Part shown: positions 1 through 64,000 of the stretch, piece after piece | Numbering within the stretch: the stretch's first letter is position 1 | How the letters are laid out: every line of letters begins with the position of its first letter | From: a virus | Direction: 5' to 3' (one strand) | IMG/VR virus record: IMGVR_UViG_3300009183_000069 | Span: 1 to 64,000 of that record | DNA: 64,000 nt | Translations under genes and position numbers: made by a program | The notes under the pieces: model-generated | Told to the model about the DNA's origin: nothing | Database searches by the model: none | Seen by the model: the letters and a program-made list of their open reading frames with translations, nothing else

Positions 1-1998
1 AGTACTAGTGGAAACAGTTGTACTTTGAATTTTAGTAGATCCAGATAGTGATCCGATTGTAGTAGTTGTAGCAGCACCTGCGATATTAACAGTAGTAGCA
101 TTGGTGTTTACTAAATTAAATGTTGTTTGATTTGTGGTAATATCACCACCACGTACTTCAATGTCGCCTAAAATAACTTGATTGCCGCCAACCCATAAGT
201 TCAAACCAACACCAACACCACCGGCTACTTGTAATGCTCCGGTAATAGTACTTGATGCATTTGTGGTAAGAGTAAATACTCCTCCGCCTGCTGTAAATGT
301 AACAGGTCCAGTAGCGCTCTCTGCCTTAAATTCTGATCCAGATCCAGATAACTGAATAGTGTCAACATATAAAGAATTTGGGCCTAAGAACAAATCAGCA
401 AACGGTAATAATGCTGTTCCTAATGAAACACTACTATTAGAAGGAATTAAATTGCCACTGAGATTTGTTTGGCCACCAATATAAACATCACCTTGTATTC
501 CAACTCCGCCTGCTACACGCAATGCACCGGTAAGAGTGCTTGATGCAACGGTTGTACTTTGAACTTTTGTATATCCAGATACATCTCCAATGGTAAGTGC
601 TGTTGCCGATCCTGCAAAATTAACAGTTGTAGCAACGGTGTTTACAAGATTGAATGTAGCTTTATTTGTAATGATGTCTCCACCACGTACATCAATATCA
701 CCTAAAATAACTTGATTGCCGCCTACCCACAAATCTTGACCAATGCCGGCTCCACCTACTATTTGCAATGCTCCAGAAATAGTACTTGTTGCATTTGTTG
801 TACCTGTTAATATTACATTAACTGTACGTAATATTTTTGATGTATAGTCATATCTAAGATTATATGCAAACGCTGTTTTTCCTACATCGGTTTGATAAGG
901 AATCTGCATATCGTCACCAAATCTAAGATAAGTGGATGTGGTAGCATATTCAACCGGTACAGTAGATAGTGGATACCACGCTGGATTAGTTCCATCAGAT
1001 GATAATATTTGCCCAAACCCACCAATTGGTATAGATGTAGTAACTCCAGATGTACTTTGGTATAAAATAGATCCTGTGGCGCCGCCGGCAATATTTGTTG
1101 CAGTTGATGTTAATCCTTCTAAATATCCACTAAATGTTGATGCACTAATTACTCCACCAACATATAAATCTTTTCCAATGCCAACACCACCAACAACTTG
1201 TAATGCACCAGACTGTGCTGTAATTGCTGTATCAGTTCCAGCTACAATTATATTTCCAGTTTTAAATGTTCCGTATGTAGCGGCTGTAAATGTTCCAGTA
1301 GTAGATTCTGCACCAGTATCATACCATTCTAAATATTTTGTATCATTGGCCAATACCAATGCTCCATTTTGGCCAGCGCTATTTGCATAATAATGAAAAC
1401 GTAAACCAATGTCTCTGCCGTCATCTAATGTCCATGCAGCAGTACTAGGTACATGCAATTCTATTAAGTTATCAGTGTAAAATGTGTTGGTACTAAAAAC
1501 ATTAGTTGTTGCACCACTAAACACTACATCGCTTTGAAATAATGCAGTTCCTGAAACTACCAACGATTTTGCAATACCTACACCACCTGCAACATATAAT
1601 GCATTATTGGCCACAGTGCTTGTACTTGTTAAAGTACTTGCCACAACTATATTTTTATTTGCAAGTATGCCGCCTGTAACTTTCAAAGCACCAGAGCCAC
1701 CTATGGTTGCTGCTGTAGAATCAGTTATTGATACTACGCCATTTGCGGTTAATGTGGTTAATATTGAATCTCCAGCTACCCTTAAGTCTGCTAGTACAGT
1801 ACCATTAACTGTTATCAAATCTCCCCAAATAGTTGCTGAAGTACCTACAATCAAATTCTTAGCAATAGCTGCGCCACCGGCAACTTGAAAAGTTCCAGTT
1901 TGAAAGTTAAGAACAACCGACGAAGTTGTAACCGTTCCTGTTCCTTGAACAATTAAACCACCTTTGGTTACAAAATCTTCTGTAATTGCTATTGCCAT
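1..1998 (-). CDS. Repetitive tail-fibre-like structural protein (C-terminus beyond window)
   Basis: An open minus-strand frame runs from an ATG at 1998 (MAIAITEDFVTKGG) to the left edge without a stop, so at least 666 residues are present and the C-terminus is missing. It is preceded by AGGAATAAGAAA, a weak ribosome site. The protein is built from at least seven copies of a motif like GALQVVGGVGIGKDLYVGG, alternating with Ser/Thr/Ala/Val-rich beta-prone stretches. Two long blocks, each containing GGNQVILGDI, repeat about 178 residues apart. No signal peptide, membrane segment or enzyme motif is seen. The same motif recurs in the next structural genes on this strand, so it probably belongs to one tail or fibre assembly. 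The virion role is inferred from composition and context; the exact location (fibre, collar, whisker) is unknown. Confidence 0.75.
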   Translation of the reverse strand, partial: MAIAITEDFVTKGGLIVQGTGTVTTSSVVLNFQTGTFQVAGGAAIAKNLIVGTSATIWGDLITVNGTVLADLRVAGDSILTTLTANGVVSITDSTAATIGGSGALKVTGGILANKNIVVASTLTSTSTVANNALYVAGGVGIAKSLVVSGTALFQSDVVFSGATTNVFSTNTFYTDNLIELHVPSTAAWTLDDGRDIGLRFHYYANSAGQNGALVLANDTKYLEWYDTGAESTTGTFTAATYGTFKTGNIIVAGTDTAITAQSGALQVVGGVGIGKDLYVGGVISASTFSGYLEGLTSTATNIAGGATGSILYQSTSGVTTSIPIGGFGQILSSDGTNPAWYPLSTVPVEYATTSTYLRFGDDMQIPYQTDVGKTAFAYNLRYDYTSKILRTVNVILTGTTNATSTISGALQIVGGAGIGQDLWVGGNQVILGDIDVRGGDIITNKATFNLVNTVATTVNFAGSATALTIGDVSGYTKVQSTTVASSTLTGALRVAGGVGIQGDVYIGGQTNLSGNLIPSNSSVSLGTALLPFADLFLGPNSLYVDTIQLSGSGSEFKAESATGPVTFTAGGGVFTLTTNASSTITGALQVAGGVGVGLNLWVGGNQVILGDIEVRGGDITTNQTTFNLVNTNATTVNIAGAATTTTIGSLSGSTKIQSTTVSTST

Positions 1999-2014
1999 TT
2001 TCTTATTCCTTTAA

Positions 2015-2929
2015 TTAAGCAACCATTGCTGTTCTTAGTACTTTAATTGTTTTTAAACTTCCGTGTTCATTCGGTCCTGCTGGATTAGGAGTAAAAATTA
2101 AAGATATCAATATATTAGGTGCTGTACCGCTACTCTCTGCGCTAAATGTTCCTAATTCACCACCTGTTGTCACTTGCCCGTATTGTGTCATATACGGTGT
2201 ACCATCGTTCTTTGCTGTTAATACTATTTCTACAGCATGGAATCTTGATTCATATCCACCTTGATCAACACTTGGTTCAGAAATCTGTATGAAATATTTT
2301 GATGATCTATAATCACTCAACTGGTATGAATCAATTGTAGAAGATAAAAAATTTGATGAAAAAGATTCAGTAGAGTCAAATACAGTGTCAGCAATTTGTA
2401 TACTTTCTGTATTTACCCTTCCTCCAATGCCAACGCCACCAGCAACTACTAGAGCACCAGTATTGATATCAGTTGATACAGTACCATCAGAAATTCTTAT
2501 TGCATGAGAAGTTATTGCACCTCGTCCTGTAACGGTTTCTAATGTTGAAGTATTATTAAAAATTAAAGTGTCAAATCCTGATAGTGGATCTGTTTCTTGT
2601 CTTATATCAATATCGACGCCGTCGGCAGCAGTAAGATTAAAACTTGCTGTTGTTAATGCTGGAACACCACCAGAATATATTACTCCACCTATATGTACAT
2701 CGCCAGCAATACCTACTCCGCCCGAGACTATTAATGCACCGGTGTTGGTTGAAACAGAATTAGTAGAGCTAGTAACTGCTAGTATAGGAGCAATAACACT
2801 AGTTGCAGTAGTTGATGCTGTGTCTATTCTCCAAACAATTCCATTCCAGGTATAAGTTTTTGTTGCAGTGACTTGTTTATCACCAACTGCAGGTGTTGGA
2901 TAAAATGGAAATCCGTATCGTGTTGTCAT
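2015..2929 (-). CDS. Structural protein with two GGVGI motifs, fibre-like
   Basis: This 304-residue protein starts MTTRYGFPFYPTPAVGDKQ. The N-terminal 35 residues resemble the short 'G(D)xWxxxTYTWNGxxW' modules that open many T4-like fibre proteins of aquatic phages. Two copies of the GALxVxGGVGI motif lie near residues 60-80 and 155-170. The C-terminal third (from about FDSTESFSSNFLSSTID) looks like a compact beta domain (YFIQISEP, HAVEIVLTAKNDG). It lies 16 bases downstream of the next structural gene and is co-directional with it. No enzyme motif is visible. It is probably a minor tail or fibre component; the specific role is unknown. Confidence 0.7.
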   Translation of the reverse strand: MTTRYGFPFYPTPAVGDKQVTATKTYTWNGIVWRIDTASTTATSVIAPILAVTSSTNSVSTNTGALIVSGGVGIAGDVHIGGVIYSGGVPALTTASFNLTAADGVDIDIRQETDPLSGFDTLIFNNTSTLETVTGRGAITSHAIRISDGTVSTDINTGALVVAGGVGIGGRVNTESIQIADTVFDSTESFSSNFLSSTIDSYQLSDYRSSKYFIQISEPSVDQGGYESRFHAVEIVLTAKNDGTPYMTQYGQVTTGGELGTFSAESSGTAPNILISLIFTPNPAGPNEHGSLKTIKVLRTAMVA

Positions 2930-2945
2930 GTTATTTTCTCATTTA

Positions 2946-4334
2946 TTAAATTTGTGTAACCTGTAGCCAATAAGCGGAAGTACCATCATATATATAAGTG
3001 TTATATGTTGATGCGGCAGTGTCAATCCATACATCTCCAATTTTAGGATCAAGAGGAGGATATGTTGCAGCTACATATACCCGAGGGCTATATAATAAGA
3101 AATCTTCGTCAGGGTTACCAGTACTACTATATATTTTTCCTGTAACACCAATACCACCTATAACAGTAAGTGCTCCAGTGGTAGTTGATACAGCATCTTG
3201 ACCTTGTCCTACTCGAGCATCAGAATAAAATGTTACAAGGCCATTACCATCACTGTAAATTACTCCTCCAATGCCAATTTGATTATCTACTCCATCAACA
3301 ATTAGTTCGCTGCCAATTGCAATAATTCCGCTGGCGTTAATTACGTTATTTCCTACATCATTGCCTAAGAAAAAGTTATTAGATCCCGTAGTTAAATCTC
3401 TAGCTGTTCTATTTCCAATAAAGAAATTATATTCACCATCTACCAGAGCCGGTGCTGTATCATTTCCTAAGGCAAAATTATTATTACTAGACACTACTCT
3501 GCGAAGATCACCGCTACTGGTATATGTGGTATATGCAGTTCCGTCAACTGATGCAGTTACAAGAAGGTCGGTATATAAAGCTAGTCTGGTTGAATTAATA
3601 ACTTTGACATAATATTCTAAGTCATTCAATTCAACCATACCTTGAACATTTTGAATAAGAACATTAGTTCCAGTTTGTAAATTATGTCCTGCTACAGTTA
3701 TTACAACAGGATTTGTGTTAGTTGCACTGGTTATTGAACCGATAGGTAAAGAGTGAATTTTACCAAGATTTTCCATTGATCTATTACCGATTGCAATGCT
3801 GTCAGAAATATTAGTACCAGTACTAAATGAATAAGAACCAATTGCAATACTTCTACGTGCTGTACTTAAACTTTGTAAAGCATCGTATCCTATAACAATA
3901 TTTTCTTCGCCAGGTGTATATCCATTTGTTGTATCTGCTGTACCTATTATGGCAATATTATTTTTGCCCATATAACCTTTACCAAAAGTTATATCATTAA
4001 CATTAATGTCATCTTTAACCCATAAATTTTGTCCAATACCAACTCCACCTGTAACTACTAATGTTCCAGTGGCTGTACTAGTTGATACTGATACTGTTCC
4101 TGTAGCAAGTATGGTAATTGTTCCTGTATTTTGATTACTATACATTGTTGATTGACCAAACTCAATATTACCTAAACTAGATGTATATGTAGTTTGTAAT
4201 AGATCGTTAGTGACTAAGGTAAAGCCAGTGTTAGTGGAAGAGGTTGCAGGTAGCTGAGGTTGAGCGTTTGCTAGTGGTAAAAATTCGCCACTACCTCCGC
4301 TTCTTAATTTTGATCCACTTAATAAAATAGCCAT
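2946..4334 (-). CDS. Fibre-like protein with YadA-head-like IGxxS repeats
   Basis: A 462-residue protein. The N-terminus (MAILLSGSKLRSGGSGE) is followed by a GTLVVTGGVGIGQNLWV motif. Residues of roughly 120-345 contain about nine short repeats: NIAIIG, NIVIGYDAL, SIAIGSYSF, SIAIGNRSM, NFALGNDTA, NFFIGNRTA, NFFLGNDVG, IIAIGSELI and QIGIGG. These resemble the left-handed beta-roll repeats of YadA-type trimeric adhesin heads. Between them is a short insert (YYVKVINSTRLALYTDLL). A second GALTVIGGIGV motif and a terminal module with PKIGDVWIDT close the protein. A trimeric receptor-contacting or spacer fibre is a reasonable inference. It sits between two other tail-type genes with 12-16-base gaps. 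Confidence 0.7.
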   Translation of the reverse strand: MAILLSGSKLRSGGSGEFLPLANAQPQLPATSSTNTGFTLVTNDLLQTTYTSSLGNIEFGQSTMYSNQNTGTITILATGTVSVSTSTATGTLVVTGGVGIGQNLWVKDDINVNDITFGKGYMGKNNIAIIGTADTTNGYTPGEENIVIGYDALQSLSTARRSIAIGSYSFSTGTNISDSIAIGNRSMENLGKIHSLPIGSITSATNTNPVVITVAGHNLQTGTNVLIQNVQGMVELNDLEYYVKVINSTRLALYTDLLVTASVDGTAYTTYTSSGDLRRVVSSNNNFALGNDTAPALVDGEYNFFIGNRTARDLTTGSNNFFLGNDVGNNVINASGIIAIGSELIVDGVDNQIGIGGVIYSDGNGLVTFYSDARVGQGQDAVSTTTGALTVIGGIGVTGKIYSSTGNPDEDFLLYSPRVYVAATYPPLDPKIGDVWIDTAASTYNTYIYDGTSAYWLQVTQI

Positions 4335-4346
4335 ATTAATCTCTCT

Positions 4347-4763
4347 TTATGTATTTGCTGTTTCTAATACGCTCAATACTAGTTGAAGTGTACCTGTGCT
4401 ATTATTACTATATGCGCGGATACTATCTAATTGTTCTAAAATTAATTTACCAGTTAGAACTGATGCAGAATCACCTGCCGGAATTGCAAAGTTTTTGGCT
4501 AAGAAACTATCTATATTTCCAGATTGAGATCCGTTGCCTTGGGCATCGGCTAATACTGGTCTATTTCTATGATGCATAAAATTACAATATTGTGTTTGTG
4601 TACTAATGTTGGCTACTTGGGCCATTAATATAATAGCAGTGGTTCCAATTGGAGCTGTGTAAACTGTAGACGTAGTTTTTCCAACACCCCAGCTGGTGTA
4701 TGCCGTCGACGATGTCAACATTGTTGTTTTTGTTTTAAATGTGTTTAATGGAATTAACGCCAT
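4347..4763 (-). CDS. Small structural-cluster protein, unknown function
   Basis: This 138-residue protein (MALIPLNTFKTKTTML) has a good ribosome site, AAGGA, before the ATG on the minus strand. The sequence is beta-rich with TVYTAPIGTTAIILMAQVAN near residues 33-53, which looks like one sheet of a jelly-roll or Ig-like sandwich. Only one Cys and no catalytic motif are seen. It lies between the 1861-residue protein and the YadA-like fibre, with an 11-12-base gap on each side, so it is probably translated from the same late transcript. I do not recognise the family. An accessory virion protein is likely from position alone. Confidence 0.6.
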   Translation of the reverse strand: MALIPLNTFKTKTTMLTSSTAYTSWGVGKTTSTVYTAPIGTTAIILMAQVANISTQTQYCNFMHHRNRPVLADAQGNGSQSGNIDSFLAKNFAIPAGDSASVLTGKLILEQLDSIRAYSNNSTGTLQLVLSVLETANT

Positions 4764-4774
4764 GATTTATCCTT

Positions 4775-7700
4775 TTATATTACTCCGCCGCCTTCAATTG
4801 CCAGAATGAACGGAGTCATATTAGCAAATAAAGATTTTGTAAATGTTCTACCACTTAGAACACCTGTTGCTTGACTGATTACCAATCCTGGACCAATTCG
4901 GAAGTCTCCGTTTTGGTCAGTTGAAGTAAAGAATACTTTACCACTGTCTAACTGTACAACTTCTTTACCTTGTACAGGATCAGCAACACCACGCTGTGGT
5001 AGTGCTCCATAATTAGTACCAGCACCTACATATTCAAATACATATCCACTTGCACTGATGTAACTACGTTGATAGAAGTTTACAGTTGAGCCGTCTGGGA
5101 ACAGATCAGTTCTTGTTACATTTTCACCAAGTTGAACTATGTGATGTGTATTGTTTCTTGACCAATAACTTAGGCCAGACATAACACTATTATATCTTCC
5201 ACCTGTTTCGATATCATAAATCAATCTTTGTAGAATTAATTTTACATCACGTTGACATTTGTAATCATCATAAACTAAACTTGGATTAGCTATTTGTACA
5301 CGGGCAGTAATTTCATCAGCTAAGAATTCAATATTAGCCTTAATCAATGTAATTGCACTACCTCCGCCCTGTACAGCTGGCCCAGATTTAGTTCTTTGAC
5401 TTGGTTTAATTACTAACTCAGCAGCAGCTAAATCAGCAGCACCAACAATATTTTTTGTTTCGTTAAATCTTAAATCAATAAACGATTTTGCTGCAAGTCC
5501 ACCTGTCACTAATGGAATTGTAGTTTGATATGTAGGTACACCATTATTAGTTGAACCTGTTTGTAATCTTGTAACTGTTTGATTATCAATAACCTGATTA
5601 ACCAATGTATTCAAATCAGTTAATGATTGGATGTGTTCTGCAATTTGAGAAACGCCACCTGTAGCTGCTGCTGATAATAAATTAATACCGTTTGTTTTAG
5701 GATTATCACCTACTTCGCTACTCAATACAGTATAGTAAGAATTTCCGCAAAAATATAGGTCAAAATAGTTATTATTATAACTATTTAAGGTGTTTCCAGG
5801 GTCAAACCCGCCACTTGTTAGTGCATAATTTAATGTAACACTCTGATACCCTAATGCAGTTACAATTGTTCCTTCTGCTGAATATAACAACCCATTTGTA
5901 CCAGTTTGACTTCCGTATTGATCACGCACATATAAACTATTTCCTATTGCAATGCCAGTAGTGTCAATACCTGTTATTGTAATACTGCTAGTTGTCAATG
6001 TTCCTGTATTAGGAGAAGCATTTAAAAAGCCAGGGAAACCTTGGTCGTTGGTATATGGAACTATATTACCTTCAAAATTCTTAAATGTTTCTGGAGGTAT
6101 TACTTCCATAACCAATGATATATGTGGACGATCATCTATATCAGGAATGAATACTCTTACTCTACCATTGTTTGGCCAGAATCCATTTGGATAATACTGA
6201 TTTAGATCTGCATCATCTGGATATGCTTTAAATGAAGGATTGTAAAGTGTTCCACTAAACTTACGTGATCCATACCCAGTTGATAATAAACAAATATCAC
6301 CAAAGTTAGCATTGCTGTTAACAATACTTGCAATTCCACCGTTGTCAGTTTGAACACCCACTGAACAGAAAATTGTGAATACAGAAACTAACTGTGCATA
6401 CCCGTCGTTGGTAATACGCACACCTCGTCCGCCTTGATTAACTTGAGTAAACGCATCATAAACAAAAGATTGGATAGGACTACGAGTACTAATTACTGCA
6501 CCGTCAACTAAACTTCCTCCCATACTACCAATTGGATCAACTTTACGACGATTCCATGTAGTAGACTTACCTGTATATTCTAAACTCAATGCTTCTACTT
6601 CTGAATCACGTTTAGGATATATCAATGTATCACCAAAATATAATGTAGCGTTGGTTCCTGATCCAATAGTCGGAGCACTTAGTCCAATCAAATATTGATT
6701 TCCACTAATTCCTACCACTGAAGTAACAGTAGGAGCAATTTTTACATCAGACCCATTAAGACCAGTTAGTGCAAAGATGCCACCACCTGCATACACTGGA
6801 GGTGCATATAATGGTCCTCTTTCAATTATATCAGTAATAATTCCAAAATTACGAGTTACAGCTTCTTGAGGCATATAGTCGCCGCCATAATCAAAGAAGT
6901 GATTAATAACTTGTGGTGTTGTTGTTTGATCTTGCGGAGTTACTGTAGTGTTGGCAATAATTTGTAAAGCAATATCTCTGGCATAATTAATTGCCATTGT
7001 AGTTGTTGTTTCTTGACCAGCAACTTGATTATAACCAAAATTCCAGTATGCTAATCCTGCTTCAACAGATTTCTGATTGCCGCCTAATAAAATATCCTGA
7101 CTAACAGCATCAACAATTAATCCTGTATCTCTGTAGCATAATGCTTCGTTATAATTGAATCTACCTGGATTATATGTTTGATCAATATATGTAATTACTT
7201 CTTCAACAATAAATTGTTTATTGGCCATTAATCTATTATAGGCATTAATAATATTAGCATTAGTGCTTCTAGTAGTATAATAAATTGGTAAAGGAGAAGC
7301 AACTGCATTAGTAGCGGCATCAATAATACTATTAATAATAGTTACTTTTCCATTTAATATCGCAGCTTCTGTGCTAGTTGCTGGAGAGTCTGTAGTATCT
7401 TGTTTTACAGATGATTGCATTGCAGATACTAAAATGTTTTGAACTACACTTTGTGCAATAGTTGATAGATAATTAAATGCATCTTTAGTTTGAGTTTCTT
7501 GGTTATGTATGCTAGAAGAAGAACTATTTCTGAATGAGAAATAATAAACTCCTGCTTGTATACTTTGACGATTCCCGCCATTTAACAAATCAAATGATAT
7601 ACACTCAATAATAGAAATTACATCTCGTTGGCAAGTTGCTTCAGTATAGTTTGAAAATTCTAATCCGCCGTCAACAATGGCTGCTTGTACATAAGCATTT

Positions 7701-10360
7701 ACTTCATCAGCCATATAGTTTTTATTTGCTTGTAATAATTCTACAGCATTTTTAATACTAATAAGATTGCTTGGATCACCATTAGGAATAATACTATCTG
7801 TCCAAGTGGTGTTTACTCCGCTAAGAATATCTATTATTAGATCAAACAATGATCTAATAATAACAACTTCACTGGCAGTAGCTGATTCTTTAGTAGTATC
7901 TTGTGTTATCAATGAATGACTACCTAACCATGCTGTTTTATCAGAAAATCTTTCAACTAAATCATCAGCAGTTTGAATATTTTGTATAATTTTAACTGAC
8001 AATTCTTTTAAGTATCGTATAGCACTTGTAGTAGTTGTTAATTCATTGGCAATACCAGGAACGTATCCATTCTTATTCCAATATTGTAATCCAGCAAAAT
8101 TACTTTGTGTTGTACTTCCATATAACAAATCTATAGCAATAGAATCAATAATTAATCCAGTATCTCTACGACATTTAATTTCACTATATGGAAATCCTCC
8201 GCTACCGTAGATAATATCGTTGATATAATTTATAGTATCTTCTTGAATAAATTTTCTATTAGCCTGCATTAATATTTCAGCACTAACAAAAGCAGCATCA
8301 GGACCTGTGCTCTTATAAACACTAGGAGCAGAACTAGGTCCATTGTTAATTATATTAGTGATAATTCCAAATAGACTTGTTATTGAATCATTTGATACAT
8401 CGCCGTTAATTAATACAGTGTTCTTAACTTGTGTATATGTGCCGCCTGCTATAGTAGGAGAGCAAGTAGTATTTGTTATAACTTCTAAACAACGATCACG
8501 TAGATATTCTATAGCATTGGTAGTTTGAAGTTCTTGCCCTGCAATTAAACTAATTACTCCATTGTAATATGCTAAACCACTATCAACTGATTTTTCATTG
8601 CCGCCAAATGTAGCATCATATGCTACATTCTCAACTAATATACCAACATCTCTACGGCATTTTTCTTGATTATAGGTAAAATTAGTCCATATACCGGTGT
8701 TGTTTAATATTTGTTGATTAATGTACTTAACAACTTGTTCTTGTAAGAATGGTTTGTTAGCCAACAACAATGTACGAGCATTAAAGAATCCTGGATTTTG
8801 TTGCCCAGCATTAATGGTCATACCTTGAACAATTGTTCCTATACTAGTATTCACTACAATAGTAGTAGTACTAGCTGCCCACGTACCTGTACCTACAGCA
8901 GATGGTATTTGTACTGTTTGATTTGGTACAAATAATGTACCATCTTTTAACCATGGTCCACTTTGATTTGTACAGTTTTGAACATATGGTGAATGAAATA
9001 AGTCGATACGATCTTCGCCAGTTAACGGAGGAAACGCTGTTGCATATGCGCCGCGATTATGATCTTTATCATAAACACCTTCTAATAATCCACTACGTCC
9101 ATTAATGAATGTCATGTAGTTAAGATAACATCCGCTGTCAAGATGAAATAAGTCTTGTGTTTTATTGATAGGTTCAATAAATGTTGTACGAATATCGCTG
9201 CCTCTAACACTGGTATATGGTTTTAATCTTAGAGGATTGTCTTCTAAATAATGTCCAGGGCTGACTAAAATTTGTGTACCTGGTTGATAGTATGGGCTAT
9301 TAATTGCTGCTCCAATTGTACGGCAAGCACGACTAGCATCCATAGCTCTACCATCATTAGTGTCATTACCATCAACTGTAACATAAAGAACATTTGTAAC
9401 TACCGGTGCTGTACCAATTGGGCTATTGCCACGAACTCTAATATCACCATAAATGTCTGTCACTCCGCCTTCAGGTTTAATTTCAATTGTACCAGTAGTG
9501 GATGTAAGTAATTTAGTATAGATATCATGTATATGTGCTTCGGCCCATTGTGTTGATGTATGTCCAATTTTTCCTGTAAGATCATCTGCAGGAAGTATAG
9601 ATCCACCAATTGTCATTGTACCTGCAATGCCTACTCCGCCACTAACAACTAATGCTCCTGTTTGTGTACTAGTAGACATATCAGTTTCTGCAACTAATAT
9701 TCTGTCAGTGCTAATTCTACCAAAGAATGGATTATAAGTTAATCCAGAAGAACTAGTTGATCTAACAGATGTACTAGTTGTATCAATATATAATGAACTT
9801 TGATCATCTAATGGAAATTCTCTACTAACAAAAGAGAGATTATATTCAACTGATTCGTTGGTGTTTGTGAATACAATATATGTTGTAGTATTAGAAAATT
9901 CAATTCTACCGTATATGTGGCCGCCGACATTTAAGTCTTTTTCAACACCTAGGCCGCCTTCTACATATATTGCTGCTTTTTTTCTATTTTCAGTACTATC
10001 ATATAATCCGTCCCACAACCAGGAAGAAGGTGCATTGCCTCCAGTAAATGGTGCATATGGTTTGCCATTATTTCCAACGTTTTCCGTACTAGTTATTGTT
10101 GCGGTACTGACATACAAACTTTTCCAAACGTTAGATGATGTTCCTAAATTGTATATGGTTGAAGTTGTAGGAACTAAATCATCTTTAAATGTAGCATTAA
10201 CAGATATCAAGTGATTGCTAAAATCTGTGCCTAATACTATATTTTTAGCATTTACCGTTACCGTTGATGCGGTCAATGTTATAGCACCTGATGCATTATT
10301 GGCCACACCATTGGCTACAATTTTATAATTACCTGGTAAATTTAATACGTTAGTTGTCAT
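4775..10360 (-). CDS. 1861-residue tail protein: GGVGI motifs, beta-helix segment, five helical repeats
   Basis: The second largest gene here. After an N-terminal beta region with GGLGVEKDLNVGG and GALVVSGGVGIAG, residues of about 325-430 read as a parallel beta-helix start (YVTVDGNDTNDGRAMDASRA, later ILVSPGHYLEDNPLRL), typical of pectate-lyase-like phage proteins. Five repeats of a roughly 95-residue alpha-helical unit follow, starting near residues 532, 699, 878, 1046 and 1677. Each has the form LxxANKxFxxxEVxxYI...CxRDxGLIxDxxxxDLxxGGNxxSxxAGLxYW. A large beta domain separates units 4 and 5. The C-terminus (GDFRIGPGLVISQATGVLSG) is common in tail proteins of T4-like aquatic phages. The call as a tail or fibre-network protein is from context; no enzymatic activity is claimed because no catalytic set is visible. 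Confidence 0.75.
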   Translation of the reverse strand: MTTNVLNLPGNYKIVANGVANNASGAITLTASTVTVNAKNIVLGTDFSNHLISVNATFKDDLVPTTSTIYNLGTSSNVWKSLYVSTATITSTENVGNNGKPYAPFTGGNAPSSWLWDGLYDSTENRKKAAIYVEGGLGVEKDLNVGGHIYGRIEFSNTTTYIVFTNTNESVEYNLSFVSREFPLDDQSSLYIDTTSTSVRSTSSSGLTYNPFFGRISTDRILVAETDMSTSTQTGALVVSGGVGIAGTMTIGGSILPADDLTGKIGHTSTQWAEAHIHDIYTKLLTSTTGTIEIKPEGGVTDIYGDIRVRGNSPIGTAPVVTNVLYVTVDGNDTNDGRAMDASRACRTIGAAINSPYYQPGTQILVSPGHYLEDNPLRLKPYTSVRGSDIRTTFIEPINKTQDLFHLDSGCYLNYMTFINGRSGLLEGVYDKDHNRGAYATAFPPLTGEDRIDLFHSPYVQNCTNQSGPWLKDGTLFVPNQTVQIPSAVGTGTWAASTTTIVVNTSIGTIVQGMTINAGQQNPGFFNARTLLLANKPFLQEQVVKYINQQILNNTGIWTNFTYNQEKCRRDVGILVENVAYDATFGGNEKSVDSGLAYYNGVISLIAGQELQTTNAIEYLRDRCLEVITNTTCSPTIAGGTYTQVKNTVLINGDVSNDSITSLFGIITNIINNGPSSAPSVYKSTGPDAAFVSAEILMQANRKFIQEDTINYINDIIYGSGGFPYSEIKCRRDTGLIIDSIAIDLLYGSTTQSNFAGLQYWNKNGYVPGIANELTTTTSAIRYLKELSVKIIQNIQTADDLVERFSDKTAWLGSHSLITQDTTKESATASEVVIIRSLFDLIIDILSGVNTTWTDSIIPNGDPSNLISIKNAVELLQANKNYMADEVNAYVQAAIVDGGLEFSNYTEATCQRDVISIIECISFDLLNGGNRQSIQAGVYYFSFRNSSSSSIHNQETQTKDAFNYLSTIAQSVVQNILVSAMQSSVKQDTTDSPATSTEAAILNGKVTIINSIIDAATNAVASPLPIYYTTRSTNANIINAYNRLMANKQFIVEEVITYIDQTYNPGRFNYNEALCYRDTGLIVDAVSQDILLGGNQKSVEAGLAYWNFGYNQVAGQETTTTMAINYARDIALQIIANTTVTPQDQTTTPQVINHFFDYGGDYMPQEAVTRNFGIITDIIERGPLYAPPVYAGGGIFALTGLNGSDVKIAPTVTSVVGISGNQYLIGLSAPTIGSGTNATLYFGDTLIYPKRDSEVEALSLEYTGKSTTWNRRKVDPIGSMGGSLVDGAVISTRSPIQSFVYDAFTQVNQGGRGVRITNDGYAQLVSVFTIFCSVGVQTDNGGIASIVNSNANFGDICLLSTGYGSRKFSGTLYNPSFKAYPDDADLNQYYPNGFWPNNGRVRVFIPDIDDRPHISLVMEVIPPETFKNFEGNIVPYTNDQGFPGFLNASPNTGTLTTSSITITGIDTTGIAIGNSLYVRDQYGSQTGTNGLLYSAEGTIVTALGYQSVTLNYALTSGGFDPGNTLNSYNNNYFDLYFCGNSYYTVLSSEVGDNPKTNGINLLSAAATGGVSQIAEHIQSLTDLNTLVNQVIDNQTVTRLQTGSTNNGVPTYQTTIPLVTGGLAAKSFIDLRFNETKNIVGAADLAAAELVIKPSQRTKSGPAVQGGGSAITLIKANIEFLADEITARVQIANPSLVYDDYKCQRDVKLILQRLIYDIETGGRYNSVMSGLSYWSRNNTHHIVQLGENVTRTDLFPDGSTVNFYQRSYISASGYVFEYVGAGTNYGALPQRGVADPVQGKEVVQLDSGKVFFTSTDQNGDFRIGPGLVISQATGVLSGRTFTKSLFANMTPFILAIEGGGVI

Positions 10361-10387
10361 TCTCTGATCCTCAGATATATTTATTTG

Positions 10388-10912
10388 TTAATGTACTCTT
10401 AGTTCAATTGCATCTACTAACGCACTACACTTATGTGGCCAGTCTGGGTGGCTTTGAAATCTTACTACTACTCCAAATGTTGGGTTTTGTACAGTTGCTA
10501 ACGATACAATTGCTCCCCATTTATTAGTTTCTCCGCCGTATACCTTAGCGGTATCTAAACTTGATGTAGCTTGATTATCACCTAGAACATCTGCATCTAA
10601 CCATAATTGTATAGTGTCGTCGGTTATTCTTCCATATCTATTCATAGATAATCGCATTTCAATGCCAGATACAGTATCTGGGAGTACGTTAAAATTAAAT
10701 CCTGTAGCTTTTAAATAATAAGTTTTTTCCACAAAATCATGTTTTGGTTGTTTAGCAATGTGCAATAAATCTCTTGATGTTTTTACAAACTTACCATCAC
10801 GATTTTTAAGTGAATAGAAATCACCCACGTCTAACCATGATACATGAAAATTTTCGGCATCGGGTTCGGCATATTGAGTTACAGATGTAGGGAGTGTCCA
10901 ATTGGAATTCAT
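10388..10912 (-). CDS. Structural-cluster protein, unknown function
   Basis: A 174-residue protein starting MNSNWTLPTSVTQYAEPDAE. It contains a beta-sandwich-like core (YYLKATGFNFNVLPDTVSGI; DDTIQLWLDADVLG) ending in CSALVDAIELRVH, reminiscent of lectin- or jelly-roll-type virion modules, but I cannot assign a family. It is the first gene of the tail cluster after the terminator at 10953-10976, so it needs its own promoter or read-through. I see no exact late promoter in the 80 bases upstream. It lies 27 bases before the 1861-residue protein gene and probably shares its transcript. Confidence 0.6.
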   Translation of the reverse strand: MNSNWTLPTSVTQYAEPDAENFHVSWLDVGDFYSLKNRDGKFVKTSRDLLHIAKQPKHDFVEKTYYLKATGFNFNVLPDTVSGIEMRLSMNRYGRITDDTIQLWLDADVLGDNQATSSLDTAKVYGGETNKWGAIVSLATVQNPTFGVVVRFQSHPDWPHKCSALVDAIELRVH

Positions 10913-10952
10913 ACCGTATTTACCTTAATCCATATACTACATAGTAAATGAA

Positions 10953-10976
10953 AAAAAGGCTCCGAAGAGCCTTTTT
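10953..10976 (-). terminator. Rho-independent terminator with UUCG tetraloop
   Basis: Read on the minus strand the sequence is GGCTC-TTCG-GAGCC with flanking A and T runs, ending in seven T residues. The 5-bp GC stem closes a UUCG loop and is extended by A-T pairs. It lies 17 bases after the stop of the 297-residue gene and separates the head module from the tail-fibre cluster. Confidence 0.85.
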
Positions 10977-10992
10977 ATCTTATCTAAATATA

Positions 10993-11886
10993 TTAGATTG
11001 TATGTGCAATACTAACAACCGTACCAGTTGCACCATTTAGTGTCCAACCAGTAGAAACACCGTTGCCTACTAAGAATGCAGTACTTACAGTTGATTGTAC
11101 TACAACTGCTTTACGTGCAGTTAATTTCTTAACATAGTAAGTGCTTCCATTCCAATCTGTGGCAAGAATATTCATTGTGCCAGGGATAAGAAGAGAGGTA
11201 GCTGTCAATATACATTGACCTTGCCCTTGAGTATTCTGAACCAAATAACGACGACTACTTTCTTGTTTAAGAATATCACCTCCGGTTATCTGTGATGAAC
11301 CTGTAGTTAAATATGACGTAAATGTAATAGCATTTTGCGTGGTTGTTGACAATGCTGTGGTTACTGTAAGTCCAGTACCAACATCAAGTAATTGGATCGA
11401 TCCTGAAACGGCACCTGCATTAGCAGCACTAACAGTAACACGACCTTCGCCAATTGCTGTAACATATGTTGCACCAGCATTTATACCAGATCCTATAATC
11501 TTCATACCAATATATATATTTGAGGTAGTTAGATAAACTGTATTTTGACTAATTGTACCGGTACCTGCAACAGCTACACCAGACGCAGTTGTAACACTAA
11601 CTGTTGCAGTTGATGTATAACCTGTACCAGGATTAGCTACAGTAACTCCTGTAATTCCGCCATATACAAACGCAAGAACCGGAGTACCAGTGGCTCTAAT
11701 ACCGCCTGCAATATTTGGTGCGCTAAACACTAATGTAGCACCTGTAGAATAGTTTGTACCAGAACTGCCAACAACCACTGTTGAAGCTACAGCTTCGCCG
11801 CCTACACCAGTTCTGCCACCAGTTGGATGATTTTGGTAAGGTGTATTTAAACTACCAAAGAATTTCTTTTTAATCGGACGTCCCAT
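10993..11886 (-). CDS. Putative head decoration/structural protein downstream of gp23
   Basis: A 297-residue protein, MGRPIKKKFFGSLNTPYQ, with a strong ribosome site (AAGGAG) 7 bases before the ATG. After a basic N-terminus it is Gly/Thr/Val-rich and beta-prone. It contains modules such as VGSSGTNYSTGATLVFSAP and VANPGTGYTSTATVSV; the GxxY-type motif also recurs in the giant gp7-like protein. The gene sits directly after the major capsid gene and forms its own transcription unit, with an exact TATAAATA late promoter at 11974-11981 and a terminator at 10953-10976. That suggests a protein needed in a different or higher amount from its neighbours, as expected for a capsid decoration or tail-sheath-like abundant protein. 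The function is inferred from position and dosage, not from family recognition. Confidence 0.6.
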   Translation of the reverse strand: MGRPIKKKFFGSLNTPYQNHPTGGRTGVGGEAVASTVVVGSSGTNYSTGATLVFSAPNIAGGIRATGTPVLAFVYGGITGVTVANPGTGYTSTATVSVTTASGVAVAGTGTISQNTVYLTTSNIYIGMKIIGSGINAGATYVTAIGEGRVTVSAANAGAVSGSIQLLDVGTGLTVTTALSTTTQNAITFTSYLTTGSSQITGGDILKQESSRRYLVQNTQGQGQCILTATSLLIPGTMNILATDWNGSTYYVKKLTARKAVVVQSTVSTAFLVGNGVSTGWTLNGATGTVVSIAHTI

Positions 11887-11908
11887 TTTGTTTCTCCTTA
11901 AAATAAAC

Positions 11909-11964
11909 TAGTAGATTCTATCTACTACGCGGTGGGGTACCGCATAAATTCTCAGTATGAGAAT
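11909..11964 (-). promoter_or_regulatory. Leader with three consecutive hairpins
   Basis: Three perfect stem-loops lie between the late promoter and the ribosome site of the 297-residue gene. In transcript order they are 11964-11948 (7-bp stem ATTCTCA/TGAGAAT, 3-nt loop), 11943-11929 (5-bp GC-rich stem GCGGT/ACCGC, 5-nt loop) and 11927-11909 (8-bp stem, 3-nt loop). The first begins within a few bases of the expected transcription start. Such 5' hairpins can stabilise mRNA or bind a regulator; the role here is inferred. Confidence 0.6.
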
Positions 11965-11973
11965 GAACAATAC

Positions 11974-11981
11974 TATTTATA
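11974..11981 (-). promoter_or_regulatory. T4-type late promoter TATAAATA
   Basis: An exact match to the T4 late promoter -10 element on the minus strand (context GGTATAAATAGTATT). It is 88 bases upstream of the 297-residue gene and just beyond the gp23 terminator. It would be read by gp55-loaded RNA polymerase. Confidence 0.7.
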
Positions 11982-11993
11982 CCACGGCCAACA

Positions 11994-12017
11994 AAAAACC
12001 TGCCGAAGCAGGTTTTT
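11994..12017 (-). terminator. Rho-independent terminator of gene 23
   Basis: On the minus strand: CCTGC-TTCG-GCAGG flanked by A and T runs and followed by a T tract. It has the same UUCG-loop architecture as the terminator at 10953-10976. It lies 22 bases after the gp23 stop and insulates the capsid operon from the next promoter. Confidence 0.85.
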
Positions 12018-12038
12018 GTTTGTGTTACAAGTAACGGA

Positions 12039-13214
12039 TTACTTGAAGCTTACATTTGCGCTAGTGATAGCAACACGACCTAAGTAGTCAGCTGCATTAC
12101 CTAGAGAAGAAGCTGTGTTGCTCAACTCTACATAACCGTAACGTGTTAGGAAGCCAACTACTGGCTCAAATGTTGCTGGATCTAGAACAACACCAGAGCT
12201 CATTAGAGGAATATATGGGCAATAGAACGCAGCAGCATCTGCTTCGCTAGTACCTTTGTATCCAACTAGAACTTGGTTTGCATCTGTGGCGTCGCTCATA
12301 TAAGCGTCAACATAGATACGCATTGCACCATTCAATGTACCAACAAACTTAGTGTTTGTAGGAGCTTCGAATGTACCTTCTGTAGTACGAGCAAAAGCGC
12401 TGGTAGTAGCAGATTGTAGAATTGTCAATGCTTGGTTAGAAACAACAGCCCAGTTACCAGCACCACGACGTGTACGTTGAGCAATCAAGTTGCTTACGCG
12501 GTTGATCTGGATAGCTAGAGCGGCGTGCTCGTCACCAACGAATGTAGCTGTACCAGAAACTAGAGCCTGGTCATAAGTTTCTTCGGTGGAAGCCAAAGCA
12601 CGTAGACTTGCTAGAATTTCTTGGTCAATTTCAGCTGTAATTTCTTGAGCTAAAGCAGCCATGATTTCTGCTTCGATGTCAATACCTTGTTGGGCTTGTG
12701 CATCTTGAGCAGCCTCAAATGTCCAACGAGCGCTTAGTTTACGTGACTTAGCTTCGACTGGAGTCTTCAAGATTTGGATGCTCATACGCTTGCCTGGTGT
12801 ACCTTCTAGAGTAGAAGTTGCAGCAGCCTTGGAAACATTGTCACCGGAGTAAGCACTAGCAATCTTGAATGGGCTTAGAGCTTCTTCACCTGCTGTTACT
12901 GTATCACCGCCGGAAACGCCGTCAGCGTAGCGAACACGTAGAGTGTGGATTTGACCAACAGGGCCGGTCATAGGTTGAACACCGATGATTTCATTGGCAA
13001 TAACTGTAGGCATTACACGACGAATAACTGGTAGAATAACACGGTTAAGTGTTGCAATGTTACCAGCGCTGGTTGATCCAGCAGTTGCGCTTTCAGACAA
13101 ACTGCGACGTGTATTCTCTAGGCAAACGCCCATGGATGCACGACGGTTACCAGTTAGGCCTTCAAGCAGAGCTTCTTTGGTCTCTGACCATCTTTCATTT
13201 AATAATTGTGACAT
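12039..13214 (-). CDS. gp23: Major capsid protein gp23
   Basis: This 391-residue protein shows the T4 gp23 signature: an N-terminal scaffolding or propeptide region (MSQLLNERWSETKEALLEG), then NRVILPVIRRVMPTVIANEI and GVQPMTGPVGQIHTLRVRYA, the start of the HK97-fold core. Later regions (RRGAGNWAVVSNQALTILQS, RIYVDAYMSDA, VGYKGTSEADAAAFYCPYIP) match the conserved gp23 C-terminal half. It is shorter than T4 gp23 (521), mainly by lacking insertion domains. gp21 is expected to remove the N-terminal propeptide; SLSE/SATAG near residue 40 is a plausible LxE cut site (inference). It follows genes 21 and 22 in T4 order, with ribosome site AAGGAGAC, and ends at a strong terminator. Confidence 0.97.
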   Translation of the reverse strand: MSQLLNERWSETKEALLEGLTGNRRASMGVCLENTRRSLSESATAGSTSAGNIATLNRVILPVIRRVMPTVIANEIIGVQPMTGPVGQIHTLRVRYADGVSGGDTVTAGEEALSPFKIASAYSGDNVSKAAATSTLEGTPGKRMSIQILKTPVEAKSRKLSARWTFEAAQDAQAQQGIDIEAEIMAALAQEITAEIDQEILASLRALASTEETYDQALVSGTATFVGDEHAALAIQINRVSNLIAQRTRRGAGNWAVVSNQALTILQSATTSAFARTTEGTFEAPTNTKFVGTLNGAMRIYVDAYMSDATDANQVLVGYKGTSEADAAAFYCPYIPLMSSGVVLDPATFEPVVGFLTRYGYVELSNTASSLGNAADYLGRVAITSANVSFK

Positions 13215-13234
13215 TTATGTCTCCTTGAATATAA

Positions 13235-14320
13235 TTATTTTAGACCCGCTAATTTGCGGATATCTAAGATGTTATCTAAGCCTACCTGTGGCTTGCTTTC
13301 TCGATTTCCAGTTACTTCAGAGCTTTCAGTTAATGTTGCTTTCGCTGTCTTAACTGCGGCACCTTCCATAACGGTGGGTAGGTATTTCTCAAATGCTACT
13401 GATAATTTCTTGGTCTCTACAGACTCAAGCAATTGATGCATTAGCGCTCTTTTTTCACCAGTGATTGGTGATAACAACTCAGCCATAACTTGCTTACGTT
13501 CCATTAAATCTTTAGTAACACGGATTTCGCGGTCCTTAGATTCAACGATTGTAGCTTTTTGTGTTAAAGCTTCTTTTGTTTCGGCAAGTTCTTGATCTTT
13601 CTTAGCAATGATCTTTAACAATTTACTTGTCTCAGACTTCTCATTTAGGAATGATGCAGAATACTCTTGTGCAAACGCTTCGTACAACTTACGACCAAAA
13701 GAGTTGTTACGGGCACTATCGATATCTTCTTTCAATTGCTTGATTTCAGATTTCATTTGTTTAGTGACTGTAGCTTCTACTACTTGTGCGCTACGTTGAA
13801 TGAAACGTTGTTTAATTTCTTCAAACTTACTCTTAGCTTCGCGAACTAACTTAACTTTCGTTTCAGCTAAATCACGCTTGTCCACTGCAAACTCTCTAAT
13901 TTCTTTCGAAAGAGCGTGTACAATAAACTGTTCTAATTTGCCAAAGTTCTCAGCAACTTTCTTACGATCGCTTTGGAACTCTACAACTTCTTTGCCTAAT
14001 TGTTTAATAACAAAACCTTCTAGCTTTTTAGCATCTTCACTAATACGTTGTTGGTATTGTACTTTTGCTTCGGCTAGTGCTTTTTTGTCGTTATACAATT
14101 CGGCCATTTCTACGGCCAATCTGTCGCTTAACATCTTGTCGATTGCTTCAACCATAACAGTCTTATCATGACTGTATTTTTGTGCAAACTCTTCACGAAG
14201 TTCTGCGGTGACTTGGTCGCGATTCTCTTGAATTTTCTCTGCAAAGGCAGACTCAATAACAGACTTTACGTCTTCTGTCATTGCTCCTGACTCTACTAAT
14301 TGTTTGAATGCGTCCAACAT
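13235..14320 (-). CDS. gp22: Prohead core scaffolding protein gp22
   Basis: A 361-residue, highly charged, almost entirely helical protein (MLDAFKQLVESGAMTEDVKSV). Long heptad-like stretches rich in K, E, A, L and Q (KKALAEAKVQYQQRISEDAK, KFEEIKQRFIQRSAQVVEAT) are consistent with the coiled-coil T4 prohead scaffold. It is longer than T4 gp22 (269). The terminal segment contains VGLDNILDIRKLAGLK, similar to the conserved C-terminal capsid-contact helix of scaffolds. It lies between the protease (21) and the capsid gene (23), as in T4, with ribosome site AGGAG. The scaffold would be degraded by gp21 during maturation. Confidence 0.92.
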   Translation of the reverse strand: MLDAFKQLVESGAMTEDVKSVIESAFAEKIQENRDQVTAELREEFAQKYSHDKTVMVEAIDKMLSDRLAVEMAELYNDKKALAEAKVQYQQRISEDAKKLEGFVIKQLGKEVVEFQSDRKKVAENFGKLEQFIVHALSKEIREFAVDKRDLAETKVKLVREAKSKFEEIKQRFIQRSAQVVEATVTKQMKSEIKQLKEDIDSARNNSFGRKLYEAFAQEYSASFLNEKSETSKLLKIIAKKDQELAETKEALTQKATIVESKDREIRVTKDLMERKQVMAELLSPITGEKRALMHQLLESVETKKLSVAFEKYLPTVMEGAAVKTAKATLTESSEVTGNRESKPQVGLDNILDIRKLAGLK

Positions 14321-14336
14321 TTTTTTCTCCTCGGGC

Positions 14337-14966
14337 TTATTTTAGACCTTTAATAATATTAAGGAGTGATTCCTTGATATATTTCTGGGCCTTTGGATCT
14401 TCTTTTACTTCTCTAGCAACATTAAAGGCACGATTTCCACCTCGGCTGTTCATGAGATGCTCATAAACAGGAGTAGGATATGCACCAGGTGCGCTAGGTT
14501 GTGCAACTACATCTACTGTGATAATCTCAAAATCGGATACTTTGCCAGACATTTCGTCAACGTTGCCGCTGCCTCTACTACTGACACCTAGTTTCACTCC
14601 GCTTTCAAGCATAGTACGAATTAAGTTGCCCATCGGTGTTGGCAAAATTTTCATCTTGCCATAACCATTAGGACCTTCCATCCACATCTGAGTAATCATA
14701 TGGGATACACGATCCAAATTCACTTTAAGATCATCTGGATGATCTACTTCACCTAATACAGAGTAACCACTTTGTAGTTGATCATTTAGTGTTTTCACAG
14801 CACGTTCAATTTCATCTACTGGGTAGACTCTTTGATTAGCATTGCGAATACCACCTTGGATAGCAATACCTTTTAAGTAAAGGCTTTTGCCATCCTTGTC
14901 ATCCGACTCCATAACGATGCCGGATTGATCAAAACTTAGGTGTTCTCTTAGATAAGATACTTTCAT
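14337..14966 (-). CDS. gp21: Prohead maturation protease gp21
   Basis: A 209-residue herpesvirus-assemblin-like serine protease (MKVSYLREHLSFDQSG). Key features are YLKGIAIQGGIRNANQRVYP near residues 30-49, GEVDHPD with the candidate catalytic His at 76, and GVSSRGSG with the candidate nucleophile Ser at 129/130, followed by DFEIITVDVVAQPSAPGAYP. The order and spacing match T4 gp21. It cleaves the scaffold, capsid and internal proteins after LxE/IxE-type sites (family knowledge). The C-terminal 50 residues are charged and may be removed by self-processing. It sits between the gp67-like core gene and the scaffold gene. Confidence 0.95.
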   Translation of the reverse strand: MKVSYLREHLSFDQSGIVMESDDKDGKSLYLKGIAIQGGIRNANQRVYPVDEIERAVKTLNDQLQSGYSVLGEVDHPDDLKVNLDRVSHMITQMWMEGPNGYGKMKILPTPMGNLIRTMLESGVKLGVSSRGSGNVDEMSGKVSDFEIITVDVVAQPSAPGAYPTPVYEHLMNSRGGNRAFNVAREVKEDPKAQKYIKESLLNIIKGLK

Positions 14967-14979
14967 CCTAGTGCTCTAA

Positions 14980-15972
14980 TTAATTAGCTGGCTTTAAGAA
15001 TTGTTTTACAGGATTAACACTGGTTTGACCAGCTTTATCACCTGTACCAGAACCTACTGGGCCTGGGCCAGAACCTTTCTTCTCGGCACCGTGTCCACCT
15101 TTGACAGCGGATAGGTTCTTAACACCCATCTTGCCGCCAGGAACATTACCGTTGCCGCTAGCAAACTTTTCACCAGCAGTTTTTGTAATACCGTTGTTTA
15201 CTTTGTTAGGGCTTGTACCAGTGTTGTTTTGACCTTCTGTAGAACCTTGTACCAAGTTTCTACCATTTACATTTGCTGGACCTGGCTTGTTTTTACCAGA
15301 AGCAATTGGGCTACGGCCTTCTTGTGGAGCACTTTCTTTGTCACCAGTGCCTGCACCTGCGTACTGACCTTGTGTCTTTTGGCTGTTCTTTTCCCAGTCG
15401 TTACCAACTTTCTCTACGTATTCACGTGTAACGCGACGACCTTCATGCATACCCATCATCATGCCTTCGTCTTCGTCATCCATACCCATTTCTGGCTCTT
15501 CTTCACCACCAAAATCACCGTGTGATGCTTCACCGCCTTGGGCTTGTTCTAGTTCAGCAAAGGCTGCTTCAAGTTCTTGAATAGCAGTTTTAATGTCCAT
15601 GATTGCGTTATCTTCTTGACTTTCTGGATCTTCTTCGCCACCCATATCGTCACCACCAATATCAGAACCAAACTCATCAGTAGCATCACCAGATGCACTC
15701 ATTGGATCTTCGTCGTCAGCTTCCATACTGTAGGAATCTTCTAAGTCCATATTTTCTTCAACAGACTCTTCTTGATCTTCTTCTGCTTCTTCAACAGACT
15801 CTTCTTGATCTTCTTCTGCTTCTTCAACAGACTCTTCTTCTGCTTCTTCAGCAATTAAATTTTCATAAATTTCTCTAGACTTCTCAACAACGATAGCGTG
15901 GAAAAGCTCACTGGCTTTTTCACTTTCTTCGTTAACAATGAGATCTAACAGTTGTTCAAACTTTGTAGACAT
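14980..15972 (-). CDS. Acidic prohead core protein (gp67-like)
   Basis: I place the start at the ATG at 15972 (MSTKFEQLLDLIVNEESEKA, 330 residues), because AAGGAG lies 9 bases upstream. An upstream in-frame ATG at 16005 would put that ribosome site inside the gene. The first 45 residues (FEQLLDLIVNEESEKASELF) resemble the N-terminus of T4 gp67, and a very acidic Glu/Asp tract follows, as in that prohead core protein. The tract contains an 11-residue tandem repeat. The second half is Gly/Asn/Lys-rich and low complexity (GKNKPGPANVNGRNLVQG), not seen in T4 gp67. Position just before gene 21 supports a core protein consumed during maturation. LIAE near residue 45 could be a gp21 site (inference). 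Confidence 0.7.
   Translation of the reverse strand: MSTKFEQLLDLIVNEESEKASELFHAIVVEKSREIYENLIAEEAEEESVEEAEEDQEESVEEAEEDQEESVEENMDLEDSYSMEADDEDPMSASGDATDEFGSDIGGDDMGGEEDPESQEDNAIMDIKTAIQELEAAFAELEQAQGGEASHGDFGGEEEPEMGMDDEDEGMMMGMHEGRRVTREYVEKVGNDWEKNSQKTQGQYAGAGTGDKESAPQEGRSPIASGKNKPGPANVNGRNLVQGSTEGQNNTGTSPNKVNNGITKTAGEKFASGNGNVPGGKMGVKNLSAVKGGHGAEKKGSGPGPVGSGTGDKAGQTSVNPVKQFLKPAN
15755..15839 (-). repeat. 33-bp tandem repeat in the acidic core gene
   Basis: Two perfect 33-bp copies (15755-15787 and 15788-15820) and a partial third copy encode EEAEEDQEESV. Perfect identity suggests recent slippage duplication; length variation among relatives would be expected. Confidence 0.85.
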
Positions 15973-16021
15973 GCGTGTATTCTCCTTAATTAGATTGCGC
16001 GGCAAGGCTGTATTGTGTGTA

Positions 16022-16029
16022 TATTTAAA
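16022..16029 (-). promoter_or_regulatory. Possible late promoter TTTAAATA before the core gene
   Basis: TTTAAATA on the minus strand is one mismatch from TATAAATA. It lies about 50 bases upstream of the chosen start of the gp67-like gene, in a 153-base gap that otherwise holds only AT-rich sequence. It would drive the core-21-22-23 operon. The mismatch makes this tentative. Confidence 0.4.
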
Positions 16030-16125
16030 TCAATTTAAATAAAGGCACACGAAACAGGCCTAAAACGAGTCATTATTGATCGTTTGTGGCATTTTTTTGA
16101 CAAATTTTATCAAATTTAGCAAAAT

Positions 16126-16371
16126 TTATACAGGTGCTGCCTCAGGAGGAGGTGCTGCATACATCTTTCTTACTAAACCTAACTCTTCTTTTTTCTCTTG
16201 TTCTCTTGCATCTCCAGCTTTACGTAGATCGTTTAACATACGTAGAGTTAGTCTAGTTTTGCGAAGATCTTTTGACTTTAATACGCTAGTATCATTGTCA
16301 GAATTATATCTCAAATCATCAACTGGATCTGATTGTTGACCATCAAAATATATGAACTCGTTTAATAACAT
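16126..16371 (-). CDS. Small conserved head-module protein at the gene 67/68 position
   Basis: An 81-residue protein (MLLNEFIYFDGQQSDPVDDL). The central segment NDTSVLKSKDLRKTRLTLRM is followed by a charged helix (LNDLRKAGDAREQEKKEELG) and a Pro/Ala tail (MYAAPPPEAAPV). I recognise this pattern as a small conserved protein between portal and protease genes in T4-like aquatic phages. By position it could be the counterpart of T4 gene 67 or 68, but the sequence alone does not settle which. It begins 8 bases after the portal stop, implying co-translation. A prohead core or portal-associated role is inferred. Confidence 0.65.
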   Translation of the reverse strand: MLLNEFIYFDGQQSDPVDDLRYNSDNDTSVLKSKDLRKTRLTLRMLNDLRKAGDAREQEKKEELGLVRKMYAAPPPEAAPV

Positions 16372-16379
16372 ATGAATAT

Positions 16380-18110
16380 TTATGCTGCTGGCGCAGGTTC
16401 TGTTGCCGGTGGAGAGCCCGGAGCGCCTGGTTCTGCGCCTGGTTCTGTTGGTTCAGGCGCTTCTGTAGCAGCATTTAATCCTGATATATCCGAACCTATG
16501 TTATTAGCAGTGATACCTATGCTTCTAAGTTCTGCACTTGCCGGTAATGTAGCATCATCATCTACATTTTCTTCGCGCCATAGTGTTTCGTTTTCTGCAA
16601 CTTCTTCTGCACTTAATCCTAAGAAACGTTTTAATGCAAAACGCTTGCTGATCATTGGAATAGCAACCATAGTGTTAAATGTATTAACACGGGCTGTATC
16701 CATTTCTGCTTGACGATAACTGGCAAAATTCTGTGGAGGATTGAATTTAACTTCAAAAATATTGCTATCTACATTGATACCTTTAGTGTGTAAGTACAGT
16801 TTAAACTCTGTGTCAAACTGCTCATTCATTAAACTTTGGAGTCTTTCGCAGTATTTGTTGAATCGGAGTTCTTGTATATAGGCTGTCCCAACTCGTCCGT
16901 CATTGAAGCTGCTTCCGCCATCATCTGCACCAGTAGGTAGATAACTGCTAGGAATCCGCAAAGCTCTAAAAAGTTTATTAGTAAAGTAGCGAAGGTCATC
17001 AATCTCTCCTAAGTTAGTACCGCCTGGTAATGTTTCAACTTTACTGCCTCTGCCCTCTGCAGTTTGTGGGAAAAAGTAATCTTCATTAATGCTTAATGGG
17101 TTATAACCTGAATCAACTACGCTTTGTCCACCACCTGTGGCACTAGGAATTCTACGTTGATTTACTTCGTTTTTAACACGCTCAACAAAACTCATAGCTA
17201 AATGGCTAGGCATATTTCCTACGTCAATGTAAAAAATTCTACGCTCAGGCGCCCGTTGTATACGGTAGATTAGAATAGCATCTTCTAATAATTCTTTTTG
17301 TTTATATACTTTAAACACACTTTCTAACAAACTTGTACCAAATGGATAGTTGTTATCAAGCCCTTCACTCATGCTAATATGTATAACATGGCGTGCATCT
17401 ATTGCATATTGATTTTCTGTTTTTGTAAATCTACTGCCAGAAATATTACTCGGATATGATCCAGTCATTCCCCTGCTGCCGCCTGCACCGCCTTGTCCTG
17501 AACTATAGCCGCCACCAGCATATTGACTACCACCACCTGTGATATTACTAGGGTTAATAGCTGTAGTAGCCAGTGTTTCTAAGTTAGGGTTAAAGTCACG
17601 AATCATGTATTGTTCAGGCTTTTTACCTTCTGATTCGTTGACAATAATACGATCTACTTTAGTAGGATCAATGTACATCCACGACTGAGTTTCTGGATCT
17701 CTAACAAAGAAAGTATCACCGTATTTGAAACTATTGCGTACAATTTTAAATATTCGTGTTTGAAATTTGTTTAGTTTAGTCCACTGCTGCATGTACTTTC
17801 TAATGATCTTAATCTCTGTACTTGTAGCTTGTTCTTTGAAAAATACCTGAAAAGGTGTTCCGTTTTCTTCGTTGGCCTGACTGCAAAACTCTGCTAAAAT
17901 GTCCAATGCAGCATTAACTTCACTATCTGCATCCATGGTATCATATTGACCATAACGCTCTAAGCGATTTGGATGTCCTGAATAAACATCGGGCAAATAG
18001 CTGGAATAATTGCGATGTTGAGGGCTGGCGTGTGCTCCAGATGAGCCGCTAACAGGGCTCAACGTTCCTGATGCGTTAACTGGAGTAAAATACTTTTTCC
18101 ATCCGGCCAT
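16380..18110 (-). CDS. gp20: Portal vertex protein gp20
   Basis: A 576-residue T4-type portal protein (T4 gp20: 524). Recognisable blocks are RLERYGQYDTMDADSEVNAA and LDILAEFCSQANEENGTPFQ near residues 50-90, KLFRALRIPSSYLPTGADDG near the middle, and RFNKYCERLQSLMNEQFDTE in the C-terminal half. An insertion rich in Gly/Ser (GGGSQYAGGGYSSGQGGAGG) near residues 190-215 and a Pro/Ala/Glu-rich C-tail (EPTEPGAEPGAPGSPPATEP) are not in T4. The portal forms the dodecameric DNA channel and nucleates head assembly. It lies 11 bases after the tape-measure gene and 8 bases before the small core gene. Confidence 0.96.
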   Translation of the reverse strand: MAGWKKYFTPVNASGTLSPVSGSSGAHASPQHRNYSSYLPDVYSGHPNRLERYGQYDTMDADSEVNAALDILAEFCSQANEENGTPFQVFFKEQATSTEIKIIRKYMQQWTKLNKFQTRIFKIVRNSFKYGDTFFVRDPETQSWMYIDPTKVDRIIVNESEGKKPEQYMIRDFNPNLETLATTAINPSNITGGGSQYAGGGYSSGQGGAGGSRGMTGSYPSNISGSRFTKTENQYAIDARHVIHISMSEGLDNNYPFGTSLLESVFKVYKQKELLEDAILIYRIQRAPERRIFYIDVGNMPSHLAMSFVERVKNEVNQRRIPSATGGGQSVVDSGYNPLSINEDYFFPQTAEGRGSKVETLPGGTNLGEIDDLRYFTNKLFRALRIPSSYLPTGADDGGSSFNDGRVGTAYIQELRFNKYCERLQSLMNEQFDTEFKLYLHTKGINVDSNIFEVKFNPPQNFASYRQAEMDTARVNTFNTMVAIPMISKRFALKRFLGLSAEEVAENETLWREENVDDDATLPASAELRSIGITANNIGSDISGLNAATEAPEPTEPGAEPGAPGSPPATEPAPAA

Positions 18111-18121
18111 TATCTATATCC

Positions 18122-20419
18122 TTAAAATTTATAACCATTACCACTTAAACCTTTTACCGCACTCAGGGTTCGTTTAGTGTAATCTACATTTTCTTTCATT
18201 GCTTTTAGCATTTCTTCTGTCATCGTATTTAAGCGTTTCATCTCACTTGCAACATTATTTCCATTATCACCGCGAGTTTCAACGGTTTTTTCAGTAGTAG
18301 TTGCGGCAGTTTCAGACGGGCCAACTACTTTGCTTACCATAGCTGCAATACCTATCTTAATAATATCGCCAGCAGTTGGTGTAGCATCTTTAACTTTTTG
18401 TAAAGCGTTGGCTACTCTGTCTAATTTGTCTACATCTATGCTGGCAAGTTTGCTTGCACCATCTGCAAGTAGACTTAATCCAAGTCCTGCAGGCATTGCA
18501 AACAAGGCAAACGGACCAAACGTCATTAAACTAAGTCCTAATGCACCTATCCCTAACGAAACAGATAATAAATTTCCACCATTAATGTCTGCAATTTTTC
18601 CTAATCCTTCAGCAAGTGTCGGTAATGCTTTGCCCATTAGCCAAGATGCAGCGGCAAAAGCAGCTCCAAGCATTACTATTACTGCCGAAAGTACTGCTCC
18701 ACCTTTTAATGCTCCTAGGCCAAACGATCCTAATCCTGTGGAAATTCCTGTTAATGTTCCTCCAATACCACCGCCTTCTTTTCCAAGAGCATCTAGTGGA
18801 CCACTGTTTTTATTCCTGCCTAACACACCGCCAACAGCATCCATTACACCGCCAGTGGCTTTTTTAGCTTGTTCTAATGCAAAAGTTTTTGCTTCCCACG
18901 TCCATGCTGCTGCTTTATAAACAGCATATCCTGCTAGTAAATTAGATACCAATCCAAGAGAGTCTATTATTTTTGCAAACCCTTTGGTCAGCAACCCAAT
19001 AAATCCAAACAAGTAAGTCACTGCTGTAATAAGAGGACTAAATGCATTCCATAACGCCGCTCCAAGATCTTTCAGGCCTGACATAGCTTTTTCCATTTGT
19101 TGGGCCTGTGTGTTTTCTAATTTTTGCCTTTCCATGGCTTTTCTACGATCTTCGTCAGTTTGTTGAGCAAACTTATTAGCACTAGTTTGACCAATTTGTA
19201 TCATTTTTCCTAATTCCCCACCGCTGGCTATTAATGCTGCTTTTTGTGCATCATTAAATTTACCCATGTCTTGTTGGATACCATTAGCTGCTTGGAAAAG
19301 ATTTTCATTCATATCTGCAGTTGTCTTGGTACTATCAGTGACATTTATAGCAGATTGTGTAATTGCCTGACTTGCATTGCCCATGGTAGTTTGGAATATC
19401 TGTGCTTCCTTGCTCATTGCCGGGATACCTAATATCCTTGCTTGGAAAGAATCTACTGCACCCTTGCCACCTGTTGCTAAAGCATTAGCCATTCCTAGTA
19501 ATGCTTTCTTTCTTTCATCCTCACTCATTCCTTGCAATTTAGCCTGGAACATGGCATTTGCTGATGCTTCTTTTAATGCTTTTTGTTGTTCTTCCCTTGA
19601 TTCACCTGTGATCCGGGCTAAGCCATCGAGCTGTTCCATATATTCGGCCGATGCTTCTGTAATTTTATTTGTATTTTGTAATTCTTTTTGTGTTCTTCCA
19701 CCAGACATAGTAAGGTATGATGCTAGCCCTTCATTTACTTGTTCTGTAGTATAACCTAAGTCCATCAAATGAGCTCCAGCATTACTTTTTATTAAACTGC
19801 TACTCAATGCTACAAAGTTTTTAGAACCTTGATCTGCTGTTCCGCCTAGCATAGATAAGAGTTGACTATTTTTTCTTACAACATTTTGAAATTGATCTAA
19901 AGTGAGATATGTTGAAAGTGCGCCTTGACGCAGATCGTTTAAACTTCCACCAAACCCAACTCCTACATCAGTTAATTTCTGATAACCATCAAAATTCTGT
20001 TGTTGTATGTTTGCTAGTTTTTCAAACCCTGCTGCTAGTGTACTAATAATAGGGCCAGCATTTCTAAATGCGCTGAATACATCGCTTACTTGAGCAGTAC
20101 CGTCCACTAACTTAGTCATGGACTCATTTAACTGTGCTATTATATATGAATTTCTATTATGGCGCTCGTACTCTTTTTGTATTGCTTGAGTATTTTGAAC
20201 AGTAGCTACTGTTTCTTGTTTCTGAGCTTCTGTACCTGCTAAGATTTCTTCTTCGAAATTTTTTAATTCAATATCTGGAAATGTTTTTTTAGCTATATCG
20301 AGAAGATTTTTAGAATCTATTTGGGCAATCTTAAGCAAGGCCGCGAGAGTAGACTCGGTGGCCGCATTATTAAGACTTACATTATCAGCGCCTATTGATC
20401 CAGTTACATTTCCTGCCAT
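18122..20419 (-). CDS. Tail tape measure protein
   Basis: This 765-residue protein (MAGNVTGSIGADNVSLNNAA) has a long helical N-terminal half rich in Gln, Ala and Lys. Its C-terminal part has several hydrophobic segments (LITAVTYLFGFIGLLTKGFA near 455-475; VLSAVIVMLGAAFAAASWLM near 570-590; FGPFALFAMPAGLGLSLLAD near 630-650) and a charged helical tail (VASEMKRLNTMTEEMLKAMK). This is the usual plan of tape measures such as T4 gp29 (590 residues). At roughly 0.15 nm per residue the tail would be about 115 nm (inference). The tail assembly chaperone gene with a frameshift lies next to it but on the opposite strand, which supports the call. An internal virion protein is the main alternative. Confidence 0.75.
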   Translation of the reverse strand: MAGNVTGSIGADNVSLNNAATESTLAALLKIAQIDSKNLLDIAKKTFPDIELKNFEEEILAGTEAQKQETVATVQNTQAIQKEYERHNRNSYIIAQLNESMTKLVDGTAQVSDVFSAFRNAGPIISTLAAGFEKLANIQQQNFDGYQKLTDVGVGFGGSLNDLRQGALSTYLTLDQFQNVVRKNSQLLSMLGGTADQGSKNFVALSSSLIKSNAGAHLMDLGYTTEQVNEGLASYLTMSGGRTQKELQNTNKITEASAEYMEQLDGLARITGESREEQQKALKEASANAMFQAKLQGMSEDERKKALLGMANALATGGKGAVDSFQARILGIPAMSKEAQIFQTTMGNASQAITQSAINVTDSTKTTADMNENLFQAANGIQQDMGKFNDAQKAALIASGGELGKMIQIGQTSANKFAQQTDEDRRKAMERQKLENTQAQQMEKAMSGLKDLGAALWNAFSPLITAVTYLFGFIGLLTKGFAKIIDSLGLVSNLLAGYAVYKAAAWTWEAKTFALEQAKKATGGVMDAVGGVLGRNKNSGPLDALGKEGGGIGGTLTGISTGLGSFGLGALKGGAVLSAVIVMLGAAFAAASWLMGKALPTLAEGLGKIADINGGNLLSVSLGIGALGLSLMTFGPFALFAMPAGLGLSLLADGASKLASIDVDKLDRVANALQKVKDATPTAGDIIKIGIAAMVSKVVGPSETAATTTEKTVETRGDNGNNVASEMKRLNTMTEEMLKAMKENVDYTKRTLSAVKGLSGNGYKF

Positions 20420-20443
20420 TGTTTTTCACTCGTTCTGTGCGTA

Positions 20444-20451
20444 TATAAATA
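20444..20451 (+). promoter_or_regulatory. T4-type late promoter TATAAATA (chaperone)
   Basis: An exact TATAAATA on the plus strand, 54 bases before the chaperone ATG. It sits in a short inverted repeat GTATAT-AAATA-ATATAC. It lies left of the opposing candidate at 20486-20493, so the two start sites face each other. Confidence 0.65.
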
Positions 20452-20485
20452 ATATACAACAACGAGTTTCGCTGTTATATCAAGT

Positions 20486-20493
20486 TATTTATC
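20486..20493 (-). promoter_or_regulatory. Possible late promoter GATAAATA (tape measure/portal operon)
   Basis: GATAAATA on the minus strand is one mismatch from the late consensus. It is 66 bases upstream of the tape measure start. Transcripts from here and from 20444 would overlap by a few tens of bases at their 5' ends. Confidence 0.4.
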
Positions 20494-20505
20494 GGAGAAA
20501 AATAT

Positions 20506-21372
20506 ATGGAATCAACTACCAGCCCACAATTAAATCCATTGTCCATGTTTATGCGCCAACCAAAGATTTATATTCGTTTGCCCAGCAACGGAGAATATTG
20601 GCCTGAAAAAAGTTTTGTGCCCAGCGAAACTGGAGAATATCCAGTTTTCTCAATGACCGCCCAAGACGAAATGTTGCTAAAAATTCCAGACGCATTAATG
20701 AGTGGGCAAGCTGTAGTTGATGTTATTCAGCATTGTATGCCTAACATTAAGAATGCGTGGGACACTCCAACTATTGATCTTGATGTAATATTGATTGCTA
20801 TTAGACTAGCTACCTACGGTGAAACTATGAGAACTCCTATTAAGATAGGAGAAATTGAAATGGAATATGTAGTTGATCTAAGAACCGTTATGGATTCATT
20901 GCAAAGTAGAATACAGTGGGTTCCTTATATTCCTGTCAGTGACGAACTTACATTATTTGTAAGACCTGTTAATTATAAACAATTATCTCAAGCTGCTCTA
21001 CAAGCATTTGAAACTCAAAAAATAATTCAAATGTCTAATAATGACAACATGAGTGAAGAAGATAAGATTAAACTCTTTAAAGAAAGTTTTTCAAAATTAA
21101 CAGAACTTACCATTGGTACAATAAGCGCCAGCATTTATCAAATTGACTCCTCAAATGGTTCAACTGATAATCCAGCGTTTATCAAAGAGTTCATTGACAA
21201 TGTTGATAGAGTAATATTTGATAAAATCCAGAAACATTTAGAAACATTAAAAGAGAATAACTCTGTTAAACCTGTAGTTGTTCCTGTTTCAGAAGAAATG
21301 CGAGCAAATGGTATAACTAGTGATACTATTGAAATTCCATTAACGTTTGACGTATCAAATTTTTTCGTCTAA
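20506..21372 (+). CDS. gp26-like tail assembly chaperone (zero-frame product)
   Basis: A 288-residue protein (MESTTSPQLNPLSMFMRQPK) with ribosome site GGAG before the ATG. The core TAQDEMLLKIPDALMSGQAV, VDVIQHCMPNIKNAW and DLDVILIAIRLATYGE matches the pattern of the T4 gp26-type family, annotated as baseplate hub subunits. In many other tailed phages the analogous genes upstream of the tape measure encode chaperones made as two forms by frameshifting. The last sense codons are AAT TTT TTC GTC before TAA. They overlap two slippery heptamers, followed by a strong stem. The protein would coat the tape measure during tail-tube assembly (inference from genetic context). It is divergent from the tape measure gene. 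Confidence 0.8.
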   Translation: MESTTSPQLNPLSMFMRQPKIYIRLPSNGEYWPEKSFVPSETGEYPVFSMTAQDEMLLKIPDALMSGQAVVDVIQHCMPNIKNAWDTPTIDLDVILIAIRLATYGETMRTPIKIGEIEMEYVVDLRTVMDSLQSRIQWVPYIPVSDELTLFVRPVNYKQLSQAALQAFETQKIIQMSNNDNMSEEDKIKLFKESFSKLTELTIGTISASIYQIDSSNGSTDNPAFIKEFIDNVDRVIFDKIQKHLETLKENNSVKPVVVPVSEEMRANGITSDTIEIPLTFDVSNFFV

Positions 21373-21440
21373 GGCTTTTACATCTTGATCTTCCAGAGAT
21401 TGAAAAACTAGTCAAAGAATATGATGCAGATGTAAAAGCC
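21357..21440 (+). promoter_or_regulatory. Programmed -1 ribosomal frameshift signal
   Basis: Slippery heptamers A_AAT_TTT (21357-21363) and T_TTT_TTC (21360-21366) are both in the correct register for X_XXY_YYZ. The zero-frame TAA is at 21370-21372. A perfect 13-bp stem GGCTTTTACATCT / AGATGTAAAAGCC (21373-21385 with 21428-21440) begins 6-9 bases after the heptamers. Slippage leads into the open -1 frame ending at 21596. Confidence 0.85.
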
Positions 21441-21596
21441 ATAAAAGAAGAAATAATGAAGCTATGTTGGTTTATGCGTGGCAGTCTAAGTTATACAGAA
21501 GCACACATGCTCACTGGTGATGAACGTATGTATATTGCTAATCTAATATCTAGTAATTTAGAAACAACTAAGACCAGCGGTATGCCGTTCTTTTAA
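21360..21596 (+). CDS. gp51-like C-terminal extension in the -1 frame
   Basis: The -1 frame is open from before the zero-frame stop to TAA at 21594-21596. After the slip it reads FRLRLLHLDLPEIEKLVKEY, then IKEEIMKLCWFMRGSLSYTE and NLETTKTSGMPFF, adding about 77 residues for a fusion of about 363 residues. The segment has no ATG near its start and no ribosome site, so translation by frameshift from the upstream gene is the simplest explanation. The helix plus WFMRG...LS motif and small size fit T4 gene 51-type proteins, which follow gene 26 in T4. The fusion would be the minor, tape-measure-binding chaperone form. Its stop overlaps the stop of the convergent gene by 4 bases. Confidence 0.8.
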   Translation, partial: FFRLRLLHLDLPEIEKLVKEYDADVKAIKEEIMKLCWFMRGSLSYTEAHMLTGDERMYIANLISSNLETTKTSGMPFF

Positions 21597-22159
21597 AGTG
21601 CTCTGTCTAAAAACTTACTATGAAATGATTCCATGGTGTGTCCAGCTAAACCTGCAGTTCTTGCCATTGCTCTAATCTGTTGTTGAACCGCAACTGATCC
21701 AGTTTCACTTCCATGATCGTCATTTGCCTTATCCCATACACTCTTTAATCCGTCTACAATTTCGTCTGATCGCATAGCAGGTGTTGCTGATGTAGCGGGT
21801 GTTCCTGCTGTAGGAGAAGATGGAGTAGGTGCTCCTGGACTTGCAGGTGCTGCCGGTGCTACATATGGAGTACCCGATCCACCTGTACTTGCAGGTGCAG
21901 CAGTTGGAGTAGTTACACCGGGACTAGGTGTAGAAGTTGTTCCTTGTGCAGGTTGTTTATATCCTCCTGCACGTTGTACATTCCTCTGAGCCACTTTAGC
22001 AACTCTGTCTCTTTTTTGACCATATACATTCTGCATGCCTTGTACTGCTCCTTGAACATTGCCAACTGCTCCACCTACAGCACCAGCAGCTTTACCTAGG
22101 AATTGTCCAACACCTTCATCAGTATGTTGTGTTTCTGAGAGTAATTCATTTATACGCAT
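21593..22159 (-). CDS. Putative internal head protein with capsid-targeting N-terminus
   Basis: A 188-residue protein. The N-terminus MRINELLSE resembles the short amphipathic capsid-targeting peptides of T4 internal proteins, and ends in LSE, a plausible gp21 cleavage site. It is followed by an Ala/Gly helix (GQFLGKAAGAVGGAVGNVQG), a basic segment (KRDRVAKVAQRNVQRAGGYK), a long Pro/Ala/Thr/Ser linker near residues 75-135 and a compact C-terminal helix pair (IVDGLKSVWDKANDD; VQQQIRAMARTAGLAG). An exact TATAAATA lies 25 bases upstream, so it is expressed late. Packaging into the head, and possibly injection with DNA, is inferred from these features. Other low-complexity virion proteins would look similar. 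Confidence 0.55.
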   Translation of the reverse strand: MRINELLSETQHTDEGVGQFLGKAAGAVGGAVGNVQGAVQGMQNVYGQKRDRVAKVAQRNVQRAGGYKQPAQGTTSTPSPGVTTPTAAPASTGGSGTPYVAPAAPASPGAPTPSSPTAGTPATSATPAMRSDEIVDGLKSVWDKANDDHGSETGSVAVQQQIRAMARTAGLAGHTMESFHSKFLDRAL

Positions 22160-22183
22160 GAGATATATTTCCTTAACATGATT

Positions 22184-22191
22184 TATTTATA
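22184..22191 (-). promoter_or_regulatory. T4-type late promoter TATAAATA (internal protein)
   Basis: An exact TATAAATA on the minus strand, 24 bases before the ATG at 22159, giving a leader of about 19 bases with AAGGAAA as the ribosome site. Confidence 0.7.
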
Positions 22192-22196
22192 TTATA

Positions 22197-22216
22197 AAAT
22201 GAGCTAACGCTCATTT
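22197..22216 (-). terminator. Hairpin terminator for leftward transcripts
   Basis: An 8-bp perfect stem AAATGAGC/GCTCATTT with a 4-base loop, followed on the minus strand by a T-rich tail (TTTTAT). It would end leftward transcription from the early operon just before the late promoter at 22184. Confidence 0.6.
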
Positions 22217-22247
22217 GCTCTATCGCTAATCGCTCAGAGCATTTTTT
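22216..22247 (+). terminator. Hairpin terminator for rightward transcripts
   Basis: The stem TGCTCT/AGAGCA (22216-22221 with 22236-22241) is followed by six T residues. It would stop rightward transcripts that continue past the chaperone gene. Confidence 0.55.
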
Positions 22248-22299
22248 AGATAATTGATAATACGAAGTATTTAAATTCATGTAGATTGTTTTAGTCAGA

Positions 22300-22322
22300 C
22301 GGAACCGTTTTGCACGGTTCCG
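22300..22322. other. Strong GC-rich hairpin
   Basis: A perfect 9-bp stem CGGAACCGT/ACGGTTCCG with a 5-base loop. The following CTTTTG is too short for a confident terminator, so it may be a structural element of the surrounding non-coding stretch. Confidence 0.6.
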
Positions 22323-22652
22323 CTTTTGTCTTCATGTGAGTTGTCACAGCCGAGACATTGGAAATAGGTGTTTTTACCGTTATGCTAATGGGCTCTGATC
22401 TCTCCCAACCTACATCGACTCGCTTAAAAAGCGTCTTAAACCTCGTTCCTAGTGTTTAAGTTTTTATAGCACGGTTTTTCGTATGCTAACATTCATACTA
22501 TATCAATACGTCGAGCATTAGGGTTCGCGCTCTCAGACTCACTTCCAATTTTTCAGGATACTAGGATCTACCTAGGGGAGTGTCTCAATATGTCACGTGT
22601 CCGGTTATTCCCCGGTTTTTCCACAGCGGTATTACAAACTGGCCCGCCAACC
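22323..22652. other. Gene-free structured stretch, possible ncRNA
   Basis: No convincing coding frame. The base composition is visibly more GC-rich than the neighbours. Hairpins include CGCTT-AAA-AAGCG near 22420, CTTAAAC/GTTTAAG followed by TTTTT near 22433-22470, GTATG/CATAC near 22481-22498, CTAGG/CCTAG near 22561-22575 and CCGG/CCGG near 22601-22615. I do not recognise a tRNA, tmRNA, RNase P or intron core. The strand is undecided. A phage-encoded structured RNA or a decayed RNA-gene region are both possible. Confidence 0.4.
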
Positions 22653-22931
22653 TTAAGTGTTAGAGTTAAAGTACCATTTGGGTAACCATCTAATAAACTT
22701 ATTATTACATGTTACACAAATGAGTTTGCCTACATGGGGCCCGGTATCTATTTTAACCGGTTCCCATTGGTGGTCTTTGTGAATGCCTAAATCTACTTCT
22801 TTTTGTAGCCTATTATTTTGATGTTTTGCCTGTTCGTGCCAATGTTTGTCAAATCCTGTTGTTGGATTAGTCCAATATTTGGAGTTCATTGTGCTACCCC
22901 GTTCTGGTCTATTCCAATTAAGTTTTGTCAT
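22653..22931 (-). CDS. Small protein with CxxC zinc-ribbon-like motif
   Basis: A 92-residue protein (MTKLNWNRPERGSTMNSKYW). The C-terminal part GPHVGKLICVTCNNKFIRWL carries one CxxC pair, a preceding His and the 'KFIxWLP' tail. This small module recurs, alone or fused, in T4-like aquatic phages. With only one Cys pair, metal binding is uncertain; the two His residues near 58 and 66 could complete a site. It starts 4 bases after the GIY-YIG gene. A second Met at residue 15 is an alternative start with a GGGG upstream. Function unknown; nucleic-acid binding is a guess. Confidence 0.6.
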   Translation of the reverse strand: MTKLNWNRPERGSTMNSKYWTNPTTGFDKHWHEQAKHQNNRLQKEVDLGIHKDHQWEPVKIDTGPHVGKLICVTCNNKFIRWLPKWYFNSNT

Positions 22932-22935
22932 GATT

Positions 22936-23364
22936 TTAAATTTTGTTTATAATGTGTGAGCCATGGACACGGACTGAGATTTGTCCGTTATAATATTCAT
23001 TTGATTCTAATACTTTGCGGTCGAATTGTTCACGGGCCTCAATGTACGATGTTTCTGATTTGCTTTTACAATAATGTAATATTTCTCTTGTGAAGTTTTC
23101 TTTACCAAATAACTCAACGTCTTTGTTAAGTTCTAAGTTTGATCCATAATATGTTTGCCAGTCGGATTCAATCTTACCACGAATCTTCTTTTTCTTTTTT
23201 GTGCCGTTCTTTAACTTTACAGTCTTGTAGGTCGTTTTACTAAATTTTGCTAATTTTTTGCCTATGTAAAGACGTCCTGTAGTATTGCATGAGATAAGAT
23301 AAACAAATCCTACACAATCTTCAGGTAGTTCAGTAACTATAGACCCTTTATAATACCAAGTCAA
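22936..23364 (-). CDS. GIY-YIG family endonuclease
   Basis: A 142-residue protein. VGFVYLISCNTTGRLYIGKK (residues 18-37) is the GIY-YIG pair in VYL/YIG form. A basic loop (KLKNGTKKKKKIRGKIESDW) and DWQTYYGSNLEL follow, as in Seg-like and related nucleases. EAREQFDRKVL holds a candidate catalytic Glu. The protein is short and lacks a separate DNA-recognition domain, so it may be a non-homing nuclease conserved in T4-like aquatic phages rather than a mobile element. It lies in the minus-strand early operon directly after the methyltransferase gene, which stops one base before this start. Confidence 0.75.
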   Translation of the reverse strand: MTWYYKGSIVTELPEDCVGFVYLISCNTTGRLYIGKKLAKFSKTTYKTVKLKNGTKKKKKIRGKIESDWQTYYGSNLELNKDVELFGKENFTREILHYCKSKSETSYIEAREQFDRKVLESNEYYNGQISVRVHGSHIINKI

Positions 23365-23892
23365 TTATTTTTTAACTCCTACGAAATATAAATCGCAGAA
23401 TGCGTTGGAATATTCAAATCTATATTGTTTAAAAATTTCTTCAAAATTCCATTTGTCAGTAAAATCTTTAATTGATAAATTTTTATAATAATCAATGTCA
23501 CAGGTAAATGGGCTATCATTCGGTGTAGTGTTCCTAGTGCCGTGTTCTACACGACCAATACTTGCACTTGTAACTACAATCAACCCATTAGATGCAGTTA
23601 GATTTATCATATTTTCAAACGTTTCGGCCCATTTTGGATTATGTTCAAAACATTCTGTACTAATAGTAACTCCAAATTGCAGTTCTGATCGATAGTCTGG
23701 ACCAGAACATACCACATCCACGCCTGGACCATTTCCTAAGTCAATACCAATATAAGCACAATTTTTAAAAAAATCTCGAACAGTGCCGTTAATATTTAAA
23801 CTTCCTATTTCTAAAACACGTTGGCTAGCAAAGTAATTTGGAAATTGGGAAGCAACTCTCTGAATAAAGTCAACTTGTAATGGATGCGCCAT
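23365..23892 (-). CDS. Class I SAM-dependent methyltransferase
   Basis: A 175-residue protein with a Rossmann SAM-binding core: RVLEIGSLNINGTVRDFF (motif I) near residues 24-41, YIGIDLGNGPGVDVVCSG (motif II with acidic D near 51) and VTISTECFEHNP (motif IV region) near 75-86, then ASNGLIVVTSASIG. This resembles the Methyltransf_11-type small-molecule or sugar methyltransferases rather than DNA methyltransferases; no DPPY or PCQ motif is present. The substrate is unknown. It is in the same operon as the nuclease and histone-like genes. Confidence 0.8.
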   Translation of the reverse strand: MAHPLQVDFIQRVASQFPNYFASQRVLEIGSLNINGTVRDFFKNCAYIGIDLGNGPGVDVVCSGPDYRSELQFGVTISTECFEHNPKWAETFENMINLTASNGLIVVTSASIGRVEHGTRNTTPNDSPFTCDIDYYKNLSIKDFTDKWNFEEIFKQYRFEYSNAFCDLYFVGVKK

Positions 23893-23897
23893 TATTT

Positions 23898-24095
23898 TTA
23901 GCTTTTTGTTGCCTTAGCTTCCTTGCGAGCATTCTTCTCAGCGGTGATTTCATTGCGGCGGGCTTTAACGGCCTTGGCTAATTCGCCTAATGCTTTACGA
24001 GCACGGGTTCCAGCAGCAGCATTACCTGCTTCAAATTTTGCATCCTCTGCAAGAAATGCTTCCATTTGATCTTTAATTTGTTGTGTTGATGACAT
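23898..24095 (-). CDS. Histone H1/Hc1-like small basic protein
   Basis: I choose the ATG at 24095 (MSSTQQIKDQMEAF, 65 residues), because AAAGGAAAAAC precedes it; the longer in-frame start at 24122 has no clear ribosome site. The core FEAGNAAAGTRARKALGELA with a Lys/Arg/Ala tail (KNARKEAKATKS) matches the bacterial Hc1/histone-H1-like pattern 'NxAAGTRxRKALxxL'. It is likely a DNA-compacting or DNA-binding protein. Its 5' end overlaps the 3' end of the AT-hook gene upstream by 23 bases, and both share the xGxRxRKA core, suggesting a tandem duplication. Confidence 0.65.
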   Translation of the reverse strand: MSSTQQIKDQMEAFLAEDAKFEAGNAAAGTRARKALGELAKAVKARRNEITAEKNARKEAKATKS

Positions 24096-24396
24096 TTGTT
24101 TTTCCTTTAAGTGGTCTTCCACGTTTTTTTGGCAGAGCTTTTAAGCGAGCACGTTCTTTCTTATCTGCCATGTGCCCAGCCTTTACATTTCTTTTATTCT
24201 CTACAGATACAGCAAGAGATATCTTCTTCAGTGCCCTTTCTACCTTTATCAAACTTGTGATAGCTTTGCGAACTCTCGCCCCGCTTTCATAAGAAGGATA
24301 ATCTAGAAACACTTGATGATAGTTATGCAATTCTACAAAGTGCGAGATGAATTCTGAATGCAATTCCTTATATCTGTCTAATTTTTCAGTCAACAT
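24073..24396 (-). CDS. Basic DNA-binding protein with AT-hook and Hc1-like core
   Basis: A 107-residue protein. Residues of about 30-60 (DYPSYESGARVRKAITSLIK) align with the core of the next gene's product. The C-terminus has ALPKKRGRPLKGKTN, a canonical AT-hook (RGRP) that binds the minor groove of AT-rich DNA. It starts 11 bases inside the end of gene 46, so it is translationally coupled to it. A role in organising phage or host DNA during replication or recombination is inferred. Confidence 0.65.
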   Translation of the reverse strand: MLTEKLDRYKELHSEFISHFVELHNYHQVFLDYPSYESGARVRKAITSLIKVERALKKISLAVSVENKRNVKAGHMADKKERARLKALPKKRGRPLKGKTNVINTTN

Positions 24397-26164
24397 AATC
24401 TACATCATTAGAATAACTGGTAAAACCATTTTCTTTAATAACTCTAAGAACATTGTTCACCCTGCCAATCAATTCGTCCTTGTGTGATATTAAGTATATA
24501 TTCTTTGAGCGCTCTCTAGCCATCTTCTTTAGAACTGCTAATCCAGCTTCTACACCAGCAGCATCCATACCCGCATCCATAAGTTCGTCTACAAACAATA
24601 GATTAATACTTTGATATAATCCTTCCCAAACATCTCGGAAAGAAAAACTCATACTTAGAATTAATCGATTACGCTCACCTCTACTTAGATTATCAAAATC
24701 TAAATCTTGTCCAAGCTGAGTAATCTCAATGCTCAGATCATTTTGGAATACAACTTGATGTGGCAACCCAAGTTTGTCAATGTAATAACTCAACCGCTTG
24801 TTCAGATAACTTAAATTCTGATCAATAATCTTCTTACGGATAAAACTATCTTTGTTGGTTAATAGTTTATGTAGAAATTCTTGATGATCTTTAAGTTTTG
24901 TTAATTCATTAACCATTATCCAGTTAATTTCTTGGATAGCAGTTTTCTTGAGCTCTTGGATTTGTTCTTCGTAGGGATTTAATTCGTCTGCTCGTGTGGT
25001 TAAACTTTTTTCAAGACTATTTAAATTGTTTTTATGCCCTAATGCTTCTGCTTCAGTGTCATAAAACGTCTGCGGCCGCCGAGGCATATCGCCTGTACCT
25101 ATCTCATCTACAATCTTTTTTAAGTTTTGAGACACTGTATCAAAGTATTTTATTGCTTCATCAAGATGCTTCACTGCTTCATTGGTCATTTCTTCATGTT
25201 TATGATCATGAAGTTGTTGTTCGCAGGCATGACAAGTTTTATTTGCTAGACTTAATAATTCTTTTTCATACTTCTTAACAGTTTTCTCAGCCTGCCCTAG
25301 AGCAGATTGTAATGTTGCTGACTGTTTGTTAAGACCTTGTATCTTTGTATTATGCTCGTTCCATAGTTTAAGTTGAGCATGTGCTGCTAATTCTGCTTCG
25401 ATGTCCACTGTTTCAAGACGCATCATAGCACGACCGATGTTTTCTACATCATCAGTTTTCTTAGTTTCCCATGCACTACTCTTAATACCCAAGCTATCTA
25501 TGCTTTTTTGTACGTTCTCATTGGCAGCTTTAATGCCTTCTATCTTAAATGTCTCTTGTTGAATGGTATCTTTAGTGTCTTTGACTAGTAGTTTAAGTGC
25601 TTCTGCCTTTTCACTGAGCAGAGTAATACCCAGTAATTGTTCAATAACTTCACGTTGTTCTGCAGCCTTCATTGACAAAAACGGCTCTGTATAGGTGTTT
25701 AACGCAACTAAATGCTTAAACATAGTATGGCTCATCTCCAACATTTGCTCAATAGCTTTCTGCGTTTCTCTGCTATCTCCTTGGCTATCATCCTCAGATT
25801 CTTCAGTTTTTAACTGATTATCATTGACAAATAGCTTGAGTATATTAGGCTTACGACCCCGTTCAATGCGGTATTTTACGCCGTTTTTTTCAAATTCAAC
25901 GGTAACTAACATAGCTTTACCGTTGGTTTTGTTAATTAAGTTTTCTTTCTTAATATTAGTTAAAGCCTGCCCGTACAATGCGTAGGACAATGCATTAACA
26001 ATGGTAGTTTTACCCGTGCCATTACGTGATCCAGTGTCGTCTCCACCTAGATCAAGATTAGATCCTAGCACTAAAGTTAGTGCTTGTTTTTCAAAGGCCA
26101 CTGCTTGAGTCTGGTTGCCCACACTCATAAAATTTTTCACGGTAAGATTTTTTATTTTAAACAT
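24386..26164 (-). CDS. gp46: Recombination nuclease subunit gp46 (Rad50/SbcC-like)
   Basis: A 592-residue SMC-type ATPase. The Walker A motif GSRNGTGKTT is at residues 45-54. Long coiled-coil arms flank a zinc hook CHAC at 311-314. The signature LSRGERNRLILS lies near 490, and Walker B LLFVDELMD near 520. Its length is close to T4 gp46 (560). With gp47 it forms the Mre11-Rad50-type complex that resects DNA ends for recombination-dependent replication and host DNA breakdown. The start overlaps the gp47 stop as TAATG. Confidence 0.96.
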   Translation of the reverse strand: MFKIKNLTVKNFMSVGNQTQAVAFEKQALTLVLGSNLDLGGDDTGSRNGTGKTTIVNALSYALYGQALTNIKKENLINKTNGKAMLVTVEFEKNGVKYRIERGRKPNILKLFVNDNQLKTEESEDDSQGDSRETQKAIEQMLEMSHTMFKHLVALNTYTEPFLSMKAAEQREVIEQLLGITLLSEKAEALKLLVKDTKDTIQQETFKIEGIKAANENVQKSIDSLGIKSSAWETKKTDDVENIGRAMMRLETVDIEAELAAHAQLKLWNEHNTKIQGLNKQSATLQSALGQAEKTVKKYEKELLSLANKTCHACEQQLHDHKHEEMTNEAVKHLDEAIKYFDTVSQNLKKIVDEIGTGDMPRRPQTFYDTEAEALGHKNNLNSLEKSLTTRADELNPYEEQIQELKKTAIQEINWIMVNELTKLKDHQEFLHKLLTNKDSFIRKKIIDQNLSYLNKRLSYYIDKLGLPHQVVFQNDLSIEITQLGQDLDFDNLSRGERNRLILSMSFSFRDVWEGLYQSINLLFVDELMDAGMDAAGVEAGLAVLKKMARERSKNIYLISHKDELIGRVNNVLRVIKENGFTSYSNDVDYVD

Positions 26165-27177
26165 TAGAGGTTGTTATAAATTTCTAATAAAGTTGTTTTG
26201 TCAAAATGTTCTGATTCGATATTAATCAATTGTTCTGTAACAATGTGATCCACGCTTTCAAATGTACCATCGGGATTATCGTCTATGGTACCTTCTAGGT
26301 TAGTTTTATCCAGGATAAGACTAATTTCACGTATGTCGTAATCACGAACAAATGTTTCTTTGATAAAGTTTGCTTCTTCAAAACTAATATCAATGTCAAG
26401 ATTTACTTTAAGATGCATCTTTGACTTCATAATTGTGTCAGCGTTATCAATTAAGTCGCTGAGTTTAACTGATCTATACTTAGGGCAGTCAGGCCAATCA
26501 ATAAAGTTAGGCTCTCCACCCCATTCCAACGTCATCATGCCACGTTTGTCATCTCCTGCATCTGAGAAGTTATGTGGAAACGCATTACCAATATAGATTA
26601 CCTTGTTATTTTCTTGACGTTTATGGAAGTGTCCGCTGAATATATAGTCAGGCCCATTAAAGTCCTCTGCCCTAAGTTCGCCGTGATCGGGCATTTGTAC
26701 CATGGCGTTCATAAAGAACTTAGGCAATTCAAAGTGACCAAAGACATATTTGCTTTTAATGTCCTTCATGGTCTTCCACTCATCGCCAACCAACCAAGGT
26801 ACAAGTGTGACATCATCCCGGGTCCATATACTGTCTACAACAGTGACGCCTGGAATGTGCCGACCAAAAGCACTCGAATGAATGTCACGCTTGTCTTTAT
26901 AGAACAGATCATGATTACCTGGAAACCAATAGAACTGTTCAAATGCTGCGCCTAGTTTTTCTAAGCAACGTATAGAACTATCCAATGTGAATAAGTTTAG
27001 ACTATTTCGATTATGACTCCAATCTCCTAAGAAGATAGCTGTTTCGCAGCCAGCATCCTTCGCTTCTTGAATAAACCAGTCTACAAATTCTTCACAGTCT
27101 TTTAAATGTGTTATACTATTGGATTTCAAACCATAGTGTATATCGGTAAAACATGCTACTTTTTTGAACAACGCCAT
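26164..27177 (-). CDS. gp47: Recombination nuclease subunit gp47 (Mre11/SbcD-like)
   Basis: A 337-residue metallophosphoesterase with all active-site motifs: DIHYG (12-16), GDWSHNRN (51-58), GNHD (87-90), GHFE (147-150) and GHFHKR (182-187). Its length equals that of typical T4 gp47 (339). It acts with gp46 as a Mn-dependent nuclease. It has a strong ribosome site (GGTAGGAG) and a plausible sigma70-type promoter at 27197-27225, so 47-46 and the downstream small genes may form an early or middle operon. Confidence 0.96.
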   Translation of the reverse strand: MALFKKVACFTDIHYGLKSNSITHLKDCEEFVDWFIQEAKDAGCETAIFLGDWSHNRNSLNLFTLDSSIRCLEKLGAAFEQFYWFPGNHDLFYKDKRDIHSSAFGRHIPGVTVVDSIWTRDDVTLVPWLVGDEWKTMKDIKSKYVFGHFELPKFFMNAMVQMPDHGELRAEDFNGPDYIFSGHFHKRQENNKVIYIGNAFPHNFSDAGDDKRGMMTLEWGGEPNFIDWPDCPKYRSVKLSDLIDNADTIMKSKMHLKVNLDIDISFEEANFIKETFVRDYDIREISLILDKTNLEGTIDDNPDGTFESVDHIVTEQLINIESEHFDKTTLLEIYNNL

Positions 27178-27196
27178 TAATATTCTCCTACCTACG

Positions 27197-27225
27197 AGTT
27201 TACTATCTCTTTAGGTAAAAGTCAA
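27197..27225 (-). promoter_or_regulatory. Possible sigma70 promoter for gene 47
   Basis: On the minus strand: TTGACT (27220-27225), a 17-base spacer and TAAACT (27197-27202), i.e. 5/6 and 4/6 matches. It overlaps the end of gene 55 and lies 20 bases upstream of the gp47 ATG. Confidence 0.45.
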
Positions 27226-28136
27226 ATCTCAGTTTGCTCGTCTTCTTCAATACTTGTTTCTTCTGATTTGGGTTGTCTAAAGTGTTTATACAGTTCAGCT
27301 TGGCGAGCAGTTTCTTCTGCATATTCTTGTTGATACTGTCGAGTCATACTTGGAGTTAATCCTGCTTCCTCTAGCATATCATCTCTAATGTTTTGATTTT
27401 TCTTTTCAATATTTAGAACACGGGTAAATGAGTTAGTAACTGCTGCGGTATAGTAGGCAAATGGATTTTCTGATTTGCTTTCATCAAACTGTAATCCAAT
27501 TTGACTTAACTGTAGAATAGCTTGCCCCCGCATTTCTTCATTGTAGGTATACCCACGCCAATTGCTACGTTGAGCATAACGTTCACTTAGTTTAATAAAC
27601 ATCTTGCCCAAGTTTTCAGTAATGCGTCCGTGATCCTTGGAAAACTTACCTGTATCAAGCGGGCCCTTCCAGTGACTCTTTCCAACACATATTAGTTCGT
27701 CTTGATCATTAAATTTCCAATGTTGGAATGGAGGGAAGTTTACTTTTTCATGACTATCTGCGGTATTCTTTAGAGTTTTCTTACGACCCGGCGCCATAGG
27801 AACGTGCTCAAAAGTCATAATACGGATAACAATATCAGTTTTGGCTATAGTTTTATAGTCTGCTGTACACTCAGCGAGTTTAATTTTCTTATCACCGGCT
27901 ATTCTTGCTTGTCCAAAAGCCAGGATACCTTGACGTTTTGCACGATTACGTTTAGCTTCTGCTATAGTTCGGATATTAACTTTATCTAAATTTGTTAAAA
28001 TGATATCGTGTTGTTGGTAGTTGGGCGATGTATAACTACCAAATGAGCATTTACTTTTATGAATCTCTGCTAATAAATCTCGATTGTTTAGGTATTTTAC
28101 CTTTTTTCCAGTCAGGGATATATGTGTTGTAGTCAT
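27222..28136 (-). CDS. gp55: Late-transcription sigma factor gp55 (with insertion)
   Basis: A 304-residue protein, well above T4 gp55 (185). The C-terminal half has the gp55 pattern: LGKMFIKLSERYAQRSNWRG, YTYNEEMRGQAILQLSQIGL and NPFAYYTAAVTNSFTRVLNI, which correspond to sigma region 2. The N-terminus KKVKYLNNRDLLAEIHKSK also fits the family start. Between them is an additional segment of about 100-130 residues (KRNRAKRQGILAFGQARIAG ... FEHVPMAPGRKKTLKNT) not found in T4 gp55. It directs host RNA polymerase to TATAAATA late promoters. It has an early-type consensus promoter just upstream. Confidence 0.9.
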   Translation of the reverse strand: MTTTHISLTGKKVKYLNNRDLLAEIHKSKCSFGSYTSPNYQQHDIILTNLDKVNIRTIAEAKRNRAKRQGILAFGQARIAGDKKIKLAECTADYKTIAKTDIVIRIMTFEHVPMAPGRKKTLKNTADSHEKVNFPPFQHWKFNDQDELICVGKSHWKGPLDTGKFSKDHGRITENLGKMFIKLSERYAQRSNWRGYTYNEEMRGQAILQLSQIGLQFDESKSENPFAYYTAAVTNSFTRVLNIEKKNQNIRDDMLEEAGLTPSMTRQYQQEYAEETARQAELYKHFRQPKSEETSIEEDEQTEI

Positions 28137-28157
28137 TGTTATTATTATTTTCCTTGG

Positions 28158-28206
28158 TTATAACATTATAACAGTTATAATTCAAATGTCAACGATAATG
28201 TTATAA
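28158..28206. repeat. 12-bp inverted repeat flanking the gene 55 promoter
   Basis: TTATAACATTAT (28158-28169) and ATAATGTTATAA (28195-28206) are perfect inverted copies 25 bases apart. The left copy covers most of the -10 element and the right copy lies just upstream of the -35. The geometry suggests an operator for a repressor or activator; no candidate protein is identified here. Confidence 0.7.
28165..28192 (-). promoter_or_regulatory. Consensus sigma70 promoter of gene 55
   Basis: On the minus strand: perfect TTGACA (28187-28192), a 16-base spacer and perfect TATAAT (28165-28170). The expected start is about 28158, 22 bases before the gp55 ATG at 28136. This is a host-recognised early promoter driving the late sigma gene. 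Confidence 0.75.
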
Positions 28207-28223
28207 GAGCACTTTATTTATTG

Positions 28224-28231
28224 GTTAAATA
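28224..28231 (+). promoter_or_regulatory. Possible late promoter of the baseplate operon
   Basis: GTTAAATA has two mismatches to TATAAATA, but it is embedded in TAAATACACTAT, which is identical to the 12 bases at the exact late promoter 57774-57785, and it lies at nearly the same distance from the ATG (23 versus 21 intervening bases). It would serve the gene 48-7 run. Confidence 0.45.
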
Positions 28232-28254
28232 CACTATACAAGGAATTATAAATT

Positions 28255-29073
28255 ATGGACACAACGCCTATCATGCCTAATACATTAGCAGGCACCGCAG
28301 CTGATTTTAAAGTACCATCGGATACGGATATTCAAGCGGCTGCAAGGATTAAAAGACAAGGTGCTGCACCAATTGGTGAACGAGTAGTACCAGGAGTACC
28401 TCCCGGTGCCCAACCTACCCCTACGGTACTTACTGAAGTAATTGTACAATCCAACACCACGGTTGATCATTTAATAAAATATGGAGATCAACGAGTCAAG
28501 TTACGAGTACCTCCTAAGTATCTAGGTAATCCTGGTGGAGCCTCATTTAATTCTGTATTAGCATCTTTTGGTGGAATAATATTTCCTTATACTCCACAAA
28601 TTTCTTATGAGAATAATGCTGATTGGTCAGAAATAAAACCCTTACATTCAAATTTTAATATTCCTTTTTATCAAAGAAGTGCTGTAAGTAATATTACTCT
28701 TAACGCTAAGTTTACAGTATCTAATTCCACAGAGGCCGACATTTATATTGCAACAGTACATTTATTAAGAGCATTAACAAAAATGAGATTTGGAGGAGCT
28801 TCCAACGGTGATACAGATAGTGGATCATCGCCACCTATTTGTCGATTAGATGCATATGGTACCTCTATGTTAAAAAATGTACCAGTAGCTATAAAAAGTG
28901 TTCGTATAGAGTTGCCTAATGATGTTGATTATTTTAGTGCAGATGAAAGATTTTCAGTTCCGACTATTTCTATTATAGCATTAACCTTACTACCAGTATA
29001 CAGCCGAGCAGAGATGCAGAAATTCTCAGTTAGCGGGTACCTTGAAAACTCACTTGGTGAAGGATATATTTAA
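28255..29073 (+). CDS. Baseplate tail-tube cap protein (gp48/gp54-type)
   Basis: A 272-residue protein (MDTTPIMPNTLAGTAADFKV). After a flexible Pro/Gly N-terminus, the block FGGIIFPYTPQISYENNADW, then FYQRSAVSNITLNAKFTVSN and DIYIATVHLLRALTKMRFGG, follows the plan of tube-initiator or cap proteins of contractile tails. C-terminal strands are VAIKSVRIELPNDVDYFSAD and VSGYLENSLGEGYI. It is shorter than T4 gp48 (364). It heads the baseplate operon and overlaps the next gene start by 1 base (TAATG). The choice between gp48 and gp54 is not settled. Confidence 0.65.
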   Translation: MDTTPIMPNTLAGTAADFKVPSDTDIQAAARIKRQGAAPIGERVVPGVPPGAQPTPTVLTEVIVQSNTTVDHLIKYGDQRVKLRVPPKYLGNPGGASFNSVLASFGGIIFPYTPQISYENNADWSEIKPLHSNFNIPFYQRSAVSNITLNAKFTVSNSTEADIYIATVHLLRALTKMRFGGASNGDTDSGSSPPICRLDAYGTSMLKNVPVAIKSVRIELPNDVDYFSADERFSVPTISIIALTLLPVYSRAEMQKFSVSGYLENSLGEGYI

Positions 29074-29366
29074 TGTATAGCAAAACTAGCCCATATTACA
29101 ACACTTCAATAGATAATGGGTATCTTGATGTTATGTCGTTTCGTGATATTCCATACGAAACTGATGATATATTATTTGAAGTAACTGCTACCTATGAAAA
29201 TAGACCAGACTTACTTGCTCATGATCTTTATCAAGACTCTACATTATGGTGGGTATTTGCTATGCGTAATAAAACCGTTATTAAAGATCCAGTATATGAT
29301 CTAGTGGCCGGTGCAAAAATATACCTTCCTAAAAAATCTACATTAGTTTCAGTGTTAGGAATATAA
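29073..29366 (+). CDS. Baseplate wedge protein gp53-like (LysM-like)
   Basis: A 97-residue protein. TATYENRPDLLAHDLYQDST, LWWVFAMRNKTVIKDP and AGAKIYLPKKSTLVSVLG match the LysM-like core of T4 gp53 and related wedge proteins ('RPDLLAxxxYGDxxLWWVIAxxN ... GxxLxIP'). T4 gp53 is about 196 residues, so this is the minimal core. It is in tight operon arrangement with neighbours (1-base overlap, then 3-base gap). Confidence 0.8.
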   Translation: MYSKTSPYYNTSIDNGYLDVMSFRDIPYETDDILFEVTATYENRPDLLAHDLYQDSTLWWVFAMRNKTVIKDPVYDLVAGAKIYLPKKSTLVSVLGI

Positions 29367-29369
29367 TAT

Positions 29370-31781
29370 ATGGGCGTTAATATACTTGGAGATCAAACAG
29401 GCTTTGAATCGTCTGATGATGTTGAACGAACTACCGAAGGCAACTCTGCTAATAATGCAGCCCCGCCAATAGTTAATCTTTCTGGTGAAGGTAATGTTTT
29501 TAACAAGTATAGATCAATAACTTATAAATTTACATTATCAGCACTTGAAGAGAGACATCTTAAAGATCCTACTACATATAGAGATAGTGATCTAAAATTA
29601 ATCATATTAGAATCTGGTGGCAAAGGCTCTGCAAATATGTTTCGTACTGTATCCACTAAGGATTCTGCTGCTGACCCATCTGGGACAGGAGTTGCTGACT
29701 CAGTAGCGTTTGGTGTAAACGCTCGTCGAGACGGTGGGATACAACGACAAAGACTTGCTCAATCAATGCCTGGAGCAGGTAGTGCAACATCTGGTACAGC
29801 AGGCGACAAAGCAGCAGCACGTTCACGAAGAAATTCTGGAGCACTAGGATACAAAGTTGGTCAATTATTTAATGGATTCAATACTGATAGTCCTGGTAGA
29901 TTTGATATGTTTATGGAGAATGTTGAAATTGAAAATATGATGGCTCCATGTCAAGAAAACAATATGACAACCGCTCAGAAAATTAAATTTGATGTTATTG
30001 AGCCGTACAGTATTAATGGATTTATAGAAGCATTGCATGTGGCGTCGGTAGCAGCAGGGTATCCTAGTTATCAGAATGCTGTATTTTTACTTAAAATTGA
30101 ATTTTGGGGATATCCAGATGGTAAAGATTTTCCAGATCCTGTAAAAATTCCTAATACTGATAGATATTTTCCAATGTCAATTAATGAGGCTAACATTGAG
30201 ATCACTGAAAAAGGTACATTGTATAGATGCAATGCTGTTCCTTATAATGAAAGAGGATTTGGGCATCCTAGTATAACTAAAAAACCTATAAAAATGGAAG
30301 GGTCCACTGTCGGAGAAGTTTTAAAGAATTTATTTAAATCACTTGATGAAGAATCCAAAGCAATACAAAAACTCGAAGATGAAGAATCAGGTGTTAAATC
30401 TAAAGATTATGATCGATATGAGATTAAATTTCCAATGTGGGACGAAAAGCTAGGATGGGATTATACCAAAGAAAATTCTATAGTCAACAGCAAAATGGGC
30501 GATGTACTCACTTCGGAAGTTTTAGTTGAGATGAATGATCCTGATAATGCAGATGGGAACAATGCATATAAAGCCAATAATGCAAAAAAACCCAATCCTA
30601 GTGATCCTCCAAAGTCTGTGCCTCGAACAAGAAATTCTGTAGTTCAATTTAATCAAGATCGCACTATCAGTGAAGTTATAAGTGCTGTTATCAGAGATAG
30701 TGATTATGTCCCACAGCTATTAAAAGGTTTAACGGAAAAAGGAAATAAGGTTAAAGATCAATATGGGTTTGTTGATTATTGGCTGATTAGAATAGAAATT
30801 ATTAATTCAAAAGAAATCAATCAATTAGGCAAAAAACCTTTCCAAACATTTAGATTTATTGTATCTAAATATAAAATTCATTATACTCGTATACCAGGGT
30901 ACGGAAGAGAACGTATCAACTCGAAAGATTTAGAAAAAATAAGCAATCGAGATTATAATTGGTTATACACAGGAAAAAATATTGATGTTTTAAATTTTAA
31001 ACTTAATTTTAATAACTTATATTTTGAAGCAATTCCATTTAATAACGGTGGAAAGCCTACTTCAGGAACCGCAGATAAAGGAAGACCCGGCGAAGTAGTT
31101 AACATTAAACTAAAAGAGCCTGCCGAAAATACTACCGTTCAGGGAAATAGAGAAACTGGTCAAATCCCTGATCCTGCTGTTAAAGTTATATCAACTAGAA
31201 TACAGGCAAATTACACAGGTAATTCAGGACAACCAAAAGAAGATCCTTATGCGTTATTGGCTAGAACTATGTATGATGCAGTAATTAATTCTAATGCAAG
31301 TATGCTAACAGGAGAACTTGAGATAATAGGTGATCCGTTTTATCTTGGAACAGCAGGCGCAGGCAATTTTAATCCCAAACCTGCCCAAAGAGGACAAACT
31401 GAAACTGGAGAAATAAATCAACATTATGGTGCTGTTATAATTACTATTACATTTAGGAACCCAGAAGATATTAATAGTTTTGAAGATGGCGGTATGATGA
31501 GGTTTGATAGAAATCGTGTTCCATTTAGTGGTGCGTATCAAGTGAACACCGTACTTCATACATTTAAAGATGGGTTATTCAAACAAAAATTAAATGTTTT
31601 AAGAATTCCAGGACAAGTATTAGATTCGGATCTACGCAGCAGTGATCCTGCTGATAGAATGACTACTAAACCTAAACCAGGTTCTCAAGTATTACCAGAC
31701 ACTAGCAGAGCAGGTGGTTCGCCGCCTCCTAGTGCTAATGGAGGAACTGTTCCTTTAAGCAGTTTACCAGAAGGAAGATAA
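29370..31781 (+). CDS. Putative baseplate hub protein
   Basis: An 803-residue protein (MGVNILGDQTGFESSDDVER). It has an N-terminal beta region (YRSITYKFTLSALEERHLKD), FLLKIEFWGYPDGKDFPDP, and RDYNWLYTGKNIDVLNFKLN in the middle. The C-terminal block GELEIIGDPFYLGTAGAG, ITITFRNPEDINSFEDGG and PFSGAYQVNTVLHTFKDGLF resembles hub-domain segments seen in tail hub proteins of myoviruses. By position, between gp53-like and gp5 genes, it may replace T4 gp27, but at over twice the length (T4 gp27 is 391). Low-complexity and charged insertions (AGSATSGTAGDKAAARSRRN) account for part of the difference. The hub role is inferred. Confidence 0.6.
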   Translation: MGVNILGDQTGFESSDDVERTTEGNSANNAAPPIVNLSGEGNVFNKYRSITYKFTLSALEERHLKDPTTYRDSDLKLIILESGGKGSANMFRTVSTKDSAADPSGTGVADSVAFGVNARRDGGIQRQRLAQSMPGAGSATSGTAGDKAAARSRRNSGALGYKVGQLFNGFNTDSPGRFDMFMENVEIENMMAPCQENNMTTAQKIKFDVIEPYSINGFIEALHVASVAAGYPSYQNAVFLLKIEFWGYPDGKDFPDPVKIPNTDRYFPMSINEANIEITEKGTLYRCNAVPYNERGFGHPSITKKPIKMEGSTVGEVLKNLFKSLDEESKAIQKLEDEESGVKSKDYDRYEIKFPMWDEKLGWDYTKENSIVNSKMGDVLTSEVLVEMNDPDNADGNNAYKANNAKKPNPSDPPKSVPRTRNSVVQFNQDRTISEVISAVIRDSDYVPQLLKGLTEKGNKVKDQYGFVDYWLIRIEIINSKEINQLGKKPFQTFRFIVSKYKIHYTRIPGYGRERINSKDLEKISNRDYNWLYTGKNIDVLNFKLNFNNLYFEAIPFNNGGKPTSGTADKGRPGEVVNIKLKEPAENTTVQGNRETGQIPDPAVKVISTRIQANYTGNSGQPKEDPYALLARTMYDAVINSNASMLTGELEIIGDPFYLGTAGAGNFNPKPAQRGQTETGEINQHYGAVIITITFRNPEDINSFEDGGMMRFDRNRVPFSGAYQVNTVLHTFKDGLFKQKLNVLRIPGQVLDSDLRSSDPADRMTTKPKPGSQVLPDTSRAGGSPPPSANGGTVPLSSLPEGR

Positions 31782-31783
31782 TA

Positions 31784-33274
31784 ATGAATGTCGAAATGCC
31801 CGATGGTACCGTAGTTAAAGATGTTCCAAGTAATGCCACACAGGCAGAAGTGTGGGAATTATATCGTCAACAAAAACCGTCATCACAACAAGATGCAAAT
31901 AATCCATCAAAAACAATAGTTGCCAGTAATGCATCATTTAGTTTACCTATAAAGCCTGGAACAGATTTAATAGCAGGATTAAATCAAACACCTGGAATAA
32001 GTAATTTACTAAACAAAGCATCATCGATTGTAGGAACAGCATTACCATCTACTAAAGATTTAACATCTAACATAAGATTAAACACATCAGGATTAGCTAG
32101 TCTTGGACAAGCTGCATTAGCTGGACTAGGTGCAGCAGCAACTGTGGCCACAGTTGCAAACTTATTAAAAAGTGACCCTTCGAAGAACGGTTTAACAGGA
32201 TTAATTGGTGGAGCCCTGGCAACATCTGCAATCGGCACCCTTCGCAATATAGCCAATCAAGGGTCTGGTATAGGCAAAGGTGCTACAATATCAATAACTC
32301 CAAGAACAGGCCCACCGGGTATATATACATCAAATGAACTTAAACAAGGATTAGATATTAGCTCTACATCGTTGTCGGCAGGCAGTGTATCCAATGCTGC
32401 ATCTGTTATTGGTTCTAATATAATTAACACCGCGAAAGATATAGGCGGCGCAGCCAATAACATCATAAAAGGAGTTGGTGATAAAATTAATTCACTAACG
32501 TCTATGCCAACGGACCCAAATGCCATTGCTGCTAAAGTTGGGTTAGACCCTACTAAATTATCAGGACTTGTAGGTGCAGCAGGTATAGGTGGATTATTTC
32601 AGAGTAAATTGCCTTCGCAAGTTACTGCTATACTTGATAACATTCCAAAAAATGTAAATTTAGAGCAATTAAAAAATCAAGGATTGGTATTAGATTTTAT
32701 TCCTGTTAAGAAAATTGGGAATATTCCAGCAGCGCCACCGTTTGCTACTGCTCCTATTGCACAGCCTGATCCTGCATATCTTAAACAGGTAGTTGCCCAA
32801 GGCGGGCCCAAAGCATTGCAAAATTTATTTGGTGTTAATAGTATGAGTAAACTATCTACTAATTTAGTATCAGGCGACCTAATAGCATCTGCTGAACAAT
32901 CATTATCCAATGAAAGACTTAATCCGTTTGGTAATTTATCAAAACTAACCAATGGTGTGGATATAACTGCTTTTACAGATAAAGTTGGCTCGGTAAAAGC
33001 AGGGTTAACTAGTTTACCAGGATTTGCTGCAAATCTTAATATACCAGACATGAATATTACTGGATCTGTTGCCGACAAGTTTGGAAGTTCATTATCAATA
33101 AAAAATCCAATTGCATCATTAATTGGTAACACTCCTCTTTCTCCACCATATTCAGGAACTGACCCGTCAATTAGGTCAAGACTAGGAATGCCATCATTAG
33201 GCAATGCATCTATTGCCGCATACATACCGTCAGTAAGTAAGCCGCCAACTGATTTAACAGATTTTTACGGATAA
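31784..33274 (+). CDS. Baseplate-operon protein, unknown function
   Basis: A 496-residue protein. The N-terminus MNVEMPDGTVVKDVPSNATQ and AEVWELYRQQ matches a short module ('MPDGTxxxxVPxxxTxxExxxxYxx') found at the start of many phage tail and membrane-associated proteins. The rest is rich in Ala, Gly, Ser and Leu (LASLGQAALAGLGAAATVAT, LTGLIGGALATSAIGTLRNI), with weakly hydrophobic helical segments that could cross a membrane or pack inside the hub. It is placed between the hub-like gene and gp5 (2- and 5-base gaps). It could be a central-spike or injected protein; this is conjecture. Confidence 0.55.
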   Translation: MNVEMPDGTVVKDVPSNATQAEVWELYRQQKPSSQQDANNPSKTIVASNASFSLPIKPGTDLIAGLNQTPGISNLLNKASSIVGTALPSTKDLTSNIRLNTSGLASLGQAALAGLGAAATVATVANLLKSDPSKNGLTGLIGGALATSAIGTLRNIANQGSGIGKGATISITPRTGPPGIYTSNELKQGLDISSTSLSAGSVSNAASVIGSNIINTAKDIGGAANNIIKGVGDKINSLTSMPTDPNAIAAKVGLDPTKLSGLVGAAGIGGLFQSKLPSQVTAILDNIPKNVNLEQLKNQGLVLDFIPVKKIGNIPAAPPFATAPIAQPDPAYLKQVVAQGGPKALQNLFGVNSMSKLSTNLVSGDLIASAEQSLSNERLNPFGNLSKLTNGVDITAFTDKVGSVKAGLTSLPGFAANLNIPDMNITGSVADKFGSSLSIKNPIASLIGNTPLSPPYSGTDPSIRSRLGMPSLGNASIAAYIPSVSKPPTDLTDFYG

Positions 33275-33279
33275 AATAA

Positions 33280-35580
33280 ATGACAGAAGATATACGATCG
33301 CATGGTTCAAGAGATAGCCGAGATTCACCTGGCCCGTTCCTTGCTGAGGTAACAAACCACGTTGACTCTACTTATATGGGAATGTTAGAAGTTGCGTTAA
33401 TAGGAGGTATGCCCAATTCTCCTAAGGTAAAAGCTGAAACTTTTGTTGTTAGATATCTAAGTCCGTTCTCTGGTGTTACTTCTAGTAGATACGAAGGAAC
33501 CAATAGTAGTGATTTTAATGATGTACAAAAAAGTTATGGATTTTGGATGGTTCCTCCTGATGTAGGATCTCGTGTTATGGTGTTGTTCATTGACGGAGAT
33601 CGCAATCAAGGATATTGGATTGGTTGTGTATCTGATATGTTTCAAAATCATATGATACCAGGCATTGCCGCTAGCAAGCAAGTAAAGATGACCGATGAGC
33701 AACGTAGAAAATATGGAACAGATAATCTTCCAGTTGCCGAATTTCATAAAAGATCTCAAGATTTAAAAAATCCAAATCCTCAAAAATGGGCCAAACCAAT
33801 ACATCCATTTGCTGATAGATTAATGCAACAAGGTCTGCTGTTAGACACAATAAGGGGTGTTACGTCTAGCGGTGCTCGTAGAGAAGTTCCTAGCAGTGTA
33901 TTTGGAATATCAACACCAGGCCCAGTAGATGATAGCCCTGGGGCCAAAAGAGGACATATTGGCTACGGTGCAGGAACACGAGCACCTGTAAGCAGATTAG
34001 GCGGAACTACGTTTGTTATGGATGATGGGGACGTTAATGGTCAAAATGAATTAGTAAGATTACGTACAAGAACAGGGCATCAGATACTAATGCATAATAG
34101 TCAAGATTTAATCTACATTGGTAATAGCAAAGGAACAACGTGGATTGAATTAACATCACAAGGCAAGATTGATATATATGCACAAGATTCTGTAAGCATA
34201 CATTCAGAACAAGATTTTAATTTCCGAGCTGATAGAGATATTAATATTGAAGCAGGCCGCAATATTAATGTCAAAGCAGGTAAGAACATGGAAACAAATA
34301 TTACAGGTTATAATTATCTTACTGTAGATGGCGATCAAAAAATTGCTGTTAGAGGAGCACACGATGAAACTATTGGAGATGCAGTTAAAATTACAGTAGG
34401 TAATAGTTATAATTTAAGTTCAACAAATGATATAAAACAATCTGCAGAAGGAACAATTAATTTTTCAGCAGAGGGCAATCTTAATTTAGGTACAGCAGCA
34501 CAAATGAATCTAGGCGCCAATGGTAATATTTTAGGATCGGGTGCTAATATACATTGGAACGGTCCGGCAGCACTTGCTCCTGCTCAAGCAGATGCTGCTA
34601 CTATGCCACCACAATTGCCATTGTTTAGTTTACCTAATAGAGATGTATCAGCAGGATGGGCCAATGGGATATTTTATAATACTAGTCCTATTAAATCTAT
34701 TATGCAACGTGTTCCTACTCACGAGCCGTGGCAACAACATGAAAATCTTAATCCACAACAATTTTCTGCTGCTGCCACTGATGTTACGTTAGCCAATACA
34801 CCAAGTTCTAGCAGAGCAGCCGCCGGAGTCCCTCCCAATCCAGCATCAGAATCTCAAACACCTGCTAATCAACCAGACATTGTTCCAGGAACTTGTACAC
34901 CTGAATATTCTAAAGATACTAATGCTGCTTCAGCACAAGCAGGTATTGCAGCAATTAAAGCAGCCTGTGCAAAATATGGGTTAACAAGTCCATATGCAGT
35001 AGCTTCATTGTTAGGAATTGTAGGCGGTGAATGTCTTTGGAAAGCATCAGAAGGCAATTACAATTATACTGCTGATAGATTGCTTTATGTGTTCCCAAGT
35101 GTATTCAAGGGTGATAAAGAATTGGCGCAAAAGTATGCCGGCAATCCTAATAATAGTTTACCTGAATTCTTATATGGTTCTACCACAGACAAAGGCAAAT
35201 CATTGGGTAATACACAACCCGGCGATGGTCTCAAATATATTGAAAGAGGGTATATTCAATTATTAGGCAGGGCCAATTATACCAAGTATGGTCCTATGGT
35301 AGGCAAAGACCTACTCAATAGTCCTGAATTATTAAACGATTCTGCAATTGCGGCAGAAGTTAGCGTCAAATATATGTTAGACAAATGTAAACTTGAACAA
35401 ACAGATACCGGATACTTTGAAGCTGCTATTAAAGCTGTTGGACATAACACCACTGACATCTATGCTAGAAAGAAAGGCTATTATGAATGCTTCTTAGGGC
35501 AATTAAAAGGTGGAACACTGAGCGCCGGCAATAAAGGAATAGTAACTGATAGCAGCGGAAAACCTATTCCTAACGGTTAA
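33280..35580 (+). CDS. gp5: Baseplate hub spike with GH19-like lysozyme domain (gp5)
   Basis: A 766-residue protein. Residues of about 15-130 form a gp5/VgrG OB-fold (VEVALIG-like strand, then GFWMVPPDVGSRVMVLFIDG and NQGYWIGCVSD). Residues of about 255-410 carry gp5/VgrG spike repeats (GKIDIYAQDSVSIHSEQD, DINIEAGRNINVKAGKNM). The C-terminus (about 550-745) reads as a GH19 chitinase/lysozyme-type domain: GIVGGECLWKASEGNYNYTA with candidate catalytic Glu near 583, and YIERGYIQLLGRANYTKYG. In T4 gp5 the lysozyme domain sits between OB fold and spike; here the enzyme is C-terminal and of another family. It would cut peptidoglycan during injection. Confidence 0.9.
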   Translation: MTEDIRSHGSRDSRDSPGPFLAEVTNHVDSTYMGMLEVALIGGMPNSPKVKAETFVVRYLSPFSGVTSSRYEGTNSSDFNDVQKSYGFWMVPPDVGSRVMVLFIDGDRNQGYWIGCVSDMFQNHMIPGIAASKQVKMTDEQRRKYGTDNLPVAEFHKRSQDLKNPNPQKWAKPIHPFADRLMQQGLLLDTIRGVTSSGARREVPSSVFGISTPGPVDDSPGAKRGHIGYGAGTRAPVSRLGGTTFVMDDGDVNGQNELVRLRTRTGHQILMHNSQDLIYIGNSKGTTWIELTSQGKIDIYAQDSVSIHSEQDFNFRADRDINIEAGRNINVKAGKNMETNITGYNYLTVDGDQKIAVRGAHDETIGDAVKITVGNSYNLSSTNDIKQSAEGTINFSAEGNLNLGTAAQMNLGANGNILGSGANIHWNGPAALAPAQADAATMPPQLPLFSLPNRDVSAGWANGIFYNTSPIKSIMQRVPTHEPWQQHENLNPQQFSAAATDVTLANTPSSSRAAAGVPPNPASESQTPANQPDIVPGTCTPEYSKDTNAASAQAGIAAIKAACAKYGLTSPYAVASLLGIVGGECLWKASEGNYNYTADRLLYVFPSVFKGDKELAQKYAGNPNNSLPEFLYGSTTDKGKSLGNTQPGDGLKYIERGYIQLLGRANYTKYGPMVGKDLLNSPELLNDSAIAAEVSVKYMLDKCKLEQTDTGYFEAAIKAVGHNTTDIYARKKGYYECFLGQLKGGTLSAGNKGIVTDSSGKPIPNG

Positions 35581-35590
35581 TAAATATATT

Positions 35591-36028
35591 ATGCCTTACA
35601 AAAATCTTGAAATTAATCCAGTACAGTATAGTGATCAACACACTAATCAGTTAAATCAATACTATCAAGGATTCAGCACAGTTGATCCAACTAATCGAGG
35701 ATCTAAACTCTACGATTTTGATCTAATTAAACAAAATATACTTAATCAATTCAATACTCGTAAAGGTCAACGAGTAATGAATCCTACGTTTGGATCTATT
35801 ATATGGGATATATTAATGGAGCCATTAACTCCACAAATCAGTGAGTTAATTAAACAAGATATTAGTATTATTTGTAATTCAGATCCTAGAGTATATCCTT
35901 TAGTAATGAATGTCAACGAATATCCACAAGGGTATCTAATTGAAATAACATTAGCAATAAAGAACACGAATCAAACTTCTAATCTAAGATTGGCATTTGA
36001 TCAAAAGATTGGATTAGTTGTACAATAA
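35591..36028 (+). CDS. gp25: Baseplate wedge protein gp25
   Basis: A 145-residue protein of the gpW/gp25 family. Recognisable blocks are SKLYDFDLIKQNILNQFNTR, KGQRVMNPTFGSIIWDILME and ITLAIKNTNQTSNLRLAFDQ. Its length is close to T4 gp25 (132). It lies immediately after gp5 and before gp6, an order conserved in many contractile tails. It helps trigger sheath polymerisation on the baseplate. Confidence 0.93.
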   Translation: MPYKNLEINPVQYSDQHTNQLNQYYQGFSTVDPTNRGSKLYDFDLIKQNILNQFNTRKGQRVMNPTFGSIIWDILMEPLTPQISELIKQDISIICNSDPRVYPLVMNVNEYPQGYLIEITLAIKNTNQTSNLRLAFDQKIGLVVQ

Positions 36029-36070
36029 TCTACTCACTTAATTACATCAATAAATACGGTATAAACTATT

Positions 36071-39000
36071 ATGATACCATCAACAAACACAAAATTACTA
36101 GTTAGCGAAGATTGGAAAAAGATTTATCAATCTTTTCGTAATGCTGACTTTACAAGCTACGACTTTGAAACACTACGTCGTACAATGATTTCTTATCTTC
36201 AGGAAAAATATCCTGAAGAATTCAATGATTATATTGACAGCAGTGAATATATTGCCCTTATTGATGTTATTGCTTACCTTGGACAGAATTTAAGTTTCCG
36301 TATTGATTTAAATGCCCGTGAAAACTTTCTTGAAACTGCACAACGTAGAGATAGTATTCTACGTCTTGCACAATTGATTAGTTACAACCCTACCAGAAAT
36401 GTTCCTGCTAGTGGTTTCTTAAAATTCACCGCTATATCTACTACTGATAGTGTTTATGATTCAAATGGTACAAATTTAGCAGATACTACAATTGGGTGGA
36501 ATGATTCAACAAACCCTGATTGGTATCAACAATTCATAAACATTATGAATTCTGCAATGCCTAGTAATTTTGGAAATCCTATTGATAGAAAAACCATAGA
36601 TTCTATAACTACAGAACAATATAAAATTTCTAGTTCAACACAAGATGTTCCAGTTTTTAGTTTTTCTAAAAATATAAATGGTACATCAATGAATTTTGAA
36701 GTAGTACCTGCAACATTTTCAGGCAAAGATTATGTCTACGAAGATACTCCAACACCTGCAAATCTTTTTAGTATCATTTATAAAAATGACAACCAGGGAA
36801 GCGGAAGTGCTAACACAGGATTCTTTGCACATTTCAAACAAGGTACAATAAATCTTTCAACATTTAGCATTGGTAATCCAGTAATTAATGAAATTATAGG
36901 AATCAATACTCCTGACATTAATAATACAGATACTTGGTTATGGCAATTAGATAAGAATGGCAAGTATTCTAAATTATGGACCAGTGTTCCATCATTAGTT
37001 GGAAACAATGTAATTTATAATAGTGTGAACAATGGCATCAGAACACTATATGCTATAAGTAGCCGTGACCGGGATCAGATAGATTTAAATTTTGCTGACG
37101 GTATATTTGGTGATTTACCAAAAGGAAACTTTACATTCTTTTATAGACAAAGCAATGGGTTAACTTATGTTATTAAACCTGAGCAAATGAGTGGGATTTC
37201 TGTAACCATACCTTATTTTAATGCCGCAGGTCAAAGTCATTCGTTGACCATAACATTGAGTTTGCAATACACAGTTACTAATAGTGCTGGTGCAGAATCT
37301 AATGCTAGTATACAAACAAAAGCACCGCAAATATATTATACACAAAACAGAATGATTACTGGAGAAGATTATAATATTGCTCCTTTAAAAGCTGGCGCAG
37401 ACATTTTAAAAATTAAGAGTGTTAACCGTGTATCGAGCGGTCTTAGTAAATATCTTGATTTATCAGATGTCACAGGCAAGTATAGCAACACTAATATTTT
37501 TGCCAACGATGGTATTTTATACAAAGAAGAAACCAATAATATATTTGAGTTTGAATTTGCAAATAAAAATCAAGTAGTAGCTGTAATTAAAAATACATTG
37601 GCTCCAATACTGTTGTTGCCTGAATTAAGATCTTTCTATTTAAATTATTATTCAAGTATTGATTTATCTACATTTAGTCTATTGTGGAAAGAAGTAAATG
37701 TACTTGCAAATGAAAGCAGAGGATATTTTTATATTAACTCACAGGCTCAATCTGTTGGAGGATCTGGAGTATTAGGATATATTACCAATGGAGCAATGAT
37801 TCAATTTGTGGCTCCATTTGGCAAGTATTTTGATAGCAATAATATACTAAAAATTACCCCAACTGCAGGAATACCAACCAACGGTCGTTCATATATTTGG
37901 GCCACTGTTAAACAAGTTATAGGTGATGGTTCATATTCTGGACAAGGCGCCTCATCTAACGGAACAGGACCTATAATTTTTTCAATTCGCGTTCCAGACG
38001 GATGCATTGCCTATACAGTCGTTCCTAAATTTAATAATATATTAAGTTATCCAATTGAAAGTGAAATTGCAAATATTTGCATAACAAAGAAAAATTTTGG
38101 ATTAACCATTGATGCAACTACACGTGAGTGGAGCATTATACTTAACTCTAATTTAAATCTTTCTGCAACATTTAGTTTGTTTAATCAAAACAATGCAGAA
38201 GAAGTTGGATTAGATGCTAGTTGGTTGATTTCTTTTGTATGGACCGGGAAACAATATAAAGTAAATTATAGATCAGTAAATTATATATTTGAAAGTAATC
38301 AAGAAACTTCTTTCTTTGTTGATAATTCATCTGTTAATTACGATTTTACTACCAATAAAGTTATTAAAGATAAAATTAATATTCTCTCTATAAATTCTCT
38401 AGCAATATCTTCAACTACAGGATTGGGTAACGATCATCCATGGCAAATTGATGGCGCTGTCATACAATCTGATGGATACGTTGAACCTAAAAAAGTAAAA
38501 GTTAGTTTCTATGATTATAACAATACGGGTCAGTTGTATGATCCTACGTCATTTAATACAATAGTAGGAACTCAATTTGTATATTTTGAAAAAACTGCTG
38601 GACAACCAGGATATAAATTAAGCAATGCCAATATAATTCCATTAGCTAATGAATTTGATTTTTCAATATATAAAAATACATATGGTGCAAACGATGGAGA
38701 TTTATTTTATTTTTACGATGTATCGTTGAATATAGTAAAATATTGGTCTTCAACATATCAAAAATTAATTTATACAGATCAATTCTTTGGTAGGAATGGA
38801 CGTTCTGATATTAAATTCCACTATCAACATAATAGCGGTCATGAAAGACGAATTGATCCTAGCAAATCAAATCTCATAGATATATATGTTTTGACAACTA
38901 CCTATGATAATGATATTAGAAATTGGTTATTAGGAAATCTAAGTACAGAACCATTACCTCCTACTAGTCAGGGATTAGAACAAAATTATATGGAAACATT

Positions 39001-39448
39001 ATCACCTATCAAAGCTATTAGTGATGAGATAGTGTTTCACCCAGTAAAATATAAAGTATTATTTGGATCTGATGCAGTATCTAATTTACAAGCAAAATTT
39101 AAAGCAGTTAAAAACCCTGATAGAATTACAACAGACAATGATTTAAAAACAAGAATACTTTCTGCAATTAATGATTTCTTTGCATTAGAAAACTGGGAGT
39201 TTGGTCAGAGTTTTCACTTTGGTGAATTATCTACCTATGTAATGAATATGCTCACTCCTGATATTACAAACTTTATTATTGTTCCTATCACAGATACAAG
39301 TGCATTTGGAAGTTTGTACGAAGTTACATGTTTATCAAATGAATTATTCATCAGCAGTGCAAAAATTAAAGATATTGAAATTATTGATGCAATTACAGCA
39401 ACGCAATTACGATCATCATCGTCTATTATAACAACAAGTGGATCTTAA
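36071..39448 (+). CDS. gp6: Baseplate wedge protein gp6
   Basis: An 1125-residue protein. The N-terminal region YLQEKYPEEFNDYIDSSEYI, ALIDVIAYLGQNLSFRIDLN and ARENFLETAQRRDSILRLAQ is the hallmark of gp6/gpJ-type wedge proteins. It is much longer than T4 gp6 (660). Added beta-rich segments lie between residues of about 120 and 950. The C-terminal part (ADFF-type NDFFALENWEFGQSFHFGEL, STYVMNMLTPDITNFIIVPI) matches the conserved gp6 end. It forms the iris ring of the baseplate. The stop overlaps the region just before the gp7-like ATG (1-base gap). Confidence 0.92.
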   Translation: MIPSTNTKLLVSEDWKKIYQSFRNADFTSYDFETLRRTMISYLQEKYPEEFNDYIDSSEYIALIDVIAYLGQNLSFRIDLNARENFLETAQRRDSILRLAQLISYNPTRNVPASGFLKFTAISTTDSVYDSNGTNLADTTIGWNDSTNPDWYQQFINIMNSAMPSNFGNPIDRKTIDSITTEQYKISSSTQDVPVFSFSKNINGTSMNFEVVPATFSGKDYVYEDTPTPANLFSIIYKNDNQGSGSANTGFFAHFKQGTINLSTFSIGNPVINEIIGINTPDINNTDTWLWQLDKNGKYSKLWTSVPSLVGNNVIYNSVNNGIRTLYAISSRDRDQIDLNFADGIFGDLPKGNFTFFYRQSNGLTYVIKPEQMSGISVTIPYFNAAGQSHSLTITLSLQYTVTNSAGAESNASIQTKAPQIYYTQNRMITGEDYNIAPLKAGADILKIKSVNRVSSGLSKYLDLSDVTGKYSNTNIFANDGILYKEETNNIFEFEFANKNQVVAVIKNTLAPILLLPELRSFYLNYYSSIDLSTFSLLWKEVNVLANESRGYFYINSQAQSVGGSGVLGYITNGAMIQFVAPFGKYFDSNNILKITPTAGIPTNGRSYIWATVKQVIGDGSYSGQGASSNGTGPIIFSIRVPDGCIAYTVVPKFNNILSYPIESEIANICITKKNFGLTIDATTREWSIILNSNLNLSATFSLFNQNNAEEVGLDASWLISFVWTGKQYKVNYRSVNYIFESNQETSFFVDNSSVNYDFTTNKVIKDKINILSINSLAISSTTGLGNDHPWQIDGAVIQSDGYVEPKKVKVSFYDYNNTGQLYDPTSFNTIVGTQFVYFEKTAGQPGYKLSNANIIPLANEFDFSIYKNTYGANDGDLFYFYDVSLNIVKYWSSTYQKLIYTDQFFGRNGRSDIKFHYQHNSGHERRIDPSKSNLIDIYVLTTTYDNDIRNWLLGNLSTEPLPPTSQGLEQNYMETLSPIKAISDEIVFHPVKYKVLFGSDAVSNLQAKFKAVKNPDRITTDNDLKTRILSAINDFFALENWEFGQSFHFGELSTYVMNMLTPDITNFIIVPITDTSAFGSLYEVTCLSNELFISSAKIKDIEIIDAITATQLRSSSSIITTSGS

Positions 39449-39449
39449 A

Positions 39450-42400
39450 ATGGCAGATAACAAAAAATCAGTTAACCTGTTACCGGAGTATTTACAATCG
39501 GTTAAAAATTCAAAATTTTTATCAGGTACAATTGATCCATTAATTCAAACCCCACAAATAGAACGTATTGACGGGTTTGTTGGATCAAAAATATCACCTA
39601 ATTATAATATTAAAACTGATTATTATATTAATGAAGATTCTAGTCTTCGTACAAATTATTCTCTTGAACCTGCACTTATATTAAAAGATCAATCTTCAAA
39701 AATTACTGATGCAATTGCATTCGATGATTTAATTAATGAAATAAAAATTCAAGGTGGTAACACTGATAATCTTGATCTTTTATTTAGATCAAAGTTTTAT
39801 TCATACGATCCTTATATTGACTGGGATAAGTTAGTAAATTATACACATTATCATTGGTTACCAAATGGTCCAGATTCTATATTGGTAGATGATCTTAAAG
39901 CAAATATAGAAAGCACATCCACATATACAATTCTAAATAATTATTCATTAAGTAACGGAATGAAATTAAAATTGTCATCTGATAATAAAGAATATTATGT
40001 TGAAGGTGTTGGCACAAGTATTAAATTAATTGAAGTAACTTTATTAAATGTAGATGAGCTAGTAGATACAATTTATAATGAAAAATTTGACAGCGACGCA
40101 TTTGATAATTATCCATTTGATGGAGATAAAAAACTACCATTAACTGCGGAATATACTACAATTAATAGAGCTAGTATTGATTCAAATCCGTGGAGTCGTT
40201 ACAATCGTTGGTTCCATTTGGAGATAATAAGAATTACCGCAGAGATTAACAAAAGTGATTTTTTGTTATCACTTGATTCTCGTGCAAAACGACCTATTAT
40301 AGAATTTAAACCTGATATACAATTATATAATTTTGGTAATATTGGAATTGGAAAAATAGATTTAATCGACGATAATACGCTTGATGCATTTGGTAGTGTT
40401 GACGGAACACTTGGTTATTATGTTGATGGCATACTACTTGCACAAGGTAATACTGTAATTTTCAATGCTGATGTTAATGACGATGTTAGAGGAAAAATCT
40501 ATATTGTAGACTTTGATTTTAGTACAAATCCTCCCACGTTACAATTAGTAGAATCAATTAATCCTGTAGAGTTAAACTCTATTGTAATAAATTCTGGTAA
40601 CACATATTTAGGAACGTCTTGGTATTATAATGCCAATTCTCATACATGGATATATGCTCAACAGCATACTAAAATAAATCAAGCCCCGTTGTTTGACCTT
40701 TACAATCACGCCCACCAGAGTTACGGAAATACATCTACATATTATAATTCTAATTTTGTTGGATGTAAAATATTTGGATATGATATAGGTACAGGAACAG
40801 CAGATTCTGTATTAGGTTTCCCATTGAAATATCAGAATAGTGTTGGTGTAGGTAGCTATCTGTTTAAGAATTATTTCATGACTGATAGTATCATTGTTAC
40901 TAATTCTCCTAATGTTATAAGTTCGACAATTAGTACAGGTATTACTTATTTTAAAGTTAGTGACAATTATGTTAATGTATGGCAACCATCAGTGGAATAC
41001 CATACTCCAATTATAGAAATACAAGAAATTGTAAATGCTACTAATACTACTACAATTCAATCAGTTAAAGAATTTACCAATGTTTCAATATTAGTAAATT
41101 CAAAATTAACAACTGCTACTATATCAGGTTTAAATCTTACGTTCAATAACACATTAAACGTTAATGATGTAGTTTCTTTGTCAATTACATCTAATAATAT
41201 TCCTAATTCAAATGGATTCTATGAAGCACCTATTGGATTAACACACAATCCTTTAAATGGTCCAATTTCAGATATGACGTTAAGCGAACTTAGCGATCAT
41301 CTGGCCACTATGATTAACCGTATACCTGAATTTTCAGGAGACTTTCCAGGAATTAATAATTTAAGAGATTTATCTGGATATTCAAAATACGGAACACGTT
41401 TGATTGTAAATTCAAACCCTATTGCTTTTGCAAAAATGTTTTTAGGTAAAAAAGAACATAATTTAGTTGATGCAATACGATATGCCGGTGATCAATATAA
41501 TCAATTTAAAATGTATCTATTGAAATCTATTACAAATATTGATTATCAATTATCTCCCGCAGATGCCCTTGATAAAGTTTTAATTAATATTAATAATAAT
41601 AAAGATGCCCGTGCTCCTTATTATAGATCTGATATGTTAGGGTACGGCTCTAATAAAATAGTAAAATCATATATTGTTTCAAATATTAATATTGACACAT
41701 ATCCAATTGGTGTAGACTTTAATCTTTCAACATTAAGTTTTAAATCTGTTTTAGTATATATTGGTAACGAACAATTAATATATGGAAAAGATTACGATAT
41801 AACAATGGATGAAATAGTATTTCATCAAAGTTTAAATATCAACGATGTTATTAATATACATTATTATCCAGACACGCAGGGTTCATTTATACCACCTACT
41901 CCAAGTAAATTAGGTTTATATCCAACATATGCACCTATTATGTATAGTGATGACTCTTATAGAATTGATTCAAGTATTTTAGTTATAAGAGGGCATGATG
42001 GTAGCATTATGCCAGCATACAATGATTATAGAGATGCTATTATACTTGAATATGAAAAACGTGTTTTTAATAATATTAAAGTAGAATATGATGCCAAGGT
42101 GTTTGATGTTAATGCCGCATTGCCTGGTATATTTAGAAATGATAGATATTCTTTAATAGATGTAAGTTTAGAAATTCCATCAATACTAAGAAACGATGCT
42201 GCGACAAAACTATTAACCAAAGATTTTATTAAATGGACAGGTATCTATAATATAGATGCATCAACTAATAATGTGTTTGATGAAGGTGATCCATTTACTT
42301 GGAATTATAAAAATAGTTACAATACATTAACAAATACAATGCTGTCGGGTTATTGGAGAAGTATATACAAAGACTTCTTTGACACAGATAGACCTGATAT

Positions 42401-45400
42401 ACATCCGTGGGAAATGCTAGGTCATGCAAGTAAACCTACATGGTGGGATGACAACTATAATTGGATAAACCCCACAAAACGAGCTGCACTAATAAATGCA
42501 GTTGAATTAGGAATTGTTAATCCAACTACCACTGAACCGCTTATTGATAATAATTATGCTCGTCCAGGATTTGACTCTATTGTTCCAGTTGATACATCGG
42601 GTATGTTATTGCCACCTTCTGAATTTTTAGCATCTGAAAACAGTTACAATGACAAAATAGCTGATTGGAAATTTGGAGATCAAGGTCCTGCAGAAACCGC
42701 CTGGAGAAAAAGTAGCTATTGGCCATTTGCATTAAATGCAGCAGCCGCACTACTAGATCCTTGTGGTTATTCATCCTCAATGTTTGATACAAGTAGAACG
42801 TCCTTGAATAGTAATACAAGTCAATTAACTTATTTAGAAGATGATTTATATTTAAATCCTAATAAGATGGTATTAGAAGGACAATCTAATGCACAAACAG
42901 CAGGGTATGGTGTATATGTAGTTGAGGTGGGATTACAGAAAGATCTGCATTATCTTGATAAACTTCAAGACGATTTAACTTATATTAATTTTAATTTATT
43001 TCATAAGTTAGGAGGATTTGTCAGCAAAGATAAATTACAGATTGTAATTGATTCTATTGATCCAATATCTCAAGCTCCTGGTGCAATACTTCCTCCAGAA
43101 GATTACACACTGCTATTGAATACCAGTAATCCTATTAAATCTTCTAGTATATCTGGAGTAATAATTCAAAAATCTAATGGTAATTTTGTAATCAAGGGTT
43201 ACGATAAAGTTAATCCATATTTTGAAATATTATCACCTATTAAAACATTAGCAGGAGTAACATTAACTGTTGGCGGAAAATCTGAAGTATTTACAGAGTG
43301 GACAGGGGTGTCAGGGTCCTCTGGTCTTGGTGCAATTGATACTACTGCACCTGGCAATTCAGTTACTACACATTATTATAAGCAAGGACAAATTGTAAGT
43401 TATAATGGAAAATATTATAGAGTTAAAATTGGGCATACAACACAGTCCACATTTGATCCTGCATTATTTTATCAGTTACCATCGTTGCCTATGGTAGGCG
43501 GATCATCTGTGGTACGGTCGTCAAAGTTTGAAAATCAAGTAACTAAGATTCCTTACGGTACTAATTTTTCTACTATACAAGAAGTATACGACATGTTATT
43601 GGGATATGGTGCATATCTAGAAAAGCAAGGATTTATATTTGATGAGTATAATTCTGATCTAGGAGAAATAGTTGATTGGAATTTTACTGGCAAGGAGTTT
43701 CTATATTGGACCACTCAAAATTGGGCCGATGGAAATTTAATTACACTAAGTCCGTTTTCTGATTATTTAAAATATTCATTTACTGATTCTGTGGTTGATA
43801 ATATATCAACAGGCAAGTATGAATATAGTTTGTTAAAGGCTGACGGAAAATCATTTCCAATTAATAAATTTACTCTTTCTCGAGAAGATGGTGTATGTAC
43901 CGTTAAAACAATTGATACACTTGACGGTATATTCTTTGCCACATTAAATTCTGTACAAAAAGAACATGGAATGGTTATTAAGAATAAGACAATTTTTAAT
44001 GATACCATTTATGATATTGAAACAGGTTATAAACAACGTCGAATCAAATTATCAGGTTTTAGAACTTTAGGGTGGAATGGAGATCTATCTAGCCCTGGGT
44101 TTATATATGATAATGTTGATATTACAGATTGGATCGCCAATGGTAAATATCTTCCAGGAAATGTTGTAAGATATAATGGGTCTTATTACGAAGCAGACGC
44201 AAAAATTATAAATGATTCTAAATTTGATTTTACAAAATGGATAAAATTAAATAAAAAACCTGAATCTAATTTATTAACTAATTTTGATTATAAAATTAAT
44301 CAATTTGAAGATTTTTATAGTTTAGACATTGATAATTTTGATGCCACACAACAACAATTGGCACAACATCTTATTGGCTATACTCCAAGAACGTTTTTAA
44401 ATAACATCTTTACAAATAATATTAGTCAGTATAAATTCTATCAAGGATTTATTAAAGAAAAAGGTACCAAGAACGCAATTGATAAAATATCCAAAGTTGG
44501 AAAATTTGCACGTCAAGGCGACATCACGTTCAACGAAGAATGGGCATTTCGATTAGGAAGTTACGGCAGCTTTGGAACATATAACGAATTAGAATTTACT
44601 CTTGATGAAGGGAGTTCTTCAGAAAACCCATTTGTAATTAAATTTGCAGATAGTAAAGATACCAATCCGTTAATTAATTATATATTACCATCCAATTTAT
44701 TAATATCACCAGACACTTACATACCGTCATCAACATTTACTATATATCCTAGTACGTTTTCAGATAGTAATATAAAATTACCCACAGCTGGATATGTAAG
44801 ATCCGACGACGTCACTGCTACTGCCTATAACAAAAACAGTTTATTAGATATTGCTAATAATTCTTTAATACAAGAAGGAAATACATTTTGGTTAGGATTT
44901 TTAGATAACGGTGATTGGAATGTTTATCGATATACTGAAATGACTGCAAGGATTGCTGGTGTATTTGTAAGCTCACCAGCAGTTAGTATTACATTTACTA
45001 CAGATATAAATCATAATTTATCCGTAGGCGATATTGTATCTATAGTTAATTTTAACAATCAAGTTAATGGTATACATATCATCACAGATATTTCCAGGCT
45101 AGATCAATTTACAGTATCATCTGATTTAACCACAATTATCAATTCTGATTTATTAACCAATGGGTTATTATTTAAATTTGAAAAAGCTAGATATAATAAT
45201 TTTGCAGAATTATCTGACAATGCAGTGTTATCAACTTTAAAAAATGGAGAGAAAATTTGGGTCGATAACGGAAGCAACGGTAAATGGCAAGTATATGAAA
45301 AAATACAAAATTATACCACAGGGTTTGTTGAGGCTGCAACTACTTCTGTAACAGCTCAAAGATTAGGCGAGTCTATATTTACTCTTGAGAATAGTAGTAT

Positions 45401-48400
45401 TTTATTAATGTCTGCGCCCGGCAAATTTACCAATGCTCCTATATATGGAAATGTTGGCGTATATTTAAAAAATAATAATCAACTAATAAAACAATTTGAT
45501 TATACATTAAACAACCATTCTAAAATTTATTGTCAAACTGATTCTGAAAATGATTTTGGATTGTCTTTATCAATTGATGTCAACAAGGGATTATTGTTTG
45601 CAGGTGCACCTGCTGCAAGTAATATTGTAATCCCAAGTGCAAACACCAATACAACAGGTATTGCAATTTTCAGTGACGGCTCTGGTATAACAAAAACATT
45701 TGCACAAGAAGGTATTGTAAAAATTAGCAGTACTAATAAAAACTTTATTCAAGAGACTACTGAAAAAGTTTTAGTACATCCTTATGCTACTACTTCTACA
45801 ACTGCTGCCTATTCAAGATTTGGCCATTCAATATATAATAGTCAACCTAGTTCAAATACAAGTACACTTTTATTAGTAGGAGCACCTGGTAGTATTAATA
45901 GTGATAATACATATACTGGAAGAGTATATGCCTATAATGTATTAAGAGAACAATATTATAATGCAACTAAAGCCCAAGTAATATATGCACTTGCTGCTAG
46001 TTCATTGGCTCCTTTATTTTATGGAGAAGTAACTATCACAAATTGGATGGTTGCAGGCATTGATCAACTTGAGCAGTTTTATTATGAATATAGATTAGTA
46101 AATCCAGTAGACGCAGCAGCGTGGGATGCAGATAGAGCAGCAGATAACGTTGGAATTAAAAATACAAGAATAGAAGTTATTGCTGCATATCAAAATAATA
46201 TATTGGCAGAATTATATCCAAGCGAAGACAACATTAGATATTGGATGATTAATGGGATTGGACCAGATAGTAGAATTTTTAATGAGTCAGTAATAGCTTA
46301 TCGAAGTACACATCCTACAGATGCAGACAGAATTGATTCAGAAAGAGTTGCGGCAGAAAATTCAAATATACCAGCTACCAAGATTTCTGGACACCCTTCA
46401 GGTATAACTCTTAAATCTGTTGTTTCTTTAAATGCAGGTAGTCAGTTTGGACATAGCATATCTGGAGATTCTAACGGTAGTATAATAGCTGTTGGTGCTC
46501 CTTATTATATTAATACAATAAGCAATACAACTGGTGTTATACAACTTTATGACAAAAATCTTCATTGGTTTCAAAGTATACCATCGCCGTTTATAGGACA
46601 TGAAGCATTTGGTGAAAATGTTGTAATATCTTCCGATGGGACGTATCTTGTAGCATCATCTCCTGAGATAAGAGGAACTACTAATGGTACAAAAGGAAGA
46701 GTGGCAATTTATAGATTATCTGGAACAGGTATCAGAATACAGGCAAGTCGTGCATCAGTAATACTTGCTTATGCTTCAAATTTACTTGCTCCATTGTACC
46801 CTAGTGAGTTAGATATACATATATGGACAGTAGTAGGTCTTGATAGTTTTGATTCTACAATTGATAGCAATAGGGCAGCTAGCCCTGCTGCTGCCGCAGC
46901 AATAGATAAAGAAAGAGCAGCCGATTCTCTTGGAATGTTGGCATCTAGAGCTGACGTTATTATTGCATATCAAACTAATGTTGAGGCTCCTTTATATCCT
47001 ACGGAAGCTGAAATAAGATATTGGATGGCAACAGGGTTAGGTACAGGAACAAATGGATTTGCCGCAGAAATTACTTATAATAATTCAACAAATCCCTCAG
47101 CTTATGCAGCAAATCTTGCTCAGAGAATAACCCTTGCTACACCATCGCCATATCTATCAACACGTTTTGAAGTAATAAATGCTTATGCTTCAAATTTACG
47201 TGCCGAAGTAAATCCTAGTAACGGTGATATCTTATCCTGGATGACGTCCGGTCTTGGAACAAATAATATTACTTTCAATACTGATGTAGAATCTCGAAGA
47301 ACTTCTAATCCATCATTGGCTACCTCTATTGATGCAGCGAGAGCTGCGGATGCAGTAGGCACAAGTGGAGCACCAATAAGGTCTAGCAGAGCAGCAGTAA
47401 TAGCTGCTTATCAAGGTAATCTTGATGCTAATCCGTATCCAACTGAGCAAGAAATAAGATATTGGATGTCAGTAGGACTAGGATATTTGGTTGCAACAAA
47501 CAATCCATTGGGTGCATTCAACGCTGCTGTAACACGTGATAACGCACTTTATCCTGACATATATCTATCATGGCTTCAAGCTCGCGCTGCGGATTATCCA
47601 AAAGCATCTAGAGGACAAGTAATATTAGCCTATGCATCAAATTTATTAACTGAATTATATCCTAATGAAACAGCAATAAATTATTGGATGGTCCAAGGAC
47701 TTACTAATTTTGATAGTTCAAATAATACAAACAGAGCCAATGATCCGGCATTGGCTGCTGCTATTGATATGGCCAGGGCAGCAGATGCAATTAACATAAA
47801 ATCATCAAGAGCTGCTGTTATTTCTGCATATCAAACAAACGTGGATGCTCCTTTCTATCCTACAGAGAAACAAATAAGACGTTGGATGATTGCCGGACTA
47901 GATAGTAGTAGTTTTACAATTTTTAATGAAACAATTACTGCTAATAATTTAAGTAATCCTACCAATGCTGCAATATATCGTAATCAACGATTAGAAGCAT
48001 TGCCGTCTGTGGATTTTACATATGATCTTTATCAGGTTATTGACAATCCATTAAAAAATAATGATTTAAAATTTGGTAAATCTATAGCCATTAGTGACAA
48101 TAGTAACAAATTAGCCATAGGTGCAGTAGGCGTTAATGGTCCTATTCCATTAAAATTTGATATAAATTTTAAAGATGGTGAAACTACTTTTGATCAAGGT
48201 ACTACTAACTTTAGTTCGTTTGCAGAAGATTCCGGAACTGTATTTCTTTACTATAATATAGATGGATCGTTTGTTCAATCAGAAAATATTACAGACCCTT
48301 CACCGATAGCCGGGGATAAATTTGGTTATTCTGTGGCTGTTACTAACAATAATACATTTGTAGGGGCTCCATCAATATCAGGAGTTTCAAAGTTTTATCA

Positions 48401-51400
48401 GTTTAATAAAGCAGATACATCTATTAACGGTTTAAAACTTTTAAGAGAACAACCTGATCTTGTAGACGTTTCAACTATTGATAGAGTAGCATTAATAGAT
48501 TCTTTTAAAGAAGAAGTAATAGAGTATCTAGACGTTATTGATCCATTAAAAGGAAAGATTGCAGGAATTGCTGAACAAGAATTAAAATACAAATCATCAT
48601 TTGATCCTGCTGTATATTCGATTGGAAATTTAACTGCGGTAGTTGACAGTAATACAAGTTGGATCGATGATCACGTTGGTGAATTATGGTGGGATATAAG
48701 CACCGCAAAATATCAATGTTATGAGCAAGGTGATGAAATATTCAGAAAAAATAACTGGGGTAAATTATTCCCAGGTGCAACTATTGATGTCTATGAGTGG
48801 GTTAAATCTGATCTATTGCCCAGTGAATGGGCATCACAAGCAGATACCAATGATGGATTAACAAAAGGTATTAGTGGACAACCAAAATATCCTGACAACA
48901 GTATTCTTTCTGTAAAACAATTGTTTAATAATGTAACAAGATCATTTGAAAATGTTTATTTCTTTTGGGTAAAGAATAAAGTAAATGTTCCTGAAGCAAA
49001 TAATAATAGAAGAATAAGCAGTTATCAGGTTGCTAGCATTATTGCAGATCCAATTGCCAACGGTTTAAAATTTGTTGAGATATTATCTAAAGATTCAGTA
49101 GCATTTGCTAATGTACAATCTATGTTAATAAGTGATAGAATTAATGCAAATATTGCTATTAATTCTAATAAGAGTGAAATACCAAGACATACCGAATGGG
49201 AACTAATAGCAGAGGGTAATGAAAATAATATGCCACCTCCTCTGTTGGAGAAAAAACTAATAGATAGTTTATTAGGGCATGATCAATTGGGTAATAATGT
49301 TCCTGCAATTAATACAACATATAGAAATAGATATGGAATTGGTATTCGACCTCAACAAACATTATTTAAAGATAGAATAGAAGCATTGAGAAATCAAATT
49401 GCATTTGCTAATTCTGTTTTAATAAAAGAACAATTAACAGGTAACTACAATTTTAATAATCTAAATAGTTACGATACAATCTCAGATGCATTTTATAGAG
49501 AGTATGACATAGTAGTTGATTCGCTATCAACCATTGATACTCTTTTATTTGAACAAGCAACAATAAAATGTTTTGTTAACAATGGTAAAATAATATCTGT
49601 AGAAATAATTAAACCAGGCTTTGGATATCTATTAGCACCGTTGGTGACTATAAATTCAACAGCAGGAGAAGAAGCAGAACTTCTAACAGAAATAAACAGC
49701 AACGGAGAAATTATAAATGTTACAATATCTAATGCTGGATACGGTTATGTTAATGCTCCTACATTAATTGTTCGTCCTCACACTGCTATCATTAGATCGG
49801 ATAGCAATTATAACGGCCGTTGGACTAAACATATATTTGACTATATCTATAAAAAATGGAATAGAGTTGGAAATCAAAAATATGATACAAGATTATATTG
49901 GCAATATACCGATTGGATAAAAGACAGCTATAGTAAATTTAAAGACTATAGATATAGCATTGATGCTACTTATGAAATTGATACATTATCTAATGTATCC
50001 GTTGGAGACTATGTACGAATTAAAAATATAGGCGATGGCAGATACGCTATTATTGAAAAATTAGCCGATACAGAAATTGGTGACTTTTCTAAATCATACA
50101 ATTTTGTTTATATAGAAAAAGGAACAATACAAATAAAAGATTCAATATGGAATTTTTCTAATATAAATGTTTCTTATGATTCATCTACTTTAGAAGATAC
50201 ATTATATGATCAAGTGCCTGATTTAGAATTATATCATATATTGCTGGCATTAAAGGATGATATCTTTATTGGCAATCTTAAAGTCAATTGGAATTTGTTC
50301 TTTTTCAAAGCAGTAAAGTATGCATTAACAGAGCAAAAAATATTAGATTGGGCATTTAAAACTTCGTTCATTGATGTATATAATTCAATTGGTAATTTAG
50401 ATCAGCGTCCGGTATATAAACTTGACAACGAAAAATATTTTGAAAATTATATTGAAGAAGTTAAACCTTATCACACCAACATAAGAAGATTTACTTCTAA
50501 ATATTCATCTGTAGAAGAAACTTCAACTCTTTCTTTTACTGATTTTGATGTACCATCAGCTTCTTGGACTGCTGCTCATAGTTATTGCGTTGGTAATATT
50601 ATAGTTGCAGATCCTGGTACTTTATATACTCAGAAACCGACAATTACAATATCCGGTGGCGGCGCCAATGTTACTCCTGCTACCGCAGAAGCCTACATTA
50701 GAAGCGGCGTCGTCTATCAAATACTTGTAACAGATCCTGGAGCAGGATATACTGAAACTCCAACAATTACAATATCGGGTGGCGGTCCTTATGTTACTTC
50801 CACTGCATCTGTTTCAGTCTCATTATTGAATTTAACCACAAGAAAAAATATTATAGGATTAAAATTTGATAGAGTTAGTGCAGTATCTGAAATAGGCAAT
50901 GTAGATGTCACTGAAGAATTTATATGTTCAGGAAAAGATACAAAATTTGTATTGTCTGTTTTAGCCGACCGTAATAAATTAAATATTATTCCAAGTCTTG
51001 ATGGACAATTGGTATTGTCAACTGATTATACAATAGAATATTACTCTGAAGAAAATAATGGATATACAAAACATTATTCAAGATTTGTATTTTTAAATTA
51101 TGTTCCTAAAGAAACTCAGGTATTTAAAATAACATATAAAAAGAATATTAATTTATATACCGCAGTTGATAGAATAGAAAATCTATACACAGCCACTGAC
51201 TCAATTTCGTCATTAATGAATGGAGTTGTTTATCCAGGTAATGTTATACAAGGATTACCGTTTGATTATTCTCCAGCTTGGGATACTGTTTCTGGATTAG
51301 GAAAATACGACCCAATAAACTCAGGATGGAGTGATAGTGTTGGATACTATGCATCTGCAAAAATAGTAAGTTCAGTAGCAGCAGGCGATACAACAATCTA

Positions 51401-54400
51401 TCTTAATACAACTACCGACATTGTTGTTGGACAAATAATTAGTCTATTAAATTCTCCAACTTCAAATCTACGCAAAGATACAGTTGTTAATTCTGTTAAC
51501 TCTTTGAATAATTCTATTACAATAAGTCAAACTTATTACGCAATTAAATCTGTTAGAGCAACATCAACAAATATTAATTCTGATATTGTTGTTATAACCG
51601 TTGTTCCGTTTAATGGAGCAATTGTAGTTGGGGATTTGATTTCACTAGATGGAATTGAGAAAACTGAATTTAATGGAATATATTATATTTCAAGTATTAC
51701 AGATAAAAATAAGTTTATTGTAAAATCTAATTCAGTATTATCAACTACAGCAACAGTACTTACATATGGTGAAGCAAGCATTACAATATCTTCTATGCTA
51801 GGTAGCATTGACACAGATAGTGTATTACTAGATCATATATCTGAAACATTTATTCCTGATGATAATAATCATATAGAAGTTGATATAATGTTGCAGTATG
51901 ATGATATTACTAAAATTGAAATATTTAAAGACGGCGAAACTTTGCCAATGCTTACTGGAATTCCAATTGTAGGACCATATCCTACCAGTGAATATTATCA
52001 TATAACAAAAAATGTAATTACTGGTGGTGCTATAGTAAACTTCTATCAAATGACCAGCAATAGTTATGATTTAGATTTCTACTCGTATACCAATCCAAAA
52101 CTTGAATTCTGGAAAACTGATGTATTATCTGCAAGATTAGATTCTGTATTACCTGGTGGCTCCGTTAACTGGGGTAATTTTGCCGGAGGACTAGGCGTTC
52201 GATATGGAACAGTTTTACCCGAAGAAGGCACCAATTCTATAATTATAGATGGCGATTCATTCTTAAATGAAAGATCAGGATATGCACCTGATGAATGTGT
52301 AGCTGGACACGTATTAGATAGCTTAGGTATTAATGTTTATACCAAAGCTGAAAATTCTTATCCTACTGTTATAACTGGCTCATTCCCTGTAAAAAAAGGA
52401 ACACTAACTGCTTATGAATTAAGTGTACCCGAAACAGAGTATGCAGGCATAATGGTTAATTTTAATGGAAAAATATTTGATAGAGTTGATAATGCTACCC
52501 AATTTACAAATTCTCATCAATATTATATGATTGGGAATACAATCCATCTTCCACTACAATCTGTATCTGGAACAGCTGGATATACAATGGTTTCTATAGG
52601 TGGTAATTATTCTTTACTCGATAGCAATATTGAAGGAGTATCTGGTGTTACATCTGCTACTGTAATAAGTTTGTTGTCAAGTATCAACGATGTTGTTATG
52701 GCTTATGTATTAGTCGACGGTCATGAAATTTCTCAAGATACTCCAGAATCAGGTGATACAAAATATTATAAATTAACTGCTTATAGTAATAAAAATAATA
52801 GAGCAAGTGTACAAGTTTATGGTATTGATACTAATTCACATACCATTGAGGCTTGGTTCTTCCAATCTAAATATACAAAATTTAATAGGTTACACGAAGA
52901 ATCACAAGACGGATCAGCTTCCCAATCAATGTTTACTCTTTCTTTTGTACCAGGAAATATTGAGCCAGTAAGCGCTCAAGTAATAGTTGAAATAGATGAT
53001 GGCAGCTCAGGAAGAAGAAGATTATCACCACCTTGGGTTAGTTATTATCAAATTAAAGATGCTCAACTAACATTTGCAATTGATAGTAAGAATTTATCAC
53101 GTACATATACTGCTGGTCAAGTAATGGTATATGCAAATGGAATAGAATTGCGTCCTGGATTTGATTATACATTTAATGATATTGATAGTACAGTAACAAT
53201 CATTTCTGGACTACTGAGTATAGGTGATGTTATTGCAGTAGTAGGATTAATTGATTATGACTATATTGTAGTTGGTAATATATTACAGTTAACAAACCCA
53301 CCTGTTAGTACTTTTAATTTAAAAATTATATCATTTACTGATCATGATAAAATGTTAATTAGAACAGAAAGATTTAACGGAACAATTGCTCGACGTTATA
53401 CACTATCTTTCTCTGTATTGTCTGATAATTACGTTTGGGTATATGTTGATGGAATTTCATTAACTGCTAGAACAGAGTTTGAAATTCTTGATGACATGAA
53501 AACTATTCAGATAAGTGATTTGATTGATGTTTCCCCAAGTTCAAAAATAACAATTACCACAGTTAATCCACAATCTTATAACAATCAAATTATTGGATTT
53601 AGAATGTTTAATGATATTTTTGATAGACATCATTATAAGAGACTATCAAAATTTCATAGCACAACGTTGTTACGTGCATTAAGACATACTGATAATGAAA
53701 TTTATCTAACTGATGGCAATGGAATAATTCCGCCTAATCCATTAACTAACAATCCTGGTATTGTTATAATTGATGGTGAGCGTATTGAATTTGCAGAAAA
53801 AGATGGAAATACTTTAAGAGGTCTAAGAAGAAGTAGTCTAGGAACTGGGCCTGCCACTTATTCAGCAGTTGGAACACAAGTAATAGATCAAAGTTCACAA
53901 CAAACAATACCTTATCTTGATACAATATTAGTACAGTCGACCTCTACTACAAGTACAACCTACATTATTAGTACAGTAACTACTACCGCTACAGGTGCCG
54001 GAATTGTTTTAGATCCAAATATTGATGCTGTAAATCAGGTTACTGTATATTACGGCGGCCGTCAATTACGTAAAACATCTTTGGTTGTTCATGATAAGTT
54101 CTATGACAAACCTGTATATAATCCAGACCCTAGAACAGCATATATTTTGATTTTTGGGCAATCTAATATAGCTAATTACGGCGAACATACAGATAGTTAC
54201 ACACCCAATGATAAAGTAAAACGTCTTGATATAAATGGTAATTGGGAACTTGCTGTATCGCCAGGCGGTCCTAACAGATTGGCCACAGGATATAATTGGA
54301 GCACTGGCTCATCAGTAGATATACCAGGAGGACCATCCGGAGGCAACATGGATGGAAGAATTGGTGATACTCTTCTTCAGAGTGGAAAGTATGACAAAGT

Positions 54401-55223
54401 TTACATTGTTAACGTTGCAGTCGGAGGTATACCACTAGCTTGGTGGCTCAGTACTGCATTACCTTCTGCGTACCTTGGAGGAGTTCCGAGAAATGAAGAT
54501 AATTTCCCGTATGTTAATAATAGACTCTTTGAAAGACTACAATTTGCAGTCAGCAAAGCCAACGAGCTTGGATTTGAATTCACACACGTTTTATATGGCG
54601 CAGGCGAATCAGATTCAATCGCTCCTAATATTACACCGTCGGATGTTTATCAAAGCAGATTTGCACAACTTAGAAATGAACTTAGAACATTGGGTGTAAC
54701 TGCTCCTATATTCATCAGCAAAACATCTTATTTTGTAAATCCTCCATATACCACTGACATTATAACTAATGCACAGCAAGCCATAGTTAATAATTATTCA
54801 GATGTATATCTTGGACCAAATACGGATCTGTATGGAGATAGTTATCGTTGGGATCATTTACATTTTAAAACATCAGGATTAAGTGCAATTGGCAGTACAT
54901 GGGGTAATACAATCGTTGATACCTTAACATCATTTGATCCTGTTGCTCCTGAGTTCTCTATAAACACATCTACTAATGAATTGTTGTTAAATATTTCAGA
55001 CTATAATGGAATACCCACAAATATTACCATCATACAGAAAAAAGGACAAATTTGGACAGGAACAGAATCGTTATTAACCAGTAACGTAATACAAGCTGAA
55101 TTCTTACAAGATAGAAAATCTCTATTACCGGATATATATTATTATGGTGGAGAGTCAGTGCTTAAAGATAATGATAATGTAATCATCACTGACGACAACG
55201 ACCAACCCTTAGAAGGATATTAA
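39450..55223 (+). CDS. Giant gp7-like baseplate wedge protein with propeller, helical repeats and esterase
   Basis: A 5257-residue protein from the ATG at 39450 (MADNKKSVNLLPEYLQSVKN); a GTG four codons earlier overlaps gp6. Position after gp6 and N-terminal blocks (SRYNRWFHLEIIRITAEIN near 248, RAKRPIIEFKPDIQLYNFG near 280) fit the gp7 type of aquatic T4-like phages; T4 gp7 has 1032. Residues of about 1985-2985 hold seven FG-GAP-like blades (e.g. FGHSIYNSQPSSN...LLVGAPG, FGYSVAVTNNNTFVGAP), interrupted by eight ~70-residue helical repeats. Two GxGY...PTITISGGG modules lie near 3715-3790. Residues of about 4895-5165 form an SGNH/CE6-type esterase (GQSN with Ser4905, GESD, DHLH with Asp5135/His5138). 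It would build the wedge and possibly contact or deacetylate surface glycans (inference). Confidence 0.8.
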   Translation: MADNKKSVNLLPEYLQSVKNSKFLSGTIDPLIQTPQIERIDGFVGSKISPNYNIKTDYYINEDSSLRTNYSLEPALILKDQSSKITDAIAFDDLINEIKIQGGNTDNLDLLFRSKFYSYDPYIDWDKLVNYTHYHWLPNGPDSILVDDLKANIESTSTYTILNNYSLSNGMKLKLSSDNKEYYVEGVGTSIKLIEVTLLNVDELVDTIYNEKFDSDAFDNYPFDGDKKLPLTAEYTTINRASIDSNPWSRYNRWFHLEIIRITAEINKSDFLLSLDSRAKRPIIEFKPDIQLYNFGNIGIGKIDLIDDNTLDAFGSVDGTLGYYVDGILLAQGNTVIFNADVNDDVRGKIYIVDFDFSTNPPTLQLVESINPVELNSIVINSGNTYLGTSWYYNANSHTWIYAQQHTKINQAPLFDLYNHAHQSYGNTSTYYNSNFVGCKIFGYDIGTGTADSVLGFPLKYQNSVGVGSYLFKNYFMTDSIIVTNSPNVISSTISTGITYFKVSDNYVNVWQPSVEYHTPIIEIQEIVNATNTTTIQSVKEFTNVSILVNSKLTTATISGLNLTFNNTLNVNDVVSLSITSNNIPNSNGFYEAPIGLTHNPLNGPISDMTLSELSDHLATMINRIPEFSGDFPGINNLRDLSGYSKYGTRLIVNSNPIAFAKMFLGKKEHNLVDAIRYAGDQYNQFKMYLLKSITNIDYQLSPADALDKVLININNNKDARAPYYRSDMLGYGSNKIVKSYIVSNINIDTYPIGVDFNLSTLSFKSVLVYIGNEQLIYGKDYDITMDEIVFHQSLNINDVINIHYYPDTQGSFIPPTPSKLGLYPTYAPIMYSDDSYRIDSSILVIRGHDGSIMPAYNDYRDAIILEYEKRVFNNIKVEYDAKVFDVNAALPGIFRNDRYSLIDVSLEIPSILRNDAATKLLTKDFIKWTGIYNIDASTNNVFDEGDPFTWNYKNSYNTLTNTMLSGYWRSIYKDFFDTDRPDIHPWEMLGHASKPTWWDDNYNWINPTKRAALINAVELGIVNPTTTEPLIDNNYARPGFDSIVPVDTSGMLLPPSEFLASENSYNDKIADWKFGDQGPAETAWRKSSYWPFALNAAAALLDPCGYSSSMFDTSRTSLNSNTSQLTYLEDDLYLNPNKMVLEGQSNAQTAGYGVYVVEVGLQKDLHYLDKLQDDLTYINFNLFHKLGGFVSKDKLQIVIDSIDPISQAPGAILPPEDYTLLLNTSNPIKSSSISGVIIQKSNGNFVIKGYDKVNPYFEILSPIKTLAGVTLTVGGKSEVFTEWTGVSGSSGLGAIDTTAPGNSVTTHYYKQGQIVSYNGKYYRVKIGHTTQSTFDPALFYQLPSLPMVGGSSVVRSSKFENQVTKIPYGTNFSTIQEVYDMLLGYGAYLEKQGFIFDEYNSDLGEIVDWNFTGKEFLYWTTQNWADGNLITLSPFSDYLKYSFTDSVVDNISTGKYEYSLLKADGKSFPINKFTLSREDGVCTVKTIDTLDGIFFATLNSVQKEHGMVIKNKTIFNDTIYDIETGYKQRRIKLSGFRTLGWNGDLSSPGFIYDNVDITDWIANGKYLPGNVVRYNGSYYEADAKIINDSKFDFTKWIKLNKKPESNLLTNFDYKINQFEDFYSLDIDNFDATQQQLAQHLIGYTPRTFLNNIFTNNISQYKFYQGFIKEKGTKNAIDKISKVGKFARQGDITFNEEWAFRLGSYGSFGTYNELEFTLDEGSSSENPFVIKFADSKDTNPLINYILPSNLLISPDTYIPSSTFTIYPSTFSDSNIKLPTAGYVRSDDVTATAYNKNSLLDIANNSLIQEGNTFWLGFLDNGDWNVYRYTEMTARIAGVFVSSPAVSITFTTDINHNLSVGDIVSIVNFNNQVNGIHIITDISRLDQFTVSSDLTTIINSDLLTNGLLFKFEKARYNNFAELSDNAVLSTLKNGEKIWVDNGSNGKWQVYEKIQNYTTGFVEAATTSVTAQRLGESIFTLENSSILLMSAPGKFTNAPIYGNVGVYLKNNNQLIKQFDYTLNNHSKIYCQTDSENDFGLSLSIDVNKGLLFAGAPAASNIVIPSANTNTTGIAIFSDGSGITKTFAQEGIVKISSTNKNFIQETTEKVLVHPYATTSTTAAYSRFGHSIYNSQPSSNTSTLLLVGAPGSINSDNTYTGRVYAYNVLREQYYNATKAQVIYALAASSLAPLFYGEVTITNWMVAGIDQLEQFYYEYRLVNPVDAAAWDADRAADNVGIKNTRIEVIAAYQNNILAELYPSEDNIRYWMINGIGPDSRIFNESVIAYRSTHPTDADRIDSERVAAENSNIPATKISGHPSGITLKSVVSLNAGSQFGHSISGDSNGSIIAVGAPYYINTISNTTGVIQLYDKNLHWFQSIPSPFIGHEAFGENVVISSDGTYLVASSPEIRGTTNGTKGRVAIYRLSGTGIRIQASRASVILAYASNLLAPLYPSELDIHIWTVVGLDSFDSTIDSNRAASPAAAAAIDKERAADSLGMLASRADVIIAYQTNVEAPLYPTEAEIRYWMATGLGTGTNGFAAEITYNNSTNPSAYAANLAQRITLATPSPYLSTRFEVINAYASNLRAEVNPSNGDILSWMTSGLGTNNITFNTDVESRRTSNPSLATSIDAARAADAVGTSGAPIRSSRAAVIAAYQGNLDANPYPTEQEIRYWMSVGLGYLVATNNPLGAFNAAVTRDNALYPDIYLSWLQARAADYPKASRGQVILAYASNLLTELYPNETAINYWMVQGLTNFDSSNNTNRANDPALAAAIDMARAADAINIKSSRAAVISAYQTNVDAPFYPTEKQIRRWMIAGLDSSSFTIFNETITANNLSNPTNAAIYRNQRLEALPSVDFTYDLYQVIDNPLKNNDLKFGKSIAISDNSNKLAIGAVGVNGPIPLKFDINFKDGETTFDQGTTNFSSFAEDSGTVFLYYNIDGSFVQSENITDPSPIAGDKFGYSVAVTNNNTFVGAPSISGVSKFYQFNKADTSINGLKLLREQPDLVDVSTIDRVALIDSFKEEVIEYLDVIDPLKGKIAGIAEQELKYKSSFDPAVYSIGNLTAVVDSNTSWIDDHVGELWWDISTAKYQCYEQGDEIFRKNNWGKLFPGATIDVYEWVKSDLLPSEWASQADTNDGLTKGISGQPKYPDNSILSVKQLFNNVTRSFENVYFFWVKNKVNVPEANNNRRISSYQVASIIADPIANGLKFVEILSKDSVAFANVQSMLISDRINANIAINSNKSEIPRHTEWELIAEGNENNMPPPLLEKKLIDSLLGHDQLGNNVPAINTTYRNRYGIGIRPQQTLFKDRIEALRNQIAFANSVLIKEQLTGNYNFNNLNSYDTISDAFYREYDIVVDSLSTIDTLLFEQATIKCFVNNGKIISVEIIKPGFGYLLAPLVTINSTAGEEAELLTEINSNGEIINVTISNAGYGYVNAPTLIVRPHTAIIRSDSNYNGRWTKHIFDYIYKKWNRVGNQKYDTRLYWQYTDWIKDSYSKFKDYRYSIDATYEIDTLSNVSVGDYVRIKNIGDGRYAIIEKLADTEIGDFSKSYNFVYIEKGTIQIKDSIWNFSNINVSYDSSTLEDTLYDQVPDLELYHILLALKDDIFIGNLKVNWNLFFFKAVKYALTEQKILDWAFKTSFIDVYNSIGNLDQRPVYKLDNEKYFENYIEEVKPYHTNIRRFTSKYSSVEETSTLSFTDFDVPSASWTAAHSYCVGNIIVADPGTLYTQKPTITISGGGANVTPATAEAYIRSGVVYQILVTDPGAGYTETPTITISGGGPYVTSTASVSVSLLNLTTRKNIIGLKFDRVSAVSEIGNVDVTEEFICSGKDTKFVLSVLADRNKLNIIPSLDGQLVLSTDYTIEYYSEENNGYTKHYSRFVFLNYVPKETQVFKITYKKNINLYTAVDRIENLYTATDSISSLMNGVVYPGNVIQGLPFDYSPAWDTVSGLGKYDPINSGWSDSVGYYASAKIVSSVAAGDTTIYLNTTTDIVVGQIISLLNSPTSNLRKDTVVNSVNSLNNSITISQTYYAIKSVRATSTNINSDIVVITVVPFNGAIVVGDLISLDGIEKTEFNGIYYISSITDKNKFIVKSNSVLSTTATVLTYGEASITISSMLGSIDTDSVLLDHISETFIPDDNNHIEVDIMLQYDDITKIEIFKDGETLPMLTGIPIVGPYPTSEYYHITKNVITGGAIVNFYQMTSNSYDLDFYSYTNPKLEFWKTDVLSARLDSVLPGGSVNWGNFAGGLGVRYGTVLPEEGTNSIIIDGDSFLNERSGYAPDECVAGHVLDSLGINVYTKAENSYPTVITGSFPVKKGTLTAYELSVPETEYAGIMVNFNGKIFDRVDNATQFTNSHQYYMIGNTIHLPLQSVSGTAGYTMVSIGGNYSLLDSNIEGVSGVTSATVISLLSSINDVVMAYVLVDGHEISQDTPESGDTKYYKLTAYSNKNNRASVQVYGIDTNSHTIEAWFFQSKYTKFNRLHEESQDGSASQSMFTLSFVPGNIEPVSAQVIVEIDDGSSGRRRLSPPWVSYYQIKDAQLTFAIDSKNLSRTYTAGQVMVYANGIELRPGFDYTFNDIDSTVTIISGLLSIGDVIAVVGLIDYDYIVVGNILQLTNPPVSTFNLKIISFTDHDKMLIRTERFNGTIARRYTLSFSVLSDNYVWVYVDGISLTARTEFEILDDMKTIQISDLIDVSPSSKITITTVNPQSYNNQIIGFRMFNDIFDRHHYKRLSKFHSTTLLRALRHTDNEIYLTDGNGIIPPNPLTNNPGIVIIDGERIEFAEKDGNTLRGLRRSSLGTGPATYSAVGTQVIDQSSQQTIPYLDTILVQSTSTTSTTYIISTVTTTATGAGIVLDPNIDAVNQVTVYYGGRQLRKTSLVVHDKFYDKPVYNPDPRTAYILIFGQSNIANYGEHTDSYTPNDKVKRLDINGNWELAVSPGGPNRLATGYNWSTGSSVDIPGGPSGGNMDGRIGDTLLQSGKYDKVYIVNVAVGGIPLAWWLSTALPSAYLGGVPRNEDNFPYVNNRLFERLQFAVSKANELGFEFTHVLYGAGESDSIAPNITPSDVYQSRFAQLRNELRTLGVTAPIFISKTSYFVNPPYTTDIITNAQQAIVNNYSDVYLGPNTDLYGDSYRWDHLHFKTSGLSAIGSTWGNTIVDTLTSFDPVAPEFSINTSTNELLLNISDYNGIPTNITIIQKKGQIWTGTESLLTSNVIQAEFLQDRKSLLPDIYYYGGESVLKDNDNVIITDDNDQPLEGY
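45957..46375 (+). repeat. Helical repeat array 1 (2 units) within the gp7-like gene
   Basis: Two ~70-residue units (residues about 2170-2309) of the form xxVIxAYxxNxxAxLYPSExxIxYWMxxGI...NPxxAxxxDxxRAADxxGI. They are inserted between propeller blades 3 and 4. Confidence 0.75.
46730..48007 (+). repeat. Helical repeat array 2 (6 units) within the gp7-like gene
   Basis: Six diverged ~70-residue units (residues about 2427-2853). Unit openings are SRASVILAYASNLLAPLYPS, SRADVIIAYQTNVEAPLYPT, TRFEVINAYASNLRAEVNPS, SRAAVIAAYQGNLDANPYPT, SRGQVILAYASNLLTELYPN and SRAAVISAYQTNVDAPFYPT, each followed by (I)RYWM-type helices. The array lies between propeller blades 5 and 6. Confidence 0.8.
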
Positions 55224-55224
55224 A

Positions 55225-57762
55225 ATGACAAAAATAACTCAAGCACCATTTATTACACCAGGAGAAAATACCAGTATTGTGGTAACAGATTCCTTGGCAG
55301 TATCAAGGGTGCGATATAGCGATCTCTTAACTCAATTATCTAGTGATGTTCAGGGAGTTCAAGGTGCTCAGGGTAGTTCTACTGGTAGTCAAGGTACACA
55401 GGGTATACAAGGTATCCGTGGATTTCATGGTACTCAAGGAACCAATGGGAGAGCAGGTAGTCAAGGTATACAAGGTATATCTGGATCTGCAGTTGCACAA
55501 GGCGCTCAGGGCGCTACTGGACTACAAGGTATACAAGGTATTAGAGGAACAACTAGCGTTTCTGCTATAACAACAGATGTATTACCAACTACAACTAATA
55601 CATATGATATAGGATCACAAGCTGCTATCTGGAAAAATATATATGCCGCAAGTATTAAAAATGCATCAGGCGTGTCTTTAATTGGTGAAAGAGAAATAAG
55701 TGTAAGAGACTATGGTGCAACAGGTAATGGTATAGATGACGATACAGTGGCCATACAAAATGCTATCAATGCTTGTAGTTCAGCAGGCGGCGGTATAGTT
55801 CGCATTCCGTCAGACTTTAGATGTTTGGTCAATAGTGCAGACATTACTATACCATCAAGAGTGGCATTAGTTGGTACAAATATAATGCCGAGCATTGTAT
55901 CAGTTGCAGGCGGCGCCGATTATAATATTAGCGGTTACAAAAGTACAATAATTTTAAATCCAACATATAAAATTAATATATGCAATACAGTCAGAGCGCA
56001 TTCTGGATCTGTTAAGGGTTTATATATATTGAAAAAAGGACTTGTTAATTTAGCCGGATTAAGTACAGGTGCTGCTAACACTCAGGTATCTAATTTTTCA
56101 GGTACTGCTATTAACATAGGGCTTTCAGGATACAACACTTCTGATTGTTATGTAGGGCATTGCCATATAACAGGATTTGCTCAAGCAATAAGAGCCACAA
56201 ACTCTGATAGAATTACCATAGAAAATATCACCGGTGATTGTACAAATGGATTATGGATCACAGATAGTTATGATATTGCTCGTATAAGAAATTGTCATTT
56301 CTGGCCATTCTTATCTTATGGATATACTGCTACAACTCCATGGAGAGATGGAACCTCATATAAATTTGACGGTACAAATGATTGGACAGTAGTAGATAAT
56401 TGTTTTTCTTTTGGATATAAATTTGGATTTAATATTGGAGTTGGATCAAACCATGTAACACTTACTAACTGTGGTGTAGATGGAGACCCTGCATCTACCG
56501 CCGATGCAGGTCGTGTAGACTCCGTAGCATTTTGGATAACAGGTGCTTGTTGTAGTCTTATTAATTGTAATGCAACAACACATCAATGTAATTTCTTAAT
56601 TGATTCTGGAAATTATGATACACGATTAACAGGTTGTACTGCCTGGGGCGCCAATGTATCTTTTTATCATGTTTATATAAATTCAGGAATAGCAAACATA
56701 ACGGAATGCTCATTTAATGATGCAGTAATAAATTGGGCAATTGCAATAGGTGCAGCTACCGTAGGATTTAACATCGACAATAATGTATTCAATGGTACTA
56801 CTAAAGGTATACAATTTGAAAATCTTAATCTAACAACACATAAAGGAAATATAGGATCTAATAATCGTTATATTGATACTACCGTTGGTATTAATAATAC
56901 AAATTTAGGTGTAGGGCCACAAACTAGCTACTTTACTAGAAGATTTATTCTTGGATCAGATCCAGCAGGTGCTGCTACTTCTAATATTGCTCATATTGAT
57001 GTAGCAGGCCGAGGCGTACCAAGTGTACCGGTATCATTAAAAGGGTTGGATATTATAACTAGATCCGATGCGTATGGATATAATGGAGTAGATTGGCAGA
57101 TGGCTGCGTCTACAAGAGTACAAGTAGATTATAGTCCTGGTGGAGCATCTCTTCCTGGAAATTACGTTCCTACTGCTTTTATTATTTCAACTACTGGAAT
57201 TGGTGATACTACTGTAATAGATAGAGTATATGTAAACAGTGAAGGAAAAGTATTACCATCAACTGATAACTCATATGATTTAGGTAGTTCAACTTTAAGA
57301 TGGAAATCAGTATATGCTGCAAATGGAACCATTAATACATCAGATCGAAGATTAAAAACTGAAATTGCTACGTCAACTTTGGGATTAGATTTTATCAATG
57401 ATCTTCGACCTGTATCATATAAATGGATTAATGGAGGAACAAAAGTTGTTCGACAAGTTTACTTAGATGAAAACGGAAATGAATTACCAGACAATCAAGT
57501 AACTCCCGAATCTAAAGCAAGACCTAGTAGAATTATTACCGAAGATGTGTCTGGAAACAGAACGCATTGGGGATTAATTGCACAAGAAGTTAAAGAAACA
57601 CTAGATAAAACTGGTGTTGATTTCGGCGGCTGGATATTATCTGACATGAATAATGTTAATAGCACCCAGCATATAAATTATTCAGAATTTATAGCACCAC
57701 TTATTAAAGCAGTACAAGAATTATCTGCCGAATTAGAAGCAGTTAAATCAAAATTGCAATAA
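55225..57762 (+). CDS. Tail fibre/spike: collagen-like, pectate-lyase-like, S74 chaperone
   Basis: An 845-residue modular fibre. Residues of about 43-112 are collagen-like GxQ/GxxG triplets (GTQGIQGIRGFHGTQGTNG). EISVRDYGATGNGIDDDTVA near 156 starts a pectate_lyase_3-type right-handed beta-helix continuing to about 600. Residues of about 704-845 form a Peptidase_S74 intramolecular chaperone: SDRRLKTEI near 706 with the Ser-Lys dyad, then FINDLRPVSYKWINGG and THWGLIAQEVKETL. The chaperone would trimerise the spike and cleave itself off. It starts one base after the giant gene's stop. A receptor-binding or depolymerising role is inferred. Confidence 0.88.
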   Translation: MTKITQAPFITPGENTSIVVTDSLAVSRVRYSDLLTQLSSDVQGVQGAQGSSTGSQGTQGIQGIRGFHGTQGTNGRAGSQGIQGISGSAVAQGAQGATGLQGIQGIRGTTSVSAITTDVLPTTTNTYDIGSQAAIWKNIYAASIKNASGVSLIGEREISVRDYGATGNGIDDDTVAIQNAINACSSAGGGIVRIPSDFRCLVNSADITIPSRVALVGTNIMPSIVSVAGGADYNISGYKSTIILNPTYKINICNTVRAHSGSVKGLYILKKGLVNLAGLSTGAANTQVSNFSGTAINIGLSGYNTSDCYVGHCHITGFAQAIRATNSDRITIENITGDCTNGLWITDSYDIARIRNCHFWPFLSYGYTATTPWRDGTSYKFDGTNDWTVVDNCFSFGYKFGFNIGVGSNHVTLTNCGVDGDPASTADAGRVDSVAFWITGACCSLINCNATTHQCNFLIDSGNYDTRLTGCTAWGANVSFYHVYINSGIANITECSFNDAVINWAIAIGAATVGFNIDNNVFNGTTKGIQFENLNLTTHKGNIGSNNRYIDTTVGINNTNLGVGPQTSYFTRRFILGSDPAGAATSNIAHIDVAGRGVPSVPVSLKGLDIITRSDAYGYNGVDWQMAASTRVQVDYSPGGASLPGNYVPTAFIISTTGIGDTTVIDRVYVNSEGKVLPSTDNSYDLGSSTLRWKSVYAANGTINTSDRRLKTEIATSTLGLDFINDLRPVSYKWINGGTKVVRQVYLDENGNELPDNQVTPESKARPSRIITEDVSGNRTHWGLIAQEVKETLDKTGVDFGGWILSDMNNVNSTQHINYSEFIAPLIKAVQELSAELEAVKSKLQ

Positions 57763-57771
57763 CAATATGGA

Positions 57772-57779
57772 TATAAATA
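57772..57779 (+). promoter_or_regulatory. T4-type late promoter TATAAATA
   Basis: An exact TATAAATA in the 38-base gap after the S74 fibre gene, 21 bases before the next ATG (57801). Its downstream CACTAT is shared with the candidate at 28224. Confidence 0.75.
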
Positions 57780-57800
57780 CACTATCAACTTATATATATT

Positions 57801-58445
57801 ATGACAAGTCCAACCAATAACCAACCCACTGCTACACAGTCAAAGCCCAATGAATCGGGCGCTGTTAGCGTCCAAGGTCATATAAAAATCTTTGATCCTG
57901 TTACCAAAGAAGTTTTCATAGACAAAAGAAATGCTATTCATTATGAAAACTTTTCTATTGCTTTAGCACAAAGTATTTCAAACAACGAAGGCCCAATTGG
58001 AGAAATGGTGTTTGGCAATGGTGGATCACGTATTGATCCAACTGGAATTATTACATATTTAACGCCGAATACAGTAGGCAGTAATGCTGCATTGTATAAT
58101 CAAACTTATTATAAAACAGTTGATGCTAAACGACCGTATTCTTTAGATCCAGCAAGGAATTTTATGGAATCTAGACATATTGTAGGAACAGTATATTCAG
58201 ATGTTCTAGTAAGTTGTTTATTAGATTTTGGCGAGCCATCTGATCAACTAGCGTTTGATAATAGTACCAACCAAGATGGTACTTATGTATTTGATGAGTT
58301 AGGTTTAAAATCATATTCAGCTGCAGGTCCAGATGAAGGTATGCTATTAACTCATGTAATATTCCACCCTGTACAAAAATCGTTGAACAGGATGATTCAA
58401 ATAGATTATACCATAAGAATACAAAGTCTTAGTAGTGGAATTTAA
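57801..58445 (+). CDS. Structural-run protein, unknown function
   Basis: A 214-residue protein (MTSPTNNQPTATQSKPNESG). A disordered N-terminus of about 20 residues precedes HIKIFDPVTKEVFIDKRNAI and HYENFSIALAQSISNNEGPI, then a beta-rich body ending MLLTHVIFHPVQKSLNRMIQ and YTIRIQSL. I recognise the general pattern from T4-like aquatic phages but not a function. It could correspond to an outer wedge or fibre-attachment protein. It has its own late promoter and is followed 2 bases later by the collar-domain fibre gene. Confidence 0.65.
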   Translation: MTSPTNNQPTATQSKPNESGAVSVQGHIKIFDPVTKEVFIDKRNAIHYENFSIALAQSISNNEGPIGEMVFGNGGSRIDPTGIITYLTPNTVGSNAALYNQTYYKTVDAKRPYSLDPARNFMESRHIVGTVYSDVLVSCLLDFGEPSDQLAFDNSTNQDGTYVFDELGLKSYSAAGPDEGMLLTHVIFHPVQKSLNRMIQIDYTIRIQSLSSGI

Positions 58446-58447
58446 TC

Positions 58448-60202
58448 ATGTCATATACATTACATTTTTCAGATCCAAATGCTATAGCAACAATTACGGT
58501 ACCATCAAGATCGGTAACTTCTCCTGGAATTAATGATTATGATACAAGTTTACAGCTAATTGGATCCGGATATCCAAATTACGGTCTTCCTACAGCACAA
58601 AACTTTTTAAAGTTATTAGAAAACTTTGCAGGTCCTTCGCAGCCCACAAATGCTATCAAAGGGCAATTGTGGTATGATACCACAGTTCCTAGCAAACCAG
58701 TTTTAAGAGTTAATAACGGAACAAACACCAGCGGTCGTTGGCCTAGTGCTAATGGCATATATCAACAAACAACTGATCCAACTGTACGTTATACAGAAAT
58801 CACCGATGGTGATATTTGGGTTGATACATCCAACAACAAATTAAAAATTAGATTTGAAAATAATTGGACCATAGTTGGACCAGAAACACCAACTGGACAA
58901 AACAAGTCTGGAACAGAAACCACCACACTTGAAAGTACTACAGGTGATTTATATCCTGTAATACTTCAGTGGGCCAATGGAAAAGTTGTTGAAATAATTT
59001 CTCTCAATGCATTTGTTCCAAGAACAGTAATAGACGGATTTCCAACAATAAAAGTTGGTACTAATCTCAACGCAACGGTTGTTGCAAAATACAACGGTGT
59101 GGCAGAAAAAGCATCTTCTTTAGAAGTATCAACTGGTGTATCCATTGGAGCAAGCGATTTATTAAAAAATCGTACCACTACCAGACAAGTACATACAGGA
59201 ACGTTTTATGTAGAATCAAGCATTGGTTTATATGTCAGACCTTCTGCTACTGCTGCACCTGTTAGAATCTACAGCGACTTGACCAATAATGGTTATGTTA
59301 ACTATTATGGAACTACTTTACAAATAGGAACACAAGATACTTCTTATTTAAAATTTAATTCTGGCTATGCTAGTGTTGGTATAAACAAAACTCCTTCATC
59401 AGGATCAGCAACTTTGGATGTTGCTGGTGGTGCTCAATTTACAGAACCATTAGCAATAACATCTACTGCTACCGTGGCATTATTGGTTAATGGAGGAGCA
59501 TTAGTTGGTGGAAAATTATTATCTAGCTCATTGTTAGTAACTGGCCCAACTACTTCTACTGGAAAATTATCGTTAGGCGGATCAGGTAGCGGTATTATAG
59601 TTGAACCAGCAATTTCTGATGTTTACGATATTGGGTCTCCAACTAAGAAATTTAGATCAATTTATATATCAGATGTATTTGGAGTAGATAATTTTAGAGG
59701 TAGTGTAACTGGATCTGCTGGTTCACTAACAGTGCCTCGATCATTATTAGTTAGAGGGCAAGTAACTGCGACTAGTGTTACATTTAATGGAACTTCGGAT
59801 GTTACATTCAATACAACATTAACAAGAACAGCTATCGCTAATCAAACTACTGCTACCAGTACAACTGCTACTCAAACATTGTTAGTTCTAAATACAGCTA
59901 CAACAACAACTAATTTACAACAAATTTCTAAAGCAGCGTTTTTATCAGATGTATATCTTGCATTATTTCAACCAGGGATGATAACAGCGTATGGTAGCGT
60001 AACGTCTGCTCCAACTGGATGGTTGTTATGTAATGGAGCAACAACATCAACATCCTTGTATACTTCTTTATATTCAGTTATTGGAACTACATACGGTGTT
60101 AGTGGTCCTGGAACATTTAAAACTCCTAATATGTCTACGTCTACGTATGTTTCAACAGGGACAAATACAGGAACGTACCTAACATATATTATAAAGACAT
60201 AA
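58448..60202 (+). CDS. Tail fibre with C-terminal phage tail-collar domain
   Basis: A 584-residue protein. The N-terminal module (about 35-80: LIGSGYPNYGLPTAQNFLKL, IKGQLWYDT) and the next GDIWVDTSNNKLKIRFENNW are shared with the two following proteins. A Ser/Thr/Gly-rich beta-shaft with GGxLVGGKL-type repeats occupies the middle, and DVYDIGSPTKKFRSIYI is a typical fibre 'IGS' segment. The C-terminus PGMITAYGSVTSAPTGWLLC and NGATTSTSLYTSLYSVIGTT is a phage tail-collar domain (as in gp12-type fibres). It is probably a receptor-binding short fibre. Confidence 0.82.
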   Translation: MSYTLHFSDPNAIATITVPSRSVTSPGINDYDTSLQLIGSGYPNYGLPTAQNFLKLLENFAGPSQPTNAIKGQLWYDTTVPSKPVLRVNNGTNTSGRWPSANGIYQQTTDPTVRYTEITDGDIWVDTSNNKLKIRFENNWTIVGPETPTGQNKSGTETTTLESTTGDLYPVILQWANGKVVEIISLNAFVPRTVIDGFPTIKVGTNLNATVVAKYNGVAEKASSLEVSTGVSIGASDLLKNRTTTRQVHTGTFYVESSIGLYVRPSATAAPVRIYSDLTNNGYVNYYGTTLQIGTQDTSYLKFNSGYASVGINKTPSSGSATLDVAGGAQFTEPLAITSTATVALLVNGGALVGGKLLSSSLLVTGPTTSTGKLSLGGSGSGIIVEPAISDVYDIGSPTKKFRSIYISDVFGVDNFRGSVTGSAGSLTVPRSLLVRGQVTATSVTFNGTSDVTFNTTLTRTAIANQTTATSTTATQTLLVLNTATTTTNLQQISKAAFLSDVYLALFQPGMITAYGSVTSAPTGWLLCNGATTSTSLYTSLYSVIGTTYGVSGPGTFKTPNMSTSTYVSTGTNTGTYLTYIIKT

Positions 60203-60207
60203 ACAGT

Positions 60208-61218
60208 ATGGCCTACCTTATATACAACAACGACGGTACAATATTAACAAGTATCGCAAATGGCGAAGTTGATTCTGTTTCCACTGATTTAACTCTAATT
60301 GGAAAAAACGTTGACAACTATGGACAGTATCTTAATAATAACTTTATTAAATTATTAACAAGTTTTGCCAGCACCACTAGTCCTACAAGTCCACAAATAG
60401 GACAAGTATGGTTTAATTCTACAACTGGAAGATTAAATGTTTATGATGGAATTGCATTTAATCCTACATATGGTGCAAGGGTAAACGGAACACCTTCTAT
60501 TACTACAAGCACTGGTGATTTATGGTATGATACAAACAATAGCCAATTAAAAATATGGAACGGTAGTACTTATAAATTAGTAGGACCATCTGTTTCAGCA
60601 TTAAAAGGCAAGTTTAATATTGAGCCATCTTCTAGTACAATAATACCAGATGACAGCGGTTATCCAGTAGATGTAGGTGTAATATATTCATATGGCAATC
60701 CTTCTGGATTAATTACAAACGAATCATTTAATATGAAGGCCTCTGATGCAGTTGGTTATTTTGGTTCTTCTGCAATTACTACTATAGTAACAGGTACTAC
60801 ATTTGTTAGAGATATCGATGTCAAGGGCGATTTGTATATTAAAGGTATTAAACAAAGTACCACTCCTACAGTGGAAACAGTAACTGCATCTTTTGATATT
60901 ACATCATATGGTGATCCACAAGATGCAACTACTACTACCGCAATTGCAAATATAGCCTCTGGCAATATTGCCATAAGAAATTTCTTACCGTTGATGTTTT
61001 CTACAGTTACTAATATAACTTATGGTGATATAGCATATTCAATTGGAACAATTGCAAAGGTTGTTTGTTCATATAACACTGATGTGTCTGTAAGAAGATT
61101 TAAATTAATTGACGATCCAATTCATCCTGGCATTCATATTTGGAATTGGGATAATGTATATCTTACTACATTTAGTCCATCTGGTTATATTACATCAACA
61201 AATATTGTACAACTTTAA
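60208..61218 (+). CDS. Fibre-related protein, second paralogue
   Basis: A 336-residue protein (MAYLIYNNDGTILTSIANGE). It has the same N-terminal module as its neighbours: LIGKNVDNYGQYLNNNFIKL, IGQVWFNSTTGRLNVYDG, then GDLWYDTNNSQLKIWNGSTY. The C-terminal part is beta-rich (FDITSYGDPQDATTTTAIAN) with no recognised enzyme motif. It lies 5 bases after the collar fibre gene. Likely a homologous fibre segment or attachment protein. Confidence 0.72.
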   Translation: MAYLIYNNDGTILTSIANGEVDSVSTDLTLIGKNVDNYGQYLNNNFIKLLTSFASTTSPTSPQIGQVWFNSTTGRLNVYDGIAFNPTYGARVNGTPSITTSTGDLWYDTNNSQLKIWNGSTYKLVGPSVSALKGKFNIEPSSSTIIPDDSGYPVDVGVIYSYGNPSGLITNESFNMKASDAVGYFGSSAITTIVTGTTFVRDIDVKGDLYIKGIKQSTTPTVETVTASFDITSYGDPQDATTTTAIANIASGNIAIRNFLPLMFSTVTNITYGDIAYSIGTIAKVVCSYNTDVSVRRFKLIDDPIHPGIHIWNWDNVYLTTFSPSGYITSTNIVQL

Positions 61219-61230
61219 AGGTCTTTCTAA

Positions 61231-62478
61231 ATGGCATATATTTTAAATAAAACTAACGGATCAATTGTTGCAACAGTACAAGATGCAACAATTGATACAA
61301 CTACTGATTTATCATTTGTAGGTAGAAACTATGCTGGCTATGGCGAAATTCAAAATGAGAATTTTCTAAAATTATTAGAAAATTTTGCTAATTCAACAGC
61401 TCCACCAAAGCCTATTGAAGGTCAACTTTGGTATGATACTTCTGGTAAACATTTAAATTTTTATAATACAGTTAATTGGAAAAGTATTCCTTCTTTGGAA
61501 ATTAGTAATAACAACCCAGTTGAAACTACCACTCCTGTACTAGGAGATCTGTGGTACAATTCAGTAGAACAACAATTGAGTATATACAACGGATCCCAAT
61601 ATGTTATAATTGGGCCACCAATTGGTGCTAATACTAAAGCAGGGTGGCGCGGCGACTTTGAAAAAGAAAGTAATACTCCTATCTATAATACCAAAGCAGT
61701 TATTAATGATGAAGTTATTGCAACAGTTTCTGCACAGACATATACATTAAGTGATCTTGCTAGTAGTGCATATCCAATATATAATTTAGGTTCAAGATTA
61801 TATAAAGGAATTAATTTAAATGGTGCTGATCCTATTACAGGAAGTTCGGAGTCAGTAAGTTCATATTTTTGGGGAACTGCTGCTCATGCATTGCGAGCTA
61901 ATACATCTACCTATTCAAACGGATTTGTAACTGAACTTGATGAAACAACAAACAAATATAAACCCGTAACATTTATTACCACATCTTCGGCTTCCTTAAC
62001 AGATGGAACTATTGCTATAAATTATGGATTCACATATAATCCATCTACTAATTATGTTAAAGCAACAAGGTTCGAAGGCGTTGCTACTAGTGCATTTTAT
62101 GCCGACTTAGCTGAAAGATATGAAGCAGATGCTGTCTATGAACCTGGAACCGTTTTAGTCATAAGTGGAGAAAAAGAAGTTACTATTTCTACATTATATG
62201 CTGATACAAGGGTAGCGGGCATAGTAAGTACAAACCCGGCATATATGATGAATTCTGAGGCAGGATCCGACGAAACACACCCCTATATTGCCTTAAAAGG
62301 CCGTGTTCCTTGCCAAGTTGTGGGTACTATTAATAAAGGTGATCTTCTAGTAACAAGTGCATATCCAGGATATGCTACTGCATGGTTGGGCGGCTCGGCA
62401 CCAGACGGAACAGTCATAGCAAAAGCCCTAGGAACTCAATCCGAGGGCTTTGGTGTTATAGAAGTATTAGTAGTCTAA
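61231..62478 (+). CDS. Fibre-related protein, third paralogue, with conserved C-terminal domain
   Basis: A 415-residue protein. The shared N-terminal module FVGRNYAGYGEIQNENFLKL, IEGQLWYDTSGKHLNFYNT and GDLWYNSVEQQLSIYNGSQY is followed by a middle beta region. The C-terminal domain (about 283-415) begins DLAERYEADAVYEPGTVLVI, then TRVAGIVSTNPAYMMNSEAG and KGRVPCQVVGTINKGDLLVT. This domain is frequent in fibres of T4-like aquatic phages and resembles peptidase-G2-type self-processing chaperone domains, a distant relation I infer. Its stop overlaps the thyA stop by 4 bases, with no terminator between the convergent genes. Confidence 0.75.
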   Translation: MAYILNKTNGSIVATVQDATIDTTTDLSFVGRNYAGYGEIQNENFLKLLENFANSTAPPKPIEGQLWYDTSGKHLNFYNTVNWKSIPSLEISNNNPVETTTPVLGDLWYNSVEQQLSIYNGSQYVIIGPPIGANTKAGWRGDFEKESNTPIYNTKAVINDEVIATVSAQTYTLSDLASSAYPIYNLGSRLYKGINLNGADPITGSSESVSSYFWGTAAHALRANTSTYSNGFVTELDETTNKYKPVTFITTSSASLTDGTIAINYGFTYNPSTNYVKATRFEGVATSAFYADLAERYEADAVYEPGTVLVISGEKEVTISTLYADTRVAGIVSTNPAYMMNSEAGSDETHPYIALKGRVPCQVVGTINKGDLLVTSAYPGYATAWLGGSAPDGTVIAKALGTQSEGFGVIEVLVV

Positions 62479-63356
62479 ACTGCCATTGGCGCCTTAATGG
62501 TTGCATAGCAATTATAGTCAACCAATTTAACATCTTGCATGGTAAATTTGGTTATTTCGGTAATATCTGTATTGAGTTCCACTGTAGGTAGTACCAATGG
62601 TTCTCTACTTAATTGTTCTCTTACTTGCTCTAAGTGATTGTCATAGATATGTGCATCACCAAATGAAATAATTAATTCGCCCACTGATAGTTCACATATC
62701 TGTGCAATCATATGAGTGAATAATGCGTAACTTGCTATGTTAAATGGCACTCCAAGAAACATATCTGCACTACGTTGATACATATGGCAACTTAACTTAC
62801 CACTGGTGCTTACATAAAATTGTGCCATCATGTGACATGGAGGCAATGCCATTGAGTCAAGTTCCCCAGGATTCCATGCACTAAGAATATGTCTACGTCC
62901 ATATGGATCTTTCTTGATACCATTAATCAATAGTTGAAGTTGATCAATATGTTTAACTGCCATACGGTTAGCACCAAATATTGGAGCACGCCATGAACGC
63001 CATTGCACTCCGTATACTCTACCAAGGTCACCTTTGAATCTAGCCTTTGGTCGCCAATAGTCTGCGTTAGCATTGCCAGACCAGATAGTACTTTCTGTAC
63101 TAGTACGACTACCGTGTAGAATCTCTTTCAAACGATTCTCGTCACCGCTACCTTCAATAAACCAAAGAAGTTCACTAACAACAGATTTCCAGGCCAACCG
63201 TTTTGTGGTAATGGCCGGAAATCCTTCTTGTAGATCAAACTTTAATTGTAGTCCAAATTTACTAATAGTACCAATACCAGTTCTATCAGGGCGATGTTCA
63301 CCCGTGTCTAAAATTTCTCTTAGAGCACTAAGATAAGCGTCTTCGGGATGTATCAT
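62475..63356 (-). CDS. thyA: Thymidylate synthase ThyA
   Basis: A 293-residue classical (folate-dependent) thymidylate synthase converting dUMP to dTMP. Active-site motifs are present: RTGIGT (25-30), KDPYGRRHILSAWNP with Arg154/155, LPPCHMMAQFYV with catalytic Cys174, QRSADMFLGVPFNIASYA, and FGDAHIYDNH. It supplies dTTP for phage DNA replication, as T4 td does. No intron interrupts it, unlike T4 td. The ATG overlaps the stop of the upstream gene (TAATG), so the two are co-translated. Confidence 0.97.
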   Translation of the reverse strand: MIHPEDAYLSALREILDTGEHRPDRTGIGTISKFGLQLKFDLQEGFPAITTKRLAWKSVVSELLWFIEGSGDENRLKEILHGSRTSTESTIWSGNANADYWRPKARFKGDLGRVYGVQWRSWRAPIFGANRMAVKHIDQLQLLINGIKKDPYGRRHILSAWNPGELDSMALPPCHMMAQFYVSTSGKLSCHMYQRSADMFLGVPFNIASYALFTHMIAQICELSVGELIISFGDAHIYDNHLEQVREQLSREPLVLPTVELNTDITEITKFTMQDVKLVDYNCYATIKAPMAV

Positions 63357-64000
63357 TAAGCCTCAACAGCTTTCTTGGCCTTAGATTCTTTAGCCTTTGG
63401 TGGATCAATAGCATCTGCCATTCTACGGAAATTAGCAGCATCCTTGGCCAACTTGTCAGCTTTAGAACGATATGACTTTGCTACTAGTACTGGATCAGAA
63501 ATTTCTTCAGTAGACTCAACTACTACAGCTTTCTTTGTTTCTGGAACAATAACATCCGGTATAATAATTTCTTCTTTAAGAACAGGTTTGCTTTCTTCTT
63601 TAACTGAGCCATCGGTGACTGCTAGATCTTCTAACTTAACTCCCTTTTGTTCAGCAATAATATTGTTGAGTTCATCTAATGGAGTTGACGTTTGACTATT
63701 AGGAGTCATTAATACAAGTTTGGTAGGTACTTTTTTAAGATGACCATTGGCATGCATATATTGTAGCATGACAGTACCATCTGGAAAACGCCGTACAGCA
63801 AGAACATCTGCAAGCTCATTGGCTTGCTGTCCTGCATCGCTGTCAATTAAACTCATTAGCGAGTCATGATAAGCGTCGGTAAGACCGTTAGTTCCTACAA
63901 CCAATGCACTTTGGGGATCTCCTGGAAGAGTACGATACACTACTGCTATACGAGCAGAATTGTTTTTCATCTTTCCTACATGTTTGGTAAATTTAGCCAT
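63356..64000 (-). CDS. Conserved T4-like aquatic phage protein, unknown function
   Basis: A 214-residue protein starting at the right edge (ATG 64000-63998, MAKFTKHVGKMKNNSARIAV); the upstream region is outside the window. The core YRTLPGDPQSALVVGTNGL, YHDSLMSLIDSDAGQQANEL and RRFPDGTVMLQYMHANGHLK is conserved in T4-like cyanophages and pelagiphages without a known role. The second half is an acidic and Lys/Ala-rich linker plus helix (SYRSKADKLAKDAANFRRMA), probably flexible. Operon with thyA suggests early or middle expression. Confidence 0.75.
   Translation of the reverse strand: MAKFTKHVGKMKNNSARIAVVYRTLPGDPQSALVVGTNGLTDAYHDSLMSLIDSDAGQQANELADVLAVRRFPDGTVMLQYMHANGHLKKVPTKLVLMTPNSQTSTPLDELNNIIAEQKGVKLEDLAVTDGSVKEESKPVLKEEIIIPDVIVPETKKAVVVESTEEISDPVLVAKSYRSKADKLAKDAANFRRMADAIDPPKAKESKAKKAVEA

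Follow-up and report, generated by a model that had tools for sequence, protein, structure and literature searches.

An integrin-like beta-propeller in a lake phage's giant virion protein accepts helical modules at two equivalent turns; this architectural statement is the safest that we can make. The DNA analysed, hereafter called the window, is a stretch of 64,000 nucleotides (positions 1 to 64,000) of the 80.6-kb IMG/VR record IMGVR_UViG_3300009183_000069. The propeller is encoded within an ORF of 5261 aa that is unbroken across the whole region (Table 1), and the region is best explained as an integrin-alpha-type seven-repeat FG-GAP propeller located between two conserved blocks of the giant protein, which belongs to a T4-like lineage of jumbo phages.

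The phrog_10938 profile matches the giant ORF on both sides of the propeller (E 8e-243 and 4e-72) and covers most of the protein. Members of this family are virion structural proteins, placed by PHROGs in the category head and packaging. The ORF sits directly after a gp6-like wedge gene (phrog_10646, E 7e-287), which is itself preceded by genes for a gp5-like hub/lysozyme and a gp25-like protein (phrog_43), and a comparable gene order is found in seven named jumbo phages that encode a homologue of the giant ORF. In T4, gene 6 of the 53-5-25-6 cluster is immediately followed by the gene encoding gp7, and the giant ORF occupies this position here. The initial annotation as a gp7-like baseplate wedge protein agrees with the gene order and with phrog_10938, but similarity to T4 gp7 was sought in PDB and not detected; a profile built from 24 homologous N-terminal halves retrieved zero T4 baseplate chains. 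The gp7 name is thus used here on the grounds of gene order only. A match to phrog_36107 (E 8.5e-4) spans as few as 12 residues and was dismissed as chance.

The giant protein has a SASA/SGNH carbohydrate esterase domain at its C-terminus (window 54090-55220, + strand, E 2.5e-9) with the blocks GQSN, GESD and WDHLHF. A weak CBM5/12-like stretch of the chitin-binding type is present in its N-terminal half (window about 43374-43440, + strand), with weak matches also to the CBMs of chitinases and deacetylases. The next gene (window 55225-57762, + strand) encodes a tail fibre/spike with collagen, pectate-lyase-like and intramolecular chaperone (Peptidase_S74) domains. Elsewhere in the window, an ORF of 1861 aa (4775-10360, - strand) gave a sub-threshold match to Phycobilisome alone (E 0.001).

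Seven blade starts had been read from the sequence, and all of these are borne out at the claimed places. Six carry an FG motif (45555, 45819, 46446, 46608, 48072 and 48321), and the first is degenerate, reading LGESI at about 45.37 kb. The AlphaFold model of the region (1150 residues; pLDDT 77.6, pTM 0.56) contains seven repeats of four strands each, where the grouping of strands into repeats is our own, made from the AlphaFold strand list together with the FG motifs. With these middling scores for the whole region, the model is unreliable as to where the helical arms lie relative to the propeller. Pfam FG-GAP_2 was found above cut-off in the window and in the three relatives tested. Furthermore, a propeller profile made from 26 regions matches integrin alpha-4 (E 1.6e-13) as well as other integrin alphas, and a Foldseek search of PDB with the propeller model returned integrin alpha chains for the entire top 40 (E 2e-8 to 1.5e-5, probability 1.00). 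The region therefore has the seven FG-GAP/Cage repeats of four strands that characterise the integrin-alpha-type propeller, and it is related to the solved integrin alpha propellers by sequence as well as by fold. Structure prediction, which had been proposed as a check, likewise gives a seven-repeat propeller, putatively a closed ring, whose nearest solved relatives are integrin alpha chains.

Table 1. Features of the giant ORF and its propeller region (window positions).
Feature	Position	Strand	Basis
Giant virion structural protein, gp7-like by gene order	39438..55223	+	phrog_10938 family
FG-GAP repeat 1	45375..45503	+	AlphaFold strands, sequence
FG-GAP repeat 2	45555..45776	+	AlphaFold strands, sequence
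FG-GAP repeat 3, strands 1-3	45819..45950	+	AlphaFold strands, sequence
Helical unit 1, type A, pair 1	45960..46157	+	Profile match, tree, four helices (AlphaFold)
Helical unit 2, type B, pair 1	46158..46370	+	Profile match, AlphaFold, tree
FG-GAP repeat 3, strand 4, past insertion	46374..46391	+	AlphaFold strands
FG-GAP repeat 4	46446..46583	+	AlphaFold strands, sequence
FG-GAP repeat 5, strands 1-3	46608..46736	+	AlphaFold strands, sequence
Helical unit 3, type A, pair 2	46740..46937	+	Profile match, tree; in modelled pair, pLDDT 95
Helical unit 4, type B, pair 2	46938..47147	+	Profile match, tree, modelled pair
Helical unit 5, type A, pair 3	47154..47363	+	Profile match, AlphaFold, tree
Helical unit 6, type B, pair 3	47379..47600	+	Profile match, AlphaFold, tree
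Helical unit 7, type A, pair 4	47601..47798	+	Profile match, AlphaFold, tree
Helical unit 8, type B, pair 4	47799..48008	+	Profile match, AlphaFold, tree
FG-GAP repeat 5, strand 4, past insertion	48009..48044	+	AlphaFold strands
FG-GAP repeat 6	48072..48290	+	AlphaFold strands, sequence
FG-GAP repeat 7	48321..48455	+	AlphaFold strands; best-scoring Pfam FG-GAP_2 stretch here

Integrin alpha propellers carry Ca2+ motifs of the type Dx[DN]xDG in several blades. The phage propeller differs in this respect, as no full copy of the motif was found in the blades of 26 relatives, where the nearest similar motifs fall outside the blade turns. It also differs in residing in a virion protein, and our literature search found no description of FG-GAP propellers in phage tails.

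The helical units lie at 45960-46370 and 46740-48008. The count of eight units of about 70 residues given in the initial annotation holds (each is 66-76 aa long), but they are not eight equivalent repeats. Together with the units found in another protein, described below, they form two clades, A and B, with a tree support of 98/96, and the A-B order is strict throughout. The module is thus the AB pair, of about 136 aa, rather than the single unit, and the window holds four such pairs, a single one in repeat 3 and a tandem of three in repeat 5. The AlphaFold model of the pair, made from 23 aligned pairs, has eight helices, four per unit (pLDDT 95.0, pTM 0.87). A profile of the eight units recovers each of them in the window (E 5e-25 to 2e-30) and also detects independent copies in other phages, down to about 1e-26, and positions occupied by W, R, P and Y are kept across distant copies.

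That the helical repeat had not been recognised at first sight is in keeping with the database searches. Searching Pfam and NCBIfam with the helical units, up to E 10, gave chance matches only; PDB sequences gave nothing convincing, a match to a capsid chain (E 0.019, 30 residues) being dismissed as chance; and Foldseek with the AB-pair model against PDB and BFVD gave nothing at E below 1. The AB pair is a helical module family absent from Pfam, NCBIfam, PDB and BFVD.

DUF4214 (PF13946) occurs in tandem in bacterial proteins, and the AB unit could be a strongly diverged module of this type, forming a new branch of the family, a reading that would be compatible with a role in display. The two have a similar length of about 70 residues, DUF4214-like modules are the alternative insert at the same turns in two relatives (L015 and L016), and they are found beside AB arrays in one protein of the contigs L067 and L274. 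In addition, the registers align, P-E-x-x-I-x-x-W with P-D-x-x-G-L-x-x-W, where 1/200 column shuffles scored as high. However, none of the eight units has a Pfam match to DUF4214 up to E 10, none reaches the curated cut-off, and AB units fall under every DUF4214 threshold. The hhalign probability was 3.3% for the AB units as compared to 92.6% for the phage DUF4214-like modules (the DUF4214 comparison set consisted of 36 sequences, taken from genomes in the same order as a Methylococcales MAG). Judged from the sequences, a distant common descent is possible, but inclusion of the AB unit in the family is somewhat doubtful.

In the AlphaFold model, repeats 3 and 5 each give off their AB pairs after the third strand and resume with the fourth, so that both insertions occupy the same beta3-beta4 turn of their respective repeats, a turn of 5-10 residues in bare relatives. 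The helical units had been placed between blades 3 and 4 (two units) and between blades 5 and 6 (six units); these counts stand, and the place is corrected to the inside of repeats 3 and 5. Every helical insertion among 26 aligned propellers is found at beta3-beta4 of either repeat 3 or repeat 5, and most other loops of these propellers vary by a few residues. In the same alignment, the turn of repeat 3 is 111-148 aa long with a helical insertion versus 5-10 aa otherwise (139-148 residues when carrying one AB pair), and that of repeat 5 is 115-435 aa versus 5-9 aa (147-435 residues when carrying one to three AB pairs).

The beta1-beta2 and beta3-beta4 loops of the integrin blade lie at its calcium-site end, opposite the FG/GAP end (PMC3192720), and by analogy the AB pairs would protrude from the corresponding face of the phage propeller. 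Insertion of this kind in a baseplate wedge protein was initially regarded as new. There is a precedent for a domain inserted into an FG-GAP propeller, since the alphaI domain of integrins sits between blades 2 and 3 (PMC3192720), but it uses a different loop: the phage insertions are located at beta3-beta4 of repeats 3 and 5 and not in the interblade loop 2/3. Moreover, the phage insert is helical and unrelated to vWA. In three relatives (L028, L036 and L058) an Ig-like-looking insert, for which Pfam gave nothing, is located in the loop between repeats 6 and 7, which is the same interblade kind of position as that of integrin alphaI.

A profile search, combined with loop lengths, gave 0, 1 or 3 AB pairs per site across the relatives, and the copy number, which was to be checked, does vary. 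L007 is like the window with one plus three pairs, and L006 has three pairs at repeat 5, its contig stopping near repeat 4. One plus one pair is found in L011 and L017, a single pair in repeat 3 of L008, L009 and L010, and a single pair in repeat 5 of L012. L038, L047 and L057 have one pair at repeat 5 with an extra beta-rich insert within unit B, and in thirteen of the aligned relatives both turns are free of modules. A DUF4214-like module replaces the AB pair in repeat 5 of L015 and in repeat 3 of L016 (in the latter with 15.8 bits, under the cut-off), and L058 has another insert at the repeat 3 turn. The turns of repeats 3 and 5 are hotspots for AB pairs, DUF4214-like or other modules.

The blades of L011 and L017 are 99% identical; nevertheless, unit 2 differs between them. 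The tail of unit 2 in L011 equals that of unit 4, and L017 has a unit 2 without this tail, a pattern as expected if the B units in L011 had been homogenised within the protein. The beta-rich domain nested in unit B of L038 and L057 (L038:11354-13966, L057:11759-14341) is about 120 aa long and adds up to three insertion levels (protein, propeller and unit). It looked PA14-like by eye, but Pfam and PDB gave no support for this identity. DUF4214-like modules are also contained in the preceding ORF, at the gp6 position, of L014 (1-2994) and L016 (1-2757).

Outside the propeller, two AB pairs are found in a second virion-type protein, a He_PIG/Calx-beta protein of 1783-1964 aa encoded by the viral contigs L067 (199 kb) and L274 (109 kb), which also holds two DUF4214-like modules among its beta domains. 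AB pairs are thus shared with the window, whereas the scaffold protein is unrelated. The gp7 of L067 and L274 is distant, about 3700 aa long and without a propeller; therefore, propeller and module are not tied together. The presence of two AB pairs in the He_PIG/Calx-beta protein of this second lineage indicates that the AB module is mobile.

The phrog_10938 proteins of RaK2, PA5oct, Atu_ph07 and their relatives are homologous to the giant protein over ~1900 residues before and 700 residues after the propeller, with comparable gene order, but the propeller is missing there. Neither propeller nor helical units were found at the gp7 position of the named phages (RaK2, the PA5oct group and Atu_ph07), and no propeller was found at this position in the seven phrog_10938 homologues examined. 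The stretch between the conserved flanks in named phages measures about 30 to 1500 residues and has no recognisable FG-GAP repeats; it is about 116 aa long in RaK2 and about 30 aa in XaC1. Atu_ph07 and Phosso (L059 and L062) have about 1400-1500 aa rich in 'GxGYxxxPxVxI' repeats at the position of the propeller, and the propeller site of the giant protein is thus itself a hotspot for large insertions. A tblastn search of 50,697 phage records (INPHARED) with the bare propeller matched only the conserved segment after it, and the helical units had no convincing match in the phage records. Scanning 84,980 bacterial and archaeal genomes for the unit pattern yielded 52 matches, all of them by chance, and not one real unit. 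Weak matches in ORFs of ~330 aa (E about 0.01-1) were dismissed, as these apparently represent one common family sharing a DNA pattern. Among the matches listed in the viral pattern scan, the spread of the unit in viruses comprises at least the carriers given here.

When the unit codons of the window are compared with those of L006, 77, 42 and 144 changes are found at positions 1, 2 and 3, respectively (431 codons). This excess at the third position indicates that the arrays are constrained protein, under purifying selection. In two pairs compared, the units are 77% and 55% identical where the blades are 75% and 51% identical; in other comparisons the units are somewhat faster than the blades, and both change faster than the segment after the propeller. 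As units evolve about as fast as blades, the modules give no clear indication of an arms race.

The blade-like rate at which purifying selection acts on the AB units would also fit a structural role, in which the arrays, as helical spacers or docking arms, would bind neighbouring baseplate or tail-fibre proteins and tune the geometry without touching the host. The strict AB order suggests a geometric unit, and the occurrence of the module in another large multi-domain protein is consistent with this as well. Close relatives, however, manage without the module at one or both sites, and unrelated modules at the same turns are difficult to reconcile with one specific partner for docking, which makes this role unlikely. 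That the arrays are functionless passengers, arising from duplications or transfers tolerated in an exposed turn, would agree with the free variation of presence, absence and copy number among relatives but is quite improbable in the face of the codon pattern (144 third- versus 42 second-position changes) and the conservation of W, R, P and Y.

The best explanation, to which we give moderate confidence, is that the propeller is a virion scaffold whose display loops are exchangeable and probably make contact with the host. In repeats 3 and 5, the beta3-beta4 turns serve as acceptor sites for exchangeable modules. The ends of the self-contained AB pair would fit a turn as short as that of the bare relatives, so that the blade would stay intact when modules are gained, multiplied, exchanged or lost. 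We infer that the modules are exposed at the surface: the propeller would keep them outside the tail tip, in contact with the host surface or with other tail-fibre parts, and recombination may be the mechanism that moves them between sites, proteins and phages. The existence of relatives without any module in the propeller alignment indicates that modules are dispensable for assembly. The proposed display role is supported by the variation in presence and absence, the exchange of modules, their sharing with another large beta-domain protein of phages, and the surface-carbohydrate modules of the same chain, a SASA esterase and a weak CBM5/12. More tentatively, and with a fair chance of being wrong, the AB pair may be an undescribed helical fold that is mobile between unrelated beta-rich virion proteins and between equivalent turns of one propeller, where it rivals DUF4214-like and other modules, as part of a plug-in display system that jumbo phages would carry on an integrin-like propeller. 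No known binding function was found among relatives of the unit.

The usual place to look for variable host-recognition regions of phages is the tip of the tail fibre. The present case is a baseplate-region protein with two defined acceptor turns, at which modules appear, vanish and increase in number. The model is concrete and testable as to how jumbo phages may vary their surface, and the propeller is a naturally occurring case of modules inserted into the turns of such a fold, useful for protein engineering. Our analysis suggests that this lake phage protein is an interchangeable surface-display platform on the virion.
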